From positions 688,458 through 752,457 of the forward strand of contig NC_015152.1 of the NCBI RefSeq assembly GCF_000190435.1: a stretch of DNA of 64,000 nt. The letters run 5' to 3'. The notes beneath the pieces are model-generated. The model was given only the letters and a program-made list of their open reading frames with translations, made no database searches and had not been told where the DNA came from. Every line of letters begins with the position of its first letter. The stretch's first letter is position 1. Position numbers and translations under genes: made by a program. The DNA comes from Sphaerochaeta globosa str. Buddy (GTDB lineage: Bacteria > Spirochaetota > Spirochaetia > Sphaerochaetales > Sphaerochaetaceae). Positions 1 through 64,000 of the stretch are shown here, in pieces.

Positions 1-330
1 ATCCAATGCTACAAGCTTGTTTCCAAGGACTGCATTGATGTTGTCGGCGATACTGAGGTTCAGAGCCTTAAGCAGGGAAACGCCGGCTGTAGTAAGCACT
101 TTTGCAGCGTTCTCTCCCAAACGGAAGGTGATGAGGGTGGTGATATTGGCGTCTACCAAGTCCTGGGCGGCTTGTATGCCGGCTCCACCGGGGCTTTGTG
201 CTGCCTCATTCACGATGAAAATACTTTTTTGGGTTTCTGTATCGAACACACAATAATAGGGCGCTCTGCCAAATGAGACACATAGTGGACTATCCAATTT
301 CTGTTCTTCTGCCGGTACTGCTACAATCAT
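1..330 (-). CDS. NifX/NifB-type dinitrogenase iron-molybdenum cofactor domain protein (C-terminus cut by window edge)
   Basis: The reading frame is open from an ATG at 330 to the left edge (110 codons), so the C-terminus is missing. The protein starts MIVAVPAEEQKLDSP and contains the fold-typical stretch SPGGAGIQAAQDLVD followed by ITTLITFRLGENAAKVL, which fits the small dinitrogenase Fe-Mo cofactor (NifX/NafY/MTH1175-like) family. Outside nitrogen fixers such proteins are thought to bind metal clusters, but their role is mostly unknown. Its ATG overlaps the stop of the DUF134 gene (ATGA), so it is the third gene of an operon with the DUF5320 and DUF134 genes. No nif genes are visible, so a nitrogenase role is not supported. 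Confidence 0.75.
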   Translation of the reverse strand, partial: MIVAVPAEEQKLDSPLCVSFGRAPYYCVFDTETQKSIFIVNEAAQSPGGAGIQAAQDLVDANITTLITFRLGENAAKVLTTAGVSLLKALNLSIADNINAVLGNKLVALD

Positions 331-707
331 ATTTGATCTTCTCCTTCTGGGTTATTCATTCTCTGACGCCATCGGCAACCTCGTCCGCATCTGCCTAGGC
401 CTTGTCCGCTATGGTCGTGGAGGTGATACTCGCCTCCTTCAATAAGCAATGGTTTTCCATCCACCAAGGAAGCTGCCAGTTTTTTCCTTGCACTGTCATA
501 CATCCCCTGTACGGTGGTTCTGGCTACCTCCATCTGTTCGGAACATTCTTGTTGCGTCATTCCCTCGTGGTCGATGAGTCGGATGGTCTCATATTCATCT
601 ACGGTCATGATTACTGGTTGTTCTTCCTCCAGAGGTGACCCAAGTGGTCCGAACTTGGAATTTGGGGGAAGTGAACACACACTTCGCCATTTACGGGGTC
701 TACTCAT
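327..707 (-). CDS. DUF134 (UPF0251) family putative DNA-binding protein
   Basis: This 126-aa protein starts MSRPRKWRSVC. It has a conserved acidic stretch (VIMTVDEYETIRLIDHEG) and then a helix-turn-helix-like segment (MTQQECSEQMEVARTTVQGM, about residues 50-69), the layout of the DUF134 family, whose members are predicted sigma-region-4-like DNA binders. The C-terminus is rich in Gly, Cys and His (HLHDHSGQGLGRCGRGCRWRQ), which could bind metal. It overlaps both neighbours by ATGA junctions. It is the only regulator-like gene in the operon, and the operon is preceded by two palindromic sites at 974-1035, so autoregulation is the natural inference. The direct ligand is unknown. Confidence 0.8.
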   Translation of the reverse strand: MSRPRKWRSVCSLPPNSKFGPLGSPLEEEQPVIMTVDEYETIRLIDHEGMTQQECSEQMEVARTTVQGMYDSARKKLAASLVDGKPLLIEGGEYHLHDHSGQGLGRCGRGCRWRQRMNNPEGEDQI

Positions 708-949
708 ACCTTCTCCGACTGCCCAAGCAGTGAATCAACACGTTTCAGCTCTTCCTTAAGCAATTGTTTTCTCTCTGCGAGGGTAACAGGGGAGGCCGCA
801 GCTGCGTAGGGCCCATTTCCCCGACCGCATCCTCTGCCTAAGCGTCTTCCCATTCCATACCCAATTCCAGAGTAATTGGTGCAACTACCCATTCCTCTTC
901 CTGTCATCGGACCGACTCCAGCAGGACCTGTTCCATCTTTTCTTGGCAT
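704..949 (-). CDS. DUF5320-like small Gly/Met/Cys-rich protein
   Basis: The 81-aa protein starts MPRKDGTGPAGVGPMTGRGM and continues with glycine-rich, cysteine-containing sequence (GSCTNYSG, GRGCGRGNGPY), then a lysine- and leucine-rich helical tail (LAERKQLLKEELKRVDSLL). This is the pattern of the DUF5320 family, which typically sits beside NifX-like and DUF134 genes. No function is established. A strong ribosome binding site (AAGGAGG) lies 7 nt before the ATG, and this is the first gene of the trio. The tail looks like a short coiled coil. Confidence 0.7.
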   Translation of the reverse strand: MPRKDGTGPAGVGPMTGRGMGSCTNYSGIGYGMGRRLGRGCGRGNGPYAAAASPVTLAERKQLLKEELKRVDSLLGQSEKV

Positions 950-973
950 AGTGTGCCTCCTTGTACTAAGTTT

Positions 974-1035
974 GTTATTGACATATGTCAGTAACTATCT
1001 ATACACTAGGCATGTTTCCGACATATGTCAATAAC
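974..1035 (-). promoter_or_regulatory. Pair of palindromic operators upstream of the DUF5320-DUF134-NifX operon
   Basis: Two near-identical 22-bp palindromes lie at 974-995 and 1014-1035. Both have the core GACATATGTC flanked by GTTA/TAAC-type arms. Their centres are 40 bp apart, close to four helical turns, so two dimers would sit on the same face of the DNA. On the minus strand the distal site contains TTGACA, a perfect -35 hexamer, so bound protein would block the operon promoter. Inference: these are the binding sites of the DUF134 protein. Confidence 0.6.
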
Positions 1036-1108
1036 TAAATAAAAAATAGTTTCTTTTTTTTGAATCGGGAAGCCAATACCGCAAGAAGTAGGGAATGCAT
1101 GCAAGGGT

Positions 1109-1276
1109 ATGACTTGGAAAGCTGTTGTACAGCAGGCTCGGCTGCAGCACACCCGTGAGGAAGTGAAAGGTCTGAGTATTTCCGACCTTGTCCGTCAATC
1201 AAGGTTTGAGCGTATCGAAAATGAATTTACTCTCCAATTCTATAAAAAAAACTGGATGGACATATCAGCCGATTGA
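1109..1276 (+). CDS. Possible 55-aa small protein or gene remnant
   Basis: An ATG-started frame encodes a 55-residue basic, helical-looking peptide beginning MTWKAVVQQARLQHTREEVK and ending KKNWMDISAD. The frame stays open for at least ten codons upstream of the ATG, so it may be the 3' end of a decayed gene rather than an intact small gene. I do not recognise the family. A weak purine stretch (GCAAGGG) directly precedes the ATG. It lies in the 413-bp gap between the DUF5320 gene and the next gene. Apart from the operators and this frame I see nothing else in the gap. Confidence 0.3.
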   Translation: MTWKAVVQQARLQHTREEVKGLSISDLVRQSRFERIENEFTLQFYKKNWMDISAD

Positions 1277-1362
1277 AGTGGTCAATGGCGGTATCGGATA
1301 GGTGATTCTCCTGACTTCATGTTGGCCATCCCAAGGATGTATTTACGTAGTCGCTGCAACAC

Positions 1363-2040
1363 TCATCGGACCTGGCTGTTGTATGAATCGGCAATCCTTG
1401 GCAGATACTGATCATGATTGACAAACAACTGACGTACCAACATACCCAAGCCTGCAATATTGACACCAAGACCGGCCACCCCTGTCCAAGCTGCCCAGGT
1501 TGGCGTTGTAGGAGGATCAACGCCGTCATTCATGAGAAAGAGTGGGGTGAGCATCATGCCCAAGCCGGCAAGTTCTGTAAGCAGTCCGGCTTGCATCCAG
1601 GCACTTTGCTTCTTCATCCCTCGTTCCAGTTCAGCAATTAGTTTGGAAGTCTGCTCATCCAAGTCTTGCGTCCTGAGTAGGTCAAAGAACTGCAAAACCT
1701 CGCTTTCCCTTCCCCAGCCGGTTTCCATGGTATAGGTTTGACCCTTGTAGGTATACCGTGGTGAAACCTCATAGGCTCCACCTTTTTGTCTTGGATGGTA
1801 GACGATTCTATTCCAATCGACGGCAATGAGACTCTCTCCATCGATGTTGGTTCGTGTAACCAGGATTTCATCGGGTGGATAGACAATCTGATTGCCCTTC
1901 AGGTCCTCGAACAGCAAAGGCTTGCCAGCCTCGTACGAAATAAGTGTACCGATCCGCATCGAGCCATCGACGAGCACAACAAGGTCGCTTGCCCACAAGG
2001 CTGAAAGAGAGAGCAATGCACAGAGTAGGATTCGTTTCAT
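1363..2040 (-). CDS. Secreted or membrane-anchored protein of unknown function
   Basis: This 225-aa protein has a clear N-terminal signal sequence (MKRILLCALLSLSALWA, cleavage plausible near residue 17-18). A beta-rich stretch follows that resembles small periplasmic domains (LVDGSMRIGTLISYEAGKP). The C-terminal half holds two hydrophobic segments (about residues 150-170 and 183-205), so the protein may be anchored in the inner membrane. I do not recognise a family. It follows purA on the same strand, but a hairpin at 2062-2087 separates them. AAGG lies 8 nt before the ATG. Confidence 0.6.
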   Translation of the reverse strand: MKRILLCALLSLSALWASDLVVLVDGSMRIGTLISYEAGKPLLFEDLKGNQIVYPPDEILVTRTNIDGESLIAVDWNRIVYHPRQKGGAYEVSPRYTYKGQTYTMETGWGRESEVLQFFDLLRTQDLDEQTSKLIAELERGMKKQSAWMQAGLLTELAGLGMMLTPLFLMNDGVDPPTTPTWAAWTGVAGLGVNIAGLGMLVRQLFVNHDQYLPRIADSYNSQVR

Positions 2041-2061
2041 ACAGGTGCCTTCTTATTGAAA

Positions 2062-2087
2062 GAGGCCCACCGTCTTCGGCAGGCCTC
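2062..2087 (-). terminator. Hairpin after purA (likely intrinsic terminator)
   Basis: Read on the minus strand, GAGGCCTGCCG pairs with CGGTGGGCCTC around an AAGA loop, giving 11 pairs including two G-U wobbles. The T-run after it is short (TTTC), so termination may be partial. It sits 19 nt downstream of the purA stop and before the unknown secreted-protein gene. Confidence 0.55.
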
Positions 2088-2105
2088 ATTTGTGTGTTTG
2101 TAATG

Positions 2106-3377
2106 TTAGAGAATGATGATCTGGTCTCGCTCGGGACCAACCGAGATGTACTTGATCGGACATCCGACCAGCTCTCCGAGGCGCTTGCAATACTGCTGGG
2201 CTTTCGGTGGCAGGTCTTCCCACTTCCTTGCTTCGGTGGTGGGCGACATCCAACCCTCGAACTCCTCATAAATCGGTTCGGCTATTTCCTGGAGGGCTGT
2301 CTCCGGCAGATAGGTTATGACCTCACCATTGACCCGATAGGCAGTACAGACCTTGATCTTCTCAAACGTATCGAGAATATCAAGCTTGGTAAGGGCGAGG
2401 GCGGTGAAGCCGTTGATCCAGCAGGAGAAGTCGGCAGCAACGGCATCGAACCAACCGCAGCGGCGGGGACGACCGGTAGTGGCTCCATACTCGCCACCGA
2501 TGGCCCTAAGCTTTTCTGCAGTCTCATCCAAAAGTTCGGTCATGAAAGGACCCCCGCCTACGCTGGTTGAGTAGACCTTCGTCACTCCGATGACTTCATC
2601 GATGCGTCCAGGGCCCAAACCACTTCCCACTGCCGCCCCACCGCTGGTAGGACTGCTGCTGGTAGTGTAGGGGTAGATACCCCAGTCGAGATCACGCATG
2701 ACACCCAGCTGGCCTTCCAACAGAATGCTCTTGTTTTCCTCGTACGACTGGCGGACAACCGGCAGGCTGTCGATGATCATATGGCCGAATCGGGCCTTCC
2801 ACTTTGCGCAGAGATCCATCAATTCGTCGACTGTATACTCGGGAAGTCCGAAATAGGAGAGTTCACGGTTTTTTTGGGGAAGTGCCATCTCAATGCGATT
2901 GCGCAGTCGGTCAAAGTCCAATAGGTCGGCGGCACGGATACCCGAGCGGGTTGCCTTGTCGCTGTAACAGGGACCGATGCCGCGCTTGGTGGTCCCGATT
3001 TGCATCTTCTGGCTCTTTGACCCTTCCTGCGCTCCATCGAGGGCACGGTGGTAGGGCATAATCAGGTGCGCTCGCACATCAATGAAGAGGTTGTTCACCT
3101 CCACTCCCTTTGCAGCAATGGAATCAAGCTCTTCGGCCATGGTCTCAAAGTTGACCACGGTTCCAGCTCCGACGATGTTCATCGTCTCTGGATTGAAAAT
3201 CCCCGAGGGAATGATATGCAAGGCAAACTTGCCCATGTCGTTGATAACCGTGTGGCCGGCATTGTCGCCGCCCTGAAAACGGATTACCAAATCGGAATGG
3301 ACCGCCAAGTAGTCAACGATGCGACCCTTTCCTTCATCGCCCCATTGGGCTCCAACAATCGAAGTAACATTGCTCAT
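2106..3377 (-). CDS. purA: Adenylosuccinate synthetase
   Basis: PurA (423 aa) joins IMP and aspartate using GTP to make adenylosuccinate, the first committed step to AMP, in the cytoplasm. The N-terminal GTP-binding loop GAQWGDEGKG (residues 9-18, with the catalytic Asp14), the NAGHTV stretch with the catalytic His near residue 42, and the IMP/GTP-site motif TTGRPRRCGWFD are all present. The length matches the family. Its ATG shares one base with the stop of the upstream phosphoribosyltransferase gene, so the two are translationally coupled. The set hpt, phosphoribosyltransferase and purA channels salvaged bases to AMP. Confidence 0.96.
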   Translation of the reverse strand: MSNVTSIVGAQWGDEGKGRIVDYLAVHSDLVIRFQGGDNAGHTVINDMGKFALHIIPSGIFNPETMNIVGAGTVVNFETMAEELDSIAAKGVEVNNLFIDVRAHLIMPYHRALDGAQEGSKSQKMQIGTTKRGIGPCYSDKATRSGIRAADLLDFDRLRNRIEMALPQKNRELSYFGLPEYTVDELMDLCAKWKARFGHMIIDSLPVVRQSYEENKSILLEGQLGVMRDLDWGIYPYTTSSSPTSGGAAVGSGLGPGRIDEVIGVTKVYSTSVGGGPFMTELLDETAEKLRAIGGEYGATTGRPRRCGWFDAVAADFSCWINGFTALALTKLDILDTFEKIKVCTAYRVNGEVITYLPETALQEIAEPIYEEFEGWMSPTTEARKWEDLPPKAQQYCKRLGELVGCPIKYISVGPERDQIIIL

Positions 3378-3934
3378 CAGTACAGCTCCTTGCCTTCTTT
3401 GGCCAGTGCATCCAGCATCTGTGCCTCTTTTGCGGTGTGGTCCTCAATATCCTCGGCATCCCAGGGATACTTGATCCACAGGTCAGCAAGCTCCATGCCT
3501 GCAAAATACCGCTTAATCTCCACAGGGAATTCCACGTCCTTGGCCTTGAGCTTGTTATGCAAAACCAGTACGGCAATCTCCTCGGGGTTGAACTTCAAAA
3601 GCTCACCGACACAATAGGCCAGCGTCGCACGGGTATCGTCGACTTCGTCGATCAACAGTACTTTCTTGCCTACAAGCTGGGACTGTACTTCGTCGATCCA
3701 CTGGATTTTGGTAGGGTGGTCCTTATGCTTCTTGTCGATGCCGTAATACGAGATACCCACAGCATAAATCGGGCGGTTGATGAAGGTCTTCATAATCCTT
3801 GCGGGAATGAAACCGCCGCTTCCGATTGCAACGATTACATCGGGGTCATATCCGGACTCAAGCAACTCCAAGGAGAGCTTTTTGACCAGCTTGTGAACTG
3901 AATTGTAACTGACGTAGAATTTTTTATCGTCCAT
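3377..3934 (-). CDS. Phosphoribosyltransferase domain protein (purine PRT-like, substrate unknown)
   Basis: The chosen start (MDDKKFYVSY, 185 aa) has an excellent ribosome binding site (GAGGAG, 5 nt upstream). The longer open frame reaching into hpt lacks one. The PRPP-binding loop VLLIDEVDDTRATL is at about residues 92-105, and VIVAIGSGGFIPARIM (33-48) forms the pyrophosphate loop. This pattern resembles the COG2236-type xanthine/guanine phosphoribosyltransferases found in archaea and some bacteria. It sits 10 bp after hpt and overlaps purA by one base. A second purine base (guanine or xanthine) complementing Hpt is plausible, but specificity cannot be read from the sequence. Confidence 0.85.
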   Translation of the reverse strand: MDDKKFYVSYNSVHKLVKKLSLELLESGYDPDVIVAIGSGGFIPARIMKTFINRPIYAVGISYYGIDKKHKDHPTKIQWIDEVQSQLVGKKVLLIDEVDDTRATLAYCVGELLKFNPEEIAVLVLHNKLKAKDVEFPVEIKRYFAGMELADLWIKYPWDAEDIEDHTAKEAQMLDALAKEGKELY

Positions 3935-3944
3935 CTCTTGCTCC

Positions 3945-4502
3945 TCAGGCTTGCGGATACATCTCAGCGATGTAGGGAAGGGTTCTATGTTTTTCATTAT
4001 AATCCAGACCGTATCCCACAACCCATACATCGGGAATGGTGAAACCGATATAATCGATGTCCACCGGTACAATGTGGCGGTCGGGCTTATCCAAGAGTAC
4101 TGCAGTGCGTACTGATTTGGGATTGCGGGTCTTGAAGTTGCGGATCAGGTAGTCGAGGGTGTTGCCGCTGTCCAGGATATCCTCGACGATCAGCACATGC
4201 TTGTCTTCCATGTTTTCCCGGGTGTCCATCAAGAGCCTGACATTACCGCTGTGGTCTCCCCGGTAGGAAGAAAGTGCGATGAAGTCGACGACATGCTCAA
4301 CATTCAGTCTTCGGGCGAGATCGGCAATGAAAATGAAGGAGCCCTTGAGCACTCCCACCAGAATCAGCTTGCCTTCACTATCCTTGTAATCGGCACTGAT
4401 TTGCCGGGCAAGCTCGTCAACCCTGCGGTTGATCGTGTCTGCATCGATGAGAACACGGGCGAGATCCTCTGTCAAAGCAGGGATCGCGAGGGAATCTTTC
4501 AT
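3945..4502 (-). CDS. hpt: Hypoxanthine phosphoribosyltransferase
   Basis: Hpt (185 aa) converts hypoxanthine (and usually guanine) plus PRPP to IMP or GMP. The diagnostic parts are LVGVLKGSFIFIADLARRL (about 48-66) and the PRPP-binding loop HVLIVEDILDSGNTL (102-116), followed by the base-recognition region VLLDKPDRH and the IGFTIPDVWVVGYGLDYNE segment that closes the active site. The size is typical. GAGGAGG lies 5 nt before the ATG. It is the first gene of a three-gene purine operon read from the promoter at 4557-4585. Confidence 0.95.
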   Translation of the reverse strand: MKDSLAIPALTEDLARVLIDADTINRRVDELARQISADYKDSEGKLILVGVLKGSFIFIADLARRLNVEHVVDFIALSSYRGDHSGNVRLLMDTRENMEDKHVLIVEDILDSGNTLDYLIRNFKTRNPKSVRTAVLLDKPDRHIVPVDIDYIGFTIPDVWVVGYGLDYNEKHRTLPYIAEMYPQA

Positions 4503-4556
4503 TGGGCCTCCTCAACGCAACAGATTGACTGTTGGAACATGTTCTGTATGCCTGTA

Positions 4557-4585
4557 GGAATATACGAAAAGAGGGACAGTGTCAA
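4557..4585 (-). promoter_or_regulatory. Sigma-70-type promoter for hpt operon
   Basis: On the minus strand a perfect TTGACA (4585-4580) is followed after 17 bp by TATTCC (4562-4557). The predicted start is about 48 nt before the hpt ATG. The -35 box and spacing are ideal, while the -10 box matches only 3 of 6 bases. Confidence 0.45.
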
Positions 4586-4634
4586 CGTTGGACGATTCGG
4601 CTAAAGCGTACCAGATATGAAGGATTTTTGCTAC

Positions 4635-4664
4635 TTGACCACACTCTTGCGGTAATACTACACT
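4635..4664 (+). promoter_or_regulatory. Putative promoter for the flavoredoxin-like gene
   Basis: TTGACC (4635-4640) and TACACT (4659-4664) are separated by 18 bp. They lie just upstream of an AAGGAGG ribosome binding site that precedes the ATG at 4690. The 5' leader would be only about 20 nt. Confidence 0.4.
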
Positions 4665-4689
4665 GAAAGCAGAGAAAAGGAGGCCCATC

Positions 4690-5205
4690 ATGTATGTTGA
4701 TGTTCCTATCGAACTGCTGCAAATGAATCCCTTTACAGCTATCGGAAATGACGGTTTTCTCATTACTGCGGGAAATTCTGAGAAATTCAATACCATGACA
4801 GCCTCATGGGGTTCCATGGGCGTGCTGTGGGGCAGGAACATCCTCACCCTGTATGTGAGAGGTAGCCGGTACACCCACCAGTTTCTCGAGCAAGGCGAGG
4901 GCTTTACCGTCTCCTTCTTCCCACCGGATATGAAGGATCGACTTCTTTGGTGCGGACAGCACAGCGGACGGGACCACGATAAAATCACCGAGACGGGTTT
5001 GACAGTCAGCAGCTTGGTCGGGCCTGATGGGAGCGAACGTGTAACCTTCAACCAGGCTTCGTTGGTTTTCTCTTGTACGAAAGCTGCCGCTTTACCGCTT
5101 GCCAAGGAAGCATTTCTGCTTCCAAAAATTGATTCGTTCTACCAGGACGGTGACTTCCATACGATGTACATCGGATTTATTGACAGTATTCTTTCCAACC
5201 AATAG
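4690..5205 (+). CDS. Flavin reductase-like / flavoredoxin family protein
   Basis: This 171-aa cytoplasmic protein has the FMN-binding split-barrel pattern of the flavin-reductase-like family. After an N-terminal segment, the motif GNSEKFNTMTASWGSMGVLW (about 29-48) forms the flavin phosphate site. It is followed by LTLYVRGSRYTHQFLEQGEGFTV and the GRDHDKITETGL loop. Such proteins bind FMN tightly and pass electrons between donors such as ferredoxin and acceptors, or reduce free flavin. Partners cannot be told from context: the next gene, an E1 dehydrogenase, is 81 bp downstream behind a hairpin. AAGGAGG lies just upstream of the ATG. Confidence 0.85.
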   Translation: MYVDVPIELLQMNPFTAIGNDGFLITAGNSEKFNTMTASWGSMGVLWGRNILTLYVRGSRYTHQFLEQGEGFTVSFFPPDMKDRLLWCGQHSGRDHDKITETGLTVSSLVGPDGSERVTFNQASLVFSCTKAAALPLAKEAFLLPKIDSFYQDGDFHTMYIGFIDSILSNQ

Positions 5206-5253
5206 GATGGAAAAAATACCAGAGCCGGCCACGAACCTGGGATGGCTTGAAAA

Positions 5254-5280
5254 GGCAGGACTGCATATCCTGCCGGGGAG
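5254..5280 (+). promoter_or_regulatory. Hairpin abutting the ribosome binding site of the E1 gene
   Basis: GGCAGGA (5254-5260) pairs perfectly with TCCTGCC (5268-5274) around a 7-nt loop. The Shine-Dalgarno GGGGAG (5275-5280) starts at the next base. There is no T-run, so it is not an ordinary terminator. It could modulate translation initiation or mRNA processing between the two genes. Confidence 0.4.
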
Positions 5281-5285
5281 CATAC

Positions 5286-7262
5286 ATGGACTTTTCAAAA
5301 GAACAGGCGCAGTCTGCGCTCTCGATAATGGTGCGTTCACGCCATTTCGAGGAGTGTATCGATGATTTCTTCAAACGCAAAGAGATGCATGGGACAACCC
5401 ATCTGTCCATCGGACAGGAGGCGTGCCAAGCCGGGCTTGCACTGGCACTCGATCAGGGTGATTGGATAGTTCCCACCCATCGCTGTCACGGACATACCAT
5501 TGCTAGGGGAACCAACGAACGGAAGATGTTCAGCGAAATGTTCGGCTCCGCCGATGGCATCTGCAAAGGCCTTGGAGGCTCCATGCACATGACCGATGTG
5601 CAGACCTGGAATGCCGGTTCCTCTGCAGTGGTCGGCAGCGGGGTGAATTTGGCGGCAGGCCTCGCCTTTGCCTTGAAAATGCAGGAAAGCCAAGCTATCA
5701 GCGTTGCAATTTTCGGTGACGGTGCAACCAGCCGCGGTTCGGTGCATGAGAGCATGAATCTTGCCTCGGTCTGGTCTCTTCCCATCCTTTTCTTCTGTGA
5801 GAACAATAATTACGGTATGAGCGCGGCGGCCAGCAGGATGATTTCCACTTCCTCCATTGCAAGCCGTGCAGATTCCTATTCCATCAGCCATGCTACGGTG
5901 GACGGCAATGATGTCCAGGCAGTCTATAGAGCTGCATCCGAGGCGGTGGCATACATCCGGTCTACCGGAAAACCCTATTTCTTGGAAGTGAAAACCTATC
6001 GGTGTTGCGGGCATTCCAAAAGTGACCCCTGCCTCTATCGCAGCCGGGACGAAGAGGCTGCATGGAGTGAACGCGATCCCATTTTCCTCTTTTCCCGTAC
6101 CATGGTCGAAAGCGGCCTCTTCACCGAGGAAGAAGTGTCTCGCCTCATTTTGGAAGCACGCAAGCACATCGACGAGGCTGCCATGGACGCCGTGGCGATT
6201 CGCGACCAGCGTATCGGTCTTGAACAGGCGATGGAATATCTCTTTGCTGACGAGGAAGAAGAGGTGTACAAGGTTTGCCAATCAACAACCAGAATGAGCT
6301 ACCGCGAAGCGATACGGCAGGCATTGGACGAGGAAATGAGTCGTGACCAGGCAGTGCACCTCATCGGTGAGGATATCGGCTTATATGGAGGTTGTTTCAA
6401 GGTCACCGGAGACCTCTATGCAAAACATACCTCCCAAATGCACGAAACCCCGGTGAGTGAGGAAGCCTTCACCGGACTTGCCGTCGGTTCTTCCTTGCTG
6501 GGATTGAGACCGGTAGTCGAAATCATGTATGGAGACTTTTCCACCCTTGCCAGTGATCCGATCATCAACCATGCCGCCAAAATTCGCTTCATGAGTGCAG
6601 GTCAGCTCTCGTGTCCGATGGTGCTTCGCTCCCCGATAGGAAGCGGAACCGGTCACGGAGCACAGCATACCCAGTGCTTGGAGGCAATGTTTGCCAACGT
6701 TCCCGGCCTGATCATTGTGGCTCCTTCGTGTCCGGGCGATGCGAAAGCGTTACTCAAGACCGCCATCCGCAGCAACAACCCGGTGCTCTATTTTGAACAC
6801 AAGCATCTGTACAACAACCTTGGACCGGTTGGGGATGAGCAGTACCTGCTGCCGATCGGCAAGGCCATCACCAAGAAGAGGGGAAAGGATGTAACCATCG
6901 TTTCTTACAGCCACGCGGTGACCACCTGCCTTGAAGCTGCCGCTACCTTGAGTCTTCAGGACGAAATTGAAGCCGAGGTCATCGATCTAGCCACCCTCAA
7001 GCCGATGGATACGCAGACGATTCTGCGATCTGTAAAGAAAACAGGTCGTCTTTTGGTGGTGCATGACAGCCCTGAGTACGGCGGCTACGGCGCAGAGGTC
7101 ATAGCCTGTGTAACCAGTGACAGTGATGCTTTGGCCAGCTTGCAGGCGACTCCCAGGCGCCTATGCGGCAAGGAGAGCCCGATACCCTTTGCTCCTGAAC
7201 TGGAGCTGGAAGTAATTCCTTCCAAGGAAGCGGTTGTGCAAGCGGTTCGTTTACTTTTCTAA
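5286..7262 (+). CDS. Thiamine-diphosphate 2-oxoacid dehydrogenase E1, fused alpha and beta subunits
   Basis: The start MDFSKEQAQ is chosen for its GGGGAG site 5 nt upstream (658 aa). Residues about 1-320 are an E1-alpha domain with the thiamine-diphosphate/Mg motif GDGATSRGSVHE through CENNNYGMS. Residues about 335-658 are an E1-beta domain (EDIGLYGG, ETPVSEEAFTGLAVG, VVEIMYGDFS, GTGHGAQHTQ). The enzyme decarboxylates a 2-oxoacid (pyruvate, branched-chain) or cleaves acetoin and passes the acyl group to a lipoylated E2. Most bacteria encode the two chains separately; here they are one polypeptide. No E2 or E3 gene lies nearby, so its lipoyl partner is elsewhere or it serves a special acyl acceptor. 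The substrate is not determinable. Confidence 0.88.
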   Translation: MDFSKEQAQSALSIMVRSRHFEECIDDFFKRKEMHGTTHLSIGQEACQAGLALALDQGDWIVPTHRCHGHTIARGTNERKMFSEMFGSADGICKGLGGSMHMTDVQTWNAGSSAVVGSGVNLAAGLAFALKMQESQAISVAIFGDGATSRGSVHESMNLASVWSLPILFFCENNNYGMSAAASRMISTSSIASRADSYSISHATVDGNDVQAVYRAASEAVAYIRSTGKPYFLEVKTYRCCGHSKSDPCLYRSRDEEAAWSERDPIFLFSRTMVESGLFTEEEVSRLILEARKHIDEAAMDAVAIRDQRIGLEQAMEYLFADEEEEVYKVCQSTTRMSYREAIRQALDEEMSRDQAVHLIGEDIGLYGGCFKVTGDLYAKHTSQMHETPVSEEAFTGLAVGSSLLGLRPVVEIMYGDFSTLASDPIINHAAKIRFMSAGQLSCPMVLRSPIGSGTGHGAQHTQCLEAMFANVPGLIIVAPSCPGDAKALLKTAIRSNNPVLYFEHKHLYNNLGPVGDEQYLLPIGKAITKKRGKDVTIVSYSHAVTTCLEAAATLSLQDEIEAEVIDLATLKPMDTQTILRSVKKTGRLLVVHDSPEYGGYGAEVIACVTSDSDALASLQATPRRLCGKESPIPFAPELELEVIPSKEAVVQAVRLLF

Positions 7263-7296
7263 GCTGGATAGCCTTTCCTTTTTTTCCTGTAGACGC

Positions 7297-7335
7297 TAGA
7301 ATACAACTCACTTGCGCCGCAGAACTTTGCGGCGC
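7297..7335 (+). promoter_or_regulatory. pheST leader: -10 box and strong 5' stem-loop
   Basis: TAGAAT (7297-7302) is a good -10 hexamer; the -35 is weak. Transcription would start near 7309. The first bases of the mRNA then fold into a perfect GC-rich hairpin: GCGCCGCA (7314-7321), loop GAACTT, TGCGGCGC (7328-7335). No T-run follows, so this is not a terminator. A 5'-terminal stem of this kind usually stabilises mRNA, or could be a binding site for translational feedback. Confidence 0.4.
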
Positions 7336-7358
7336 GTATCTATAGGAGTGAGAACAGC

Positions 7359-8897
7359 ATGGATATCGATGTAAAGAACCTGCATCCACTGGAAGTCCGC
7401 CTGCTCCGGCATGTCGATCTGGCAGAGCAGATTACAGCCGAGCGCATCATCGGTGAGCTTGACTACAACGTGGGGCAGTGCAACCAGGCCTTCAGCTGGT
7501 TGAGCGCAAAGGGCTACCTGGTCGAAACGAGCCGTGAAACACGTGTCATGTATGAACTGACTGAGTTCGGTCGAGAACAGCAGCAAAAGGGTACTCCCGC
7601 CCAGCGCATCTTTACGTTTATCAAGGCTGAGGGACCTCAGGCTTTGCCTGACCTCGCCTCGGCCCTGCAACTGGAAAAAAGTGAAATTGGTTCAGCGTTC
7701 GGCCAGCTTTCCAAGGCTGGTTTTGCCAAAATGAATGCAGATAACAAGGCCCAAGCCCTCTCAGAGGAGCTGTCAGGCGAGTTTATTCTTACTGCAGAAT
7801 TGCTTGAACGCGGCCTTGGTGGTGAACTTGTAGAAGCATCCATGAGCGAGGCTGAGAAGGCTGCCATGGCAAAAATTGCCAAGAAGAGGGGTTCTGCAAA
7901 CTCCCCGTTCAAGGTAATAGAACGCGAATTCATCACCTTTGCTTTGACAGAAGAGGGCAAATGTGCAAAAGAGGCGATCCTGAAGGCTCATATCACCGGT
8001 GAGGAACTGGGTTTGGTTACCAGTGAAATCCTTTCAACCGGTAGTTGGAAGCAGGCTTCGTTCCGTCCCTACGGATTGAATGCCCCGACCAGCCGATTGA
8101 TCCCTGGTCGCCACAACCCCTACGGCAATTATTTGCAGTGGGTGAAGGACAAGCTGTGCAGCCTTGGCTTCGAAGAGTTCGACGGTCCGCTGGTGGAGAA
8201 TGAGTTCTGGAACGGCGATGCCTTGTTCATGCCTCAGTTCCATAGCGCCCGTGATATCCATGACGTCTATTACGTCAAGGATCCCGTACATTGCAAAGAG
8301 ATTGAGGAACCATGGCTCAGCCAGGTTGCCAAAACGCATGAGAATGGATGGAACACCGGCAGCCGTGGCTGGAGGTATAGTTTCGACCATGAGTTTACCC
8401 GTCGTCAGGTATTGCGCAGCCAGGGCACCGTCCTGTCCGCCCATCAGCTGCCCAAGGCCAAGGTTCCCGGCAAGTATTTCGGCGTTGCCCGTTGCTTCCG
8501 CTACGACCAAGTCGATGCCACCCATGGGGCTGACTTCTACCAGACCGAAGGCATTGTGCTGGGTGAGGATGTAAATCTGAAGACTCTGCTTGGACTTCTG
8601 AAAATGTTTGCCGAAGAGATTGCTGGAGCTGAGGAAGTAAAGTACGTTCCCGGCTACTTCCCGTTCACCGAACCCTCGATCGAAGTGCACATCAAGCATC
8701 CCGTGCTGGGATGGTTCGAACTCGGTGGAAGCGGCATTTTCCGTCCCGAGGTCACCAAGGCTCTTGGTATTGATGTTCCGGTTCTTGCTTGGGGCTTGGG
8801 TATCGACCGCATGGCGCTGATGCACCTGGGCTTGAATGACCTTCGTGAACTCTTTACCCCGAACATCGAGTCGGTTCGCATGAGGAGAGGAAACTAA
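7359..8897 (+). CDS. pheS: Phenylalanyl-tRNA synthetase alpha subunit, archaeal/eukaryal-type
   Basis: PheS (512 aa) is the catalytic chain that charges tRNA-Phe. The usual bacterial alpha chain is about 330-350 aa. This one has an extra N-terminal region (residues about 1-90) of winged-helix repeats (ITAERIIGELDYNVGQCNQ, LTEFGREQQQKG), as in archaeal and eukaryal PheRS. The class II core includes the FDHEFTRRQVLRS region, CFRYDQVDATHGADFYQTEG (motif 2 area) and AWGLGIDRMALMHLGL (motif 3). Spirochaetes are known to carry archaeal-type PheRS, so this supports the taxonomic reading. AGGAG lies 11 nt before the ATG, and the stop overlaps the pheT start. Confidence 0.95.
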   Translation: MDIDVKNLHPLEVRLLRHVDLAEQITAERIIGELDYNVGQCNQAFSWLSAKGYLVETSRETRVMYELTEFGREQQQKGTPAQRIFTFIKAEGPQALPDLASALQLEKSEIGSAFGQLSKAGFAKMNADNKAQALSEELSGEFILTAELLERGLGGELVEASMSEAEKAAMAKIAKKRGSANSPFKVIEREFITFALTEEGKCAKEAILKAHITGEELGLVTSEILSTGSWKQASFRPYGLNAPTSRLIPGRHNPYGNYLQWVKDKLCSLGFEEFDGPLVENEFWNGDALFMPQFHSARDIHDVYYVKDPVHCKEIEEPWLSQVAKTHENGWNTGSRGWRYSFDHEFTRRQVLRSQGTVLSAHQLPKAKVPGKYFGVARCFRYDQVDATHGADFYQTEGIVLGEDVNLKTLLGLLKMFAEEIAGAEEVKYVPGYFPFTEPSIEVHIKHPVLGWFELGGSGIFRPEVTKALGIDVPVLAWGLGIDRMALMHLGLNDLRELFTPNIESVRMRRGN

Positions 8898-10594
8898 TGC
8901 CAAAGATTGAAACCACCGGCAAGCAGTTTTACGGCTTGTTGGGAAAAACACTGAGTGATAGCGAGCTGGAAGCAATCCTGCCGGTTGCCAAGGCGGAATT
9001 GGACGGACATGAGGGCGATGTGCTCAAGATTGAGCTCAACGATACCAACCGGCCCGACCTGTGGTCTGCTGCCGGTATTGCCCGCCAACTCAAGTCCTAC
9101 AACCAGGAGAATGTACTGCTGTATGACTTTTTCTCCACTTTGGATGAAACGTTTGACTGCGAAGGCCGATCGTTGATCATCGATGCCTCGGTTAAGGAAG
9201 TCAGGCCGTTTTCCATCGGTTTTGCAGCCCGCGGACATAAAGTCGGGGCGGATGATTTGGAGGCTCTGATCCAGAGCCAGGAGAAGCTGTGCTCGAACTT
9301 CGGTCGCAAGCGCAAAACCATCGCAATGGGCATCTATCGTTCCGACCTGATCAAGTACCCGGTTCACTACCGTGGTGCCGACCCTGATGCCACTTCGTTC
9401 GTCCCCCTGGGAATGGAGCAGAAGTTGACGCTCCGCCAGATTTGCACTGAACATCCCAAGGGAAGGGAATATGGACCCATCGTCAGTGACCACAAACTCT
9501 TCCCCTTCCTGCACGACGACAACAACGATGTGCTCTCTTTCCCGCCGGTCATCAACAGTGACCGTATAGGGGCTGTGGAAGTAGGGGATGAGAATCTCTT
9601 CCTTGAACTTTCGGGCATGGATTTGAAAGACCTGTTGCTCGCAGCCTCCATAATGGCCTGCGACATGAGCGATATGGGCTTTGAGATTCTTCCGGTGAAG
9701 GTGCTGCTCGGCGAAGAGACCGAGTTCGGCAGTGAAATCACGGTGCCCTTCTACTTCCAGGATCCCATCTCCTGCACCATGGCTCAGATTCACAAGACCT
9801 TGGGAACGAAGTTGAGTTCTGAGGACGTCGTACTGGCTTTGCATCGCATGGGTATCCACTCAATTTGCGACAATGACGTCATCTATGCAACCGTTCCTGA
9901 GTATCGTAACGATTTTCTGCATCCGGCCGATTTGATCGAGGATGTAATGATTGGCTACGGTTTGAACAACTTCGAGCCTGAGATGCCCCAGGACTTTACC
10001 CTCGGAAGGCTCAGTCCTGCCGAGGAAATGGGACGCAAAGTCAAGGATTTGATGGTAGGCCTTGGCTTCCAGGAGATGATGTACAACTACCTTGGTTCGA
10101 AGCGCGAGTATGTGGACAACATGGCCTTCCCCCAAGAAAAGTGTATTTTCATCTCCAATCCCATGAGTGAGAACTATGAAGTGGTTCGGCCCTCCATTAT
10201 TCCCTCACTGCTTGAGAGCGAGAGTGTCAGCGCTCATGCTCCGTTCCCCCACAAAATCTTTGAGGTGGGCAAGGTTGCCTTCCGCGATGAACACGACAAC
10301 AGTGGGACGACGACCCGCAACACCCTTGGTTTCTTGGCCAGTGACAGTGTGATGGGGTACAACGATGTTTCGTCCTTGGTCAACACACTCCTGTACTTTC
10401 TGGGCAAGGAGTTTACGCTCGCTGCCATGGAAGGGGACCTCAGGTTCATCGAAGGCCGCTCGGCACGAGTCATGATCGGTCAGACTGAAGTGGGTGTGTT
10501 TGGTGAAATTCACCCCCAGGTTCTGGAAAACTGGGGCAGCACCATGCCTACCATCGCCTGTGAGATTGACTTGGATCTGGTGATGGCCAACTAA
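8897..10594 (+). CDS. pheT: Phenylalanyl-tRNA synthetase beta subunit, archaeal/eukaryal-type
   Basis: PheT (565 aa) is much shorter than the usual bacterial beta chain (about 790-800 aa) and matches the archaeal/eukaryal form, which lacks the N-terminal tRNA-binding (EMAP) and C-terminal anticodon-binding extensions. Visible parts are the N-terminal LSDSELEAILPVAKAELDG region and NDTNRPDLWSAAGIARQL. A B5-like DNA-binding-fold domain lies near residues 265-350 (DVIYATVPEYRNDFLHPADL), and the C-terminal synthetase-like core ends FGEIHPQVLENWG. The first base of its ATG is the last base of the pheS stop (TAATG), ensuring coupled synthesis of the two chains. Confidence 0.95.
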   Translation: MPKIETTGKQFYGLLGKTLSDSELEAILPVAKAELDGHEGDVLKIELNDTNRPDLWSAAGIARQLKSYNQENVLLYDFFSTLDETFDCEGRSLIIDASVKEVRPFSIGFAARGHKVGADDLEALIQSQEKLCSNFGRKRKTIAMGIYRSDLIKYPVHYRGADPDATSFVPLGMEQKLTLRQICTEHPKGREYGPIVSDHKLFPFLHDDNNDVLSFPPVINSDRIGAVEVGDENLFLELSGMDLKDLLLAASIMACDMSDMGFEILPVKVLLGEETEFGSEITVPFYFQDPISCTMAQIHKTLGTKLSSEDVVLALHRMGIHSICDNDVIYATVPEYRNDFLHPADLIEDVMIGYGLNNFEPEMPQDFTLGRLSPAEEMGRKVKDLMVGLGFQEMMYNYLGSKREYVDNMAFPQEKCIFISNPMSENYEVVRPSIIPSLLESESVSAHAPFPHKIFEVGKVAFRDEHDNSGTTTRNTLGFLASDSVMGYNDVSSLVNTLLYFLGKEFTLAAMEGDLRFIEGRSARVMIGQTEVGVFGEIHPQVLENWGSTMPTIACEIDLDLVMAN

Positions 10595-10620
10595 TTTTTT
10601 ACTTGATGCATTGTATCGGG

Positions 10621-10647
10621 GCTGCAGGATTTTCCTGCAGCTTTTTT
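10621..10647 (+). terminator. Intrinsic terminator after pheT
   Basis: GCTGCAGGA (10621-10629) pairs perfectly with TCCTGCAGC (10633-10641) around a 3-nt loop and is followed by six T. It lies 26 nt after the pheT stop. Confidence 0.9.
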
Positions 10648-10680
10648 CTTGCAAGAGCAGAAGAGTACCGAAAGCACTGA

Positions 10681-10710
10681 TTGCAATGCCTAAAACGGGA
10701 AGATTGTAAT
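10681..10710 (+). promoter_or_regulatory. Candidate his operon promoter
   Basis: TTGCAA (10681-10686) and TGTAAT (10705-10710, 5 of 6 matches to the -10 consensus) are 18 bp apart. The predicted start near 10717 leaves room for the leader peptide at 10788. A TTGACA at 10752-10757 is an alternative -35, but its -10 would fall on the leader's ribosome binding site. Confidence 0.35.
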
Positions 10711-10787
10711 GCATGAAAGTTGAATATCTATGCAGTTCACTACTTTGGGTATTGACAGAAACCTCAAAGCGGCAGTAAGGTTTCGCC

Positions 10788-10841
10788 ATGAACAAAACCT
10801 TTTCACACGAGCACCATCATCACTTCTATAACCAACCGTAG
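10788..10841 (+). CDS. hisL: Histidine operon leader peptide (17 aa, His-rich)
   Basis: The frame encodes MNKTFSHEHHHHFYNQP and stops with TAG: five His in six positions, four of them consecutive. A purine-rich TAAGG lies 7 nt upstream of the ATG. Such a peptide is the sensor of classical his attenuation. When charged His-tRNA is scarce the ribosome stalls in the His run; when it is plentiful the ribosome reaches the stop codon. The stop codon is also the first base of the anti-terminator segment described next. The sequence differs from the E. coli leader (seven consecutive His), but the logic is the same. It is too short for ordinary gene calling. Confidence 0.88.
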   Translation: MNKTFSHEHHHHFYNQP

Positions 10842-10898
10842 ACAGGTGGGCTCTGATACCTATAGATACAGACCTCCGCATGTCGCGGGGGTTTTTTT
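10841..10898 (+). promoter_or_regulatory. his operon attenuator (anti-terminator and terminator)
   Basis: The terminator arm ACCTCCGC (10872-10879) pairs with GCGGGGGT (10885-10892) around ATGTC, followed by a run of seven T (10892-10898). An upstream segment GACAGGTGG (10841-10849) can pair with CCGCATGTC (10876-10884), with one mismatch and one wobble, which would destroy the terminator. That segment begins exactly at the last base of the leader stop codon. A ribosome that finishes the leader covers it, so the terminator forms; one stalled at the His codons leaves it free. The switch is visible in the sequence, but its use is inferred. Confidence 0.85.
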
Positions 10899-10919
10899 AT
10901 ACCCTGAAAGGAGTAGGCA

Positions 10920-11783
10920 ATGGCACAAATGTTGAGAATTGCAATCCAGAAGAGCGGCAGACTGAGCGAGAAGTCGCTTGAGATCATCAAAAAATGCGGC
11001 ATCAAGTTTGGCAGCGATGAGCGTGTTTTGAAGGAACAGGCTTCCAATTTCCCCTTGGAATTTCTCTACGTCCGCGACGATGATATTCCTGCTTATATTC
11101 GTGACGGGGTGGCAGACATCGGTATTGTCGGCCGTAATGAATACGATGAGCAGGCCATCGACCTGCAAGTGCTCAGGGACTTGGGATTTGCCAAGTGCCG
11201 CCTCAGTATCGCCGTTCCCCAGAACATGCAATATACCGGCCTTGCTTGTTTGCAAGGAATGCGTATTGCTACCAGCTATCCCAATATTTTGGGAGGAATT
11301 CTGAAGGAGCAGGGCGTCCAGGCCAGTTTTGTACAAGTCTCCGGTTCGGTGGAAGTGACTCCGGCAGTGGGTATTGCCGATGCCATTTGCGACTTGGTTT
11401 CCACCGGGGCGACCTTGGCAATGAACGGACTGAAGGAAGTGCAGGCGATTTACACTTCGACAGCTGTCATGATCGGGCGAAAGCAGATCGGCAGCAGTGA
11501 AAAAGAAGCGATTCTGAAGCGCCTGATGCTCCGTATCGATGCAGTAATGCGTGCAGCCTCCTATAAATATGTCATTTTCAACCTGCCCGAGGAACACCTG
11601 GACCAAGTATCCCACATTGTCGGCGGCATGAAGAGCCCGACTGTCACCCGTCTGATGGAAGCGGGTTGGGTTTCCGTGCAGACTGTTGTTGCCGAAGACA
11701 CCTTCTGGGATGTGTTTGAGCAACTCAAAGCACTTGGAGCCCAGGGCATTCTGGTCACTCCGATCGAGAAAATGACCGAATAG
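10920..11783 (+). CDS. hisG: ATP phosphoribosyltransferase (long form)
   Basis: HisG (287 aa) condenses ATP and PRPP to phosphoribosyl-ATP, the first and regulated step of histidine synthesis. The length marks the long, self-contained form with a C-terminal regulatory domain (about residues 205-287) that binds histidine, so no HisZ is needed, and none is present. The PRPP-binding loop ICDLVSTGATLAMNG is at about 156-170. The N-terminus IAIQKSGRLSEKSLEIIKKCG is typical. AAAGGAG lies 6 nt before the ATG. It is the first structural gene after the attenuator. Confidence 0.97.
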   Translation: MAQMLRIAIQKSGRLSEKSLEIIKKCGIKFGSDERVLKEQASNFPLEFLYVRDDDIPAYIRDGVADIGIVGRNEYDEQAIDLQVLRDLGFAKCRLSIAVPQNMQYTGLACLQGMRIATSYPNILGGILKEQGVQASFVQVSGSVEVTPAVGIADAICDLVSTGATLAMNGLKEVQAIYTSTAVMIGRKQIGSSEKEAILKRLMLRIDAVMRAASYKYVIFNLPEEHLDQVSHIVGGMKSPTVTRLMEAGWVSVQTVVAEDTFWDVFEQLKALGAQGILVTPIEKMTE

Positions 11784-11791
11784 GGGGAAGT

Positions 11792-13108
11792 ATGGCCTAT
11801 CTTGCGCGATTCTATGACCCACAAGACGAAGAACTGCCACAATTGCTCGCCCGCAACAAGACCAATTCCCAAGACTTGAGCACTCGGGTGAGTGCCATCC
11901 TCAGGGCGGTACGAGAAGAAGGCGATAGAGCGTTGTTTCGGTTTTCCAAGCAATTTGACCAGGTTGATCTTTCCGAGTTGCGGGTCACTGAAAAAGAAAT
12001 ACAGGAAGCTGAACACAAGCTTTCCGACGATTTGAAGAAAGCCCTGTCTGTGGCGTATAAAAACATCCATGCCTTCCACAGCGAGCAACTTCCCCGTCCT
12101 GAAACCCTTTCTGTAGCCCCGGGTATCGAGCTTTCCCGTAGGATTGTTCCCCTCCAACGGGTTGGCCTCTATATCCCAGGAGGGACTGCACCTCTCTTTT
12201 CCACCACCTTGATGCTGGCCATCCCAGCCCAGGTGGCCGCCTGTCCTTCGGTGGTGCTCTGTACCCCCCCTGACAAGGAGGGAAAGGTACACCCTGCCAT
12301 TCTGTATGCTGCATCGATGTGCAAGGTGAAAGAAATCTATAAAATAGGCGGATCTCAGGCTATTGCCGCCATGGCCTATGGGACACAGAGCATCAAAGCT
12401 GTGGACAAAATCTTTGGCCCGGGCAACCAGTATGTCACCGAGGCGAAAATTCAGGTGAGCAGCAGTTGCTGTGCCATCGATATGCCTGCAGGTCCGAGCG
12501 AGGTGATGGTCCTTGCTTCCCCTTCATCCAATCCTGCTTTCGTAGCCAGTGATTTGCTCAGCCAAGCCGAGCACGGTCGGGACAGCCAGGCGATGCTGGT
12601 GGTCTGTGCAGATAGAAAGGAAGGGTTCGCTTTTTTGGACAAGGTTGAGCAAGCCATTGAAGAGCAGCTTGCCACCCTTGGTAGACAGGAATACCTGCTA
12701 GCCAGTCTGGCAAGCAGTCGAGCGTTTGTGAATCCTGTCCTTACGCGGTGTGTGGCTCTGGCTAATGCCTATGCCCCCGAGCACCTCATTATCACTATGC
12801 AGGATGAAACTGTTGAGAACCAGATCGCAGAGCAGATAGTCAATGCAGGTTCCCTCTTCCTCGGCCCCTATTCCTGCGAGAGTGCAGGCGATTATGCCAG
12901 CGGTACTAACCACACCCTGCCTACCAACGGCTGGGCAAGATGCTACAGCGGGGTAAGCACCGATTCCTATCTGAAGAAAATTACCGTCCAGAAGTTGAGT
13001 AAGGCGGGCTTGGAAAACCTTGCTCCAACCTTGTTCACGATGGCCGATGGCGAGATGTTGAATGCACACAAGAATGCAGTTGCGATTCGATTGGGAGGAA
13101 AGAGATGA
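11792..13108 (+). CDS. hisD: Histidinol dehydrogenase
   Basis: HisD (438 aa) performs the last two steps, oxidising L-histidinol to L-histidinal and then histidine with two NAD+, in a zinc-dependent active site. Visible signatures are RVGLYIPGGTAPLFSTTLM, KIFGPGNQYVTEAK, DMPAGPSEVMVLA, LLSQAEHGRDSQAML (Gln and His zinc ligands), the NAYAPEHL stretch and GTNHTLPT with further catalytic histidines. The length fits the family. It starts 8 bp after hisG and overlaps hisC by ATGA. Confidence 0.97.
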   Translation: MAYLARFYDPQDEELPQLLARNKTNSQDLSTRVSAILRAVREEGDRALFRFSKQFDQVDLSELRVTEKEIQEAEHKLSDDLKKALSVAYKNIHAFHSEQLPRPETLSVAPGIELSRRIVPLQRVGLYIPGGTAPLFSTTLMLAIPAQVAACPSVVLCTPPDKEGKVHPAILYAASMCKVKEIYKIGGSQAIAAMAYGTQSIKAVDKIFGPGNQYVTEAKIQVSSSCCAIDMPAGPSEVMVLASPSSNPAFVASDLLSQAEHGRDSQAMLVVCADRKEGFAFLDKVEQAIEEQLATLGRQEYLLASLASSRAFVNPVLTRCVALANAYAPEHLIITMQDETVENQIAEQIVNAGSLFLGPYSCESAGDYASGTNHTLPTNGWARCYSGVSTDSYLKKITVQKLSKAGLENLAPTLFTMADGEMLNAHKNAVAIRLGGKR

Positions 13109-14175
13109 GGGAGTTGCTCAGAGAGAATATTGCTACGCTTAAGCCGTACAGCTGTGCCCGCAATGATTTTACCGGGGAGGCGGATGTCTACCTGGACGCC
13201 AATGAGAACTGGCAGGATTTCGTGGGCAAGGTGGATGCCAACCGCTACCCCGACCCCTTGGCCAGTCAAGTGCGCAAGGCCCTGGATGAAGTGCTCGGAC
13301 TTCCCTTCGAGCAGACACTCATCGGAAACGGAAGCGATGAATTGATCGACAATCTATTCCGCTGTTTCTGCCGTCCGGGCAAGGACTCGGTTCTTCTTAT
13401 GCCACCCACCTATGGAGCGTACCGTGTGTTTGCCGATATCAACGACATCAAGGTGCATACAGTTCCCCTGAAATCTGATTTCCAGCTTGACCTGCCCGCC
13501 CTTACGTCCTTTCTCATGCAGGAAAAGCAGACGCGGACAGCTGAGTCCCGGCTGAAGTTGCTCTTTGTCTGCAGTCCGAACAACCCCAGTGGAAATGCAT
13601 TTCCCCTGAGTGAAGTGAAGACGATTTGTTCCCTGTTCGATGGGATCGTTGTTGTCGATGAAGCCTACTTTGACTTCAGCGACCAAGCAAGTGCGATCAG
13701 CCTGCTTGGGGAGTTTTCCAATCTGGTGGTGCTGCGCACCCTCTCCAAGTGCTGGGCACTTGCCAGCGCCCGAGTTGGAGTTGCCATTGCAAGTAACGAA
13801 ATCATCGCCATAATCAGGAGCATGAAGTATCCCTATAATGTAGGCGGTCCTTCGCAGAACCTAGCCCTTAAGGCTCTCGGGCAGGCAGAAGCTGTCAAGA
13901 AGGGGCTTGCCCTCATTAAGGAGGAGCGAAAGCGTCTTGCCGTAATGCTTAGGGAGCTCTCCTGTGTCCAGCAGGTCTATAGCAGTGACGCCAACTTCTT
14001 TCTGGTCCGTGTCAGCGACGCTGCTGCCATCTACCACTATCTGCTCGGCAAAGGTATTATTGTGCGTAACCGAAGCAAAGAGATGCACTGCGAAAACTGC
14101 CTGAGGATTACTGTCGGCAGCAGGGAAGAGAATGCAGCGTTGGTCGCTGCCCTGAAGGAGTATGAGCATGCGTGA
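13105..14175 (+). CDS. hisC: Histidinol-phosphate aminotransferase
   Basis: HisC (356 aa) is a PLP enzyme that converts imidazole-acetol phosphate plus glutamate to histidinol phosphate. It shows YLDANENWQDFVG near the N-terminus, the substrate-site CSPNNPSGNAFPLSEV, DEAYFDFSD with the cofactor-binding Asp and Tyr, and the Schiff-base lysine in RTLSKCWALASARVG. The ATG overlaps the hisD stop by 4 bp and its 3' end overlaps the hisB start by 14 bp. Confidence 0.96.
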   Translation: MRELLRENIATLKPYSCARNDFTGEADVYLDANENWQDFVGKVDANRYPDPLASQVRKALDEVLGLPFEQTLIGNGSDELIDNLFRCFCRPGKDSVLLMPPTYGAYRVFADINDIKVHTVPLKSDFQLDLPALTSFLMQEKQTRTAESRLKLLFVCSPNNPSGNAFPLSEVKTICSLFDGIVVVDEAYFDFSDQASAISLLGEFSNLVVLRTLSKCWALASARVGVAIASNEIIAIIRSMKYPYNVGGPSQNLALKALGQAEAVKKGLALIKEERKRLAVMLRELSCVQQVYSSDANFFLVRVSDAAAIYHYLLGKGIIVRNRSKEMHCENCLRITVGSREENAALVAALKEYEHA

Positions 14176-15295
14176 GAAGGTTCTGTTCCTTGATCGTGAC
14201 GGCATTATTGTCGAAGAGACCCAAGTCGACAGTCTGGAAAAAATCAAGTACATCCCCGGGGTGTTTTCCGCTCTCTCCCGACTTCGCAGTTCCGGTTTGT
14301 GGTACTTTGCCATGGTGAGCAATCAGGATGGGGTGGGGACTCCTAGCTATCCTCAAGAGGCCTTCGATATTCCCCAACAGCGAATTCTTGAGACACTGCG
14401 TGGAGAAGGAATCGCCTTCGATGCCATCCATATCGACTTCAGTCTACCTTCCGACAACTGCCCGGGCAGAAAGCCTAAAATCGGTATGCTCGGTGAGTAC
14501 CAGAGCGATAGGTACGACCTAATGCACTCGGTGATGATCGGCGACCGCTTAACTGATGTCCAGCTTGCCAAGAATCTTGGATGCAAGGCAGTGTGGTTTG
14601 CTCCAACTTCACGTTCCTGCGAACTTCCTGAGGATTTGAAAAAAACCTGCATATTCATCAGTGACAATTGGGCGCAGGTCGCCTCGTTCTTGCTGGATGA
14701 AAGCCATCTTGCACCACGTCTTGCCCTTGTTGAACGCAAGACCAAAGAAACTGAGATTACCCTGACGCTCAATCTGGATGGCGGAGGACAGGGCAGTGTG
14801 CATACCCATATTCCCTTCTTCGACCATATGCTGGAGCAAGTGGTGCGTCACAGTGGCTGTGACGTAAACCTGCATGCCCATGGCGATTTGATCGTTGATG
14901 AACATCACACGGTCGAGGATGTTGGCTTGGCTCTCGGGCAGGCTTTCCGCCAGGCTTTGGGTGACAAGCGGGGTATCAACCGATACGGCTTTGAGCTGCT
15001 TCCGATGGATGAGGTGCTTGCCCAGGTTGCCATCGACTTCTCAGGAAGGCCCTACCTTCAGTGGGAGGTCGACTTCAAGCGTGAATATATCGGCACATTT
15101 CCCACCGAAATGGTGGAGCACTTCTTCAAGTCCTTCAGCGACAGTGCTCAGTGCAATCTTGCGCTCAAGGTAGGAGAAGGTAATGCCCATCATCAGTGTG
15201 AAGCTCTGTTCAAGGCTTTTGCAAGGGCTCTGAAGAAAGCGGTACACCGCAATCCGTATTCTCTGGACCTGCCTTCCACCAAGGGGGTGCTATGA
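14162..15295 (+). CDS. hisB: Bifunctional histidinol-phosphatase / imidazoleglycerol-phosphate dehydratase
   Basis: This 377-aa protein joins two enzymes. Residues about 1-175 are a HAD-type histidinol-phosphate phosphatase (VLFLDRDGIIVEE with the nucleophile Asp, SNQDGVG, FSLPSDNCPGRKPKIGM, MIGDRLTDVQLAKNLG). Residues about 185-377 are the IGP dehydratase (ITLTLNLDGGGQ, FFDHMLEQVVRHS, DEHHTVEDVGLALG, and a second His cluster in EGNAHHQCEALFKAF). The fusion is characteristic of the gamma-proteobacterial type his operon and is also seen in Bacteroidetes and Campylobacter. ATG codons at 14162 and 14168 are both possible starts. Confidence 0.95.
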   Translation: MSMREKVLFLDRDGIIVEETQVDSLEKIKYIPGVFSALSRLRSSGLWYFAMVSNQDGVGTPSYPQEAFDIPQQRILETLRGEGIAFDAIHIDFSLPSDNCPGRKPKIGMLGEYQSDRYDLMHSVMIGDRLTDVQLAKNLGCKAVWFAPTSRSCELPEDLKKTCIFISDNWAQVASFLLDESHLAPRLALVERKTKETEITLTLNLDGGGQGSVHTHIPFFDHMLEQVVRHSGCDVNLHAHGDLIVDEHHTVEDVGLALGQAFRQALGDKRGINRYGFELLPMDEVLAQVAIDFSGRPYLQWEVDFKREYIGTFPTEMVEHFFKSFSDSAQCNLALKVGEGNAHHQCEALFKAFARALKKAVHRNPYSLDLPSTKGVL

Positions 15296-15885
15296 ATATT
15301 GCCATAGTCAAATACAATGCCGGCAATACCCGGTCGGTGCTGTGTGCCCTGCAACGGCTGGGTTACGAGGGCATCGTCACCGATGACCAAAAAGCCTTGG
15401 AATCAGCCGACCGGGTCATTTTCCCCGGGGTGGGGGAAGCGTCGACGGCAATGGCCTACCTGAGGGAGAAGGGTCTTGATCAGGTTCTGGTCAACCTCAA
15501 GCAACCCTTTTTGGGTATCTGCCTGGGCATGCAACTGATGTGTGCGAGAAGCGAAGAGAACAACACGACGACTTTGGGAATCTTCGACGTTCCTGTTCGT
15601 AAGTTCCGTCTCACTTGTGAGTACAAGGTGCCGCATATGGGTTGGAATACGCTGTCCTGCAAGCAAGACAACCTTTTTATGGGCTTGCCTGAGAAACGAT
15701 GGTGCTACTTTGTGCACAGCTACTATGTGCCCTTGTGCAGCAGCACCATTGCCAGCACCGAGTACGGCTCGCAGGAGTTTACGGCAATTCTGCACAGGGA
15801 CAATTTTTATGGGTGTCAGTTTCATCCTGAGAAAAGTGCCGAGAGTGGGGAGATGATCCTGAAGAATTTCTTGGAGGTGCTGTGA
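15292..15885 (+). CDS. hisH: Imidazole glycerol phosphate synthase, glutaminase subunit
   Basis: HisH (197 aa) is the class I glutamine amidotransferase that feeds ammonia to HisF. The nucleophile Cys is in FLGICLGMQLMC, and the catalytic His-Glu pair is in GCQFHPEKSAESG near the C-terminus. The N-terminal KYNAGNTRSVLCALQRLG stretch is typical. It overlaps hisB by ATGA and hisA by TGATG. Confidence 0.96.
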   Translation: MNIAIVKYNAGNTRSVLCALQRLGYEGIVTDDQKALESADRVIFPGVGEASTAMAYLREKGLDQVLVNLKQPFLGICLGMQLMCARSEENNTTTLGIFDVPVRKFRLTCEYKVPHMGWNTLSCKQDNLFMGLPEKRWCYFVHSYYVPLCSSTIASTEYGSQEFTAILHRDNFYGCQFHPEKSAESGEMILKNFLEVL

Positions 15886-16619
15886 TGCAGCTCATCCCTG
15901 CCATCGACATCATTGACGGGGCGGCAGTGCGCCTCAGCCAGGGTCTGTACGATTCCAAGAAAATCTATGCCAGTGACCCGTTGGAAATTGCCAAGCAGTT
16001 TGAGGCTGCCAACATCAAGCGTCTGCACTTGGTCGACTTGGATGGGGCCAAGGGCAAGGGCATTGTCAACCTGCACATCCTTGAACGTCTTTCCAGGAAT
16101 ACCTCGTTGGTCATCGATTTCGGCGGGGGCATCAAGAAGACCGAGGACTTGCGTTCCGCCTTCGATGCAGGGGCGAGCATGGTGAGCTGTGGGTCGATCG
16201 CGGTAAAGGATCGTGAGCTTGTCCGCTCATGGATACACCTCTACGGCAGGGAGCGCCTGATTCTTGGTGCCGATGCCCGCGATGGGCTGATTCAGAGTAG
16301 CGGATGGTTGGAATCAAGCAACTTGGAAGTAGGCCCTTTCATAGATTCATATCACAACGATGGCCTGGATACTGTTATATGTACTGATATTGCTAAGGAT
16401 GGAATGCTGATGGGGCCTTCGTTGGTGCTCTATAAACAGTTGCTTTCTACCCGCCCTGCTTTGCGTCTTATCGCCTCAGGAGGAATTTCTTCTATGCAGG
16501 ATTTGATGGACCTTAAACAAGCAGGCCTGTACGGGGCGATCATCGGCAAGGCTATCTATGAGGGAAGGATCAGTTTGGAAGCGCTCAAACGCTTCGGGGA
16601 GGAACAGGATGCTGGCTAA
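15885..16619 (+). CDS. hisA: ProFAR isomerase
   Basis: HisA (244 aa) is a TIM-barrel isomerase converting ProFAR to PRFAR. The start is set at the ATG at 15885 ([12 protein letters not shown]), which overlaps the hisH stop as TGATG; a GTG one codon earlier is less likely. Motifs are [18 protein letters not shown] with the catalytic Asp, [35 protein letters not shown] with the second catalytic Asp, and [13 protein letters not shown] (phosphate site). Its 3' end overlaps hisF by 11 bp. Confidence 0.96.
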
Positions 16620-17388
16620 ACGAATTATACCGTGTCTGGATGTACGGGATGGAAGGACCGTTAAAGGGGTGAACTTTGTCAACCTCAGGGATGCAGGGGA
16701 TGCGGTAGAGCTCGCAAAGGCATACAGCCTCTGTGGTGCTGATGAGCTGACATTCCTGGATATTACCGCAACGGTGGAGAATCGCAGCACGTTCCGCGCT
16801 TTGGTTGAGCGCATTGCCCAGAATATTGCAATTCCTTTCACGGTGGGGGGAGGTATCCGCAATTCCGAAGATGTCTCTTCCCTTCTGGATAGTGGTGCGG
16901 ATAAGATTTCCATCAACAGCCAAGCGGTATCTGATCCTGATGTCATTGATGCTCTTGCCTTGCGTTTCGGCTCACAGTGTGTGGTTTGTGCCATCGATGC
17001 AAGGCTCAATCCTGCCTTCGATACTCCATCTCAGCAAGGTTGGGAGGTGTATGTGCATGGCGGACGCAAGCCCACCGGCATCGAAGTTGTCACCTGGGCA
17101 AAGGAAGCCTATAGTCGAGGAGCCGGGGAAATTTTGCTCACGAGCATGGAGCACGACGGAACCAAGGGCGGATTTGCCATTGATTTGACTCGTCGCGTCG
17201 GTGAGGCTGTGGGCATTCCCGTCATTGCCAGCGGGGGGGCGGGAACCATGGAACATTTTGAAGAGGTGTTCACGCAAGGAAAGGCCGATGCCGCACTTGC
17301 AGCGTCGATTTTTCATTTTCATGAAATAGATATCCCACAGCTGAAGATTTTTCTTGAGCGACGTGGTATAACTATGCGTACCCGCTAG
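16609..17388 (+). CDS. hisF: Imidazole glycerol phosphate synthase, cyclase subunit
   Basis: HisF (259 aa) closes the imidazole ring using ammonia from HisH, releasing IGP and AICAR. The start at 16609 ([15 protein letters not shown]) is chosen because the family begins exactly there; the frame runs 17 codons further upstream inside hisA. Catalytic Asp residues lie in IPCLDVRDG and in [16 protein letters not shown]. Phosphate-binding motifs are [11 protein letters not shown] and [23 protein letters not shown]-type AICAR links this pathway back to the purine salvage genes upstream in the window. Confidence 0.96.
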
Positions 17389-17404
17389 TAAGGAGATTTC
17401 TATC

Positions 17405-18013
17405 ATGGGACTTGATTTTGATAAACAGGGAGGCTTGATTCCCGCCATTATACAGGATGCCGTTACACGCAAGGTCCTGATGCTTGGATATATGAACGAG
17501 GAAGCACTCAAGCTGACGCGCGACAAGAACCTGGTAACCTTCTATTCACGCAGCCGCCAGGCCTTGTGGACCAAGGGAGAGACCAGCGGAAACTATCTGC
17601 AGGTCAGGGAGATCCTTGAGGACTGCGACCACGATACGCTGCTCATCAAGGCTGTTCCCACCGGTCCTGTCTGCCATACCGGAGCCGATACATGCTTCGA
17701 TGAAGTCAACGACCCGGAGCAGGTTTCTTCTACCGAGTTCCTTTTCTATCTCGAGGAGGTCATCCACGACCGCCGCGAATTCCCCCAAGAGGGTTCCTAT
17801 ACCAACCATCTGTTCAGTCGCGGGTTGAACAAGATTGCCCAAAAGGTAGGTGAGGAAGCTGTTGAGTTGATAATCGAGAGCAAGGATGACAACAAGAACC
17901 TCTTCCTTGGTGAGGCTGCGGACCTGATGTACCACTTCTTGGTTCTCCTTACCCAGAAGAATGTGCAATTCTCCGAGGTCATCGATGTCCTGAAGGGAAG
18001 ACACAGCCGCTAA
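17405..18013 (+). CDS. hisIE: Bifunctional phosphoribosyl-AMP cyclohydrolase / phosphoribosyl-ATP pyrophosphatase
   Basis: This 202-aa fusion carries steps 2 and 3 of the pathway. The N-terminal HisI part (about 1-110) has VLMLGYMNEEALK, FYSRSRQALWTKGETSGN and the metal-binding DCDHDTLLIKA and GPVCHTGADTCF. The C-terminal HisE part (about 115-202) has SYTNHLFSRGLNKIAQKVGEEAVELI, the helical NTP pyrophosphohydrolase signature. It is the last gene of the operon and is followed by a strong terminator. With it, every enzyme from PRPP and ATP to histidine is encoded here. Confidence 0.96.
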   Translation: MGLDFDKQGGLIPAIIQDAVTRKVLMLGYMNEEALKLTRDKNLVTFYSRSRQALWTKGETSGNYLQVREILEDCDHDTLLIKAVPTGPVCHTGADTCFDEVNDPEQVSSTEFLFYLEEVIHDRREFPQEGSYTNHLFSRGLNKIAQKVGEEAVELIIESKDDNKNLFLGEAADLMYHFLVLLTQKNVQFSEVIDVLKGRHSR

Positions 18014-18055
18014 GCGAGCAACCGTCAAACACTACCAATACAGTACGTAAAGAAA

Positions 18056-18092
18056 AACATCACCTGCCATCAAATGGTAGGTGATGTTTTTT
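18056..18092 (+). terminator. Intrinsic terminator of the his operon
   Basis: AACATCACCTGCCAT (18056-18070) pairs with ATGGTAGGTGATGTT (18074-18088), 15 pairs with one wobble, around a CAA loop, and ends in a T-run. It lies 42 nt after the hisIE stop. Confidence 0.93.
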
Positions 18093-18192
18093 GCAAAGAC
18101 CTCGACATATGTTTGTACAGCTTTTCCTTATGATGGTGCGGTATACAAAAGCATCGCTCGAATCTACACTTGTGGAACAGGGGGCATACAGT

Positions 18193-18786
18193 ATGAGCAT
18201 CTATGTAATCCGGCATGCTGAGAAACAGAAGGGTGATTTCCATCACCAGGGGCTGAAGTTCAATGACCAGCCGATTACCCAGTCTGGCATTGCAAGTGCG
18301 CGACGGTTGGTTGATTTCTTCTCTTCCCTGGACATAGAGTTCATCTACATCAGTGAGTACCTCAGAACACAACAGACAATTGCCTACGTTGCAGAGGCGA
18401 AAGCTCTGGTTCCCGTAGTAGACAACAGACTCAATGAGATTGATATCGGCTGTATCGAAGAGATGACTGATGGTCAAATACAAGAGCAGTATCCCTCTTT
18501 CTGGGATTCCTATCATACCAGAGACCATGAATTTCGAATGCCCGGTGGTGAAACTGGAGAAGAGGCGGAGAAGCGCATCAGAAGCCTTTTCGATTCCTTG
18601 GACAGAACAAAGAACTATATTCTGGCAACCCATGAGGGATTGACCCGCATCCTGCTCTGTTCAGTGTTGGGCCTTCCAGCCTATCGAAGACACCTCTTTA
18701 CCATCGACTATGCTTCAATTACCGTATTTGACTTCCTGCCAGAGTTCAACTGCTGGACAGTGCCAAAGGTGAATATGGTGGTGTGA
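18193..18786 (+). CDS. Histidine phosphatase superfamily protein (phosphoglycerate mutase-like)
   Basis: The start MSIYVIRHAEKQKG (18193, 197 aa) places the catalytic RHAE motif at residues 7-10, where this family always has it; a G-rich site (AGGGGGC) precedes it. Further active-site parts are the ISEYLRTQQTI stretch with the phosphate-binding Arg, the acid in EIDIGCIEEM, and the second catalytic His in ILATHEGLTRILL. These enzymes remove phosphate from small molecules or nucleotides; the substrate cannot be predicted. It follows the his terminator, so it is transcribed separately. A histidinol-phosphatase role is unlikely because HisB already has that domain. Confidence 0.85.
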   Translation: MSIYVIRHAEKQKGDFHHQGLKFNDQPITQSGIASARRLVDFFSSLDIEFIYISEYLRTQQTIAYVAEAKALVPVVDNRLNEIDIGCIEEMTDGQIQEQYPSFWDSYHTRDHEFRMPGGETGEEAEKRIRSLFDSLDRTKNYILATHEGLTRILLCSVLGLPAYRRHLFTIDYASITVFDFLPEFNCWTVPKVNMVV

Positions 18787-18904
18787 AGCAAACAATGAGG
18801 TTTAGCACCAGTACCAACGAGAGCAACGAAACTCCCTGGATGTGAGTCTTCAAGAAAAGATATTCTTTAGGTATGTGGGCTATGATGCTCTTGTTTTTCT
18901 TCTA

Positions 18905-18932
18905 TTTGACTATTAGAATCAATTTAGTCAAA
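18905..18932 (+). promoter_or_regulatory. Palindromic operator upstream of the TetR gene
   Basis: TTTGACTA (18905-18912) and TAGTCAAA (18925-18932) form a perfect 8-bp inverted repeat with a 12-bp spacer, 20 bp before the TetR start codon. The size and position fit a TetR dimer site for autorepression of the exporter operon. Confidence 0.55.
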
Positions 18933-18951
18933 CGTTATATAAGAGGTAGGC

Positions 18952-19560
18952 ATGCCCAAGGCTTTATCTGCACAAGAACGAGAAACAATACAGAATCGAC
19001 TCAAGAGTGAAGCAAGACAGTGCTTGCGTACCCTGGGGATAAAGAAGACGACAGTCGATGAACTGGTGGGTCGGGTACACATTCCCAAGGGGACGTTCTA
19101 CTTGTTCTATCAATCCAAAGAACTACTCTTTTTCGATGTCCTTATGGACTTTCACAACGAACTGCAGGCCGATTTGATTAGCGTAGTGGAACAACAACAG
19201 ACGTTCAATACCAAGAATCTTGTAGCCATACTGTACTCCTTGTTCAAACGCGTTGACGGCTCGTTTCTGGCGGCCATGATTCAGAACAACGACATAGAAC
19301 TGCTGATGCGAAAACTTCCGCCTCAGTTGGTCCAAGACCACCAGAGGACTGACGACTTGAGCATGGAACACTTTCTCTCGTTTCTTCCGCTTACGCTTGA
19401 GGAGCATCGTGTTCAGGTGTTCAGTGCTGCTTTGCGTGCCGTGTTCTTATCCATGTTGCACAAGTCGGAGATTGGGGAAGACGTATTCGACGAGGCTCTG
19501 CTGCTCATGCTGACCGGTATCGTTGCACAACTTTTGGAGGAACCCCATGATAATGGTTGA
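18952..19560 (+). CDS. TetR family transcriptional regulator
   Basis: This 202-aa protein has the TetR N-terminal helix-turn-helix (about residues 24-50: LGIKKTTVDELVGRVHIPKG followed by TFYLFYQSKELLFFDVLMDF). The C-terminal ligand-binding part is unlike any I can name. Its 3' end overlaps the start of the ABC ATPase gene by 14 bp, so regulator and exporter form one operon. An inverted repeat 20 bp upstream is the likely operator. The context (regulator, ATPase, two permeases) suggests it senses the exported compound. Confidence 0.9.
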   Translation: MPKALSAQERETIQNRLKSEARQCLRTLGIKKTTVDELVGRVHIPKGTFYLFYQSKELLFFDVLMDFHNELQADLISVVEQQQTFNTKNLVAILYSLFKRVDGSFLAAMIQNNDIELLMRKLPPQLVQDHQRTDDLSMEHFLSFLPLTLEEHRVQVFSAALRAVFLSMLHKSEIGEDVFDEALLLMLTGIVAQLLEEPHDNG

Positions 19561-20392
19561 AAATCTCAGCTTCAGTTATTCTCGTAAGCCCTTTATCGAA
19601 GCCATGAACTTCAGTGTGCATACCGGTGAGATTTTTGGCTTCCTGGGGCCTTCCGGAGCAGGGAAAAGTACCATACAGAAAATTCTCACCGGTCTCATCC
19701 CCTCCTACACAGGCAGTGTGGTGGTCAACCAAACGGAAGCAAAGAAGCGTAATTCAGCTTTCTATGAACACATCGGAGTAGATTTCGAAGTCCCTAGTTT
19801 GTTCGAGAAACTCACTGCTTTGCAAAACCTTCGCTATTTTGCCTCGCTGTACACGCATTCGCTTCCTCTTGAACCGTTGTTGGAATCAGTCGGGCTCCAA
19901 GATGAAGCTGACAAGAAAGTAATGGATTATTCAAAGGGCATGAAATCGCGGCTCAATTTCATCAAGGCTTTACTGCACGCCCCTTCCATCCTGTTTCTGG
20001 ATGAACCAACGTCAGGACTCGACCCCTCCAATGCCCGGGTGATGAAGGACCTGATTCTCCAGCAACGCGAACAAGGGGCTACCATCGTGCTTACCACCCA
20101 CAACATGTATGATGCCACCGAGCTCTGCGACAGGGTGGCCTTTATTGTGGATGGAAGCATCCGTGCCCTCGATACACCCAGGAATTTGATCATGAGTAGG
20201 GGAGCTGCGACCGTAACCTATAGTTATAGGGAAAACGGTGGGGAGCATCAGGGTACTGCAACGGTATCACAAACTGCAAGCGATGAACGTTTGCTCCGAA
20301 TATTGCAGGAGAACCGACTGCTGAGCATTCATTCGAGCGAACCCACCCTCAACGATATTTTCTCCGAACTGACCGGGAGGAAGCTCCAATGA
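19547..20392 (+). CDS. ABC exporter ATP-binding protein
   Basis: The ATG at 19547 follows a GGAGG site by 6 nt (281 aa). Walker A is GPSGAGKST, the signature is a degenerate YSKGMKSRL in place of LSGGQ, Walker B is ILFLDEPTSGLD, and the switch His is in VLTTHNMYDA. The C-terminal extension after about residue 220 resembles DrrA/NatA-type exporter ATPases. It drives the two permeases encoded immediately downstream, with which it overlaps by ATGA. Substrate unknown; drugs, lipids or peptides are typical for this class. Confidence 0.92.
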   Translation: MIMVENLSFSYSRKPFIEAMNFSVHTGEIFGFLGPSGAGKSTIQKILTGLIPSYTGSVVVNQTEAKKRNSAFYEHIGVDFEVPSLFEKLTALQNLRYFASLYTHSLPLEPLLESVGLQDEADKKVMDYSKGMKSRLNFIKALLHAPSILFLDEPTSGLDPSNARVMKDLILQQREQGATIVLTTHNMYDATELCDRVAFIVDGSIRALDTPRNLIMSRGAATVTYSYRENGGEHQGTATVSQTASDERLLRILQENRLLSIHSSEPTLNDIFSELTGRKLQ

Positions 20393-21072
20393 GGTTTGTA
20401 GCGTTGCTTGTCGGCGATATCCGATTCCAGTACAAATACGGGTTTTATTTTCTGTATGGCATCTTTAGCCTGATGTATTCAGTCATTTTGCAGCTCTTGC
20501 CCGAAGCTTGGAAAGCCAATGTCTCGGTACTGATGGTACTCTCCGACCCGGCCATGCTCGGGCTGTTCTTCATGGGAGCTATCCTGCAGTTTGAGAAGGA
20601 AGAGCATACGCTGCACAGCATCGCTGTTTCTCCTGCAACGGTGTATGAATATATGCTCTCCAAACTTGTTTCACTGGGAATTATCTCCACGCTGGTAGCG
20701 TTATTGCTTGCTTCTGTGGGTGGTGTTTTGGATCACCCAATCAGGTTTTGCATCGCGGTTTTTCTAGGCTCCTGTCTCTTTTCCTCGCTTGGGCTGGTTT
20801 TGGCAACCAAAACCAGTACACTTAATCAATTCTTGATTGCCACCGCCCCGTGCGAGCTGGTGATCACCGTACCTGCCATTCTGTACCTCTTTTGGGATAG
20901 CTCTTCATGGTTTTTGTTGCATCCGGGCTCAAGCCTCATCACGCTATTCCTATCTGACGAGCACATCCTGTTTGCCTTCTTCTCATTACTGGTATGGACC
21001 CTGCTCTGTGTGTGGTTGGCCATATACGCAACAAAGAAATTCTTTCTTACGTTGGGAGGAACATGCACATGA
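20389..21072 (+). CDS. ABC-2 type exporter permease 1
   Basis: This 227-aa membrane protein has about six hydrophobic segments, beginning after a short basic N-terminus (VALLVGDIRFQYKYGFYFLY), and the amphipathic loop typical of ABC-2 permeases (QFEKEEHTLHSIAVSPATVYEYMLSK split over the membrane boundary). It overlaps the ATPase gene by ATGA and the next permease gene by ATGA. It likely forms a heterodimer with permease 2. It resembles the fluoroquinolone-export class of small permeases, but specificity is not readable. Confidence 0.8.
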   Translation: MRFVALLVGDIRFQYKYGFYFLYGIFSLMYSVILQLLPEAWKANVSVLMVLSDPAMLGLFFMGAILQFEKEEHTLHSIAVSPATVYEYMLSKLVSLGIISTLVALLLASVGGVLDHPIRFCIAVFLGSCLFSSLGLVLATKTSTLNQFLIATAPCELVITVPAILYLFWDSSSWFLLHPGSSLITLFLSDEHILFAFFSLLVWTLLCVWLAIYATKKFFLTLGGTCT

Positions 21073-21782
21073 AGACCATCCTTGTCTCGTTTGTCATGGT
21101 GCTGCGTCAGATACTAAGCGACGGCATGTTGGTAGCGGTTTCCCTGGCTTCCGTTCTTGCAGGAATATTCTTTAAAATTGCTATTCCTATTCTGGAGAAA
21201 AATCTCTGCATCTACTTTGCAGCAAGCTCGATTCTCCAGCCTTACTACCGGCTCTTCGACCTGCTGCTGATACTCCTTGCCCCCTATATGCTCTGTTTTG
21301 CTTGCGCAATGGTCATGCTCGATGAACATGAGCAAAATCTATCGCAATACCTGTGGGTTACGCCGTTACAAACACATGGATACCTTGTTTCTCGGTTGGG
21401 ACTCACCGCAGGGTTTGCCTCTCTTGTCTCCATGCTCCTCATAGCTGCTTTTCGCCTGACACCATGGAATCTACCCTCCCTTATCGGGACGAGCGTGCTT
21501 GCTGCGATCTGTGGTTTTGCGGTTTCGTTGTTTCTCTTTGCCTTTTCCCGAAACAAGGTGGAAGGCATGGCAATGGGCAAACTCTCCGGCTTGTTTCTGA
21601 TGGGCCTTCCCGTACCATTTTTCTTGCATTCCTCATGGCAATACGTATTCAGTCCACTCCCTTCGTATTGGCTGGCACGGTATGCCCTTCAGGGGTCACC
21701 GAGTTGGTTCTTTGCATCCCTTGCCACCTCTGTGGTAGGGGTTATCGTGCTATATCGCAAGGTATTGGAAAAATTGGTATGA
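21069..21782 (+). CDS. ABC-2 type exporter permease 2
   Basis: The start at 21069 (MKTILVSFVMVLRQIL, 237 aa) overlaps the stop of permease 1 by ATGA and has GGGAGG about 8 nt upstream. A closer ATG at 21063 has poor spacing. About six membrane segments are seen, with a loop DEHEQNLSQYLWVTPLQTHGYL equivalent to that of permease 1, split over the membrane edge. It completes the exporter and converges with the GPH transporter gene, 29 bp away. Confidence 0.8.
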   Translation: MKTILVSFVMVLRQILSDGMLVAVSLASVLAGIFFKIAIPILEKNLCIYFAASSILQPYYRLFDLLLILLAPYMLCFACAMVMLDEHEQNLSQYLWVTPLQTHGYLVSRLGLTAGFASLVSMLLIAAFRLTPWNLPSLIGTSVLAAICGFAVSLFLFAFSRNKVEGMAMGKLSGLFLMGLPVPFFLHSSWQYVFSPLPSYWLARYALQGSPSWFFASLATSVVGVIVLYRKVLEKLV

Positions 21783-21811
21783 ACGTGCGTGGCAGGTTGA
21801 ATCGGCTATGC

Positions 21812-23251
21812 CTACCAGTTGCATAGCTCGTGCTTCCTTCCCGACACTTTTTCGCATATTGCCTTCACTTCGGCAGAGGCATCCTGTAAATTCCCTCCTG
21901 AACGGAGTCGAACAAGTTCTTGAGCCACCACCTCGCTATTTTTCGGGCTGAGCTCGAACCAAGTGGCTGCTACGATACCTGCGATGATTAAAAGGGCAGG
22001 ACCACCGATGAAGAATAGGAAAAAACGGGAGAGTACCTGGTTTGTCTGCTCTGTATTGGATACAAACCCCACCATCTCTAGGAACATGCCGATCATGGGC
22101 ATGACCAATGCTCCTTGTACGAGCTTTCTGGTAAGTGTCATGGCTCCCGAATAGACTCCGGATCGCTGGCTGCCGGTCATAAGCTCATCAACATCGATGA
22201 CATTAGGCAGGATTGCATAGGGAATGAACACTGCTGCAGAAGTTCCCAACCCTATCACTGCACACACCATGGCAACCAACCAGACCGGTGATGTAAAACT
22301 GAGCAAGAGGGTACAGAACATGCCTGTCAACCAGATAAGAAGGCCCATTCTATAGGCAAAACGCTTGCCCTTGCTGTTTGCAATGCGTACGTACACCATA
22401 ATCATTGCCAGTTGTACCACCATGAGCGTCCCCATGGCCACCGAGTAGAGTGTTGGGCGCCTCAGGTAATATGTCAGGTAGTAGGTAAAGAGAGCCATGA
22501 GCAAATCCATGGCACTGTAGGCAAACACGTACATCAGGATGTGGATGCGAAAGGAACGGTTGCGAAAAATGGTAAGGAATTCCTTCATGAAATTCTTGGG
22601 GATGCTTTGTTGCACAGCTTGTTTGTTTTCCCAGGTACCGAAGTAGGTGAATACCCAAGGAAGGGCGAAGAATATGCCGAACACTACCGACATGGCAACA
22701 TACCCGTCTGAGGGATCACCTTTGGAAGAGTCGATGATAATCTTGGGTAGGGTGGCAGCCAGCAGGGAAGAGAAGCCGGAGAAGAACAGGCGGGATCCTG
22801 AAAGTTTGTTGCGTGTCTTATAATCACCCGATAGTTCTGCTGCCAGGGCACTGTAGGGAATCATGACCATGGTAAAGACAGTAGCAAAGAGGATATATGC
22901 GAAACTGTAGTAGAGAAACAGGGCTCCTTGGCTTGTGAAATCCATCGGGAGCCAGAGCAGGATGAAGGAGAGCGTAATGGGGACAATGCCCGCTAGGAAG
23001 TACACCCGCCGCCGTCCGAATCGTGATTTCGTCCTATCGGAAAGGTAGCCCATCAGAGGATCGGAGACGGCATCCCAAACCTTGCCTATGCCAAAGACGA
23101 GACCTGCCAGGGCAGGGGAAAGTCCCACCACCTCCGTAAGGTAGAACAGGAACAGCAGGCCTACAATCATGAAGGCACCGCCGCCGTAGATATCACCCAA
23201 TCCATAGGAAACGAGGGTTTTAAACGTTACCGTACGCTCTTTGTTCGCCAT
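21812..23251 (-). CDS. GPH-type (MelB-like) sugar:cation symporter
   Basis: This 479-aa protein has about 12 membrane helices. It shows the glycoside-pentoside-hexuronide family features: YGLGDIYGGGAFMIVGLLFLF, KVWDAVSDPLMGYLSDRTKS with the cation-binding Asp pair, and RFGRRRVYFL. The start MANKERTV has GGAG 8 nt upstream; an ATG two codons earlier overlaps the GH31 stop by ATGA. It is the last gene of a three-gene carbohydrate operon and should import the sugar or glycoside processed by its neighbours. E. coli pairs the YihQ glycosidase with GPH-family transporters (YihO/YihP), the same pairing as here. Confidence 0.9.
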   Translation of the reverse strand: MANKERTVTFKTLVSYGLGDIYGGGAFMIVGLLFLFYLTEVVGLSPALAGLVFGIGKVWDAVSDPLMGYLSDRTKSRFGRRRVYFLAGIVPITLSFILLWLPMDFTSQGALFLYYSFAYILFATVFTMVMIPYSALAAELSGDYKTRNKLSGSRLFFSGFSSLLAATLPKIIIDSSKGDPSDGYVAMSVVFGIFFALPWVFTYFGTWENKQAVQQSIPKNFMKEFLTIFRNRSFRIHILMYVFAYSAMDLLMALFTYYLTYYLRRPTLYSVAMGTLMVVQLAMIMVYVRIANSKGKRFAYRMGLLIWLTGMFCTLLLSFTSPVWLVAMVCAVIGLGTSAAVFIPYAILPNVIDVDELMTGSQRSGVYSGAMTLTRKLVQGALVMPMIGMFLEMVGFVSNTEQTNQVLSRFFLFFIGGPALLIIAGIVAATWFELSPKNSEVVAQELVRLRSGGNLQDASAEVKAICEKVSGRKHELCNW

Positions 23252-23253
23252 GT

Positions 23254-25254
23254 TCATTGCTCCTTCTCGACTATGTCCCGGCATTGTTGCCTAAATTTGC
23301 TGGTAGCGCGTATGAAAACCGGTGGATAGCCGATTTCAGATGCTATCGAATGCCAACCTTCACTATGTACTTTGCCAGTAAAGAAGTGCACCCAATTGCC
23401 CTCAGGAATCCACACCTTCCGTTTTCTTGCACGTTTTCTCAGGATCGGGGCTACCAAGAGGTCCTCACCATAGAAATATTGGCCCCTTACTGCGTGATTG
23501 CCCTTTCTCAACACCGGCATAATCGGTGGTTCGCCTGTCACCTGATATTGCTCGGAAACATGCAGGTGATAGCTCAGCAGTGCTTGGTGGATACGGGCCA
23601 TCCGTGCAAAATGTGCTAGCATTTCTTGATCGGAATCAAACTGTGCATTCACTTTCGGATTAATGCCTTCATGCGTTCGCATGACTTGGGTAAATGCGGC
23701 AAGTTCGCAGCTACGCATCAACAGTTCCCGGCTGCGCTTGATCCAGGCAAACGAGAAGAAGCCTCCAATATCGAAATGCCAGTACCCGATACCCGATAGT
23801 GCAGAAGAGATGGCTGCAGGAACCACCGAGGGCAAACCGCTGTCTTTGAGGAAATTCACGCTCTGGTCGCCGGCCCAGAACAAGGGGACGTGGGGGCTGC
23901 TGCCGATGAAGCCAGACCGGCAGAAGTAGACTATTTCATTGCCGAACCCGGCCTCCTGTACCGCTTGTGCATTGAGTTGTGCCCATCGCAGCGGATACCT
24001 GTTGTGCTCCAGGTAGGGATCCGAATCTCCAAAAAGGGCTCCATCGGGAGGAAGGTATTCACCGAAATCGGCCATCCAGCCATCCATGCCGATGCCCAAC
24101 ATATGTTCCTTGATTATCCCCTTGTACCACGTATATGCCTCAGGATTGCATAAGTCCACCAATGCAACGGGGAAGGTGGTAGTACTGGTGATGTAGGGCG
24201 AGGTTGTTTGCTTCTTACGCACAAAGTATCCCTTACGCTCTCCCTCAGCGTAGAGGGGGGCATCAGTGGCGAGGAAGGGATTGTTGTACCCTAGGAATTT
24301 GATGCCTTGGCCGTGCAATTCCTTGATAAAAAGCGGAAGGTCTGGATACAGCGTTTGGTCATACTGCCAATTCCAGAAGAGTTGCTTGCCGTACTCAGTC
24401 ATTCGTGTTCCCTGCCAATCCTGACACCACAGGGCAGCCACCGGAATACCAGCTTCGATTGCTCGCTTGAGCTTCTGACGAACGATAGTCTGACCCCCCT
24501 GTACACCGAGAATTATGCCTTGGTACATCCAAGAAGGGAGAGGTTTCTGCCTGCCCAGGATTGAGCTGATAGTTGCACCTGCCTCGCCTACTGAGGAAGC
24601 TTGTCCGATACACAGAGAAGCCGGGATGGCGTGGGATGAAAGTACACAAGAATGCTTGTGCGTAAAGTCAAAGCGGCAGAAAGAGAAGCAATCCAGAACT
24701 GCCCAACGGCCCGAGGAGGTAACAAAGCTTGGCTGGGGGAAGTAGGTGTGTTCCTGGGAACCTCCGCGCCCCGAGTGAAGGTTTGCAAGTACTTTTACAT
24801 AGGTGGGTCCTCTGCCGATACCAGGTTCCGATACCCACAGCGGCAGTACCTTACCCCGTAGGTCAAGATGGGAAAACTGTTCTCCACAGCCGAATATAGG
24901 TTCATCGGGAGCAAGAAGCAGTCGGATGCGAAACCGATTGGGTTTTTCAGTGGTAAGAGGAACTGGAATAAGTCGCAGTCCAAAGGCCGTTTCATGGATT
25001 TCCAACCTCACAAGGCCCTCGAAAATAATATGGATGATGCCTTGTTCCGAGAGGCTTTCGTCAATACGGTAACGAGAGGCTTCTTTCCACCAAGAGAGCT
25101 TTTCTTGCTTGATGTGGTACATGCCGTGGGGCATCGTAATGGTACAGCTTCCCTTTCCCAGCCCGATACAGGGAACTATTACTGAATGTTGCAGTACCGG
25201 TATGCCTTGGTAGGAGAGTGTAAAACCACCCGTGATGGTGCGGATATCGATCAT
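23254..25254 (-). CDS. GH31 family alpha-glycosidase, YihQ (sulfoquinovosidase)-like subgroup
   Basis: This 666-aa enzyme starts at the ATG 25254, with AGGAG 8 nt upstream and an ATGA overlap with the preceding gene. The catalytic nucleophile is in GWMADFGEYLPPD and the acid/base Asp in FWAGDQSVNF. The stretches HFDIGGFFSF and AAFTQVMRTHEG with MLAHFARMARIHQALL resemble E. coli YihQ more than ordinary alpha-glucosidases, by memory of that protein. At the position 36 residues after the acid/base Asp, where YihQ has Tyr508 (sulfonate site), this protein has Phe. No signal peptide, so it acts in the cytoplasm on imported glycosides. Sulfoquinovoside, alpha-glucoside and alpha-xyloside are all possible. 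Confidence 0.85.
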   Translation of the reverse strand: MIDIRTITGGFTLSYQGIPVLQHSVIVPCIGLGKGSCTITMPHGMYHIKQEKLSWWKEASRYRIDESLSEQGIIHIIFEGLVRLEIHETAFGLRLIPVPLTTEKPNRFRIRLLLAPDEPIFGCGEQFSHLDLRGKVLPLWVSEPGIGRGPTYVKVLANLHSGRGGSQEHTYFPQPSFVTSSGRWAVLDCFSFCRFDFTHKHSCVLSSHAIPASLCIGQASSVGEAGATISSILGRQKPLPSWMYQGIILGVQGGQTIVRQKLKRAIEAGIPVAALWCQDWQGTRMTEYGKQLFWNWQYDQTLYPDLPLFIKELHGQGIKFLGYNNPFLATDAPLYAEGERKGYFVRKKQTTSPYITSTTTFPVALVDLCNPEAYTWYKGIIKEHMLGIGMDGWMADFGEYLPPDGALFGDSDPYLEHNRYPLRWAQLNAQAVQEAGFGNEIVYFCRSGFIGSSPHVPLFWAGDQSVNFLKDSGLPSVVPAAISSALSGIGYWHFDIGGFFSFAWIKRSRELLMRSCELAAFTQVMRTHEGINPKVNAQFDSDQEMLAHFARMARIHQALLSYHLHVSEQYQVTGEPPIMPVLRKGNHAVRGQYFYGEDLLVAPILRKRARKRKVWIPEGNWVHFFTGKVHSEGWHSIASEIGYPPVFIRATSKFRQQCRDIVEKEQ

Positions 25255-27440
25255 GAACACGCTCCTGTTTCTGAGAACGTTTGGGCAAGATTACAGAGTG
25301 CTTGTGGTGGACGGCTTCCCTGATAGCTTGCAATCAGGAGGCCTACATGTATCTGCTCGCCTTCATAGGAAGGGGCGGAGGGATAGAGGTGCTCTGCAGT
25401 TAAAAGGGCGGCTGTCCGTCCCCAACCTGTGACCGCCAGCGGATACCTGTATTGCTTTCCCCAATAGGTGCCGAAGGGATTTGCCCGAATAGTCTGCTTT
25501 CCTGCCTGTATGGATTGTCGCAGGGGGCAGAAGGCAAAGCCATGCAGGTGCTTGCGGTTCTGTGCTATGAGAACGCCCGTACAACCATCACTGAGGGCAA
25601 GCCAGCTTGGTGTGACATGGTTGTTGATCGAAGCCAGTCCTTTGTTTTTGCCATAGGCATAATACTGCAACAGGTAGCTCTGGATTATGCCTCCGAAATC
25701 CTGCTTCCACACGGTAACCGTATGGGAAAGGGGAATGTCCTCGAAGGCAATGATTTCACAGGGTGCTACTTGGTTCCATCGTGCATCCCACGTTCTTTGC
25801 AGCCGTTCTGCCTTTACCTTTTCATACCCCTGTTGGGTAGTGGTGGGATACTCGATGAGGCAATCAATGAGCAAGGTTTGTGTTCTCTCATCTACTTTGA
25901 CTGTCCGACTCCACTGCACGTCAGTGCCAAGAGAAAGTATTCCCATAGTCTTGCCGGTGTCAGAGAGTTGCACTTTGCTGTGATGAACCTTTGCATCATA
26001 CTCAATCCAGGGTGTGTTCACCTGCAAGGTTTGCAGGCAGTCGGGGTGTTGGGTTCTCCCAAAAATCTTTCCATCAGCTTGTATTTCCAATGCCAAGGTA
26101 TTGCACTTCCAAGAAGAAGTCCCGACGTAGAAGTCCTCTTGCTCTGAACGCAAACCATAGGTTTCATTGACTTGTTCAAGGAAGTTTCTTGCTTGTAGTA
26201 TCGCTTCTTCAGCAAGCTCGGTAGCTGTCTGCAGGCGATGGACATTCATCACCGGAGCCGATAGGCCAAAGTGTGTGGTGCTGAGCACTTTCAGTCGGGT
26301 GGCGATGGTTTTTACAGCAAGCGAGCGAAGTTCTTCAGGCAGAACGTCGCTCCATCGGCTGAAGTCAAATCCGGCTGAAGGGGGAAGATTGTTTGCTGCA
26401 ATAACCAAGTTCTTTGCAGCATCCCAATAGCTGCGTCCTTGGGTGACCATGGTCCAGAGTATGTAGTTTTCATACTTCTCAGCCCAAGAGGCGTAGCCGT
26501 CGAAGGCTCCATCTGCCAGATCTTGTCCGATGGTAATCGAGCCTGCATTCTCATGAGTTGCCAAATATTCGCTTGGTTTGATGAACGATACAAATGAAAG
26601 TGAGGCAATGCTGGTAATGAGGCGATAGAGTCCTGAAAAAGAGGGAACGGCAAAGCCTAGGGAAGGTGGGAGGAACCCCTCCCAAAAGGTGTCATCGGCA
26701 TCCATGTCCAAGAGGACGAGAAGATCGGTTGGATCTGTGAGTTTCCGTTGCTCTTTTCTGATTCTCTTGAGCATACGCTTTGCACTGAATCCATACTCGG
26801 CCAAGTCTCCTTGGTTTATCGCTGGCAGCAAGCGCATCGACTCCTTGCTTTCTGCATCTACCAACAACAGGGGATTGTAGCGTTGCTCGATACCAAGCTT
26901 TGGCACGAATGAGCCAAACCCGTTGAAGGGGATTGCACTGTAATATACCGAAAGAGTCTTGATTCCCAACTTTTTGTAGAGTCCTAGGTGGGAGGGGGTG
27001 AGCATACATTCCTGGGGCCTGACAATGGTAGTGCAAGTAGGGAAGACATCGAGATTGCCCGAACCATCGGGTGCTTTGAGAGCCCATCCGATAGCCAGAT
27101 TGAACTCTTCAGGGGTATGAGCACTGAGCAATCCATTATTCCAGGACATCACGTGGATTTCATCAAGACCTATTTCTATCCGTCCCTTAATACGTTCAAG
27201 GATATCGGGTGCATGGCTGGGGATGATGTGTCCCAGTGAAAACACGTTGTCAAAATCCCAGGCGCAGTGGACAAAAATTCCTTTGGACTCCAACCTCTGT
27301 AGGTCGTCTAGGATTCCTCTGATAATGCGGATGTCCTTGCCGAACCCTTGTTCATCATCAGTATCGCCACGGTAGGAGTGATAGAAGTTCACATGAAAAC
27401 GAGGGCAGAAGTAGATGATACTTTCGTCTCTCGGTTTCAT
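25251..27440 (-). CDS. Large glycoside hydrolase-like protein (GH38/57-like barrel suspected)
   Basis: Start ATG 27440 (MKPRDESIIYFCP, 729 aa) has GGAGG 5 nt upstream. The N-terminal third reads like a GH38/57-type barrel (FHVNFYHSYRGDTDDEQGF, VHCAWDFDNVFSLG, IVRPQECMLTPSHLGLYKKL). The C-terminal part is beta-rich (NHVTPSWLALSDGCTGVLI, ANPFGTYWGKQYRY), as in GH38 C-terminal domains. I cannot assign a named family, and the classic GH38 metal motif is not seen. It is the first gene of the operon with the GH31 enzyme and the symporter, behind a strong promoter. Two glycosidase-like proteins in one operon suggest sequential cleavage of a branched glycan or glycoside. Confidence 0.6.
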   Translation of the reverse strand: MKPRDESIIYFCPRFHVNFYHSYRGDTDDEQGFGKDIRIIRGILDDLQRLESKGIFVHCAWDFDNVFSLGHIIPSHAPDILERIKGRIEIGLDEIHVMSWNNGLLSAHTPEEFNLAIGWALKAPDGSGNLDVFPTCTTIVRPQECMLTPSHLGLYKKLGIKTLSVYYSAIPFNGFGSFVPKLGIEQRYNPLLLVDAESKESMRLLPAINQGDLAEYGFSAKRMLKRIRKEQRKLTDPTDLLVLLDMDADDTFWEGFLPPSLGFAVPSFSGLYRLITSIASLSFVSFIKPSEYLATHENAGSITIGQDLADGAFDGYASWAEKYENYILWTMVTQGRSYWDAAKNLVIAANNLPPSAGFDFSRWSDVLPEELRSLAVKTIATRLKVLSTTHFGLSAPVMNVHRLQTATELAEEAILQARNFLEQVNETYGLRSEQEDFYVGTSSWKCNTLALEIQADGKIFGRTQHPDCLQTLQVNTPWIEYDAKVHHSKVQLSDTGKTMGILSLGTDVQWSRTVKVDERTQTLLIDCLIEYPTTTQQGYEKVKAERLQRTWDARWNQVAPCEIIAFEDIPLSHTVTVWKQDFGGIIQSYLLQYYAYGKNKGLASINNHVTPSWLALSDGCTGVLIAQNRKHLHGFAFCPLRQSIQAGKQTIRANPFGTYWGKQYRYPLAVTGWGRTAALLTAEHLYPSAPSYEGEQIHVGLLIASYQGSRPPQALCNLAQTFSETGACS

Positions 27441-27476
27441 ACAGCCTCCATGGGAACATATTGGCAACCATCTATT

Positions 27477-27504
27477 ACTATAGCCGAGGATGTTGTGCTG
27501 TCAA
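27477..27504 (-). promoter_or_regulatory. Strong promoter of the glycosidase operon
   Basis: On the minus strand, TTGACA (27504-27499, 6 of 6) and TATAGT (27482-27477, 5 of 6) are separated by 16 bp. The start is predicted about 30 nt before the ATG at 27440. Confidence 0.65.
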
Positions 27505-27532
27505 AAGAAAAAGGAGTTTTTTACCTAGAGGC

Positions 27533-27557
27533 TGCACAGAGCAGTATTGGCCCCATC
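27533..27557. repeat. 25-bp direct repeat, copy A (outside the DUF4143 gene)
   Basis: TGCACAGAGCAGTATTGGCCCCATC matches copy B at 29134-29158 in 24 of 25 bases. Copy B is the 3' coding end of the transglutaminase-like gene; copy A is in non-coding DNA. The two copies bracket the DUF4143 ATPase gene and its palindromes, 1.6 kb apart. Confidence 0.85.
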
Positions 27558-27600
27558 AAATGAACAGTGCAATAGGATGCACTATACACAGGGCACCCCA

Positions 27601-28893
27601 TCACAAGGTAATGCAATATTCGTCAAGTAAAAACTGATAAAGTCCTACGTGAAGGATACCTTTTTCATCTGTCCAAGGCTTTGCGTATGTTTTTGTTATC
27701 AGTATCTTCTTGAATGAGTCGTTAATGCCAAGAAGTGGCCTCAATTCTTGCTTTTTTTTCTCTTCTGATTCGAGGTTCAACGCTGCTTGGATATAGTACT
27801 TTGAAGATCCGGAATGTACTACAAAATCAATTTCGCATTGTTTTTGAAGCCTTTTTCCCTCTCCATTTGTCTCTGTTATTTCAATTACACCAACATCCAC
27901 ACAATACCCTCTTCCTATCAATTCATTGAAGATGATGTTCTCCATGATGTGGCTTTCCTCTTGTTGCCTGAAATTGATTCTAGCATTTCTAAGCCCGATA
28001 TCAGTGCAATAGTACTTATTGGGATATTGGAAATAGTGCTTTCCTTTTACATCAAAACGTTTAGCTTCTTTGAAAAGGTACGAATCGAGTAGATAATCGA
28101 TATATTTCGCTATTGTTTCCGAGGAGATTTTTTTGCCTCTGTCACTAGATAATGTTCTTGATATTTTATTTGCATTTGTCAAAGAGCCTATAGAAGAGCA
28201 GAGGTTGTCTGTTAGTTGGTTCAGGACATACGTTAGATCAACGCTATAGCGTTCGGTGATATCTTTGAAATACACTTCAGTGAACAGACTTGAAAGATAT
28301 TGTCCCTTTTTTTCATCCGATTGTTTTGAGAGGGCAAAGGGCATCCCACCGTACATCGCATATTGCTCATATGCTTCAGCCTTCTCTCCCCCAATGTGGG
28401 AATAAAACTCTTTGAACGATAATGGAAGGACATGGATGACGTCTCCTCGTCCCCGAAATTCTGTCATGACATCTTTGGAAAGAAATTTTGAATTACTTCC
28501 TGTTACATAAAGATCAACATTTCCAAGGTGCAATAGCCCATTCAGAACACTGTAAAGCAAGATAGGTTTGTCAGGATTTTTCATCTCTTCTTGGGAAATC
28601 GCATATTGTACTTCATCAAGGAATACATAATATTGTTGGTCCTTTTCAGTAATACGCGAGCGGATGAATAGAGAGAGCTGGTTTGGATCACGTAGCTTTT
28701 CGAATACATCATCATCCAATATAATTTGCAGTATATTGTCCTCTTTCACACCATCCTCGAGGAGATAGTCATGGTAAATCTTGAAAAGGAGATAGCTTTT
28801 TCCAGATCTTCTTAATCCTGTTATTACTTTGACCTGTCCATTAAATCTGCTAGCCTTAAGCTGTTCCAAATACCTGGCTCTCTGAATATGCAT
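27601..28893 (-). CDS. AAA-family ATPase with DUF4143 domain
   Basis: This 430-aa protein begins with an AAA_14-type ATPase: Walker A is TGLRRSGKSYLL (about residues 26-37) and Walker B is YYVFLDEVQ. The C-terminal DUF4143 region contains ELIGRGYCVDVGVIEI and CEIDFVVHSGSSKYYIQAAL, with the spacing of a PD-(D/E)XK nuclease-like core (the E, D and Q/K positions are only suggestive). These genes are common mobile accessory genes of unclear role. It stands alone, between a 25-bp direct repeat, with two 30-bp palindromes just upstream. No antitoxin partner is visible. Confidence 0.88.
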   Translation of the reverse strand: MHIQRARYLEQLKASRFNGQVKVITGLRRSGKSYLLFKIYHDYLLEDGVKEDNILQIILDDDVFEKLRDPNQLSLFIRSRITEKDQQYYVFLDEVQYAISQEEMKNPDKPILLYSVLNGLLHLGNVDLYVTGSNSKFLSKDVMTEFRGRGDVIHVLPLSFKEFYSHIGGEKAEAYEQYAMYGGMPFALSKQSDEKKGQYLSSLFTEVYFKDITERYSVDLTYVLNQLTDNLCSSIGSLTNANKISRTLSSDRGKKISSETIAKYIDYLLDSYLFKEAKRFDVKGKHYFQYPNKYYCTDIGLRNARINFRQQEESHIMENIIFNELIGRGYCVDVGVIEITETNGEGKRLQKQCEIDFVVHSGSSKYYIQAALNLESEEKKKQELRPLLGINDSFKKILITKTYAKPWTDEKGILHVGLYQFLLDEYCITL

Positions 28894-28905
28894 AGTCCCT
28901 CGATT

Positions 28906-28935
28906 GAAAGTACGTCTACATGTTGACTAACTTTC
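28906..28935. promoter_or_regulatory. 30-bp palindrome, copy 1 (operator-like)
   Basis: The sequence starts GAAAGTACGTCTACATG and ends GACTAACTTTC. It is a near-perfect inverted repeat centred on CATG, 13 bp upstream of the DUF4143 start codon. One base in the core (GTTGAC versus GTAGAC) differs from copy 2. Confidence 0.65.
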
Positions 28936-28978
28936 AACTCAATTATGCCTCTTGCTTGCTATTTATGCAATTGAAATC

Positions 28979-29008
28979 GAAAGTACGTCTACATGTAGAC
29001 TAACTTTC
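28979..29008. promoter_or_regulatory. 30-bp palindrome, copy 2 (operator-like)
   Basis: The core GTCTACATGTAGAC is a perfect 14-bp palindrome, flanked by GAAAGT and ACTTTC arms that also pair. The only breaks are the two-base steps AC and TA. Its centre lies 73 bp from that of copy 1. Both lie in the gap between the DUF4143 gene and the transglutaminase-like gene. Confidence 0.65.
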
Positions 29009-29125
29009 ATGTTGATGATCACGTACCTTACTTCAGCCTACTGGTACGTGGATCATGGCTGCGTGTCATTGGATGCATTTCTTCAAGCCTTACAGCACTA
29101 AACTTCCTGATCTATAGAAAGAGGT

Positions 29126-29926
29126 TCAAATGATGCACAGAACAGTATTGGCCCCATCGCTATAGAGTACAAGTTCATAGGGTGCATTCTGATATTCCTC
29201 ATTGGGAGAGGTCGCATCGAAGGAAACCCAGGCCCCGTCCATGTAAATTTCCGGCCTGTAGTGGATATAGGTTTCAACCGCTGCATCCTGTATCTGGCAC
29301 TCTGGGAAGTATAGGTCGTTTGCTTTCAATCTCTCAGAAAGGGCTCGATATTCATCCGGGCTCATTCCATAGTCGGCACCCAGTCGCTGGTTTCCATCCA
29401 TCTCATCAGACATGTACTTCTTCCAAGCGGTGATACGAACATCAGTGCCCTCTCCTAGTCCATAATGGATGGCAAGGGCAGAAAAGACTGCTGCAAAGTC
29501 CCAACAGACTCCATAGAGCTTGGTCTGCGATGCATCGGTCATGCTGCGCTGTCGTATCATTTCCGTTACGGGGTAGATACCCGGCATAATGTAGTTCCAA
29601 CGCATCGGATAGGAGACATCAGCTTGGGTATTGGGGTCGGTAAGCTTCATCCGATCGTGTTGCCATGCCAGAATAGTGTTTCCCAACGTCTCTTTGGATG
29701 CATCATCGGTTATCGTGATTGCGTCCAAAGTGCTCTTAGGAAGTCCATACCGGTCAGTAAGATACTGAATATCCTCAGCATTGAGATTGTCGTATGGAGA
29801 AGAAGCTACTAGTTTCGGGGCTTTCGGATCGATGGTGCAACCGTCATCTGGACGGCACGAGGTGAGAAGTACGAGTATGAGGAAGAAGAGTAAGAATGCA
29901 GGGTGCCGATTTTTTCTTGTGTTCAT
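29126..29926 (-). CDS. Transglutaminase-like putative lipoprotein
   Basis: The start MNTRKNRHPAFLL (29926, 266 aa) gives a classic lipoprotein signal: basic residues, a hydrophobic stretch and the lipobox LLTSC with the lipidated Cys at residue 24. The mature part has the papain-like transglutaminase nucleophile segment KLYGVCWDFAAVFSALA and, near the C-terminus, VETYIHYRPEIYMDGAWVSFDATS with the catalytic His/Asp region. These domains hydrolyse peptide bonds or crosslink proteins outside the cytoplasm; the target is unknown. The last 25 bp are duplicated at 27533-27557 beyond the neighbouring ATPase gene. The ribosome binding site is weak. Confidence 0.75.
   Translation of the reverse strand: MNTRKNRHPAFLLFFLILVLLTSCRPDDGCTIDPKAPKLVASSPYDNLNAEDIQYLTDRYGLPKSTLDAITITDDASKETLGNTILAWQHDRMKLTDPNTQADVSYPMRWNYIMPGIYPVTEMIRQRSMTDASQTKLYGVCWDFAAVFSALAIHYGLGEGTDVRITAWKKYMSDEMDGNQRLGADYGMSPDEYRALSERLKANDLYFPECQIQDAAVETYIHYRPEIYMDGAWVSFDATSPNEEYQNAPYELVLYSDGANTVLCII
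29134..29158. repeat. 25-bp direct repeat, copy B (3' end of the transglutaminase-like gene)
   Basis: This is identical to copy A at 27533-27557 except for one base. On the minus strand it encodes the near-terminal residues DGANTVLC of the transglutaminase-like protein, so copy B is the original and copy A the duplicate. Confidence 0.85.
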
Positions 29927-30092
29927 ATGCTGGCTCACTTGTCGGTGCGATGCGTATCCCTACCTACAGCATATACCCGGTTATTCGAAAAACAAAGTGA
30001 CTTTCATAGGTTGTATGTCTCCCATGGAGGGGTGGTTCCGTTGCTGATTCCTTTGCGGGAGGGTAGAATCAAAAAAAATGGGGAGAGAGCTG

Positions 30093-30554
30093 ATGAGTAT
30101 TTTGGTTGTTTATGATTCTATGTATGGAAATACGGAGAAAATTGCGCAGGCCATCGGCGCCGCAATCGGGGCTGACGTGCTTCGTGCAGGTGAGGTGAAG
30201 CCAGATCAGCTTACCGGTCTGGACGTTCTTCTTGTCGGTTCTCCGACACAGGCCTTTCAACCCTTGCAGCCCATGAAAACCTTTCTGAAGGAAATCCCTT
30301 TTGGAGCACTCAAAGGAGTCAAGGTTGCATCCTTCGATACCCGAATGGATGTGGCTGCAGTCAATAACCGCTTTCTTACCATCATGGCAAACCTCTTCGG
30401 CTACGCTGCCAAGCCAATAGCGGCTACCTTGATGAAAAAGGGAGGCCTGAGCATTGCTTCTCCTGAAGGCTTTATTGTCAGTGACAAGGAAGGTCCTTTG
30501 AAGGACGGCGAGCTTGAGCGTGCCGTTCAGTGGGCAAAGCAGAGTATCTCATGA
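30093..30554 (+). CDS. Flavodoxin family protein
   Basis: The start MSILVVYDSMYGNTEKIA (30093, 153 aa) has GGGGAG about 9 nt upstream. Residues 8-14 (DSMYGNT) form the FMN phosphate loop of flavodoxins. SPTQAFQPLQP and ASFDTRMD correspond to the flavin-ring loops. It is a low-potential electron carrier, or a flavodoxin-like quinone reductase. Its stop overlaps the next gene by ATGA, so it is co-translated with an alpha/beta hydrolase and is followed by an NAD(P)-binding protein, a plausible small redox operon. Confidence 0.88.
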   Translation: MSILVVYDSMYGNTEKIAQAIGAAIGADVLRAGEVKPDQLTGLDVLLVGSPTQAFQPLQPMKTFLKEIPFGALKGVKVASFDTRMDVAAVNNRFLTIMANLFGYAAKPIAATLMKKGGLSIASPEGFIVSDKEGPLKDGELERAVQWAKQSIS

Positions 30555-31342
30555 AGAATAGCGGATACTTTCGTGGCGGGTTGCCTTACACGCAGATAGG
30601 AAACGGCCCGAAGCCTTTGGTTGTGTTCGATGGGTTAACCTTCGAACACAAACCCCAGTCGCCGGCCATGGTCAAAATCTACTCGTTCCTCGAGAAGGAT
30701 TACACCATCTATAGTGTGTTGCGCAAACCTCAGTTGCCAGAGGACTATACCTTGGACGATATGGCCCAGGACTATGCTCAAATGTTAAAGGAAGAATTTT
30801 CCACTCCAGTGGATATCATCGGGATTTCCACCGGAGGCTCGATTGCACTGCACTTTGCCGCCCTTTATCCCGACTTGGTACGTCATCTGATCCTCCATTC
30901 AAGTGCTCACACCCTTAACGACAAAGCCAAGCAACTTCAGCTCGATATTGCGCATTTTGCACAAAAAGGGCAGTGGAGAAAGGCTTGGAGCCTGCTTGTT
31001 GCAACGGGCTTCCCCCAATCCGGGTTTGCTTTTCAACTCAGCAAACCGTTGGTTGCCGTCATCGCTTTTTTGCTCTCGGTGCATCACCCAAAAGACGCCA
31101 ACGACTTGTTGGTGACCGTGCAAGCCGAGGACAAGCATGCGTTCTTGGATAGGTTAGGTGAAATTTCCTGTTCAACCTTGGTAGCTGGGGGTGAGGATGA
31201 CTACTTTTACAGCTCCCAACTTTTCAAGGAAACTGCCCAAGGTATTCCCAATGCCAGACTGTGCCTCTATCCAGATATGGGACATCCTGCTGGTGGTAAA
31301 CGGTTCAAAGAGGATGTTCTCAATTTTTTACACGCAGATTGA
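30551..31342 (+). CDS. Alpha/beta hydrolase
   Basis: The ATG at 30551 overlaps the flavodoxin stop (263 aa). The nucleophile elbow is IIGISTGGSIALHFAA (GxSxGG) with the catalytic Ser near residue 98. An acid follows in AGGEDDYFYSSQLF, and the catalytic His is in YPDMGHPAGGKRF near the C-terminus. A cap region lies between about 120 and 190. No signal peptide, so it is cytoplasmic. Substrate unknown; esterase or lactonase activity would be typical. Confidence 0.88.
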   Translation: MKNSGYFRGGLPYTQIGNGPKPLVVFDGLTFEHKPQSPAMVKIYSFLEKDYTIYSVLRKPQLPEDYTLDDMAQDYAQMLKEEFSTPVDIIGISTGGSIALHFAALYPDLVRHLILHSSAHTLNDKAKQLQLDIAHFAQKGQWRKAWSLLVATGFPQSGFAFQLSKPLVAVIAFLLSVHHPKDANDLLVTVQAEDKHAFLDRLGEISCSTLVAGGEDDYFYSSQLFKETAQGIPNARLCLYPDMGHPAGGKRFKEDVLNFLHAD

Positions 31343-31390
31343 GTGTTTGATTGCTTAGGGAATATTGCATTTCCCAAAGGATACAAGGCT

Positions 31391-32104
31391 ATGAAAGTAC
31401 TGATACTCGGTGCCAGCGGAGCTACAGGGACATTGGTTGTTTCAGAGTTGCTCAATAGGAAGATTACCGCCAGAATCGTAGTACGAGAGAAGGCAATACT
31501 TGCGCAGGCTCTCAAAGAGAATCCTCTTGTTGAGATCGTAACCGGAGATATTGATACGTTTACCCAGCAGACAATGGAGGTCCTTCTCAAGGATTGTGAT
31601 GCAGCTGTCTGCTGTCTTGGCCACAAGACAACAATGAAAGGAATGTTTGGCAAGCCGCATGCGCTTGTTTTTCACGCAGTCCAGAAAATTACTGCGGCTA
31701 TGGAAACACGAGCCGGTTCTCAGAAATTCATCCTTATGAGCACTACCGCTTACACCAATAAAGCCACAGGCGAGAAGAACAGCGTAGGGGAGGCAATCCT
31801 ATTTTCGCTGTTGAAGGTGTTGCTTTCGCCTCATCGGGACAATATGCTTAGTGCCGACCATCTTGTGCATCGCATTGGAAAGAGCGAAGCCTTTTCCTGG
31901 GTGGCGGTACGTCCCGATACCCTCATTGATGAGGAGCAGAGCAGTGCGTATGAAGCACTTGAGCATACCAATCGAAGCCCTGTTTTCAATGCAGGGAAAA
32001 CCAGCAGAATCAACGTAGCATGCTTTATGGCTGATCTCGTATTCGATGAGGTGTTGTGGGAGAGGTGGAAATACAAGACGCCGGTACTCTATAACAAACA
32101 TTGA
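31391..32104 (+). CDS. NAD(P)-binding (atypical SDR) protein
   Basis: The start MKVLILGASGATGTLVV (31391, 237 aa) places the dinucleotide-binding GASGATG at residues 7-13, as the family requires; the frame extends 16 codons upstream without support. Further markers are KFILMSTTAYTNKATGE and AVRPDTLIDEEQS. It belongs with the NAD(P)H-binding, NmrA-like atypical short-chain reductases. It sits 49 bp after the hydrolase gene on the same strand. Its reaction is unknown. Confidence 0.85.
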   Translation: MKVLILGASGATGTLVVSELLNRKITARIVVREKAILAQALKENPLVEIVTGDIDTFTQQTMEVLLKDCDAAVCCLGHKTTMKGMFGKPHALVFHAVQKITAAMETRAGSQKFILMSTTAYTNKATGEKNSVGEAILFSLLKVLLSPHRDNMLSADHLVHRIGKSEAFSWVAVRPDTLIDEEQSSAYEALEHTNRSPVFNAGKTSRINVACFMADLVFDEVLWERWKYKTPVLYNKH

Positions 32105-32227
32105 GAGAGCATTATCAATAGTGTGAAATCCAATCTTGCCATGCTAAAGAAAGTTCCCTGCTCATAATGAGGAGCAAACCAAGTCAAGTATGATGGGTGA
32201 TTACATTCGTGCTCTTGCATCACCCAA

Positions 32228-32256
32228 GAAAAACGGAGGACGATAACGCCCTCCGT
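32228..32256 (-). terminator. Intrinsic terminator after the outer-membrane protein gene
   Basis: On the minus strand ACGGAGG (32256-32250) pairs with CCTCCGT (32239-32233) around a 10-nt loop and is followed by a T-run. It lies 20 nt after the stop of the 32277-33221 gene. Confidence 0.8.
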
Positions 32257-32276
32257 ATAGCATTCATATACTTCTA

Positions 32277-33221
32277 TTACAACAAGAAATATTGTGCTCC
32301 GATATAGGCATTGGAACTGCCAAACAATGAATCCTTGCCACCATAGAGCTCAGCTCCAGCATATGCAAATAAATCTTCGGTGAAGAAGTATCCGGCCTCT
32401 CCAAGAGCCATGTAGGAGAAATCCAGGCCTGAGCCATCGAAAAATCCATTCTGAGTCCAAAGTTTGTCGGCAGAAATGCTTGCTGAGATGCCGGTAACCA
32501 ATCTAAGTTTTTCGCTGCTATAGGTCAGTGATCCCATGAATTGGTTGTTTGCCGATACTTCAAATGTGTCAAACGAAGACGGCATGCTGATGGTTGGCAA
32601 AACCAATACCACGTACCCTTGAACCCAGAGATGATCACTCAGTTTCGCCCCAGATTCAAGAGTTCCCGATATTCCAACATTCAGGTCGGTGGCACTATCG
32701 GCATCTTCGAACAACTGGCTTACGAAGGCACCGCCATCAATTCCCACGCCAAGGCGAAGTCCTTCAACTAGATCTCTAAAGTGTTGGTGAACCATGACTT
32801 CCTTTGCCTTGTTATAGGGATACCAAGTGAAATAACCATTCATGGACAGGAAGGTGCCGGTAGAAGATGTCTGGCTGCTGTATAGGCTGAGGCCGGTCTG
32901 CATGAGTTGGTCCTGCTTTTCATTGAAGCGAAAATCAAGCCAGCTCTCAATCGAAGGCCTGATTGCACTGAGCTCGGATCCAATTTCATACGGTGCGTAG
33001 GTACTGAGAAGCGTCCCCCCTGTCAGGTTGTCATTCGATTGCCTGCCGTATAGATACTCTGCATAGGGCTTTACCACATACACAAACTCACTTGGAGTAC
33101 GTATATCAAGCAGGTCACTCACTTCCGCCCACATCCCGGCACGAAGTATTTGATCAGTAGCGAACAAGGGACCAGAAACTGCTGCTATAGCTACCAGTAG
33201 GATAATGATAATTTTCTTCAC
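32277..33221 (-). CDS. Putative outer-membrane beta-barrel protein
   Basis: This 314-aa protein has a signal peptide (MKKIIIILLVAIAAVSGPLFA) and alternating hydrophobic/polar segments with many aromatic residues (LSMNGYFTWYPYN, FSYMALGEAGYFFTEDLFAYAG), the pattern of membrane beta-strands. It ends in an aromatic-hydrophobic strand (IGAQYFLL). I do not recognise a named family. It follows the glucan synthase gene by 124 bp on the same strand and may be co-transcribed, which would hint at envelope function. Confidence 0.6.
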   Translation of the reverse strand: MKKIIIILLVAIAAVSGPLFATDQILRAGMWAEVSDLLDIRTPSEFVYVVKPYAEYLYGRQSNDNLTGGTLLSTYAPYEIGSELSAIRPSIESWLDFRFNEKQDQLMQTGLSLYSSQTSSTGTFLSMNGYFTWYPYNKAKEVMVHQHFRDLVEGLRLGVGIDGGAFVSQLFEDADSATDLNVGISGTLESGAKLSDHLWVQGYVVLVLPTISMPSSFDTFEVSANNQFMGSLTYSSEKLRLVTGISASISADKLWTQNGFFDGSGLDFSYMALGEAGYFFTEDLFAYAGAELYGGKDSLFGSSNAYIGAQYFLL

Positions 33222-33344
33222 AGAAACCTCCTAGTGAAATTTTTTCTATCAGTTAAGAAAAATCCTAGCACGTCTTCAAGCAAAGCACACGGTAAATATC
33301 GGCAATCACCAAAGTTTCTGATTCCAGCTGGGTTGAACATGCCT

Positions 33345-36300
33345 TTATTGCGTTGACGTATCAGTTTCACGAGGAATATGCCATGCAATTGCGTGCTCTT
33401 TCTGGTCATCAACAAGTATGATGCCCTCATCCTTTTGCTGCACTCCATCTACCAGTACTTCTTTGTTTGCCCCTGCTGCTGCCTGCACAACCTTGATATG
33501 ATACATTGTCTTTCCGAATCGATAATGCAGCTTGAAAGCCTTCCATTCTGGTGGGAGTAGAGGTTTTATCTGTAATGTATTACCGGTGAGGGTGAAACCT
33601 AGAAGAGATTCCACTATGAGACGGTACATCCAACTTGCAGAACCGGTATACCATGACCACCCGCCGCGCCCGGCATGCGGTGCACAAGAATACACATCAG
33701 CCGCTATAACATAGGGATCCGCTTTGTATACATCCATCAAAGCAGCAGTTTTGGAATGTTCTATCGGGTTGATCATCGAGCAGAGTTCCCATGCTCTCTT
33801 TGTATCACGCAATTGAGCGAAGGCCATAGCGACCCAAATTGCTCCATGGGTGTACTGTCCGCCATTTTCCCGAACACCAGGGACATACCCTTTGATATAA
33901 CCGGGTTCCAGGTTGGAAGTATCGAACGGAGGGTCAAGTAACTGTATTACACCATGTTCCTGTTTTACCAAGAATTCATACACTGAATCCATAGCCTTTC
34001 GAACACGAATTGTATCTCCTGCTTCCGAAAGAACAGCCCAGCTCTGAGAAAGTGAATCGATTTTACATTCAGTATTATTTGAAGAGCCCAGCAGCTTGCC
34101 GTCATCGAACCAGGCACGATAGTACCAGGCGCCATCCCATGCGTTATCATGCAAATGTATCTGCAGTTCATACGCTTTCTTCCGACAGAGAGCGGCAAAC
34201 TTGTCGTGCTTTCGTTGTGTTGCTATGTCACTGAATTGGAGTAATAAGGAATATTGGAAAAATCCCAGCCATACACTCTCTCCCTTTCCTTCTTTCCCAA
34301 CCAAGTTCATTCCATCGTTCCAATCTCCAGATCCCATGAGTGGTAAACCATGCACACCTCGGTGGAAACTAAAGCTGATCGCCCTGGTGCAATGGTCGTA
34401 CAGACTTGCCGTTTCCTTGCTGATTCGTGGCATGCCATAGGAGGACTCTTCGTCCATTTTTAGCTTCGGACCTTCAATGAAGGGGACTATCTCATCGAGG
34501 ATGCCTGTATCGTCGGTTATCGATAGGTAACGGCAGACAGCAAGGGGGAGCCACAGGTAATCATCGGAACAATGGGTTCGCACACCTCTGCCTTGGGGCG
34601 GGTGCCACCAATGTTGTACATCGCCTTCTACGAATTGATGAGCGGCACAAAGCAATATATGGGAGCGTGCAAGGGTAGGGTCGGTATAGATGAGTGCCAT
34701 AATGTCCTGTAGCTGGTCGCGGAACCCGAAAGCTCCTCCTGACTGGTAGAACCCGCTTCGACCCCACAATCTGGAGGAAATCATCTGGTACACAAGCCAC
34801 CCATTTGTGAGAATATCGAGTGCACTATCCTGCGTTTCGATTTGAATAACCGATACAGTCTGTTCCCAGAACGTGCGAACCTCATCAAAAGCCAATGTTA
34901 CCGAGGATATCGACGTATAACGATGTACCAGAGACTTGGCTTCCTCACTATCTTTACCTGCCCCTAACGTGAACACAACAACAATTTCCTTTCCCTTCTC
35001 AAGCACGAAAGGTACTTGGATTACAGCACAGGGGTCGTAGCCCGGCCCAAGCGAATTGGAAAGGTTTCTTTTTGTCATGGCTTCAGGATTGGCAAGCGTT
35101 CCATTTCGTCCTATGAATTCAGTGCGGTCACCAGTAACGGTATGATTACTTCCCGTGGCATTGAGAAACACCGTAGTACCGGCAAAATCTGTGTTATACC
35201 AGTTCTGCGCAAAGATAGCTCCAGTATCCTCTTGGAATTCAGTCACCACGTGCATTGCAGATTTCTCCCTCAGGTTGCCGAGTACCAATTCCACATAGTT
35301 GGTTGCTGAAAGTCTACGGGTTCGTTGAGAATCGTTGCGCAGGGTGAGCATGGCGAATTTTACGGATGCCTTTTGTGCGACGAATACAGAAAGATGCGAA
35401 TGAATCCCGGATTCTGAATATTCGAAGGTGCTGTAACCGAAACCATGTCTGCATGTATAGAGACCGTTGCCTTGACGCGGAGAAGGGGTGGGTGACCAAT
35501 ATTCACCGCTCTCCTCATCACGGATGTAGAAAGCTTCACCGCTGGTGTCACTTACTGGATCGTTATACCAGGGCGTCAAACGAAATTCGTGAGCATTTCC
35601 CATCCATGTATATGCTGTTCCGGACTCGGTGATGACCGTACCAAAATCTGGATTTGCAATCACATTGGACCAAGGAGAGGGTGTTTTCTTCCCTTTTCCG
35701 GTAATAATGACATATTCCTTACCTGCATTGGCAAATCCCCCGATTCCGTTGGAAAATTGCAATTCCAAATCTGGGGAGGATGTAGGATTCTTGTCGGTTT
35801 TCCTTAACCCGTGTACAGGTCTCAACTTGGTAACCGACATTTTTCTCGCACCTTGTTCCATAATCTGGTTTTCCAGAGGACCGCTGCTGTCATCCAATAC
35901 GATTCGCGAGACTGCTTGTACCAATTGTCGGTCTTCCACTGAAAACTGATCAGAACCCCGGATGAAAATTCCTCCGGGTCGGTCGATTATGGTTTTTCCC
36001 CCAGTGGCGGTGACCATCGCGAGAACCTGTTCTTGCAGTTCCTGTCGGTATCCTTCAGTTTCCTCATGCAGGATCATCAAATCCACTTCAAGACCTTTTT
36101 GATGCCAATAGGTGTGTGCCTGCACTATTTGCTGCACCATGCTGATATTCTCAAGATTCCTAATCGTAAATAAAACAATAGGCAAATCACCTGACAGGGA
36201 GTATCCCCATAAACCCGATTGACCCCGATGGTTTGCGATAAGGGTGGCGGCATCAGAACGAAGGCGAGCATTGCCATAGAGAATGGAACTTGCAATCTGG

Positions 36301-39300
36301 TCATAAAAAAGGGCTGCTTTTGAGTTGCTGTTGATTTGCTTGAGAGCTACCTGACTATGTGCTTGGGATAATTCGAATACTCGATGAGAAAACCATTTAC
36401 CTTGATATTTCTCAGCTAGTTGCATGGTTGATTCTCTGGAATTACTTATTCCAGTGATAATATCAATGGTCACAGAGGTCTCTGGCTCAAGCACAATAGA
36501 CTGTCGAATGGCAACAATAGGGTCCAATACCGAACCCTGTGTTCCCGATAGAGGCCCGAGGGTTTGCATTGCTAGTGGAGAGGCCACGGTATTTCCCCGT
36601 CCGATAAACCGCATTCGATCTGTTTCATACGAAGTTGCAAGTACTTTGGCATCGTGTACCTTCATCAGATGAAACAGGGAGGGAGAGCTTTCTTTCTCAG
36701 ACCGGGGACGACGCGAACAAAGAATAGTCTGCAATTTTTCTACAATTTCTGTTTGAACAAATAAGTTGCTGAAACTTGGGTGTGCCGCGTCGGTTGGGGC
36801 ATCGGTAAGCACGACTTCTGCATAGCTGGTCACATCGATGGTTCGTTTGGCTGAACAACGATTGGTTATGGTCAGCCTACGCAATTCAATGGGATCTTCA
36901 GGAGAAACTGCAATTTCCGTATAGGTATCGAAATCGTTGTCCCGCCGACGAAACTCCGCCCGTCCCTCAGAGAAGACCACCTCATATTTTTCAGGAACTT
37001 TCAGTGTAGGCTGAAACGTATTCGACCAATACTCTTTCGTGGCCTCGTTTCGGATATAGACAAAGGTGCCCCAATTATCCCGGGTTGTATCTTCATGCCA
37101 GCGGGTGAGTGCAAGCTTGTTCCATTTGGAATAGCTGCCTCCTGCAGTAGTTACCATCACATGATAGGTATCGCTGGAGAGCAAATGTACTTCCGGGATC
37201 CGTGTCTGATACGTATTGAATGTACGAGCAATTGCTTTTATTTCTTTATGTGGTACTCGCTTTTCAGGCAGAGTCATCTCTTGTGAATATAAAAACGTCG
37301 GTCTTGGGCTTTTTTCCTCAAGCAGCAAGGTTGTCGCTTGCATCATGGGAATCGATTCGAATCTCTTTTGCATAGGACCGTCCTGCAAGAGTGACACAAA
37401 CGAGAGGAAACTCATTCCTTGGTGATGAGCCATGAACGATCGTACAATGGCGTACTTCTGACCAGATGCTACGCGGGATTTTGTGTAATCGATGGCTTCA
37501 TACATTCCGTAGGCGCCTTCAAATCCGCTTTTGGAGAGCTGGATGAGATTAAGACAAGCCTTTTGGGGCGCAATCAACAGTGAGAGGGCTGTTGCATAGG
37601 GTGCTACTACCAAGTCATTCAACACTATTCGTTTCAAACCCAATCCTGGAACGCCAAAGGCCCGGTATTGGTAGTTGAGCGAGACATCGTAGGCATTGTA
37701 ACCCGACTCGGAAATTCCCCAAGGAATACTTAGCAAGTGTCCATATTCTATTTGTTTACGTACTGCAGCCTCGCATGTCTGGTCAAGAATTGTTCCCTTG
37801 TAGGTAGGCATCACCAAGAGAGGCATCAGATACTCAAACATTGAGCCGCTCCATGAGTAGAGCATCGTCTCGCGACCTGATTTGGTGATCAACCGGCCAA
37901 GAGAAAACCAGTTTTCCTTCGGAACTTGCTCCTGAGCGATTGCAACAAAACTCGTGAGTCTTGCTTCCGATGCAAGGAGATCATAATGTCCTGAATCCTT
38001 CCGACGGCTATCGACTGTATATCCGATTGTGAACAAGTTTCGACGTTTATTGTAAAGAAAGGTAAAATTCATGCATGTCAAATTCTCAATCTGAAGAGCA
38101 ATCGTATTGATCAATGAGAATCGCTCCTCGGCATGGGTACGGCCTTCAGAGAGCAGTTCGCCTAAGAGAGGGATTCTGATGTTAAGCGTCTCTACCATAG
38201 TGCTTTGTAGAGCATAGGATTCCCGTAGGCTCGATACCATACTCAGGTTCTGAAACTCCACTTCATGCTTGAACAGAGAGGCGTGGCTTGCCCAGGGGAA
38301 CAGATATTCACATTCCCCAAGAAAGTCGTGACATTGCTTTATGAGCATATCTGCCCACCATTGCATTATGGGATCCTTTTCGTCTTCAAGTGACACACGA
38401 ATCGCTAGGGCAATTGCAACGAGTTTTTCAAGCTCCGACCATACACCGGAAACAGTTTTTAGCGGTGTTCTCATCACCGAAGCAAGTGTATCCTGGAATG
38501 AGAGCAACCCCTGCGGCGATGCGTCTCCAAGGACTGCCTGGAGATTCAACGCAGTATCTTCAAGTCCCTTCCATATTCTTGTATCGGAGAATTGCTCATC
38601 AGCTAGTGATAGCAAACCGGAATGCAGGGTGAGAAGATGTGCAACGAGGTTGCCGCTATCTACGGTTGAAATGTATCGAGGCGAAAGAGGTTGTAGTGTT
38701 ATGGTGTCATACCAGTTGTAGAAATGCTTTTTGAATGTTTCAAGCGTTTCTAATGTCTGTAGCGTGAGACTGGTTCGCTCAAGCAATAATCCATCGGTAA
38801 TGTACCCAAGATCTCTCGCCCCAAGGTTGGCTAGAAGAGCCAGTCCGATGTTTGTCGGTGAAGTCCGATGGGCAATTTTTGCAATCGGTATTTCTTGGAA
38901 ATTATCGGGAGGAAGCCAATTATCTTTCAAGGTTACGAAGGTTTCAAAAAATGCCCAAGTTTTTCTAGCGAGTCTATGAATGAATTTGTCCTGATTTTCT
39001 GTCAATAGTTCCTTGTTCCTTTTAATTGGTTTACTGAATTCCCAGACGATACCAGCAGAAAACGACCAAAGGATAAGCACAGGAGCAGCGACCATCATCG
39101 TCGCCGGTGCAAGCATAGTGAGAAGAGAAAAAAGTGCCAAGGAAAATACAGGAGCAATCCACATAGTCAGAATCGAAGAACCCAGCGTCTGGTATCCGTT
39201 GTGTGTGTTGGTCTCTGAAGGATTCCACTGCAAGAGATGTCGGTGGGAAATCCACATCCTCCAGCAGGTTTTGGTGATTGCAATAAAGCTGATGTATGCA

Positions 39301-42041
39301 TCATACGGCATACAAACCAAGTCAAAGAAAGATGATATCAGATTTCTAAAGAACGAATGGACTGTCGAGGTTATATGGGCAAGCAGGGGCATATCATACG
39401 GCTTTTTACATAATGAGACAGTAGAGATAATCAGCTGAGGGACCCATAGCAAACTCAGAATGGAAAGCGTCCATGGCAGTGGATTGGTTAAGGTTGTCCA
39501 GCCGATACCAAGAAGAGCGGTAAGGACTATGGAAGTAATGCTTCTTCTGAGGTTGTCCAGGATTTTCCATTTTGACAACGCTGATAGGCTGGTTTTTTCC
39601 CGTATGTTCCTGTTGGTCGGAACGTGGGGGAAAAGCCAAGAAAATAATTGCCAATCGCCTCGAATCCATCGCTGGCGACGGTCCATATCAGCACGATAGG
39701 TTGTAGGGATATGTTCGAACAATTGAATGTCGCTAACCAAGCCTGCGCGTGCATAACAGCCTTCCAGCAGATCATGGCTGAGGATGCGATTCTCGGGAAA
39801 TCTATCCTTCAGAATATATTCAAAGGCCTCGACATCATAGATTCCCTTGCCGATGAAGGATCCCTCAGAGAAGAGGTCCTGATATACATCAGAGACAGCA
39901 CGGGTATACAGATCGAGACCGGGGTCGCTTCCTATAAGTTTTGAATAGCGTGATTGCGATATCCCTGACAGACTTGCATTGATACGAGGTTGCAAGAGTG
40001 CGTGACCTGCAATAATACGACTATGCTCCAGGTCATATTGCGGGCAATTGAGTGGATGGGCCATCGTTGCCGCAAGTTCCTTGACTGAGTCCCGGGGCAA
40101 GGTGGTATCCGTGTCCAAGGTAATAATATATTTTACCGTTTCAAGCTGGGACAAGTCTCCGACGATGAGATCGAAGGGGTCTTTCTGATTCGAACGAATA
40201 AGGGCATGCAAGTCTGCCAATTTACCTCGTTTTCGTTCATATCCAATCCACATTTTCTCTGAGGCATTCCATTTCCTTCCTCGATGGAAAAGGAAAAAAG
40301 GCTCCCCCTCAGGGGTTTTGTACAAAGCGTTTAGCTCCTGAATCTTTTGTTGCGCATAGGATGCAAGTTCCCCATCCATTGGTAACGTTTCGTTCTTGGC
40401 ATCCAAAAAATCAGTCAGTAATGCATACAGTACATTGCTGTCGCGATTTGCCAGGAATCGTACTTCCAAGGCTTCGGTGAGGGACTCTATCGCATGGGTG
40501 CTGGCTAGCATCGAGGGGACCACGACCAGAGTACGCGAGGTAACAGGAATGCCCTCTGAATAATCCATCCGGGGCAAAGTACTGCTGGGGATATGCATGG
40601 TTACCATCCAGTTAACGAGTTTGCTGGAAAAGCCCCCTGCACCGATATAGGCCAAGAAGCCGGCTGCAATGAGTTTCCAACCCGATAATCCGGCATGCCA
40701 ACCTATGGCCATAAAGAACAATGCTACAAGGGCAGAAATGAAACCAATGGATCCGATATACAGTACTAATTTTCCTTGAGTCCCAAGTACCCAGGAGAAC
40801 TTATATGCTTTTGACTTGCTGTGAATAGCTTGTTTTAATAAAGGCAACCCCTTGTCCAATAGGTAATACCCTACATGCAATAAACGTTTGTCATTCTCCT
40901 TCTTCCCCTTATGTGCCTGTGCCAGCTTAATGGCAAGGAATGCGATGTTTTGTTCATCCAGTCCGCTCTGTTTGGCAAGCTTTTCTACGGCATGCCGATA
41001 CGTGTCGCGAGTTTGGAAGTCCATCTTTGCATAGTGTTCGGAAGGGTCCTTGTGCAAAACCTTTTCCACATGGCTTGTGGATTCAACAAAGTTCTTCCAA
41101 TCATTTGCATCGAGAGAACGAAGACTGCCTATGGTATTGCTTATATTGACTTGGTCGGCTGTTTGTTGCTGGATTTCTGATTGGACAAGCGATTCTATAG
41201 TCAATCCCGACTCAGAGAGCTTCTGCTCAATCCAAGTCAGCGGCATCGCAAAAACCGTGCCTTTCCCGTACAGTTTTTGTGATAATTCCGCCACGAAGGA
41301 ACTGCTTAGCATCGGCTTGGAACGAGCCATGTCTGCAACCAGAATAAAGAGACTATTGGGATCCGATTCAGCCTGGGCTATGATTCTCTCGGCCCAAATA
41401 GTTGCTTGTTTTTTTGCATCTATTCCTCTGGATATCCTAATGGCAATTCTTCGCAGGTTTTCTATTAGTGCTAAGCGAAGCATTATGGGCACTGCCCATA
41501 ATTCACCGAGTGTCAATCTTGTGATCGTTTGATACGCATTGATGAAGCCCGGGAGGGCTTCGGCATCAACATATCCATCGCCATGTGAGATACACTCAAT
41601 GGCAATAGCATACACGCGGGGGGTGCCTTCATCGGTACTGTTCTGCAACCGTGGGAGCTCTCTGCTGTAATTCAACGGCAGGTCGCGTCTGGTGGTTAGA
41701 ATGATATTCTCAATCAGGTAGAAATTATCAAGCAACCATTCTCCTGCGGGAACTATTCTTCTGTTTGCATTTACCGTCTCAGTCAATAAGTTCCTAACAT
41801 CTTCCAATACTGCCTGGTTAATATCCATTCGCTTGAGGAACCCATTTTGTTTATGGGTAGAGGTGCTAAGTATATGTGATTGGGCAAGGATTTTTCCATA
41901 ATTCTGCATCTGTTCGGGGCTGAATAATTCAGAGTGCAAGGGTTCTTCAGTTTCGTAGCTTTGCCGAAAGAAACGAAGAGTTCGTGTCTTGAATAAGGAT
42001 AGAGTTCCATTTAATAATTTATACGTTACGTTACTTTTCAT
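33345..42041 (-). CDS. Cyclic beta-1,2-glucan synthase (NdvB/ChvB type)
   Basis: The start MKSNVTYKLLNG (42041, 2,898 aa) has GAGGGAG just upstream. Membrane helices are clear at about residues 425-490 and again after 850. The GT84 glucosyltransferase domain has the DxD-type IITLDTDTTLPRD (near 642) and RRQRWIRGDWQ (near 790). A glucoamylase-like domain follows. The C-terminal third is a GH94 phosphorylase-type domain with the general-acid stretch GSGDWNDGMN (near 2567). The family uses UDP-glucose to build a protein-linked beta-1,2 chain, then trims and cyclises it into periplasmic cyclic glucans. No exporter (NdvA/ChvA) lies alongside. The full length without frameshift argues it is functional. 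Confidence 0.93.
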   Translation of the reverse strand: MKSNVTYKLLNGTLSLFKTRTLRFFRQSYETEEPLHSELFSPEQMQNYGKILAQSHILSTSTHKQNGFLKRMDINQAVLEDVRNLLTETVNANRRIVPAGEWLLDNFYLIENIILTTRRDLPLNYSRELPRLQNSTDEGTPRVYAIAIECISHGDGYVDAEALPGFINAYQTITRLTLGELWAVPIMLRLALIENLRRIAIRISRGIDAKKQATIWAERIIAQAESDPNSLFILVADMARSKPMLSSSFVAELSQKLYGKGTVFAMPLTWIEQKLSESGLTIESLVQSEIQQQTADQVNISNTIGSLRSLDANDWKNFVESTSHVEKVLHKDPSEHYAKMDFQTRDTYRHAVEKLAKQSGLDEQNIAFLAIKLAQAHKGKKENDKRLLHVGYYLLDKGLPLLKQAIHSKSKAYKFSWVLGTQGKLVLYIGSIGFISALVALFFMAIGWHAGLSGWKLIAAGFLAYIGAGGFSSKLVNWMVTMHIPSSTLPRMDYSEGIPVTSRTLVVVPSMLASTHAIESLTEALEVRFLANRDSNVLYALLTDFLDAKNETLPMDGELASYAQQKIQELNALYKTPEGEPFFLFHRGRKWNASEKMWIGYERKRGKLADLHALIRSNQKDPFDLIVGDLSQLETVKYIITLDTDTTLPRDSVKELAATMAHPLNCPQYDLEHSRIIAGHALLQPRINASLSGISQSRYSKLIGSDPGLDLYTRAVSDVYQDLFSEGSFIGKGIYDVEAFEYILKDRFPENRILSHDLLEGCYARAGLVSDIQLFEHIPTTYRADMDRRQRWIRGDWQLFSWLFPHVPTNRNIREKTSLSALSKWKILDNLRRSITSIVLTALLGIGWTTLTNPLPWTLSILSLLWVPQLIISTVSLCKKPYDMPLLAHITSTVHSFFRNLISSFFDLVCMPYDAYISFIAITKTCWRMWISHRHLLQWNPSETNTHNGYQTLGSSILTMWIAPVFSLALFSLLTMLAPATMMVAAPVLILWSFSAGIVWEFSKPIKRNKELLTENQDKFIHRLARKTWAFFETFVTLKDNWLPPDNFQEIPIAKIAHRTSPTNIGLALLANLGARDLGYITDGLLLERTSLTLQTLETLETFKKHFYNWYDTITLQPLSPRYISTVDSGNLVAHLLTLHSGLLSLADEQFSDTRIWKGLEDTALNLQAVLGDASPQGLLSFQDTLASVMRTPLKTVSGVWSELEKLVAIALAIRVSLEDEKDPIMQWWADMLIKQCHDFLGECEYLFPWASHASLFKHEVEFQNLSMVSSLRESYALQSTMVETLNIRIPLLGELLSEGRTHAEERFSLINTIALQIENLTCMNFTFLYNKRRNLFTIGYTVDSRRKDSGHYDLLASEARLTSFVAIAQEQVPKENWFSLGRLITKSGRETMLYSWSGSMFEYLMPLLVMPTYKGTILDQTCEAAVRKQIEYGHLLSIPWGISESGYNAYDVSLNYQYRAFGVPGLGLKRIVLNDLVVAPYATALSLLIAPQKACLNLIQLSKSGFEGAYGMYEAIDYTKSRVASGQKYAIVRSFMAHHQGMSFLSFVSLLQDGPMQKRFESIPMMQATTLLLEEKSPRPTFLYSQEMTLPEKRVPHKEIKAIARTFNTYQTRIPEVHLLSSDTYHVMVTTAGGSYSKWNKLALTRWHEDTTRDNWGTFVYIRNEATKEYWSNTFQPTLKVPEKYEVVFSEGRAEFRRRDNDFDTYTEIAVSPEDPIELRRLTITNRCSAKRTIDVTSYAEVVLTDAPTDAAHPSFSNLFVQTEIVEKLQTILCSRRPRSEKESSPSLFHLMKVHDAKVLATSYETDRMRFIGRGNTVASPLAMQTLGPLSGTQGSVLDPIVAIRQSIVLEPETSVTIDIITGISNSRESTMQLAEKYQGKWFSHRVFELSQAHSQVALKQINSNSKAALFYDQIASSILYGNARLRSDAATLIANHRGQSGLWGYSLSGDLPIVLFTIRNLENISMVQQIVQAHTYWHQKGLEVDLMILHEETEGYRQELQEQVLAMVTATGGKTIIDRPGGIFIRGSDQFSVEDRQLVQAVSRIVLDDSSGPLENQIMEQGARKMSVTKLRPVHGLRKTDKNPTSSPDLELQFSNGIGGFANAGKEYVIITGKGKKTPSPWSNVIANPDFGTVITESGTAYTWMGNAHEFRLTPWYNDPVSDTSGEAFYIRDEESGEYWSPTPSPRQGNGLYTCRHGFGYSTFEYSESGIHSHLSVFVAQKASVKFAMLTLRNDSQRTRRLSATNYVELVLGNLREKSAMHVVTEFQEDTGAIFAQNWYNTDFAGTTVFLNATGSNHTVTGDRTEFIGRNGTLANPEAMTKRNLSNSLGPGYDPCAVIQVPFVLEKGKEIVVVFTLGAGKDSEEAKSLVHRYTSISSVTLAFDEVRTFWEQTVSVIQIETQDSALDILTNGWLVYQMISSRLWGRSGFYQSGGAFGFRDQLQDIMALIYTDPTLARSHILLCAAHQFVEGDVQHWWHPPQGRGVRTHCSDDYLWLPLAVCRYLSITDDTGILDEIVPFIEGPKLKMDEESSYGMPRISKETASLYDHCTRAISFSFHRGVHGLPLMGSGDWNDGMNLVGKEGKGESVWLGFFQYSLLLQFSDIATQRKHDKFAALCRKKAYELQIHLHDNAWDGAWYYRAWFDDGKLLGSSNNTECKIDSLSQSWAVLSEAGDTIRVRKAMDSVYEFLVKQEHGVIQLLDPPFDTSNLEPGYIKGYVPGVRENGGQYTHGAIWVAMAFAQLRDTKRAWELCSMINPIEHSKTAALMDVYKADPYVIAADVYSCAPHAGRGGWSWYTGSASWMYRLIVESLLGFTLTGNTLQIKPLLPPEWKAFKLHYRFGKTMYHIKVVQAAAGANKEVLVDGVQQKDEGIILVDDQKEHAIAWHIPRETDTSTQ

Positions 42042-42209
42042 CACTCCCTCAACGAACGGTTGAAATACCATCTGAAGTATATACGCTGTCGAGAGTTTTG
42101 TTTGTTCGCTGCCGCACAGACTGAGCAATTGCCTTGATCACTTTTCATCTACAAGGCAGCTGATATGAAGAATCTGCTTTTTTCTCGTGTAAAATCCCTA
42201 CAGATGAAA

Positions 42210-42240
42210 GAATGCCCCTCTTCTTTGGAAAGGGGCATTC
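42210..42240 (-). terminator. Hairpin between cstA-like and glucan synthase genes
   Basis: GAATGCCCCT (42210-42219) and AGGGGCATTC (42231-42240) form a perfect 10-bp stem with an 11-nt loop. On the minus strand TTTC follows. It lies 90 nt after the CstA stop, and the T-run is short. Confidence 0.55.
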
Positions 42241-42329
42241 ATACAGCACACGTGCTTGTTGTCGATTCGTAGGGATTAAAAAATCATGGAGAAGTTGGTG
42301 TTACCCTCTCCACAGATACAATACGGAGA

Positions 42330-44018
42330 TCAAGCTGCAGCCTTTGCCGCATCCTTGCTCTTATCAAAAAACAAGGTATGGATCGACTTGAATGCGATGA
42401 CCAAACCCAATCCTACCAGCAGGATGGCAAATACGAGTTGCATACCATCGGAAAGTAGCTTGAAATTGCCGCTGCCCAGTCTGGTGAAGCGCACGATGAT
42501 AATCTGGACCAATGCAGTGAAGGTGACCCCAAGCATGAAGAACATCGGAATCCAGATCATGGAGCCTTTCTTGCTTGTCTTTTTCAGGAAAATGGCGATG
42601 GCACAGAGAGCCAAGGCACTTACCAGCTGGTTGGCTGAGCCAAAGAGCGGCCAGATGTTGGCATAGCCATTCACGGAGAGCATGTAGCCAAAGAGCAAAG
42701 TAATAATGGTAGCAACATACTTATCGGTCAGTACGCGCTGCAGGAAGCCCATGTGCTCTTCATCGGTACTGCTATCCATGAATAGTTCTTGAAAGGAGAG
42801 GCGACCGATTCTCGCCACTGAGTCAAGGCTGGTCAGGGCAAAGGCGCTGATCGCCAAGGTAATGATGGTATTGCTTGCAAGCGTGGGAATGCCTGCCTTG
42901 GCCAAGAATCCTGCCACTGCCATGGCAAAAATTTGGGGAGGCGTACCCGCTGGAAGCGCCCCGTTGGAGAATACTGCCCCAGCACAGATGAGGGAGATGA
43001 CAGCAACCAACGATTCCAACAACATGGCTCCATACGCGATAGGGAGCATGTCTTTCTCATTGCGTATTTGCTTGGAGGCTGTTCCGCTGCTGACCAGACT
43101 ATGGAATCCAGATACTGCTCCACAGGCTATCGTGACGAAGAGAATGGGGAACATCTGTTGTCCGTTTACTACAAAGCCGGAGAAAGCGGGGAGGTTGATG
43201 GTAGGATTTGCCACAAAAATTCCTACTACGGCGGCTGCAATCATGAAGACCAAGAGGAAGCTGTTCAGAAAATCTCTTGGCTGCAGCAGAGCCCATACGG
43301 GAACTACGGAGGCTACCATGATGTACGCGAATACGAGATACAACCAGAGGGTTTTGGGGATGTACAGAGGAAAGATCAACCCGAAGACTATGCAGGCTAC
43401 CAAGCTTAGAATGGCGACTGCACTGGTGACCAGGTTTGTGGGTTTGCGGTACCGGATGAAGTAACCAAGACCAACTGCCACCGCGATGAAGGCGGTACTG
43501 GTGGTAGCGGTTGCTCCATTGATTATGTTATGGGAGAGATCGGCGTTGAATCCATTGAACGTTCCGGCAACGATATCTGCGAATGCTGCGATTACAAGAA
43601 TGGAAAAGAGCCAGACAAAGAGCAGAAAGAGTCGCTTCCCCAGTTTTCCGACATACAGTTCGATGATATAGCCGATGGAGCGGCCCTTGTTGCGTACAGA
43701 TGCGAAAATGGAGCCGAAATCCTGCACGGCTCCAATGAACACTCCACCCAGGAGTACCCAGAGCAGAACCGGGACCCATCCGAAGATTGCTGCCTGAATC
43801 GGGCCGTTGATCGGTCCGGCTCCGGCTATGGAAGCAAATTGGTGTCCGAAGACCACTTGTCTGGAGGTGGGCACATAGTCCACTCCATCTTCCATTTCCA
43901 TGGCAGGGGTCTTTCGTTTTGCATCTACTCCCCATTTTTTTGCCAGATAGCGGCCATAGACGAGATACGCACCTACAAGTACGACGATGGACAGAACGAG
44001 CATGGCTATACCGTTCAT
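42330..44018 (-). CDS. cstA: CstA family carrier (carbon starvation / pyruvate or peptide uptake)
   Basis: This 562-aa inner-membrane protein has about 15-16 hydrophobic helices. The family-defining region is VDYVPTSRQVVFGHQFASIAGAGPINGPI (residues about 46-74, here split in two pieces for reading) with the following FGWVPVLLWVLLGGVFIGAVQDF. CstA proteins import peptides or pyruvate, often when preferred carbon is exhausted. The start MNGIAMLVLSIV has AGGAGG directly upstream. It stands alone between convergent-style hairpins. The specific substrate cannot be told from sequence. Confidence 0.93.
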   Translation of the reverse strand: MNGIAMLVLSIVVLVGAYLVYGRYLAKKWGVDAKRKTPAMEMEDGVDYVPTSRQVVFGHQFASIAGAGPINGPIQAAIFGWVPVLLWVLLGGVFIGAVQDFGSIFASVRNKGRSIGYIIELYVGKLGKRLFLLFVWLFSILVIAAFADIVAGTFNGFNADLSHNIINGATATTSTAFIAVAVGLGYFIRYRKPTNLVTSAVAILSLVACIVFGLIFPLYIPKTLWLYLVFAYIMVASVVPVWALLQPRDFLNSFLLVFMIAAAVVGIFVANPTINLPAFSGFVVNGQQMFPILFVTIACGAVSGFHSLVSSGTASKQIRNEKDMLPIAYGAMLLESLVAVISLICAGAVFSNGALPAGTPPQIFAMAVAGFLAKAGIPTLASNTIITLAISAFALTSLDSVARIGRLSFQELFMDSSTDEEHMGFLQRVLTDKYVATIITLLFGYMLSVNGYANIWPLFGSANQLVSALALCAIAIFLKKTSKKGSMIWIPMFFMLGVTFTALVQIIIVRFTRLGSGNFKLLSDGMQLVFAILLVGLGLVIAFKSIHTLFFDKSKDAAKAAA

Positions 44019-44250
44019 TGAATCCTCCTACATGATTCTTATTTTCCGGGAAAAATATGATATTTAGCATGTAAACTTCAGCTTCCATTTGTCAAGCAAA
44101 GCAAGGGGAGGATGGAGCAAAAAGTACGATTTTTATCGGCTTACGGCCAATACTCATAGGCTGTTGATGTCTTTGAAGGATAGGATGTCATATACCTGCT
44201 CTTTGATTCACAATCTTGGGCATTGCGTAGTTGCAAAAGAGGAGAAACGG

Positions 44251-45705
44251 TCATCCCAGGCATGTGTCAAGCAGGAGCCCCGTCTGGTACTTACGCATAA
44301 ACACTTCGAAGGTAGACTCCGGTATCGGCTGGGTAAAATAATTACCTTGCAGATAGGTACATCCAAGTTTTGTTGCTGCTTCAAGGATTTCCTTCTTCTC
44401 AATGCCCTTTGCCAGAACCTCGATTCCTTTCCTTGTCGCTGATTCCTTGAGGGAAGCGTACACCTGCTGCAGCTGCAAGGAGTACACGGAAAAATCGAGC
44501 TTGATGCTATCGAAATCTGCCCGAGCAAATGCTTGTAGGTCGAATGCATTCTCATTAAACACATCCAGGGAGATCCTGAAGCCAATTTCCCTGAGTTCTT
44601 TGATCACAGCCAAGGATTCCGGCTCTGAGAATGCTGAATCCTTGAGATCAAATTCTATCTGTGTAGGGTGCAGCCCATGGTGTTCGGCAAGAAAATGCAT
44701 ACGGCCTGCAAATCCCTTTTTCAGGCTTTCATTGCTGACATTCAAGACTATTTTGAACGTATACGGAATAATACGGGCGAGCATCATTTTCCGGATGATT
44801 GCAAAGGTTTTGGTAATGATAGCCATGTCGATGGCTTCAATATGATGCAATTCGCCGGCGATATCCTTGAACACCTTTGCTGAAAGAATTCGAAAGCCGC
44901 CAAGTTGCCATCGTGCCAGACTTTCAGAGCCAACAACGCACAAGGTTTCTGAGTCGATAATCGGTTGGAAGAAGGGATTGAATTCCGCTTCCCATCCTTG
45001 TGATTGAAATCCTTGGATACACTCATCGATGTCCAGTTTTCTTGCCTGGATTTCTGAATTTGCGACCATCCAGGTTTTATAGCTTCTTTGCGCTTCCTGT
45101 TGCGTAACATATGCGAGATCGACCAGCTGCTCGAGAGAGGCCGTACGGTACCGGATTCCGGACGCTGCACATCCGATGAGTATCTCAACTGGTGGTAGGA
45201 AAGTTCGCCGTGCATCAAACCTATTTTGCAGTCTCTCTAGTATTGTCTGGCAAACGATAGCCTGATATTCAGCCTTCACTTTCTCGTTGGATAGCATCTC
45301 AGACGGAAAATTCCTGAGAACTACAAAGGCCTCATGGGTCATCCTTTGTGTATTGTTTGTACCAAAATAGTCCATGAGTTCCTGGGCACACAGCAAAGAG
45401 ACTTCCTCAAGCCGTTCCCGGTTTACACAGGACTGGAAGACCCCTCTTGTATGCATTGAAAGGTAGAGGCAAAACAGGGACTCAAGATTGGACTGCTCAT
45501 GAAGCCTCAACCACTTCGAAAGTGCCTTACTTGTATATCTCCATGGTTCACAGTGGTTGATGTAATGGAATCCCATGTTCACATTGATCAGAAACAGCAG
45601 GGAAAAAGCTAGACCGGCACTAATCCAACCCAACGAGAAGCTTATGACAAGCAAAACGAAATTGGCACACCCCAATACAAGAGAATGATGCTGCAAGAAT
45701 TTCAT
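44251..45705 (-). CDS. Membrane protein with degenerate EAL domain
   Basis: The start MKFLQHHSLVLG (45705, 484 aa) has AAGGAAC upstream. Two membrane helices lie at about residues 8-45. Residues about 60-230 are of unknown type, and about 240-475 are an EAL fold. The EAL Glu (ESLAR, near 259) and Asn (LNVSNES) are kept, and the Lys of IKLDFS is kept. The ELTE acidic residue is changed (IEFDLKDSAF), the DDFG motif reads DVFNEN (second Asp lost), and AEGVE reads AKGIE (Glu to Lys). Hydrolysis of cyclic di-GMP is therefore unlikely; binding or scaffolding is more plausible. A terminator separates it from the mreB genes. Confidence 0.82.
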   Translation of the reverse strand: MKFLQHHSLVLGCANFVLLVISFSLGWISAGLAFSLLFLINVNMGFHYINHCEPWRYTSKALSKWLRLHEQSNLESLFCLYLSMHTRGVFQSCVNRERLEEVSLLCAQELMDYFGTNNTQRMTHEAFVVLRNFPSEMLSNEKVKAEYQAIVCQTILERLQNRFDARRTFLPPVEILIGCAASGIRYRTASLEQLVDLAYVTQQEAQRSYKTWMVANSEIQARKLDIDECIQGFQSQGWEAEFNPFFQPIIDSETLCVVGSESLARWQLGGFRILSAKVFKDIAGELHHIEAIDMAIITKTFAIIRKMMLARIIPYTFKIVLNVSNESLKKGFAGRMHFLAEHHGLHPTQIEFDLKDSAFSEPESLAVIKELREIGFRISLDVFNENAFDLQAFARADFDSIKLDFSVYSLQLQQVYASLKESATRKGIEVLAKGIEKKEILEAATKLGCTYLQGNYFTQPIPESTFEVFMRKYQTGLLLDTCLG

Positions 45706-45727
45706 AGTTTGTTCCTTTATAAAAGCA

Positions 45728-45766
45728 ATAAAAAGCCTTTCTTCCTGTGTGTAGGGAAGAAAGGCT
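45728..45766 (-). terminator. Intrinsic terminator of the mreB-like operon
   Basis: On the minus strand AGCCTTTCTTCC (45766-45755) pairs perfectly with GGAAGAAAGGCT (45745-45734) around a 9-nt loop. TTTTATT follows. It sits 18 nt after the stop of the third mreB-like gene. Confidence 0.9.
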
Positions 45767-45783
45767 CTTGATTGGTGCAACTG

Positions 45784-46833
45784 TTAGTCAGTCGGTTTTA
45801 CAAAATAACTACCGCGATTCTTGAGCAACAACTTGGTTCCATCGACTACCGCCGTCAGTGGTCGTTTGGAGATATGGAAGTCCATACCAATCCGTTCGTG
45901 CAGGAATTCATCGATTCCGTCGATCAGGGCACCACCTCCACTGATATAGATTCCGTTGACTATGATATCCGAGGAGAGCTCGGGGGGAGTGTTTTGCAAC
46001 ACCTTCAGCACCATGGTGGAGATTGATTCGAACGGTTTGACCAGGACATCGCGGATTTCAGATTCTGTTATGGTAATTTTCTTAGGGAGTCCAGTGACCA
46101 CATCCCTTCCGCTTGCCCAAGTTTCTCTTGGATCCTTGATTTCCTTGCGCAGCGAACCTATTTCCATCTTGATTCGTTCCGCCGTTTTCTTTCCAATGAG
46201 CAAGCCATGCTTATACTGCAGGTAATTCATGATTTCATTATCGAAATAGTTTCCTGCAATCCTATTTGATTCGGATACCACAATGTCACCCAAGGACAGG
46301 ACACCGATGTCGGTCGAACCTCCACCGATATCGATGAGCATCGACCCGTTACTGCTGAAAATATCGAGACCTGATCCAATAGCGCCTGCTTTAACTTCCT
46401 GTTCAATGAACACTTCCTTGACTCCAAGCTTGTTGCCAAGTGCCATAAAAGAGTCACGTTCCAACTGTGTGACTTCGGAAGGGCAGCACAATAGCAGTGT
46501 GGATTCTTTGATATCGATGTTTATGTTCTCAATCTTGTGCAATGAAATCTCGATGAGTTTCTTGGTAGCCTCAATATCGGAAATGACCCCTTGATTCAAC
46601 GGGCTTATAATCTTAATTCCGTGATGCCCTTTCCCTATCATGTTTGCAGCCATGCTTCCGGAAGCAATCACCTCATTGGTTTCATAATCGAAGGCGATAA
46701 CTGAAGGCTCGTTGGTAATTATGCCCTCACCTTCAACATAGACAAGGATGTTTGCCGTACCCAAGTCAATACCGATATTTTTTCCCACCGAGCGTTTTTC
46801 TTCTTTCTCTTGTTTTCGAATGGATAATGCCAT
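45784..46833 (-). CDS. MreB-like actin homologue, third of three
   Basis: This 349-aa protein has the actin-fold ATP site: phosphate-1 motif GIDLGTANILVYVEG (about 21-35), phosphate-2 MLIDIGGGSTDIGVLSLG and the adenosine motif IYISGGGALIDGI. It has a 17-residue charged N-terminal extension (ALSIRKQEKEEKRSVGKN) absent from its two neighbours. Where MreB has EEPMAAAIGAG this protein reads EQEVKAGAIGSG, as do its neighbours with small changes. It is the last gene of the trio, 12 bp from the second. GTAGGAG lies about 9 nt upstream. A wall-associated filament role is inferred from family only. Confidence 0.88.
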   Translation of the reverse strand: MALSIRKQEKEEKRSVGKNIGIDLGTANILVYVEGEGIITNEPSVIAFDYETNEVIASGSMAANMIGKGHHGIKIISPLNQGVISDIEATKKLIEISLHKIENINIDIKESTLLLCCPSEVTQLERDSFMALGNKLGVKEVFIEQEVKAGAIGSGLDIFSSNGSMLIDIGGGSTDIGVLSLGDIVVSESNRIAGNYFDNEIMNYLQYKHGLLIGKKTAERIKMEIGSLRKEIKDPRETWASGRDVVTGLPKKITITESEIRDVLVKPFESISTMVLKVLQNTPPELSSDIIVNGIYISGGGALIDGIDEFLHERIGMDFHISKRPLTAVVDGTKLLLKNRGSYFVKPTD

Positions 46834-46845
46834 AATGAAAATCTC

Positions 46846-47874
46846 CTACAGTTGAAGCGGATTGACCAAGTAGTCTCCGCGATTCTTCAATAAATATTTG
46901 GTGCCTTCTGCTACACAGGTAAGGGGGTTGTGTACCACTTTTACAGGAACCTGAATCCGCTTTTGCACATATTCCTCTATACCGCGAATCATCGAACATC
47001 CTCCGGTGAGCAATATCCCGTTCTTATAGATGTCGGCGGATAATTCCGGCGGGGTATCCTTCAATACTCCCATGATGAGTTTCACGATTTCCTCAAATAC
47101 CGGTATCAGGACTGATTGTACTTCAGTAGTTGAAAGCATGACCCATTTGGGAATTCCCTTTACCATATCCCTTCCGGCATAGCGGTTCACAACGTTTTTT
47201 GCCTCTGCATGCAAGTCGCCCAGTTCGATTTTCATTTTTTCTGAAGTCAATTCACCAATTTCAACACTCTGGGTTTTTTTAACAAATTTGGAAATCTCAT
47301 CGTCCATGAAACTTCCTGCTTTCCTGATTGTACGGGAGAGTACGATATCACCAAAAGAGATAACGCCGACGTCAGTGGTTCCTCCACCGATATCCACGAC
47401 CATCACGCCTTTTGACTTAAAAATATCCACACCCGCCCCAAGCGCTCCTGACTTTATCTCCTCTTCAATAAACACATCGGTGATATTCATTTTTGTTGCC
47501 AGATCAGTCATTACATCACGCTCGATTTTTGTTACTTCCGAAGGGCAACAGATTACACAGGTTGTTTTGGAGATATCCTTCTCGGTTAGGTTTTCAACCT
47601 TCCCAAGAACATAGCTCAAGAGAGCTTTAGCAGCACGCATATCCGAGATAACACCATTTCTCAAGGGTTTCACGACGGAAATCTTTGAGTGGACTTTACC
47701 AAGCATTTTGTGAGCGTCTTCCCCGGCAGCTACAATCTTTCCAGATTCTCTGTCAAATGCGATCACCGATGGTTCATCAAATATGATTCCTTTCTTTTCC
47801 AGGAACACCAACAAATTGGCAGTTCCAAGATCGATGCCCAAACCCAGTCTATCATTCGCTATTACTGCACTCAT
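46846..47874 (-). CDS. MreB-like actin homologue, second of three
   Basis: The start MSAVIANDRLGLGIDLGTAN (47874, 342 aa) keeps the usual short N-terminus; ATG or GTG codons 4 and 8 codons upstream lie at or across the end of the previous gene. Phosphate-1 is GIDLGTANLLVFLEK, phosphate-2 is VMVVDIGGGTTDVGVISFG and the adenosine motif is ILLTGGCSMIRGI. The active-site region reads IEEEIKSGALGAG. It lies between two paralogues, all three on one strand without room for promoters. Each copy differs enough that simple recent duplication is excluded. Confidence 0.88.
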   Translation of the reverse strand: MSAVIANDRLGLGIDLGTANLLVFLEKKGIIFDEPSVIAFDRESGKIVAAGEDAHKMLGKVHSKISVVKPLRNGVISDMRAAKALLSYVLGKVENLTEKDISKTTCVICCPSEVTKIERDVMTDLATKMNITDVFIEEEIKSGALGAGVDIFKSKGVMVVDIGGGTTDVGVISFGDIVLSRTIRKAGSFMDDEISKFVKKTQSVEIGELTSEKMKIELGDLHAEAKNVVNRYAGRDMVKGIPKWVMLSTTEVQSVLIPVFEEIVKLIMGVLKDTPPELSADIYKNGILLTGGCSMIRGIEEYVQKRIQVPVKVVHNPLTCVAEGTKYLLKNRGDYLVNPLQL

Positions 47875-47887
47875 TTCCTTACCCATC

Positions 47888-48913
47888 CTATACTTCACTA
47901 TAAAAATAACGACTCGTCATTTTGAGCATTTTTTTGCATCCATCTATTACAGCTGTCAAAGGAACCTCGGAGAGATATACAGGAATTTGCGCGATTTCAG
48001 AAAAGTATTCCTTGATTCCTGGAATCTGAGAACAGCCGCCGGTCAATAGGATTCCCGAATCAACGAGATCACCTGCCAATTCAGGAGGAGTCTCTTCCAA
48101 TGTTGCGAGCAATATGGATTTAATCGGGTCGAAGCTTCGCAGAAGCACTTCACGGATTTCCTGTGGGGATAGGGTAATTTGGCGGGGTAGGCCGGAGACT
48201 AAGTCCCTGCCCATCGCTTCTGCGTGGATCAGGTTGCAATCCTCATCCATCGGATAGGGGCCTGTCAGCGAAGAAAGGGCAATCTTGATTCGTTCTGCAG
48301 TCTGATTGCCGATTTCCAGCTTGTGGGTGGTTTTTACGTAGTCAATGATCTGCCGGTCGAAATAGTCGCCTGCAATCTTGATGGATTTCGAAAGAACCAC
48401 TTCACCAAGGGAGAGGATGCCGAAATCGGTTGTACCGCCGCCGATGTCGATTACCATGTGGCCTTTTGGTGCAAATATATCAAGACCGGAGCCGAGGGCT
48501 CCTGCTTTGATTTCTTCTTCAATTTCCGTGTTTTGAATACCCAGGCTATGTCCGAGTTCCACGATTGCTTCCTTCTCGGTGTTGGTGATTTCCGAGGGAA
48601 TACAGATGAGGAGCTTGTTGATCGAGTCGAGATTGGAGAGAAAAATCTTATCCAAAGTGTACAGCAGGATTTCTCGTATCAGTTGGATGTCAGAGATTAC
48701 TCCTCCTTGCAACGGTCTGGCAACTTCAACTTTGCTGTGGGTTTTCCCATCAAGTTTAGCTGCTTCATATCCAACGGATACTACATTGCGCGTCGCTTTG
48801 TCGATTGCAATGATCGATGGTTCATTGAATAGCGTACCCTGGCCTTCAACATAGATGAGAAGGTTCGAGGTACCTAAATCAACTCCTACGGATAAATTTG
48901 TCTTTTCCTTCAT
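47888..48913 (-). CDS. MreB-like actin homologue, first of three
   Basis: The start MKEKTNLSVGVDLGTSN (48913, 341 aa) has GGAGGG 6 nt upstream; the frame extends 14 codons further without support. Phosphate-1 is GVDLGTSNLLIYVEG, phosphate-2 is HMVIDIGGGTTDFGILSLG and the adenosine motif is GILLTGGCSQIPGI. The active-site stretch reads IEEEIKAGALGSG instead of the MreB consensus with EEPMAAAIG. It is the first gene of the operon. No mreC, mreD, rodA or PBP2 gene is nearby, unlike typical mre operons. Confidence 0.88.
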   Translation of the reverse strand: MKEKTNLSVGVDLGTSNLLIYVEGQGTLFNEPSIIAIDKATRNVVSVGYEAAKLDGKTHSKVEVARPLQGGVISDIQLIREILLYTLDKIFLSNLDSINKLLICIPSEITNTEKEAIVELGHSLGIQNTEIEEEIKAGALGSGLDIFAPKGHMVIDIGGGTTDFGILSLGEVVLSKSIKIAGDYFDRQIIDYVKTTHKLEIGNQTAERIKIALSSLTGPYPMDEDCNLIHAEAMGRDLVSGLPRQITLSPQEIREVLLRSFDPIKSILLATLEETPPELAGDLVDSGILLTGGCSQIPGIKEYFSEIAQIPVYLSEVPLTAVIDGCKKMLKMTSRYFYSEV

Positions 48914-49038
48914 GCTTTCCCTCCAATGGTCCTTACAAAAAAATATCAAAAGCAAAATCGCTTCCGATTAACATTTGGAATCGTATACATATTGTTTGTG
49001 TAACCAAAAAGCATACATATGTGTTTGATTTCTGGTCT

Positions 49039-49067
49039 AGTAGAGCACACCAAAATTGAGATGTCAA
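49039..49067 (-). promoter_or_regulatory. Promoter of the mreB-like operon
   Basis: On the minus strand TTGACA (49067-49062, 6 of 6) and TCTACT (49044-49039) are 17 bp apart, in strongly AT-rich DNA. The predicted 5' leader before the first mreB-like gene is about 120 nt. Confidence 0.5.
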
Positions 49068-49459
49068 TAAAATAAATGCAAAATAAATTAATGTAATATA
49101 AACAGTTAGTGCATATGTCACATTTAGCAAAAGAGACTAAAACAACAATGTTGTGACAATTGTCAAAGAAATCAGAAATAAAAAAATAGATTATTGTATC
49201 TCTCCTAATGGATTAGTATTTTACTCACGATATTTTGGCTGAAGAAATGCTATGACAAGTGGCATAAGTCATAGTGCAATAAGAATTAATACTGGATTAA
49301 TTTTGTGAACTTAGGTGATGTGATGATTGACCAAATTTATTGATGAATCCGCATATTAATTACCCTTTGTCCTCTTCTCTGAGGTGTCTGCATACAATTT
49401 TGGGAGCCAATGTTCTCTATTGCTACCAAAACAAAGCATGTGTTTTCCATCCTTTACAG

Positions 49460-49709
49460 ATGATTCTTACTGATCTCGGCATGCACATGACCACTGCTAT
49501 CATGTATTTTTAAGGCAGGCGATCTATTGTAAAGGATTCTTTTCGAAGTGGTGCTGATGACTCCCAGCGATGTGACTCTGACTGCGATGGAAGCAGCTGA
49601 GAATTCGCAGGATATATATGGACCATTCGATAGTGATTCCAGCTTGATGGATGCGCTGGATGCTTACGCCAGTCTTATCAGCTCATTCCTTTTTTACTTC
49701 CAAACATGA
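49460..49709 (+). pseudogene. Decayed RelB/DinJ-type antitoxin gene
   Basis: Two frames together spell a RelB/DinJ antitoxin. The first (49460-49513) reads LTDLGMHMTTAIMYF, the ribbon-helix-helix core, then stops. The second, beginning just before the ATG at 49557 and ending at 49709, reads FEVVLMTPSDVTL then TAMEAAENSQDIYGPFDS and DSSLMDALDAY, the usual C-terminal half. The expected NIRID N-terminus is missing and frameshifts or stops interrupt the join. No RelE/YafQ toxin follows. The gene is therefore dead, a relic in a 1.1-kb AT-rich gap (48914-50052) that otherwise holds only the promoter above and one other relic. Confidence 0.6.
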
Positions 49710-49761
49710 TACGTGGATGCGTGATGGTCCCCCTCAACTGGATATGCATGCAAGGGTTTCT

Positions 49762-49902
49762 TTATTCCTTCTTATCTGAGAGTTTCAGCAATGTAGGCAG
49801 CAAGTAGAGCATCTTCTTCTGGTCATTTGCATCACCTACTTCTTCAAGAAGCTGTTCTTGGTCTTAGATGGACAATGATTGCTTGTAGTCTTCTGCTAGC
49901 AT
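49762..49902 (-). pseudogene. Short gene relic with an internal stop
   Basis: A minus-strand frame reads MLAEDYKQSLSI, an in-frame TAA (49866-49864), then DQEQLLEEVGDANDQKKM and LYLLPTLLKLSDKKE before a final stop. The frame is also open upstream of the ATG for at least 20 codons. The amphipathic, charged composition looks like former coding sequence. I cannot name the family. Confidence 0.35.
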
Positions 49903-50052
49903 GGTTCGGTTGAATTTGGCTGGTGATTTGATTTTTTGTGGTTGATTCAGAACAAGAAAGAGATGGTGCCAGGAGTAAATTCCTCCCAGCACCATCGGTT
50001 GATACACGTTTTCAATACTCTTTATTCAGTATCAACGAGTTAAGTCCTACCT

Positions 50053-51987
50053 TTAAAGCATAGGTACAAACAACGGATCTACAACTGTATTTCCGATAAG
50101 CGTTACATTGGTTTGACCCAATAACTTACCCTCGATCGTAGCACCATCTGTAAGAGCAATTACGCCCTCACCTAAGACAATTCCTTGCATCTTGGAATTA
50201 GCCAACAAACTGACAGCTCCTGTAACCTGCCAGAAAATATTTTCAGCCTTTGCTCCATTGAGTAATACAATCTCTACCTCGGCAGCCACATTTAAGGCGC
50301 CGGTTATCTGGAAAATCCAAACAGCTGCTTCATCCCCCTCTGCGTCCAAAGTAAGGTTTATTGAGAGGCTTACTGCAGGGATCGATTTATAGAGCCCAGG
50401 GTAAAGAGTTGTACCGCCAGCAATAAGTTCAGGTCTAGGATCTGTTAACGCAACTATGGTGTCATACGCGGTTTCCATATCAAGAATAGCCGCAATTAAC
50501 ATATCTGGAGTGGGTGCAATAAAATCTGAAGCATAGATTTTCCCTCCACCCAATACAAGACCGGATGTAGCATATGTTCCGTCCAAGGAAAGAATCTCAG
50601 CGAAACCCGTTACAGTGGCACGGGCAGCAGGACTTATTCCTAGATCACCAGTAATCGCCGTTACTCCGGTAGTAGTAATCCCGCTTTTAGCCAGTATTAC
50701 AAAATCATCCGCTGTTCCCATATCCACCCTGGCTAAGGGTACTATTGGAGCTGTTACTGTGACAGGGAATACAGCCGTTACCACCCCGATGTCAATGGCG
50801 TTGGTCGCTGTAGCTCCCTCAACTGTGAAGAAATTCTCTGTAACACCGGTCAGGGTGTATCCAGTTACCGGCACCAATGTAATAGTTGCTATGTACACGG
50901 TATCCACTTCGTACGTGCCCTCTGGTGCCAATACGGTGAGATCAGCCTTTGTCCATGTCACACTACTGCTGGTATACTCTATAGTATTCGTTATTGCAGT
51001 GACGGGGCTCTCTCCCGTTACCGGTGCAGTCAAGCCAGTGATTGCCTTGGCACTGATCACTTTTTCAGTGATGGTAATCCCTAAGGTGCCCACACTATCT
51101 GAACCATCATTGGCCGTTGCATTGACGGTGACTGTCCCCATGCCTGTTGCTGTAAGCAGACCTGTCTCACTGATGGTGGCTGTTCCCGTTCCGGCTACAA
51201 CTGACCAAACAAAACTCTTGTCGGTTGCATCGATAGGCAGTACTGCTGCATTCATCTGCAAGGTTGAACCATTCGCTACCGTGATTGCATCACCTGCTCC
51301 TGTGACTGTAATAGTTGTCACATCAATAGGTGTTGGTACAACAGCGGTCACGGTGATTGCTAATTCTCCCACAATACCTGAACCATCGTTGGCTGTCGCC
51401 TTAGCGGTGACTGTGCCAACTGCTGTTCCTGTAAGCAGACCTGCCTCACTGATAGTGGCTGTTCCCATTCCGGCTACAACTGACCAAGTAATACTCTTGT
51501 CGGTTGCATCGGCAGGTAGTACAGACGCACTAAGCTGCAAGGTTGAAGCATTTACTACCGTGATTGCATCACTTGCTCCTGTGACTGTAATAGTTGTCAC
51601 ATCAATAGTTGTTGGCATGACAGCGGTCACGGTTACCTCAAGTTCTCCCACTGCTGCAGAGTCATCGTTAGCAGTTGCATTCACACGTACTGTTCCTGCG
51701 CCTGTTGCGCTGAGCAGACCAGTCTCGCTGATCGTCGCGGTACCTGTACCTGCAACAACTGACCATGTCACACTCATATCGGTTGCATCGGCAGGTAGTA
51801 CTGCTGCACTCATTTGTAATGTTGAACCATTGCCTACCGTGATTGCATCACCAGCTCCTGTGACTGTAATACCGGTCACTGCCACTGGCGGGGCTTCGAT
51901 GTCTGCCTTACATCCCCATATGAATGTGAGTATTGCGATGAGCGCAATGATCGTCACATATTTTGTATACGTATTTCTTTTATTCAT
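50053..51987 (-). CDS. Ice-binding (DUF3494) lipoprotein with three bacterial Ig-like repeats
   Basis: The start MNKRNTYTKYVTII (51987, 644 aa) has GGAGG 7 nt upstream. A lipoprotein signal ends in IWGC (Cys26). Three Big_2-type Ig-like repeats with a 93-residue period cover about residues 37-310 (each with DAIT, LPADATD, TWSVVAG and ATISE-type motifs). A further domain spans about 310-425. The C-terminal 215 residues are the DUF3494 ice-binding beta-solenoid: VDMGTADDFVILAKSGI, ITGDLGISPA, LYPGLYKS, WIFQITGALNV, IFWQVTGAVSL, GATIEGKLLGQTNVTL. Such domains bind ice or act as adhesins at the cell surface. Lipidation plus Ig spacers suggest surface display. Confidence 0.88.
   Translation of the reverse strand: MNKRNTYTKYVTIIALIAILTFIWGCKADIEAPPVAVTGITVTGAGDAITVGNGSTLQMSAAVLPADATDMSVTWSVVAGTGTATISETGLLSATGAGTVRVNATANDDSAAVGELEVTVTAVMPTTIDVTTITVTGASDAITVVNASTLQLSASVLPADATDKSITWSVVAGMGTATISEAGLLTGTAVGTVTAKATANDGSGIVGELAITVTAVVPTPIDVTTITVTGAGDAITVANGSTLQMNAAVLPIDATDKSFVWSVVAGTGTATISETGLLTATGMGTVTVNATANDGSDSVGTLGITITEKVISAKAITGLTAPVTGESPVTAITNTIEYTSSSVTWTKADLTVLAPEGTYEVDTVYIATITLVPVTGYTLTGVTENFFTVEGATATNAIDIGVVTAVFPVTVTAPIVPLARVDMGTADDFVILAKSGITTTGVTAITGDLGISPAARATVTGFAEILSLDGTYATSGLVLGGGKIYASDFIAPTPDMLIAAILDMETAYDTIVALTDPRPELIAGGTTLYPGLYKSIPAVSLSINLTLDAEGDEAAVWIFQITGALNVAAEVEIVLLNGAKAENIFWQVTGAVSLLANSKMQGIVLGEGVIALTDGATIEGKLLGQTNVTLIGNTVVDPLFVPML
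51061..51870 (-). repeat. Three tandem 279-bp repeats encoding Ig-like domains
   Basis: The coding DNA of the three Big_2-type domains repeats with a 279-bp (93-codon) period and high nucleotide identity in blocks such as the CTGACCAA region. The similarity suggests recent duplication or ongoing gene conversion. Number variation between strains would be expected. Confidence 0.75.
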
Positions 51988-52182
51988 GAAATTCCTCCAG
52001 ATTACTTGTTTGCCTGGGACAGAACATGGCTTTGCAGTTCCATCCTGGCGGCCGTTGGAGTCATCCAGGGATTTCACGTACCTCCTCCCATATTTGGGTT
52101 GTGTGAAATTGATCCCTTTTAGGGCTCATCGATGCATCGACTGTTGGATTTGCATCCATACAGCTGATTTTCAGTCCTTTAA

Positions 52183-52223
52183 TAAAAACAGACATCACCA
52201 GGACTTCAGCCTCTGGTGTAGTC
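52183..52223 (-). terminator. Intrinsic terminator upstream of the ice-binding protein gene
   Basis: On the minus strand CACCAG pairs with CTGGTG around an 11-nt loop, with an outer GAC/GTC clamp, followed by TGTTTTTATT. It lies 15 nt after the stop of a decayed outer-membrane protein gene and about 195 nt before the ice-binding gene. It may end that old gene. The 51988-52182 leader has no other assignable element. Confidence 0.65.
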
Positions 52224-52237
52224 AAGTGTCACTTGTG

Positions 52238-52516
52238 TCAGAATCGCAATTTTGCTCCGATTCCCATCAGGCTGGTAGTCTTCAGGTATTCCCTGTCCAG
52301 AGTAGAAATGTCTTCGAAGAATTCAGTGACATTCGGAATCATGAGTATGATTCCCGGACACCCTGTACTATTGAGCATATACCCGGAATCAAGTCGGGTC
52401 TGTGCGTAATAGCACATAAGGATTGTTTTATGGAAAAAAAACTCGTAAGTGATCCGATGCTCATTGCATAGGATGAAAGGAGGGTTGCCCTCTACCTTAT
52501 TGGTACATAGTGAAAA
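52238..52516 (-). pseudogene. Relic of an outer-membrane protein gene (C-terminal end)
   Basis: A minus-strand frame, open from an in-frame TAG at 52519-52517, encodes 92 residues including HRITYEFFFHKTILMCYYAQ, PNVTEFFEDISTLDREY and the C-terminal KTTSLMGIGAKLRF, a typical outer-membrane beta-signal ending in Phe. An intact ATG at 52417 would give only 59 aa without a signal peptide. Another frame just upstream starts MSTGSKYIKHAFLVVFTMYQ and stops, suggesting a frameshift. An intrinsic terminator follows. I read this as the decayed 3' end of a surface-protein gene. Confidence 0.45.
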
Positions 52517-52733
52517 CTACGAGAAATGCATGCTTTATGTATTTTGATCCCGTGCTCATCACCTGATGTTGAATCACTCTACACGCTATCTGAATTCTGC
52601 TTGTGCTAGGCATAGTACGTTTACACCCTCTGTCAGAGAGCGTTCATTCGTACCTATATGGTGCAAATAGGCTATAGTTCCCAGCAATTTAACTCAGTAC
52701 TATTTGTTTATAGTGCTTGGAGGTACAAATTCC

Positions 52734-53435
52734 ATGAGTAAAGACATGCAAAAAATACGCATTTTCGGAGATTCAATATTGAAAGGTGTGGTATATAGTG
52801 AGGAGGAAAATCGCTACGTGCCACTTCAGCCGAATGGATTCGAGCAGCTAGGAATTAGCCTAGGCATTGCATTTCAGAATAGTGCTATGTTTGGTTGCAC
52901 GATTACAAAAGGTATGCAGTTGCTGCAGAAGGCCATCGGAAAGGGATTGGATTGCACCCGTGTGTTACTCGAATATGGTGGCAATGACTGTGATTTTCTC
53001 TGGGATGAAGTCTCAGCACAGCCGAATGGCGAACACCTGCCAAAGACACCCTTGATACCATTCGGCCAGACGCTGAAGGCAATGATAGCTGAACTCAGAT
53101 CAATAGCCGTAGAGCCGATTCTTATGACACTTCCTCCCATCAATTCAGATAGGTATCTCGATCATATCTGTAGGGGAGGTTTGGATCGGAACCGTATTCT
53201 CCATTGGCTGGGTGACTTATATAATATCGAGCGATACCAAGAACTCTACTCGTTACGGATAGCAACAGTGGCTTTGGAGACACAAACACAGCTTATTGAT
53301 ATCCGTAGCGGCTTCTTAGCAAAAAGAAACTGTAATTCTCTTATTTGCATCGATGGCATACATCCTAGTGCAAAAGGTCATGAACTCATTATGGACTTGC
53401 TGCGAGAATCCCACTTGGTGCAGGTTCCAGCGTAG
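52734..53435 (+). CDS. SGNH/GDSL-type hydrolase
   Basis: The start MSKDMQKIRIFGDSILKG (52734, 233 aa) has GGAGG 10 nt upstream. The four blocks of the SGNH fold are visible: GDS with the nucleophile Ser14, the oxyanion Gly in SAMFGCTITKG, the Asn of LEYGGNDCDF, and the Asp-His pair of CIDGIHPSAKGHELI. No signal peptide, so it is cytoplasmic. Substrates of this family include acylated sugars and lipids; here the substrate is unknown. It stands alone, with an AT-rich upstream region. Confidence 0.88.
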   Translation: MSKDMQKIRIFGDSILKGVVYSEEENRYVPLQPNGFEQLGISLGIAFQNSAMFGCTITKGMQLLQKAIGKGLDCTRVLLEYGGNDCDFLWDEVSAQPNGEHLPKTPLIPFGQTLKAMIAELRSIAVEPILMTLPPINSDRYLDHICRGGLDRNRILHWLGDLYNIERYQELYSLRIATVALETQTQLIDIRSGFLAKRNCNSLICIDGIHPSAKGHELIMDLLRESHLVQVPA

Positions 53436-53543
53436 GTTGGTAGTATTACTACTAACCAGGATTTCCCCATTGTCTTAAAGAATTGCATGTTCAAAATGGT
53501 TTATTGAGCTTTGCCCGAGCAGGTATAGCGACAGAAAACATAT

Positions 53544-53936
53544 TCAGCGTCTTACCCGTAGTCCAAGGATTTTTTCCATTTGTTCATACTCTTTGTCGTT
53601 GTGAAGAAGCCCAAACCCGTGCTCAATGCAAAAGGTTGCAATGAGCACATCGATGGTCTTGTGTATGGTAACGCCTTTCTTTCTGAGCAAACGAAAGTTT
53701 TGTGCGGCTTTGATGGCCATATCCTTGCCAATGAAGTCATAATACTCAAGAGAATCCATAAGCCTCCTAGCTTGCTGGAATTGCTTGTTGTCCCGGAATC
53801 CCTGTAAAAACTCCACAATGATCAAATCACCCGTTACAACACGGTCCTGTTTCAATTCTCTGTCCAGGATATCAGTTTGGGCGGTACGTACCCCATTCAC
53901 ATAGTCAATCCAGACAGAGGTATCTACAACCATCAT
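53544..53936 (-). CDS. vapC: VapC-type PIN-domain toxin
   Basis: This 130-aa protein has the PIN nuclease acids: Asp5 in MMVVDTSVWIDYVNG, the Glu in DLIIVEFLQGF and the C-terminal Asp in TIDVLIATFCIEHG, with LLHNDKEYEQM following. VapC toxins cleave tRNA or rRNA when unmasked. Its ATG overlaps the stop of the antitoxin gene by ATGA, so the pair is co-translated. All expected acidic residues are present, so it looks active. Confidence 0.9.
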   Translation of the reverse strand: MMVVDTSVWIDYVNGVRTAQTDILDRELKQDRVVTGDLIIVEFLQGFRDNKQFQQARRLMDSLEYYDFIGKDMAIKAAQNFRLLRKKGVTIHKTIDVLIATFCIEHGFGLLHNDKEYEQMEKILGLRVRR

Positions 53937-54127
53937 TTGTTGGTTCTCATTGCATCAAGATCGCCTTCCCATGTGAGCTTACCTCTGAGTTCACGGATCT
54001 TTTCTTGTTTTTTCATGGTAATGAGGAGCTTCAAGCCTTCCTCTACCGCTTCTTTTTTAGTTTTATACCCAGAAATCAGTAATGCTTCGCTCATCAACTG
54101 GTCATCGATGATTATGTTCGTACGCAT
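53933..54127 (-). CDS. vapB: VapB-type antitoxin (DUF2191-like)
   Basis: The start MRTNIIIDDQLMSEAL (54127, 64 aa) has GGAGG 5 nt upstream. The N-terminal ribbon (RTNIIIDDQL) and the helices LLISGYKTKKEAVEEGLKLL form the DNA-binding ribbon-helix-helix typical of VapB. The C-terminal tail KLTWEGDLDAMRTNK should wrap the VapC active site. It overlaps vapC by ATGA and is preceded by a palindromic operator over its -10 box. Confidence 0.9.
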   Translation of the reverse strand: MRTNIIIDDQLMSEALLISGYKTKKEAVEEGLKLLITMKKQEKIRELRGKLTWEGDLDAMRTNK

Positions 54128-54143
54128 TGAAACCTCCAGATAG

Positions 54144-54193
54144 CCATGTGTATCAATATTCATAATGATACACATGGAAACTGAAAACGTCAA
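54144..54193 (-). promoter_or_regulatory. vapBC promoter with overlapping palindromic operator
   Basis: The -35 TTGACG (54193-54188) and -10 TATCAT (54170-54165) each match 5 of 6 bases, with 17 bp between. A perfect 12-bp inverted repeat, CCATGTGTATCA (54144-54155) and TGATACACATGG (54166-54177), covers the -10 box. This is the classic layout for toxin-antitoxin autorepression. Confidence 0.8.
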
Positions 54194-54256
54194 ACCTAAT
54201 AAGAACATAGATCTCGGATAGTTCTCTCATGTTTCTTCGGCTAGGCAACGTAATCA

Positions 54257-54940
54257 CTAAAACAAACTCCCTTCCAGCATGGAAAGGTATCCTTCCTCCC
54301 CGAAGATCAAATGGTCCAGGATCTTGATACCCAGAATATCACCAGCTTGCCTGAGTCGGCGGGTCACATCCTTGTCCTCCATGCTTGGCTGGAGGTTGCC
54401 GCTGGGGTGGTTGTGGGCAACCACGATTGCAGTTGCTCGTTGTCTTACTGCCTCGGTGAATACTTCTCTCGGATGAACGAGTGTTCTATTGACCAGCCCA
54501 ACCGAACAAACATTTACTGAAAGTACCTCGTGTGCCCCATTGAGGCAAATGCTCAGAAAGTGCTCCTGCATCCGTGAGGCATAGTGCTGAATAAGCGGGT
54601 AGATCTCTGAGGGGGTGGATATTTGTCGACGTTTTGGAGGTAGGCGCCTTCTTCCCAGTTCCAAGGCAGAACCTATGAGCGTTGCCTTGGCGGTACCAAG
54701 GCCGGGAATGTTCATCAGCTCATCATTGGACACCACTGCCTTCTTATCGAGCAGTTCCAACAAGTCCTTTGCGATTGCATTCACCGACCGCTCCTTGTTC
54801 CCGCTCCCGATGAGAATGGCCAGCAATTCTTGGTCGCTGAGGGCTTCAGCTCCCCGCTCAAGCATTCTCTCTCGTGGTCTATCACAAGCCGCCATTTCCT
54901 GGATTCGTTGTTCCGTTGGTTCACTAATTAGGTATTTCAT
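54257..54940 (-). CDS. radC: RadC family JAB1/MPN protein
   Basis: This 227-aa protein has an N-terminal helix-hairpin-helix region (about 15-105: RERMLERGAEALSDQELLAI, MNIPGLGTAKATLI) and a C-terminal JAMM metalloprotease-like domain with the zinc motif VVAHNHPSGNLQPSMED near residue 175. The name refers to DNA repair, but the biochemical role is unsettled. It is transcribed divergently from the MerR gene. Confidence 0.94.
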   Translation of the reverse strand: MKYLISEPTEQRIQEMAACDRPRERMLERGAEALSDQELLAILIGSGNKERSVNAIAKDLLELLDKKAVVSNDELMNIPGLGTAKATLIGSALELGRRRLPPKRRQISTPSEIYPLIQHYASRMQEHFLSICLNGAHEVLSVNVCSVGLVNRTLVHPREVFTEAVRQRATAIVVAHNHPSGNLQPSMEDKDVTRRLRQAGDILGIKILDHLIFGEEGYLSMLEGSLF

Positions 54941-55009
54941 ACTCAGCTAAGGCAAAGAGAGTACCGCTTTGCTTGAGTCCTCATGCACAGTTGTGGTACA
55001 AATGCATGT

Positions 55010-55453
55010 ATGCAACAAACGTATCGCATCGGAGAACTGGCAAGAAAGTGCAACGTGACCGTTCGAACCATCAGGTACTACGAGTCACTCGGCCTCTTGA
55101 AAACCAACCATCGCAGTGATGGTGGGCAGCGTTACTATACCGATGCCGATGTTGTGTACCTGAACCGAATTGCTGAACTCAAGGACCTGGATTTTACCCT
55201 CAGTGAAATCAGAACCATCGTTCTGATGGGCAATGAGGACACAACCGGACAGAAGCGAAGAAACGAGCTGCTTCGTCAATATCGCAGCAAGCTCAGTGAA
55301 GCCATGGAACGTCAGGCCGCCATCGAAAAGCGTGTTGCAGACCTTAGCTGGCATATCCAGCAACTAGAGACCAACGATGACTTCCAGCAGTGCCCCGGTC
55401 TGATGTGCAAGAGTTGCACCTTCAAGGAAAACTGCCGTTTTAGAGAGCTCTAG
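55010..55453 (+). CDS. MerR family regulator with C-terminal Cys4 cluster
   Basis: The start MQQTYRIGELARKCNVTVRT (55010, 147 aa) fits the MerR winged helix (residues 4-72: RTIRYYESLGLL, GGQRYYTDADVVYL). A dimerisation coiled coil spans about 80-122. The tail holds Cys128, Cys133, Cys136 and Cys142 (C-x4-C-x2-C-x5-C), close to but not identical with SoxR (C-x2-C-x-C-x5-C), so it may carry an iron-sulfur cluster or a metal ion. A promoter-like TTGAGT-18-TACAAA would start transcription at or next to the ATG, and no clear ribosome binding site is seen. Its 3' end overlaps that of the convergent gene by 14 bp. Confidence 0.88.
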   Translation: MQQTYRIGELARKCNVTVRTIRYYESLGLLKTNHRSDGGQRYYTDADVVYLNRIAELKDLDFTLSEIRTIVLMGNEDTTGQKRRNELLRQYRSKLSEAMERQAAIEKRVADLSWHIQQLETNDDFQQCPGLMCKSCTFKENCRFREL

Positions 55454-56246
55454 TAAGCAGGTACTCTCCCACAACCCGAGCTTGCCTCAGGGCTTGGAGC
55501 TTCAGCTCCAAGGGAAGGTGTTGGTTGAAGAACATGCACTCATACGTCAAATCGCCGGCATACTTGGTCTCTACCAAAGCCCTAACCACCGCATCCCAAT
55601 CGATGGTTCCATAGAATGGCAGCAGATGCTCATCTTCCTTTCCCTTGTTGTCGGCAATGTGAGTCGCCACCAAATAGCTTCCCATCACATGGATATCCAG
55701 AGCAAGGTCATGGCCACGTAGGTGGGCATGGCCGGTGTCGTAACAAATACCCACAGATGGTGAGTTGAAAGCTTTGACTAGCTCGACAAGCTCTGTGATT
55801 TCTGTCATCTCGTCATCGGCATTCAAATTCTCAAAGGCAAGGATGATGTTTTTCTGTTCAGCACTGTGCACATAGCTTTCATACGCCCCCAAGTTTTGCT
55901 GTACACCCCCCTTGGTGGGATGTACCACCAACAGGGGAATGCCCAATTGCTGACAAATGTCCAGACAGCGATTGAGCAACTCGTCCAGGATATGTCCATC
56001 AGAAGCATAGGGAGCATGAGCTTGGTTGAAGGTGAGGGCATGTTGGCTTTTCAGTTCCTTCAACTTACCAACATAGTGCTTCCAATCACTTCCGGCAAGG
56101 CTTCCTTGGGGATTGAGCATCTCGCACAGGTTCAGATCCAATACCTTGAAGCCCTCCTTGGCATAGAGGCCGAGGAGGTGGATCATTTCTGTCTTGCTTC
56201 CGTCACGATTGAAGCTGATAAGGTTGGTGCTGGTAGCTATTCTCAC
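55440..56246 (-). CDS. Sugar phosphate isomerase/epimerase (xylose isomerase-like TIM barrel)
   Basis: The start is set at GTG 56246, which overlaps the solute-binding protein stop as TAGTG (268 aa, MRIATSTNLISF); the longer frame runs into the neighbour. The barrel shows VVHPTKGGVQQNLG, ILAFENLNADDE with a metal-ligand Glu, VGICYDTGHAHLRGHD with Asp and His ligands, THIADNKGKEDEHLLPFYGTIDW and ECMFF. These are typical of AP-endonuclease-2-type isomerases/epimerases. It follows the ABC import genes, so it probably acts on the imported sugar. Confidence 0.85.
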   Translation of the reverse strand: MRIATSTNLISFNRDGSKTEMIHLLGLYAKEGFKVLDLNLCEMLNPQGSLAGSDWKHYVGKLKELKSQHALTFNQAHAPYASDGHILDELLNRCLDICQQLGIPLLVVHPTKGGVQQNLGAYESYVHSAEQKNIILAFENLNADDEMTEITELVELVKAFNSPSVGICYDTGHAHLRGHDLALDIHVMGSYLVATHIADNKGKEDEHLLPFYGTIDWDAVVRALVETKYAGDLTYECMFFNQHLPLELKLQALRQARVVGEYLLTRAL

Positions 56247-57586
56247 TACTTCTGCATCCGTAGGAACTCGGTGAAGTAACTGTTTATTTCTGTCTCTAGA
56301 GCCTTGCTGGTCTGTTCGGGGCTCAGGTTCTCTGTCAGCATTTTCAGGATGCCGCTCTGTAGCGCATAATAGATCTGATAGGCGCTGGGAACCCACATGC
56401 CCTGAAGCTTAGGATTGCTATCCAAGAGTTGCTTGATGGCAACCCCGTAGTGGGGGTTTGCTTGTAGATGCGCCTCAAACTCAGGCAGCGTGTAGGTATC
56501 ACGATTAACCGGGAAGTAGCCGGTTGCAATATGCCACACGAGCTGCTGCTTAGCACTGGTGGCAAACTTGACGAATTCCCATGCTGCCCCCTCATTACCC
56601 GAACCATTGTTCAAGGCGTATATGGCACCACCGCCGACATTCACGCCCCCGGTTGCCTTCTCATCGACCATGGGGAAGGGAGCAACCGCGAACTCAAATC
56701 TATCACCGACCATCGACTGAATGGTGGTAAGGTTGCTGGTCGACGCAACGATCATGGCAACCCTTCCGCTGGCGAAGGCTCCATTGAGGTCGCTGGTCAA
56801 GTTCTCCAATGACTCTGTTGCATATAAGGCTCTCCACTTGGTAAGAAAGTTGACCATTGTCCCATTCTCGTGGAACAGAACCTTGGTGGGGTTGCCCGTA
56901 TGCCCATTCTCATAATCTGTCAAATACGAGAGGCCGTTCTGTTGTCCAAGCCAAACCATCAACTCATAGGTAGTGGGGACATTGGCAAAGCCATAGCGGG
57001 TTACCTTTCCCTTGTCGTCTGTTTTCTTGAGCTTGCTTGCAACGAGGGCTAGCTCATCGAGAGTACGGGGAGCTTTGGCAATTCCCGCCTCATCAAAGGC
57101 AGTCTTGTTGTAGTAGAGAAGGATGGTGGAGCTATTGAAGGGCATGGCGATCATTTTCTCTTTGTACGTGATCGAGAGCCGGGCAGCTTCCATGATCTGG
57201 GCCAGGTCGTAGTTGTCGGCTTTTGCCAAATCTTCCATGGCTATCAGGTTGGCATTGTCCCGGATGTCCAGGACTGCAGCACCATCCAGCTGGACCAAGT
57301 CGGGAAGGTCGCTGGTTATGGATGACTGTAGAATCGCCTTTGCCTTGGTAAGCACATCGTTGGCCTTTCCCTGGTACACAGCTTGTACTTGAATATGCTT
57401 CTCTTTACCAACGGTGCTGTTGAATTCTTCAACAAGGGCCTCTGCGGCTTTGCCGGCAAGGCCGCTATTTGGATGCCACCAGGTAATGGTGGTTACCGCA
57501 TCGGTCTGGTTTTCTTCTTGTCCAAGGGCGGACAAGCTCTGGGTAGCCAAAAGAACTAGTAGTGCATAGATGAACAATCGTTTCAT
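56246..57586 (-). CDS. Sugar ABC transporter solute-binding protein
   Basis: This 446-aa protein has a signal sequence (MKRLFIYALLVLLATQSLSA) and cluster B/UgpB-like features: TTITWWHPNSGLAGKAAEALV at the N-terminus, DLPDLVQLDGAAVLDI, MIAMPFNSSTILLYYNKTAFDEAG and AWEFVKFATSAKQQ. It captures a sugar, glycerol-phosphate diester or oligosaccharide in the periplasm (or at the surface) and delivers it to the two permeases upstream. It is 2 bp from the permease gene. No lipobox is seen. Confidence 0.9.
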   Translation of the reverse strand: MKRLFIYALLVLLATQSLSALGQEENQTDAVTTITWWHPNSGLAGKAAEALVEEFNSTVGKEKHIQVQAVYQGKANDVLTKAKAILQSSITSDLPDLVQLDGAAVLDIRDNANLIAMEDLAKADNYDLAQIMEAARLSITYKEKMIAMPFNSSTILLYYNKTAFDEAGIAKAPRTLDELALVASKLKKTDDKGKVTRYGFANVPTTYELMVWLGQQNGLSYLTDYENGHTGNPTKVLFHENGTMVNFLTKWRALYATESLENLTSDLNGAFASGRVAMIVASTSNLTTIQSMVGDRFEFAVAPFPMVDEKATGGVNVGGGAIYALNNGSGNEGAAWEFVKFATSAKQQLVWHIATGYFPVNRDTYTLPEFEAHLQANPHYGVAIKQLLDSNPKLQGMWVPSAYQIYYALQSGILKMLTENLSPEQTSKALETEINSYFTEFLRMQK

Positions 57587-57588
57587 GG

Positions 57589-58395
57589 TTATCTCCCTGC
57601 AAAGCGTGTACTCACGCTGGTTTGGATTGGTTTATGCATCGCGACGAAGGCGATGAGAATCGGGGTTATCAACAACGTAATTGCGGCAAACTGCGGACCG
57701 TAATCGAGGTTCTCCGAGAAGCCGAGCATGGTAAGGCCGACTTGGACGGTTCTCATACTCTCCTTGTTGGTGACCAGCAAAGGCCAAAGGTAATCGTTGA
57801 AAATGGTGCTGAAGCTATGGATTGCCAATGTGATCACCACAGCCTTGCTGATGGGAATCAGGAGGGTGGTCAGAAAGCGGATATCCCCACACCCTTCAAG
57901 GATTGCTGCCTCACGATATTCGCTGCTTACCGTCTTGAAGTACTGCCTAAGCATGAATATGTGGGTAGGGGCGAGCAACAGGGTGCTGATAATCCCCAGG
58001 TAGGAATCGGTGAGCCTGAGAGCGCGGATGGTTGTGTAGTTGGCAAGCAAGAGGGCATCGGAGGGAAGGAGCATGGTTGCCACTATGAGCACAAACAGAG
58101 TATCCCTTCCCTTGAATGTAAAAAAGGAGAACGTATAGGCACTTATAATGCTGATAGCCATGCGTAATGCAGTTCCCAGCGAAGCGGTAAGTAACGAATT
58201 TGCCAAGAACCGCTCAAGATTCGATTCCTTGAACGCTCTGGCATAATTTTCCAGCGTCGGCACTGAAGGAAGGAGTCTAGCCGGAATACTGGTGAAGTCG
58301 GCATAGCTGAAAAACGAGGCGCTGATAGAGTAGAAAATGGGAAACACGATAACGAGGGAACAGAGCGTGGCGATGAGGGCTGTCAGTTTTTTCAT
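57589..58395 (-). CDS. Sugar ABC transporter permease (UgpE/MalG-like)
   Basis: This 268-aa protein has six membrane helices. The EAA loop (REAAILEGCGDIRFLTTLLI, about 158-177) contacts the ATPase. It begins MKKLTALIATLCSLVIVFPIF and overlaps the partner permease by ATGA. The MalG-like order of loops and short length identify it as the second permease of a binding-protein-dependent importer. No ATPase gene is in the operon, so it probably shares a common MsmK/UgpC-type ATPase encoded elsewhere. Confidence 0.92.
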   Translation of the reverse strand: MKKLTALIATLCSLVIVFPIFYSISASFFSYADFTSIPARLLPSVPTLENYARAFKESNLERFLANSLLTASLGTALRMAISIISAYTFSFFTFKGRDTLFVLIVATMLLPSDALLLANYTTIRALRLTDSYLGIISTLLLAPTHIFMLRQYFKTVSSEYREAAILEGCGDIRFLTTLLIPISKAVVITLAIHSFSTIFNDYLWPLLVTNKESMRTVQVGLTMLGFSENLDYGPQFAAITLLITPILIAFVAMHKPIQTSVSTRFAGR

Positions 58396-59258
58396 TGGTA
58401 GTAGACCCTCCTTCGTTCCAGATGGAGAAGCAGCAACAGTGCCGATAAGGTGAGCAGAAAAACTACTGTTGCTATCGCCGAACCCATGGCATAGTTGCCG
58501 CTCTTAAACCCTTCAAGGTACATCTGATAAACCAATGTCTGGGTGGAACGGAAGGGGCCCCCTTCAGTAAGAATGAGGACCGGAGAGGATATAAGCATTG
58601 CATCTTTGATGTTGGTCATCAGGACAAATACAAAGGTGGGAGCGATGAGCGGGGCTTGGAGGTACCGAAAGACCTGCAGGCTGTTCGCTCCCTCAATCTT
58701 TGCAACTTCATGAAGTTCGGAGGGGACGTTACGCAATGCTGCATGCAGCAAAAGGAAGTTCAGTCCGATATCGAGATATACCCCGGCGATGACAAGCAAG
58801 GCCATCGCTGCATGCTTGTCGTTGAACCATTGAATGTCAGAGCCGAACAACTGGTTGATGATGCCGATGGAAGGGTTGAACATCATTTTCAGGATCATCA
58901 TGGCGCTGGAAAGACCGACGGCCATGGGAAGAAAGAAGAATATCTGATTAAGGGTTGCCAGTTTTCCCTTGCGGTTCGAAAGCAACGCTGCGCCTAAGCA
59001 GATGATTAAATTGGTAGGAACAAAGTAGAGGGTGAAACGCAAGGTGTTGGAAAGGCTGGCTTGGAATGATTGGCTCACGAACAGCCGTTGGTAGTTCTCA
59101 AAGCCTACAAAACTGAGCCGCTGTCCCTGAAGGGAGACGGTATGCAGACTGTTGAGCAAGGTAAGCAGGAAGGGTCGATATGCAAAAACCACCGCAAGGG
59201 CGAGTGCGGGCAGTATGAGGATATAGGGTTTGAGCAACGAGGCGGTTCTTTTCTTCAT
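58392..59258 (-). CDS. Sugar ABC transporter permease (UgpA/MalF-like)
   Basis: The start MKKRTASLLKPYILIL (59258, 288 aa) is chosen because family members begin like this; a start 10-14 codons earlier is possible, and neither has a good ribosome binding site. Six membrane helices are seen, with the EAA-type loop ELHEVAKIEGANSLQVFRYL. It is the first gene of the importer operon, followed by the second permease, the solute-binding protein and the isomerase/epimerase. Confidence 0.9.
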   Translation of the reverse strand: MKKRTASLLKPYILILPALALAVVFAYRPFLLTLLNSLHTVSLQGQRLSFVGFENYQRLFVSQSFQASLSNTLRFTLYFVPTNLIICLGAALLSNRKGKLATLNQIFFFLPMAVGLSSAMMILKMMFNPSIGIINQLFGSDIQWFNDKHAAMALLVIAGVYLDIGLNFLLLHAALRNVPSELHEVAKIEGANSLQVFRYLQAPLIAPTFVFVLMTNIKDAMLISSPVLILTEGGPFRSTQTLVYQMYLEGFKSGNYAMGSAIATVVFLLTLSALLLLLHLERRRVYYQ

Positions 59259-59367
59259 GGTAGGTTGGTCCCGTGCAGATACTACCGCCATTGTAGACAA
59301 AAACGCAAGTCCGATGAGGACCTAATTATAGTATTTGGAAAGAAATACCTTACGTAGAAGAAGGGTG

Positions 59368-59396
59368 CGTCAGCTTTCTGTAAGATAAAGCTGACG
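59368..59396. terminator. Hairpin downstream of the beta-barrel protein gene
   Basis: CGTCAGCTTT (59368-59377) and AAAGCTGACG (59387-59396) form a perfect 10-bp stem with a 9-nt loop. The downstream T content on the minus strand is modest. It lies 33 nt after the stop of the gene at 59429. Confidence 0.55.
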
Positions 59397-59428
59397 TCAA
59401 GGAATACAAGGTTAGGTTTATCAGATTT

Positions 59429-61114
59429 CTAGAACTTGAACTTCATACCGAATACCAATTGCAGGTCTGAAGCCTCAGAGGAATAGAGGGCCGTACTCTT
59501 CGTGTAGATTCTCCTTCCTATCCAGTTGGCTTGGGCATACACATCAAGATTCTTCCATTCTGTATAATAGATACCCGTAAGGCCGATGATGAGGCGTTCG
59601 GTGATGCTGTCACCGGAGGGAGAGGGACCATCTACATTGGGAGAGTCGGTATTGTTGCTAACAGAATCAACATGATGGGCAGCCCCATAGGTCAGCTTTC
59701 CCTGTCGATGAACAATAACCGAACCTTCTAGAGAAAAGTGATTGGGTCTCATATACGAGAGCTTTGCTTGGTACACCTTGCTGTCCGATCCCCACTGGTA
59801 GCCAAGGTAATCGATGATCATGGGCTCCAGATGCGCTTGGTGCTTCATCAGGTCCCTGGCTACGAGGAAATCGACGTTCTGTCTTCGATAAAACGCAGGG
59901 TCTAGAGAGGCGTACTCTGCTTGGGTTGTCCAATACCCCTGATTATGACTCCAAGAGTAGGTAATTCCACCCAGGTATGCCATGGCATTTGCTGTATTTG
60001 CCTTCTCGCTGGAGAGCTGTAGTTGGTCGAGGGCGAACTGGCCATGCAGTGACAAGCCTTTAGCTGGGGATAGGTCGGCTTCGATGCTGGCTATCGAGTT
60101 GACGTTGGCAGCATCGAAGATGTTGTGATAGATATAGGTGGGATCGAGGTACTGGGGGGAAAGGTTGTCGGCATTTGCCATAATGTTCTCTGAGATGGAA
60201 AAGCGTGCCCAAGCTAATGGCCTGAATTCTATGCGGTGACCAAGGAAAATCCGGTTTCCTGCATTCGATTCGCTGAGATCGGGGAAGAAGAGATAGAGAA
60301 ACTGCACCTTGGTGTTCTGGCTGAAGAAGGAAGCTGAAAGGCTGGTGTGGTTGGAGATATGATCCCCAATGACTAAGTTGCCACTGCTCCCCTGGCCCCA
60401 GGATACCGGTCCTTTCCCAAGACTGAGTGCGTAATACGGCCCTGCAAAGGTGAGTTGGCTATGCCTGGGGAAGTCGGCTTCAAGTTCTTTGCCTGATGTG
60501 GGAAGGTTGGTGGTAAAGAGGCGTTTATAGAGGTAGGAGGATTCCACGAGCTGAGGACCGATTGGGCGTAAGTCATTGTTACTAATATAGGGAAGTATTG
60601 CCCCAATACCATAATAGGTTGGCACATTTTTTGTTTCGTCTCGTTCAGTATAGCCACCCACCCCAGCCTGCAGGGAAGTCTCAAAGAGGAATGATGGGCT
60701 GAATTGCAGGGAGATGGTCAAATCAAAGAGAGGGTCTCTCTCATCATAGCTGTACATCCAGTCTTCGAACGTGGTGAAGTCTGCGCTGTTGGTGTGGGTA
60801 TAGGCTTCCAGGGCGATGGTTGGAGTCACTTTGGCGGAGAAGTTGTCGGTTTTGTTTGTTTTGATTCTCTGCCATGCTTGCTCTAGCAATGCCTTGTATT
60901 GTGTCTGTTGGGGAAGCATGTTCAATATTTGAACAGCCTCATTGGTATTCCAAGGACGAGAGGCGGAGGGAAGGGGGATGCCATGCAGGCGGTACAGGAG
61001 GTCGACCTCCTCGTAGAGAGGAGAGTCGAGGGGGATTTGCTCGGGTGAGTAGGAGCCAAACAGCAGGCTTGCTGTTATGAACACTATGAGTAGGGAACAA
61101 TAACGAACCTTCAT
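59429..61114 (-). CDS. Outer-membrane beta-barrel protein (Wzi-like possible)
   Basis: This 561-aa protein has a signal peptide (MKVRYCSLLIVFITASLLFG), then a short helical region with a plausible periplasmic role (PLYEEVDLLYRLHGIPLPSAS, which is like the N-terminus of capsule-assembly Wzi proteins). A long run of amphipathic strands ends in the canonical C-terminal SDLQLVFGMKFKF with terminal Phe. The stretch FAGPYYALSLGKGPVSWGQG also recalls Wzi-type barrels. Family assignment is tentative. It likely sits in the outer membrane. Confidence 0.65.
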   Translation of the reverse strand: MKVRYCSLLIVFITASLLFGSYSPEQIPLDSPLYEEVDLLYRLHGIPLPSASRPWNTNEAVQILNMLPQQTQYKALLEQAWQRIKTNKTDNFSAKVTPTIALEAYTHTNSADFTTFEDWMYSYDERDPLFDLTISLQFSPSFLFETSLQAGVGGYTERDETKNVPTYYGIGAILPYISNNDLRPIGPQLVESSYLYKRLFTTNLPTSGKELEADFPRHSQLTFAGPYYALSLGKGPVSWGQGSSGNLVIGDHISNHTSLSASFFSQNTKVQFLYLFFPDLSESNAGNRIFLGHRIEFRPLAWARFSISENIMANADNLSPQYLDPTYIYHNIFDAANVNSIASIEADLSPAKGLSLHGQFALDQLQLSSEKANTANAMAYLGGITYSWSHNQGYWTTQAEYASLDPAFYRRQNVDFLVARDLMKHQAHLEPMIIDYLGYQWGSDSKVYQAKLSYMRPNHFSLEGSVIVHRQGKLTYGAAHHVDSVSNNTDSPNVDGPSPSGDSITERLIIGLTGIYYTEWKNLDVYAQANWIGRRIYTKSTALYSSEASDLQLVFGMKFKF

Positions 61115-61207
61115 CTTCGAATCCTTTGTTCAGGTGTGCTTGTGTGTACTGTAGAACATGAAAGGCAAAATGAAAAGGTTTTCTGCTTTTCAAAGGTTCT
61201 GTGTGAT

Positions 61208-61234
61208 ATAAAAGAGAGGCCTTCATTAGGCCTC
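61208..61234 (-). terminator. Intrinsic terminator after the GltS-type symporter gene
   Basis: On the minus strand GAGGCCT (61234-61228) pairs perfectly with AGGCCTC (61222-61216) around a 5-nt loop and is followed by TCTTTTATAT. It lies 34 nt after the symporter stop. Confidence 0.75.
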
Positions 61235-61267
61235 CCCGTTCTTGAGAATTCAGATTAGCCCCATTCC

Positions 61268-62686
61268 CTACTCGGTATAGAACAGGTCTCCCGCCTTGGC
61301 AAAAGCACGTTTCTTGGCGATGAGCAAGTAGGAAATAAAGGAAGCAAGCATATAGATTCCGCTGATGATAATCGCCAAGGTGAACAGCATCGGATTGTTC
61401 CTGGTGACGCTGAAGGCCGGCAGGTTGATGCTCAGAATAATGGGAATGGCCAGAATAAAGACAATTCCTACCGAGTACAGGTAGTCGGTGGCTACCGGGG
61501 TTTCGAACTCTTGGTCGACCACACGAAGCAGGGCCAAGCCGGTGGGAAGGGTGCCGGTTCCTGTTCCGTAGATGACCAACATTCTGAAGAATTGGTGGTC
61601 GTCGTAGATACGCGAGCAGTACCAAGGAAGAATTACCAGGGTTATGAACATACCGGTCAGGGTAAGAATGAGAATAGGAAGCCAATACCCTTGGACGGTA
61701 ACCAAGGAGATGGCCCCCAGGCTTGAGGCTACCGTCATATCAACAGAGAGACCGCTGATACGATTGCAGGTTGCATTATCTATGGTGGTTTCCACCTTGA
61801 AGAAGCGCATGATCATTTTCACGCCCAAGGCGCAGAAGGCACTGAATATGAAGTTGATCCCCCAAAGGCTCTCTGCAAGGTCGGACCCCAAGGGACCGAT
61901 GAGATTAAGCAGAGCTGTCAAGCCGGTAAGAAAGCCCCAGCTGATCAAGTAGGTGGCCATCACCAAAGCAATGTGGTAGCTAAGTGAGTCCAACGACTCG
62001 CCATCGGTTGAGAGATACGAACCAACCGGCCGTTCCGTATCGAGACGGCTGAAGAACCCGGTCCGTACACTCTTGTTGTTGATGCGTTGTGCATGTTCCT
62101 TGCCGATCCAGCCCCGCTTGAGCCCCTGGTTTATCAGGACCACGCCGCCGAAGCTCCCAATCAGAAATCCGATGGCTGCCATGGTCAGTCCGACCGAGGA
62201 AGCACCCCTGAACCCCATCTTTTCCCAGCCGATGCCAATCGAGTAGGCCTGACCGGGTCCTAATTCGAAGCCCAAGGGTAGGGTAAAGCCGAATGCTGGA
62301 AACAGGTCCGGCTTGAACGTTGCGATCATGATGGCTGTCATGACCAGTCCAAAGAAACATTGCAGACCGTACTGGCCCATTACTGCGGTAACATTGGCTG
62401 CCAAGGTACGTTTGGCTTTCCTATCGGTTTTTTGCTTACCGGTCACCCTGAGCAACATGGATATGAAGGAGATATTGAGCAGGTGATAGACGATCTCACC
62501 CAGGAAGTCGTTTTTCAAGCCCCAGCGGGGAGCAATAAAGTTATAGAAAACCAACAGAAATATTCCGGAAATGATAGGGGCGGGTATCAGGAATCTTTGG
62601 AAGAATCGAATGCGTGCTCGCAAGAGGGCTGCAAGCAACAATGAGAACGAGATGATGCCGATGTGGTAAAAAAAGTTCCAGTTCAT
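61268..62686 (-). CDS. Sodium/glutamate symporter (GltS-type)
   Basis: The start MNWNFFYHIGIISFSLLLAA (62686, 472 aa) has GGGAG 9 nt upstream and overlaps the acyltransferase stop by ATGA. About ten or more membrane helices are seen. The glycine-rich reentrant stretches GFELGPGQAYSIGIGWEKMGF and TGTGTLPTGLALLRVVD fit the GltS (ESS) family of sodium-coupled glutamate carriers. The family usually has about 400 aa; this one is longer. Substrate is inferred by family only. Confidence 0.82.
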   Translation of the reverse strand: MNWNFFYHIGIISFSLLLAALLRARIRFFQRFLIPAPIISGIFLLVFYNFIAPRWGLKNDFLGEIVYHLLNISFISMLLRVTGKQKTDRKAKRTLAANVTAVMGQYGLQCFFGLVMTAIMIATFKPDLFPAFGFTLPLGFELGPGQAYSIGIGWEKMGFRGASSVGLTMAAIGFLIGSFGGVVLINQGLKRGWIGKEHAQRINNKSVRTGFFSRLDTERPVGSYLSTDGESLDSLSYHIALVMATYLISWGFLTGLTALLNLIGPLGSDLAESLWGINFIFSAFCALGVKMIMRFFKVETTIDNATCNRISGLSVDMTVASSLGAISLVTVQGYWLPILILTLTGMFITLVILPWYCSRIYDDHQFFRMLVIYGTGTGTLPTGLALLRVVDQEFETPVATDYLYSVGIVFILAIPIILSINLPAFSVTRNNPMLFTLAIIISGIYMLASFISYLLIAKKRAFAKAGDLFYTE

Positions 62687-63873
62687 GCTTGGTCTCCCTC
62701 GGTACTCTGTCGTTTCGTTTGATACATCTCCACATACTTGATGATGCATCCTCGTTTGAAAATTCGGATACGATAGAGCGTATTGTTGTGGTAGAGTTCC
62801 ACCGTATTCTTTGCGTTGATGATCATCGACTGGATATCGGTGAAGGCAAAAAACTGGTCACGCCCCATCGGGGATTTGATTCTCATTCCCGCCTGTTCCA
62901 TCTGCAGGGTAAAGGTTCTTTCCAAGGTGATGAGTTTGGTTGTATCACCGGTTTGCAGCAGCACCCCCTTGTCCGGGGGGAATACCAATGAAGAGCCCTC
63001 ATCTGAAGCAATGTACTCTCTCTCCCAGGCATGCCAGTAGGCGATGTCATCGAAGTGATGTTCTCCTACTGAGGTGTGAAGCTTGTCGTAGGGATCCAAT
63101 GAAGCAGAATAGGAGCAATGCGAACACGTAAGGGTGATACCCTTGCTGACGATTGTACTGGCCTGCTTGCATTGTGGGCAGAGGTAAAGTACCTGTTCAG
63201 CACCTTCGGCCGAATGTTTGGAAATGTACGGAAGATGATTTTTCTCTTGCCAATCACGATAGGAGAATCCAATTTTGGATAGTAAATGTGCATAGAGTTC
63301 TTGTACCGACATCTGACTGATATGATCGGGCATGATGGGAGGAAACACCCGAAGGTACACCTTGCCTTTTCGTTTCTTGTCCGCCCAGCGCGGCTTGAGG
63401 CCGTAGAATCCCTCGAGATGGAATACTACGATGGGAACCTTGAAAATGCGCACCAGCTTGGCAATAGCCTGGTCGAATCCAACAGGCTCTCCATCCCAAG
63501 TCCGAGTCCCCTCTGGAAACAGGCCAACAATGTCACCCTGTTTGAGGGCATCGCCGATTGCGCGGATGGTAAAGAGGTCGCTGCGCCCTTGCTGCTTGGA
63601 GATTGCCCCTATCCAGCGTTCGAGCATGGGCCTGAGGCCGAAAAGCTTGAAGAGGTATGCTCCGGCAACCCAACGGATATGCACTGGACTGGCTGAGCTG
63701 ACAATGAGGGAATCCATGGTGTGGGCGTGATTGCCGATCACCAAGAACGGTGGCTTGAGTGTGGAAAGCTGTTCCATACCAAACGATTCAACACGGTTGT
63801 GTTTGAGAAGATATGCACCATAGGTAGGTTGAGCAATCCGGATAAACAATGGCTTTTTCGACACTACTCTCAT
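62683..63873 (-). CDS. PlsC-type acyltransferase fused to a zinc ribbon and a C-terminal PH-like region
   Basis: This 396-aa protein has a PlsC-type acyltransferase domain in residues about 40-205: the catalytic NHAHTMD (48-54) and glycerophosphate-binding FPEGTR (119-124). Residues 232-253 hold CPQC and CSHC, a four-Cys zinc ribbon. The rest (about 285-396) is beta-rich (RTFTLQMEQAGMRIK, QFFAFTDIQSMIIN, NTVELYHNNTLYRIRIFK) and resembles a PH/GRAM-like module. It likely acylates a lysophospholipid at the inner membrane face. The added domains are unusual for this family. It overlaps the symporter gene. No strong ribosome binding site is seen before the ATG. Confidence 0.85.
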   Translation of the reverse strand: MRVVSKKPLFIRIAQPTYGAYLLKHNRVESFGMEQLSTLKPPFLVIGNHAHTMDSLIVSSASPVHIRWVAGAYLFKLFGLRPMLERWIGAISKQQGRSDLFTIRAIGDALKQGDIVGLFPEGTRTWDGEPVGFDQAIAKLVRIFKVPIVVFHLEGFYGLKPRWADKKRKGKVYLRVFPPIMPDHISQMSVQELYAHLLSKIGFSYRDWQEKNHLPYISKHSAEGAEQVLYLCPQCKQASTIVSKGITLTCSHCSYSASLDPYDKLHTSVGEHHFDDIAYWHAWEREYIASDEGSSLVFPPDKGVLLQTGDTTKLITLERTFTLQMEQAGMRIKSPMGRDQFFAFTDIQSMIINAKNTVELYHNNTLYRIRIFKRGCIIKYVEMYQTKRQSTEGDQA

Positions 63874-64000
63874 GTATGTCTAAATAATACTCGCTCCCAC
63901 CACGGTTGTCTATGAACAACTGTCTGAAAGCTGTTAAAAGTTGGTGAAACGGGCATAGCTTTGCTGACCTAAAGAAAACCCCCGTGGTTGGAATTCTCCA

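Follow-up and report, generated by a model that had tools for sequence, protein, structure and literature searches.

A tandem MreB triplet with an adjoining GGDEF-EAL gene in Sphaerochaeta globosa: a probable laterally acquired, wall-independent cytoskeletal cassette

The stretch of DNA analysed here (the window, 64,000 nucleotides of Sphaerochaeta globosa str. Buddy contig NC_015152.1) carries on its minus strand, at 45784-48913, three MreB paralogues in tandem, designated A, B and C, with pairwise identities of 45-48% (Table 1). The open reading frames are all intact, lie on the same strand and are separated by gaps of about 13 bases. The start of mreB-A is an ATG preceded by GGAGG and agrees with the starts of its orthologues; that of mreB-B was picked by comparison with orthologues. 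Pfam MreB_Mbl matched all three products, with E-values from 1e-107 (A) to 1e-113, and the phosphate-1 (DLGTxN), phosphate-2 (DIGGG[TS]TD) and adenosine GG motifs were found in the triplet. An earlier note on this DNA, which had described three tandem MreB-like genes with the active-site motifs listed in Table 1 and with the phosphate and adenosine motifs kept, was borne out on both points. The AlphaFold model of C had a pLDDT of 89, and its best PDB matches were Mbl and Spiroplasma MreB5. Among close relatives, pN of the three genes was 0.03-0.06 and pS 0.6-0.8, indicating strong purifying selection.

Table 1. Coordinates of the cassette genes and associated features, as positions in the window
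Feature	Position	Strand	Description
Fourth cassette gene	44251..45705	(-)	484 aa from the conserved start; membrane protein; two predicted N-terminal helices, degenerate GGDEF, degenerate EAL
mreB-C	45784..46833	(-)	349 aa; wall-less-type MreB paralogue; motif EQEVKAGAIGSG; GGGSTD
Codons of E146-V147-K148, mreB-C	46390..46398	(-)	catalytic Glu, residue substituting for Pro, Lys; alignment with SciMreB5 E134, K136
mreB-B	46846..47874	(-)	342 aa; wall-less-type MreB paralogue; motif EEEIKSGALGAG; GGGTTD intact
mreB-A	47888..48913	(-)	341 aa; wall-less-type MreB paralogue; motif EEEIKAGALGSG; GGGTTD intact
AT-rich intergenic region (37-38% GC)	48914..49960	(-)	upstream of mreB-A; presumed site of the operon promoter

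Co-expression of the paralogues, as assumed in the earlier note, is plausible from the common strand and the short gaps. Promoter-like matches in the intergenic region occurred at chance level, being no commoner than in shuffled sequences, and the operon promoter is therefore unproven. A terminator-like hairpin of 14 pairs at 49962-49996 closes the gene upstream of this region.

The roles of the active-site motif residues at the catalytic site have been described (PMC9597168). The motif has 12 letters as against the 11 quoted previously, so that the earlier alignment was offset. By alignment, E146 of C corresponds to CcMreB E140 and SciMreB5 E134; within the motif the catalytic Glu comes third, and K148 lies two residues past it, at the position of the Met. 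This Lys had been taken as distinctive. However, every one of the 15 Bacilli Mbl in the tree set has it, as do each of the 8 Spiroplasma-type rows and the S. citri MreB5 whose structure has been solved (7bvy). Being the usual residue in Mbl and Spiroplasma MreB5, it was rejected as a novel active-site feature. The clade marker is instead the [IVL] residue that separates the catalytic Glu from this Lys, where Mbl and MreB have Pro and spirochaete MreB has Ala or Ser. The resulting E-[IVL]-K is present in A, B and C and in every row of the wall-less-type MreB group (Spiroplasma, Izemoplasma, multi-MreB Bacilli) except one Spiroplasma row (D-I-K), and in 0 of 123 canonical rows. By alignment, none of the paralogues has lost the catalytic Glu or the Asp of TxD, and a mild Thr to Ser change within the TxD pair is confined to C; the altered ATPase behaviour suggested earlier is therefore not demonstrated.

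The gene downstream of mreB-C encodes a GGDEF-EAL membrane protein with an EAL Pfam match of 1.7e-38. Its model had a pLDDT of 83.5 and its best structural matches were GGDEF-EAL structures. All the Sphaerochaeta and Izemoplasma clusters examined have it next to the triplet, and at orthologue level it was missing from all 14 tested relatives without the MreB triplet. Neither this gene as part of the unit nor the lateral origin from wall-less Bacilli had been noticed in the earlier note. In the EAL domain, the second Asp of the DD pair and the Glu of EGVE (replaced by Lys) are lost across nearly the whole family; the full EAL catalytic set of an active c-di-GMP phosphodiesterase is not present. 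The fold and domain order fit a c-di-GMP receptor of the degenerate GGDEF-EAL type, with putative binding. With identities of 39-62%, as against 76-96% for the MreBs, it is the fastest-evolving member of the cassette. GGDEF domains are plentiful in both the Sphaerochaeta and Izemoplasma groups, at 9-41 per genome. Gene neighbourhood suggests that the GGDEF-EAL protein may contact the MreBs physically.

Phylogenetic analysis separated A, B, C and the rest of the wall-less-type group from all canonical MreB and Mbl with a support of 100/100, in agreement with the distinct clade proposed earlier; its status as a clade assumes a root among the canonical MreBs, and long rows were left out of the tree. 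The three proteins fell within the wall-less-type group and outside canonical MreB/Mbl. Among the canonical groups, Bacillus-type Mbl was the nearest by profile score (360-389 bits vs. at most 338 for spirochaete MreB). Each paralogue paired with its own Izemoplasma orthologue (A, as sister, 100/100; B, 100/100; C, 100/84), and the partners included the cultured coccoid Xianfuyuplasma coldseepsis zrk13. The possibility of a diverged ancestral spirochaete MreB was rejected, as grouping with spirochaete MreB gave an AU p of 0.0005, and duplication within Sphaerochaeta was likewise rejected (AU p=0.0006). MreB phylogenies of wall-less bacteria have reportedly been presented by Ku in 2014 and Takahashi in 2020.

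B and C were 69-75% identical to their counterparts in zrk13 and genome G403, mreB-B being 74% identical to its zrk13 orthologue, whereas the corresponding values for DnaK were 62-65%, even though inside each group DnaK evolves more slowly than MreB. Since B and C are nearer to Izemoplasma than DnaK is, these sequence comparisons strongly support the acquisition of the cassette by lateral transfer, apparently from wall-less Bacilli. Carriage by a phage or virus was considered and rejected, the viral collection having yielded one fragment (62% over 50 residues) and otherwise matches of 20-30%. The circular plasmid CP074574.1 of a cold-seep Mycoplasmatota bacterium carries one MreB of the wall-less type (54% to C, EKEVKAGAIGSG), and the triplet was not found in the stretch of it that was read; the gene is a hint of mobility and not of transfer into Sphaerochaeta. 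The matches listed in a GTDB scan, which is silent on absence elsewhere, were Mbl and MreB, not Izemoplasma.

The distribution of the cassette in the order is patchy (14 of 119 genomes), and genomes without it exist in both Sphaerochaeta and Izemoplasma. The four genes are intact and together in 13 complete Sphaerochaetaceae clusters, which lie in six genomic contexts with nothing else in common. No earlier report of the four-gene cassette was found in the literature.

The host is a round-celled diderm spirochaete. Genome-wide, A, B and C are the only MreBs and no MreC was found, which supports the view that an MreB-MreC elongation system is absent; the combination of MreC and rod-type PBP/RodA that marks a canonical elongasome was not found in the genome. 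As stated earlier, no mreCD or PBP genes neighbour the triplet. The genome encodes just one PBP transpeptidase and one SEDS protein, about 10 kb apart, and an FtsA-level match adjoins the SEDS gene. Sphaerochaeta have been reported to be without mreC, rodA and PBP1a/2, yet mreB is kept in most (PMC7738495).

Taken together, the locus is probably a laterally acquired four-gene cytoskeletal cassette of the wall-less Izemoplasma kind, encoding a wall-independent, membrane-associated actin copolymer with a GGDEF-EAL partner. A, B and C would be ATP-binding proteins that assemble jointly into antiparallel filaments beneath the inner membrane, and the filament would shape, stiffen or divide the cell mechanically, not by steering peptidoglycan synthesis. 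Because the paralogues differ, the filament proposed here could take or change curvature. The GGDEF-EAL protein may anchor the filaments at the membrane and tune their assembly, acting either through c-di-GMP binding or simply as an adaptor, and would stand in for RodZ/MreCD. Some tie to septal wall synthesis is possible because the host retains one PBP and one SEDS protein. Against the model, zrk13 is described as coccoid and non-motile and non-spiral spirochaetes as having lost motility, so that the cassette is not known to underlie any shape or motility phenotype, and the GGDEF-EAL protein evolves much faster than the MreBs. A broader reading, offered tentatively, is that of a mobile, self-contained actin module of three paralogues and a c-di-GMP-receptor-like membrane protein, serving mechanical cell organisation without peptidoglycan guidance. 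Its source would be wall-less Bacillota and its recipient a diderm spirochaete lineage already without an MreB of its own, in which it now stands in for the elongasome.

It was also considered that an ordinary MreB set still guides wall synthesis through new partners for MreC, RodA and PBP2, for example an FtsW/FtsI-type pair. The retained PBP and SEDS protein are consistent with this, as are the murA-G, murJ and mraY genes reported from every genome studied in that group (PMC7738495) and the 2-4 PBPs of some multi-MreB Bacilli with related proteins. However, MreC is absent, and the genomes of the closest orthologues have no PBPs (9 of 10 triplet-bearing Tenericutes-like genomes are without a PBP transpeptidase), and therefore the MreBs there do not need wall synthesis. 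Moreover, two Sphaerochaetaceae genomes (G036 and G110) keep the same single PBP without any MreB at all. Guidance of the wall is thus unlikely.

A Spiroplasma-like engine of helicity and motility, switched on in conditions so far untried, is slightly more unlikely. The Spiroplasma MreBs fall in the same wider group, and pairs of them alone are enough to give a wall-less cell helical shape and swimming movement (PMC9710875; compare PMC9663586), but they form a separate subclade, and the cassette has no fibril gene. Furthermore, zrk13 was described as wall-less, coccoid and non-motile (PMC8397711) and the non-spiral spirochaetes have lost motility (PMC12236494). Less probable again are filaments that organise signalling, the chromosome or membrane domains and not shape, the principal output coming from the GGDEF-EAL protein. 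In favour of this are the constancy of that partner and the abundance of c-di-GMP synthesis domains, but the protein evolves fastest of the members and the Sphaerochaeta cassette has no additional conserved effector gene. The patchy distribution could suggest a decaying or neutral relic of transfer, but the intact clusters in six contexts and the purifying selection on A, B and C make this very improbable.

Outside the Mollicutes, the accepted role of MreB is to scaffold wall synthesis, and most of what is known of wall-independent use comes from Spiroplasma. In the present case, an actin of the Spiroplasma kind with a conserved signalling-type partner has apparently crossed phyla into a diderm without an elongasome, and the cassette hints at an actin skeleton whose work does not include the guidance of wall synthesis. 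If it is functional in this host, the role of bacterial actin separated from rod-type wall synthesis would be directly open to study, and it could be asked whether c-di-GMP controls bacterial actin and how a cytoskeleton arrives by gene transfer. A further consequence is that "mreB present" in Sphaerochaeta should no longer be read as an ancestral spirochaete gene.

Among the closest known systems, that of Izemoplasma (zrk13 and relatives) has orthologous A, B and C in the same order, an adjoining GGDEF-EAL gene, identities of 63-75% and no elongasome. Unlike the present host, these are wall-less Bacillota, and their cassettes have extra downstream genes, for an 880 aa protein (no Pfam match) and a PLD-like protein, that were not found in Sphaerochaeta. 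Spiroplasma MreB1-5 (e.g. SciMreB5, PDB 7bvy) are likewise tandem paralogues of the group apart from canonical MreB/Mbl, with wall-independent use and an E-[IVA]-K motif, and 7bvy can be overlaid with the model of C (42% identity). However, the swimming system there comprises five isoforms and a fibril protein partner in helical cells, whereas three MreBs of a separate subclade and a GGDEF-EAL partner are found here. Bacillus-type Mbl operates with the peptidoglycan elongation machinery; it shares the Lys with A, B and C but keeps the Pro after the catalytic Glu. The GGDEF-EAL protein, with putative c-di-GMP binding, resembles the degenerate c-di-GMP receptors of the LapD/FimX type in domain order, fold and loss of the catalytic residues of both domains, but it belongs to another sequence lineage and is linked to MreB operons.

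Three tandem ORFs had been noted in the window as MreB-like, and they are present as noted, on the minus strand: mreB-A, mreB-B and mreB-C (A, B and C; together the triplet) each match MreB_Mbl over the full length (E 1e-107 to 1e-113). They are the sole MreBs of the host genome, which is a single contig of 3,316,466 bases and 99.97% complete. In a survey of 247 genomes of the phylum, a triplet profile gave more than 338 bits in the host alone; Mbl proteins of Bacilli score 360-389 bits against the same profile, a contrast that speaks against the host belonging to Bacillota. Within the host's order these MreBs were found in 14 of 119 genomes, the others giving only matches at the level of DnaK or FtsA. 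Comparison of close relatives showed strong purifying selection on A, B and C (pN 0.03-0.06, pS 0.6-0.8). The triplet and an adjoining GGDEF-EAL gene form a cassette with a GC content of 44-46% vs. 49% for the window. Two different mreB-A/B copies occur on separate contigs (L047, L048) of a Sphaerochaeta-related draft, G099, possibly reflecting a second cassette or a mixed assembly.

Features of the window (window coordinates)
Feature	Position	Strand	Remarks
NdvB-like ORF	33345-42128	minus	2927 aa
GGDEF-EAL protein gene	44251-45705		downstream of C; member of cassette unit
mreB-C	45784-46833	minus	start by orthologues
mreB-B	46846-47874	minus	start by orthologues
mreB-A	47888-48913	minus	start by orthologues and GGAGG site
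Putative lipoprotein gene	50053-52077	minus	repeated Ig-like segments
Putative VapBC-type gene pair	53544-54208	minus	PIN-domain protein and short partner

The tandem triplet recurs in about ten genomes (1.5-2.1 Mb) of a Tenericutes-related class, where its members score 470-538 bits against a profile built from 16 MreB proteins of Sphaerochaetaceae. This group is taken to be Izemoplasma and one of its genomes to be Xianfuyuplasma coldseepsis zrk13, a cultured Izemoplasma that is wall-less, coccoid and non-motile (PMC8397711). In the order around one triplet genome, 15 of 90 genomes have at least one such MreB, and 13 of these 15 have all three. No PBP transpeptidase was found in nine of the first ten triplet genomes; the exception, G468, has two and lies outside the 90-genome set. 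Seven larger genomes, referred to as multi-MreB Bacilli, carry at least four related MreBs and 2-4 PBPs each. In four of their loci (L222-L225) a gene of about 620-630 aa, whose product has a C-terminal PIN domain (one scanned), lies between MreB pairs where the EAL gene would be. In a Bacilli genome (L227, G382:C1:374000-391000), two MreBs together with a distant EAL protein and a 343-aa protein make up a module of which two near-identical copies stand in tandem. Additionally, the circular plasmid CP074574.1 of the cold-seep Mycoplasmatota bacterium zrk4 encodes one wall-less-type MreB (L251:12013-13020), 54% identical to C and flanked by hypothetical genes.

C is followed by the GGDEF-EAL gene in 13 of 13 complete Sphaerochaetaceae clusters (loci with the triplet). 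The gene also adjoins the triplet in Izemoplasma, lying upstream of A in L212 and being cut by the contig end in L211. A profile of the partner family found an orthologue of at least 469 bits beside the triplet in every triplet genome tested, including two that did not contribute to the profile (G783, G099), except G616, where the orthologue is truncated at a contig end. The same profile found no orthologue in 14 triplet-less relatives, where the strongest match (about 163 bits or lower) was to another EAL protein. In three Izemoplasma loci (L213:10519-13167, L215:1500-4154, L219:10426-13068) the cassette is followed by a gene for an 880-aa protein without a Pfam match (one scanned), whereas none was seen beside the Sphaerochaeta cassettes.

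The partner combines predicted helices at its N-terminus with one GGDEF-like and one EAL-like domain (AlphaFold model, pLDDT 83.5), and its best structural matches include the GGDEF-EAL structures of PaMorA, PA0575 and LapD. Alignment of the family showed that the GGDEF motif is lost. In nearly all members the catalytic Asp pair has Val, Ala or another residue at its second position and the EGVE Glu has become Lys; the EAL Glu, Asn, Lys and Gln are kept. The catalytic status of these residues is established for EAL enzymes. The protein is therefore unlikely to make or break c-di-GMP, as judged from its residues, and may bind it. Purifying selection on the partner is much weaker than on A, B and C. 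GGDEF domains are plentiful in the genomes of both host groups; Izemoplasma genomes (G415, G403, G651, G582 and others, 1.5-2.1 Mb) have 9-25, many for wall-less bacteria.

A tree of 105 sequences (IQ-TREE, LG+C20) supported the proposal that the three proteins belong to a distinct clade outside ordinary MreB and Mbl, given a root within the canonical MreBs. A 100/100 branch separates the Sphaerochaeta, Izemoplasma, multi-MreB Bacilli and Spiroplasma proteins from Mbl, MreB of Bacilli and Clostridia, spirochaete MreB and others, with the exact placement of Spiroplasma unsure as long branches join it to the canonical group. Each Sphaerochaeta paralogue pairs with its Izemoplasma counterpart (A 100/100, B 100/100, C 100/84). 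Grouping of the Sphaerochaeta proteins with spirochaete MreB was rejected (p-AU 0.0005). A single Sphaerochaeta clade for A, B and C was also rejected (p-AU 0.0006), and the paralogue split is therefore older than the transfer. Between the host and two Izemoplasma, identity is 63-65% for DnaK, and 74-75%, 69-71% and 63-70% for B, C and A, respectively, while within each group DnaK is the more conserved (84-86% vs. 72-81% for the MreBs). Proteins that evolve faster than DnaK but surpass it in identity between phyla are what lateral transfer predicts. The pairing of the A proteins does not by itself decide the direction, but the sequences favor transfer from Bacillota to Sphaerochaeta because B and C have further relatives in Bacilli and none in spirochaetes. 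The cassette occupies six genomic contexts in Sphaerochaetaceae (the window; L035; L036; L037-L042 and L044; L043; L045-L046) that have only the cassette genes in common.

All three paralogues retain the catalytic Glu (E146 in C) and the TxD Asp. The first Thr of TxD is Ser in C, as in most Izemoplasma C proteins and one third of the multi-MreB Bacilli sequences. The Lys beside the catalytic Glu, which the earlier note regarded as special, turned out to be standard at Glu+2 in Mbl and Spiroplasma, including SciMreB5 of known structure; of the two tested, its counterpart in S. eriocheiris had the higher ATPase activity (PMC9597168). The group is marked by [IVL] between the Glu and the Lys, seen in 0 of 123 canonical sequences. 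The model of C (pLDDT 89) aligned with Mbl, Spiroplasma MreB5 and other MreBs with TM scores of 0.83-0.90. In canonical spirochaete MreB (L131-L159) the Pro after the catalytic Glu is Ala or Ser, mostly giving EEALA vs. the usual EEPMA.

No mreCD or PBP genes neighbor the triplet, as the earlier note remarked, and a genome-wide search found no MreC. Since the host has one PBP transpeptidase (1.378 Mb), one SEDS protein (1.368 Mb) adjoined by an FtsA-level match, and no MreC, it likely has a division set and not a rod elongation set. Consistent with this, Sphaerochaeta and Bullifex are reported to lack mreC, rodA and PBP1a/2; the same study, which did not recognize the MreB type, found 'mreB' lacking solely in Bullifex porci and S. 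coccoides (PMC7738495). The largest ORF in the table resembles a cyclic beta-glucan synthase and is possibly of interest in a reduced-wall cell. The C-terminal part of the putative lipoprotein resembles ice-binding-like (DUF3494-type) domains, and its repeats leave open a 618-aa ORF on the opposite strand, which is probably spurious. The small gene pair has the look of a toxin-antitoxin system.

With the identity, unit, origin and constraint of the cassette and the lack of a canonical elongation system established, a way of working can be proposed. The three MreBs would copolymerise beneath the membrane, and the copolymer may shape the cell mechanically without peptidoglycan guidance, by analogy with Spiroplasma, two of whose MreBs are enough to give a wall-less cell its shape and movement (PMC9710875; PMC9663586). 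The GGDEF-EAL protein would anchor or control them, as suggested by the constant neighborhood and co-occurrence. Helical swimming is not expected, because zrk13 is reported to be a non-motile coccus, and the non-spiral spirochaetes to be coccoid and to have lost motility genes (PMC12236494). Stiffness, size control, elongasome-free division or membrane organization are likely outputs.

The literature search, whose coverage lacked several older key papers, returned no report of the four-gene cassette with its GGDEF-EAL partner, its Izemoplasma conservation or its transfer to a spirochaete. Spiroplasma and Haloplasma are known bearers of wall-less-type MreBs, and the seven multi-MreB genomes resemble Haloplasma in MreB number.
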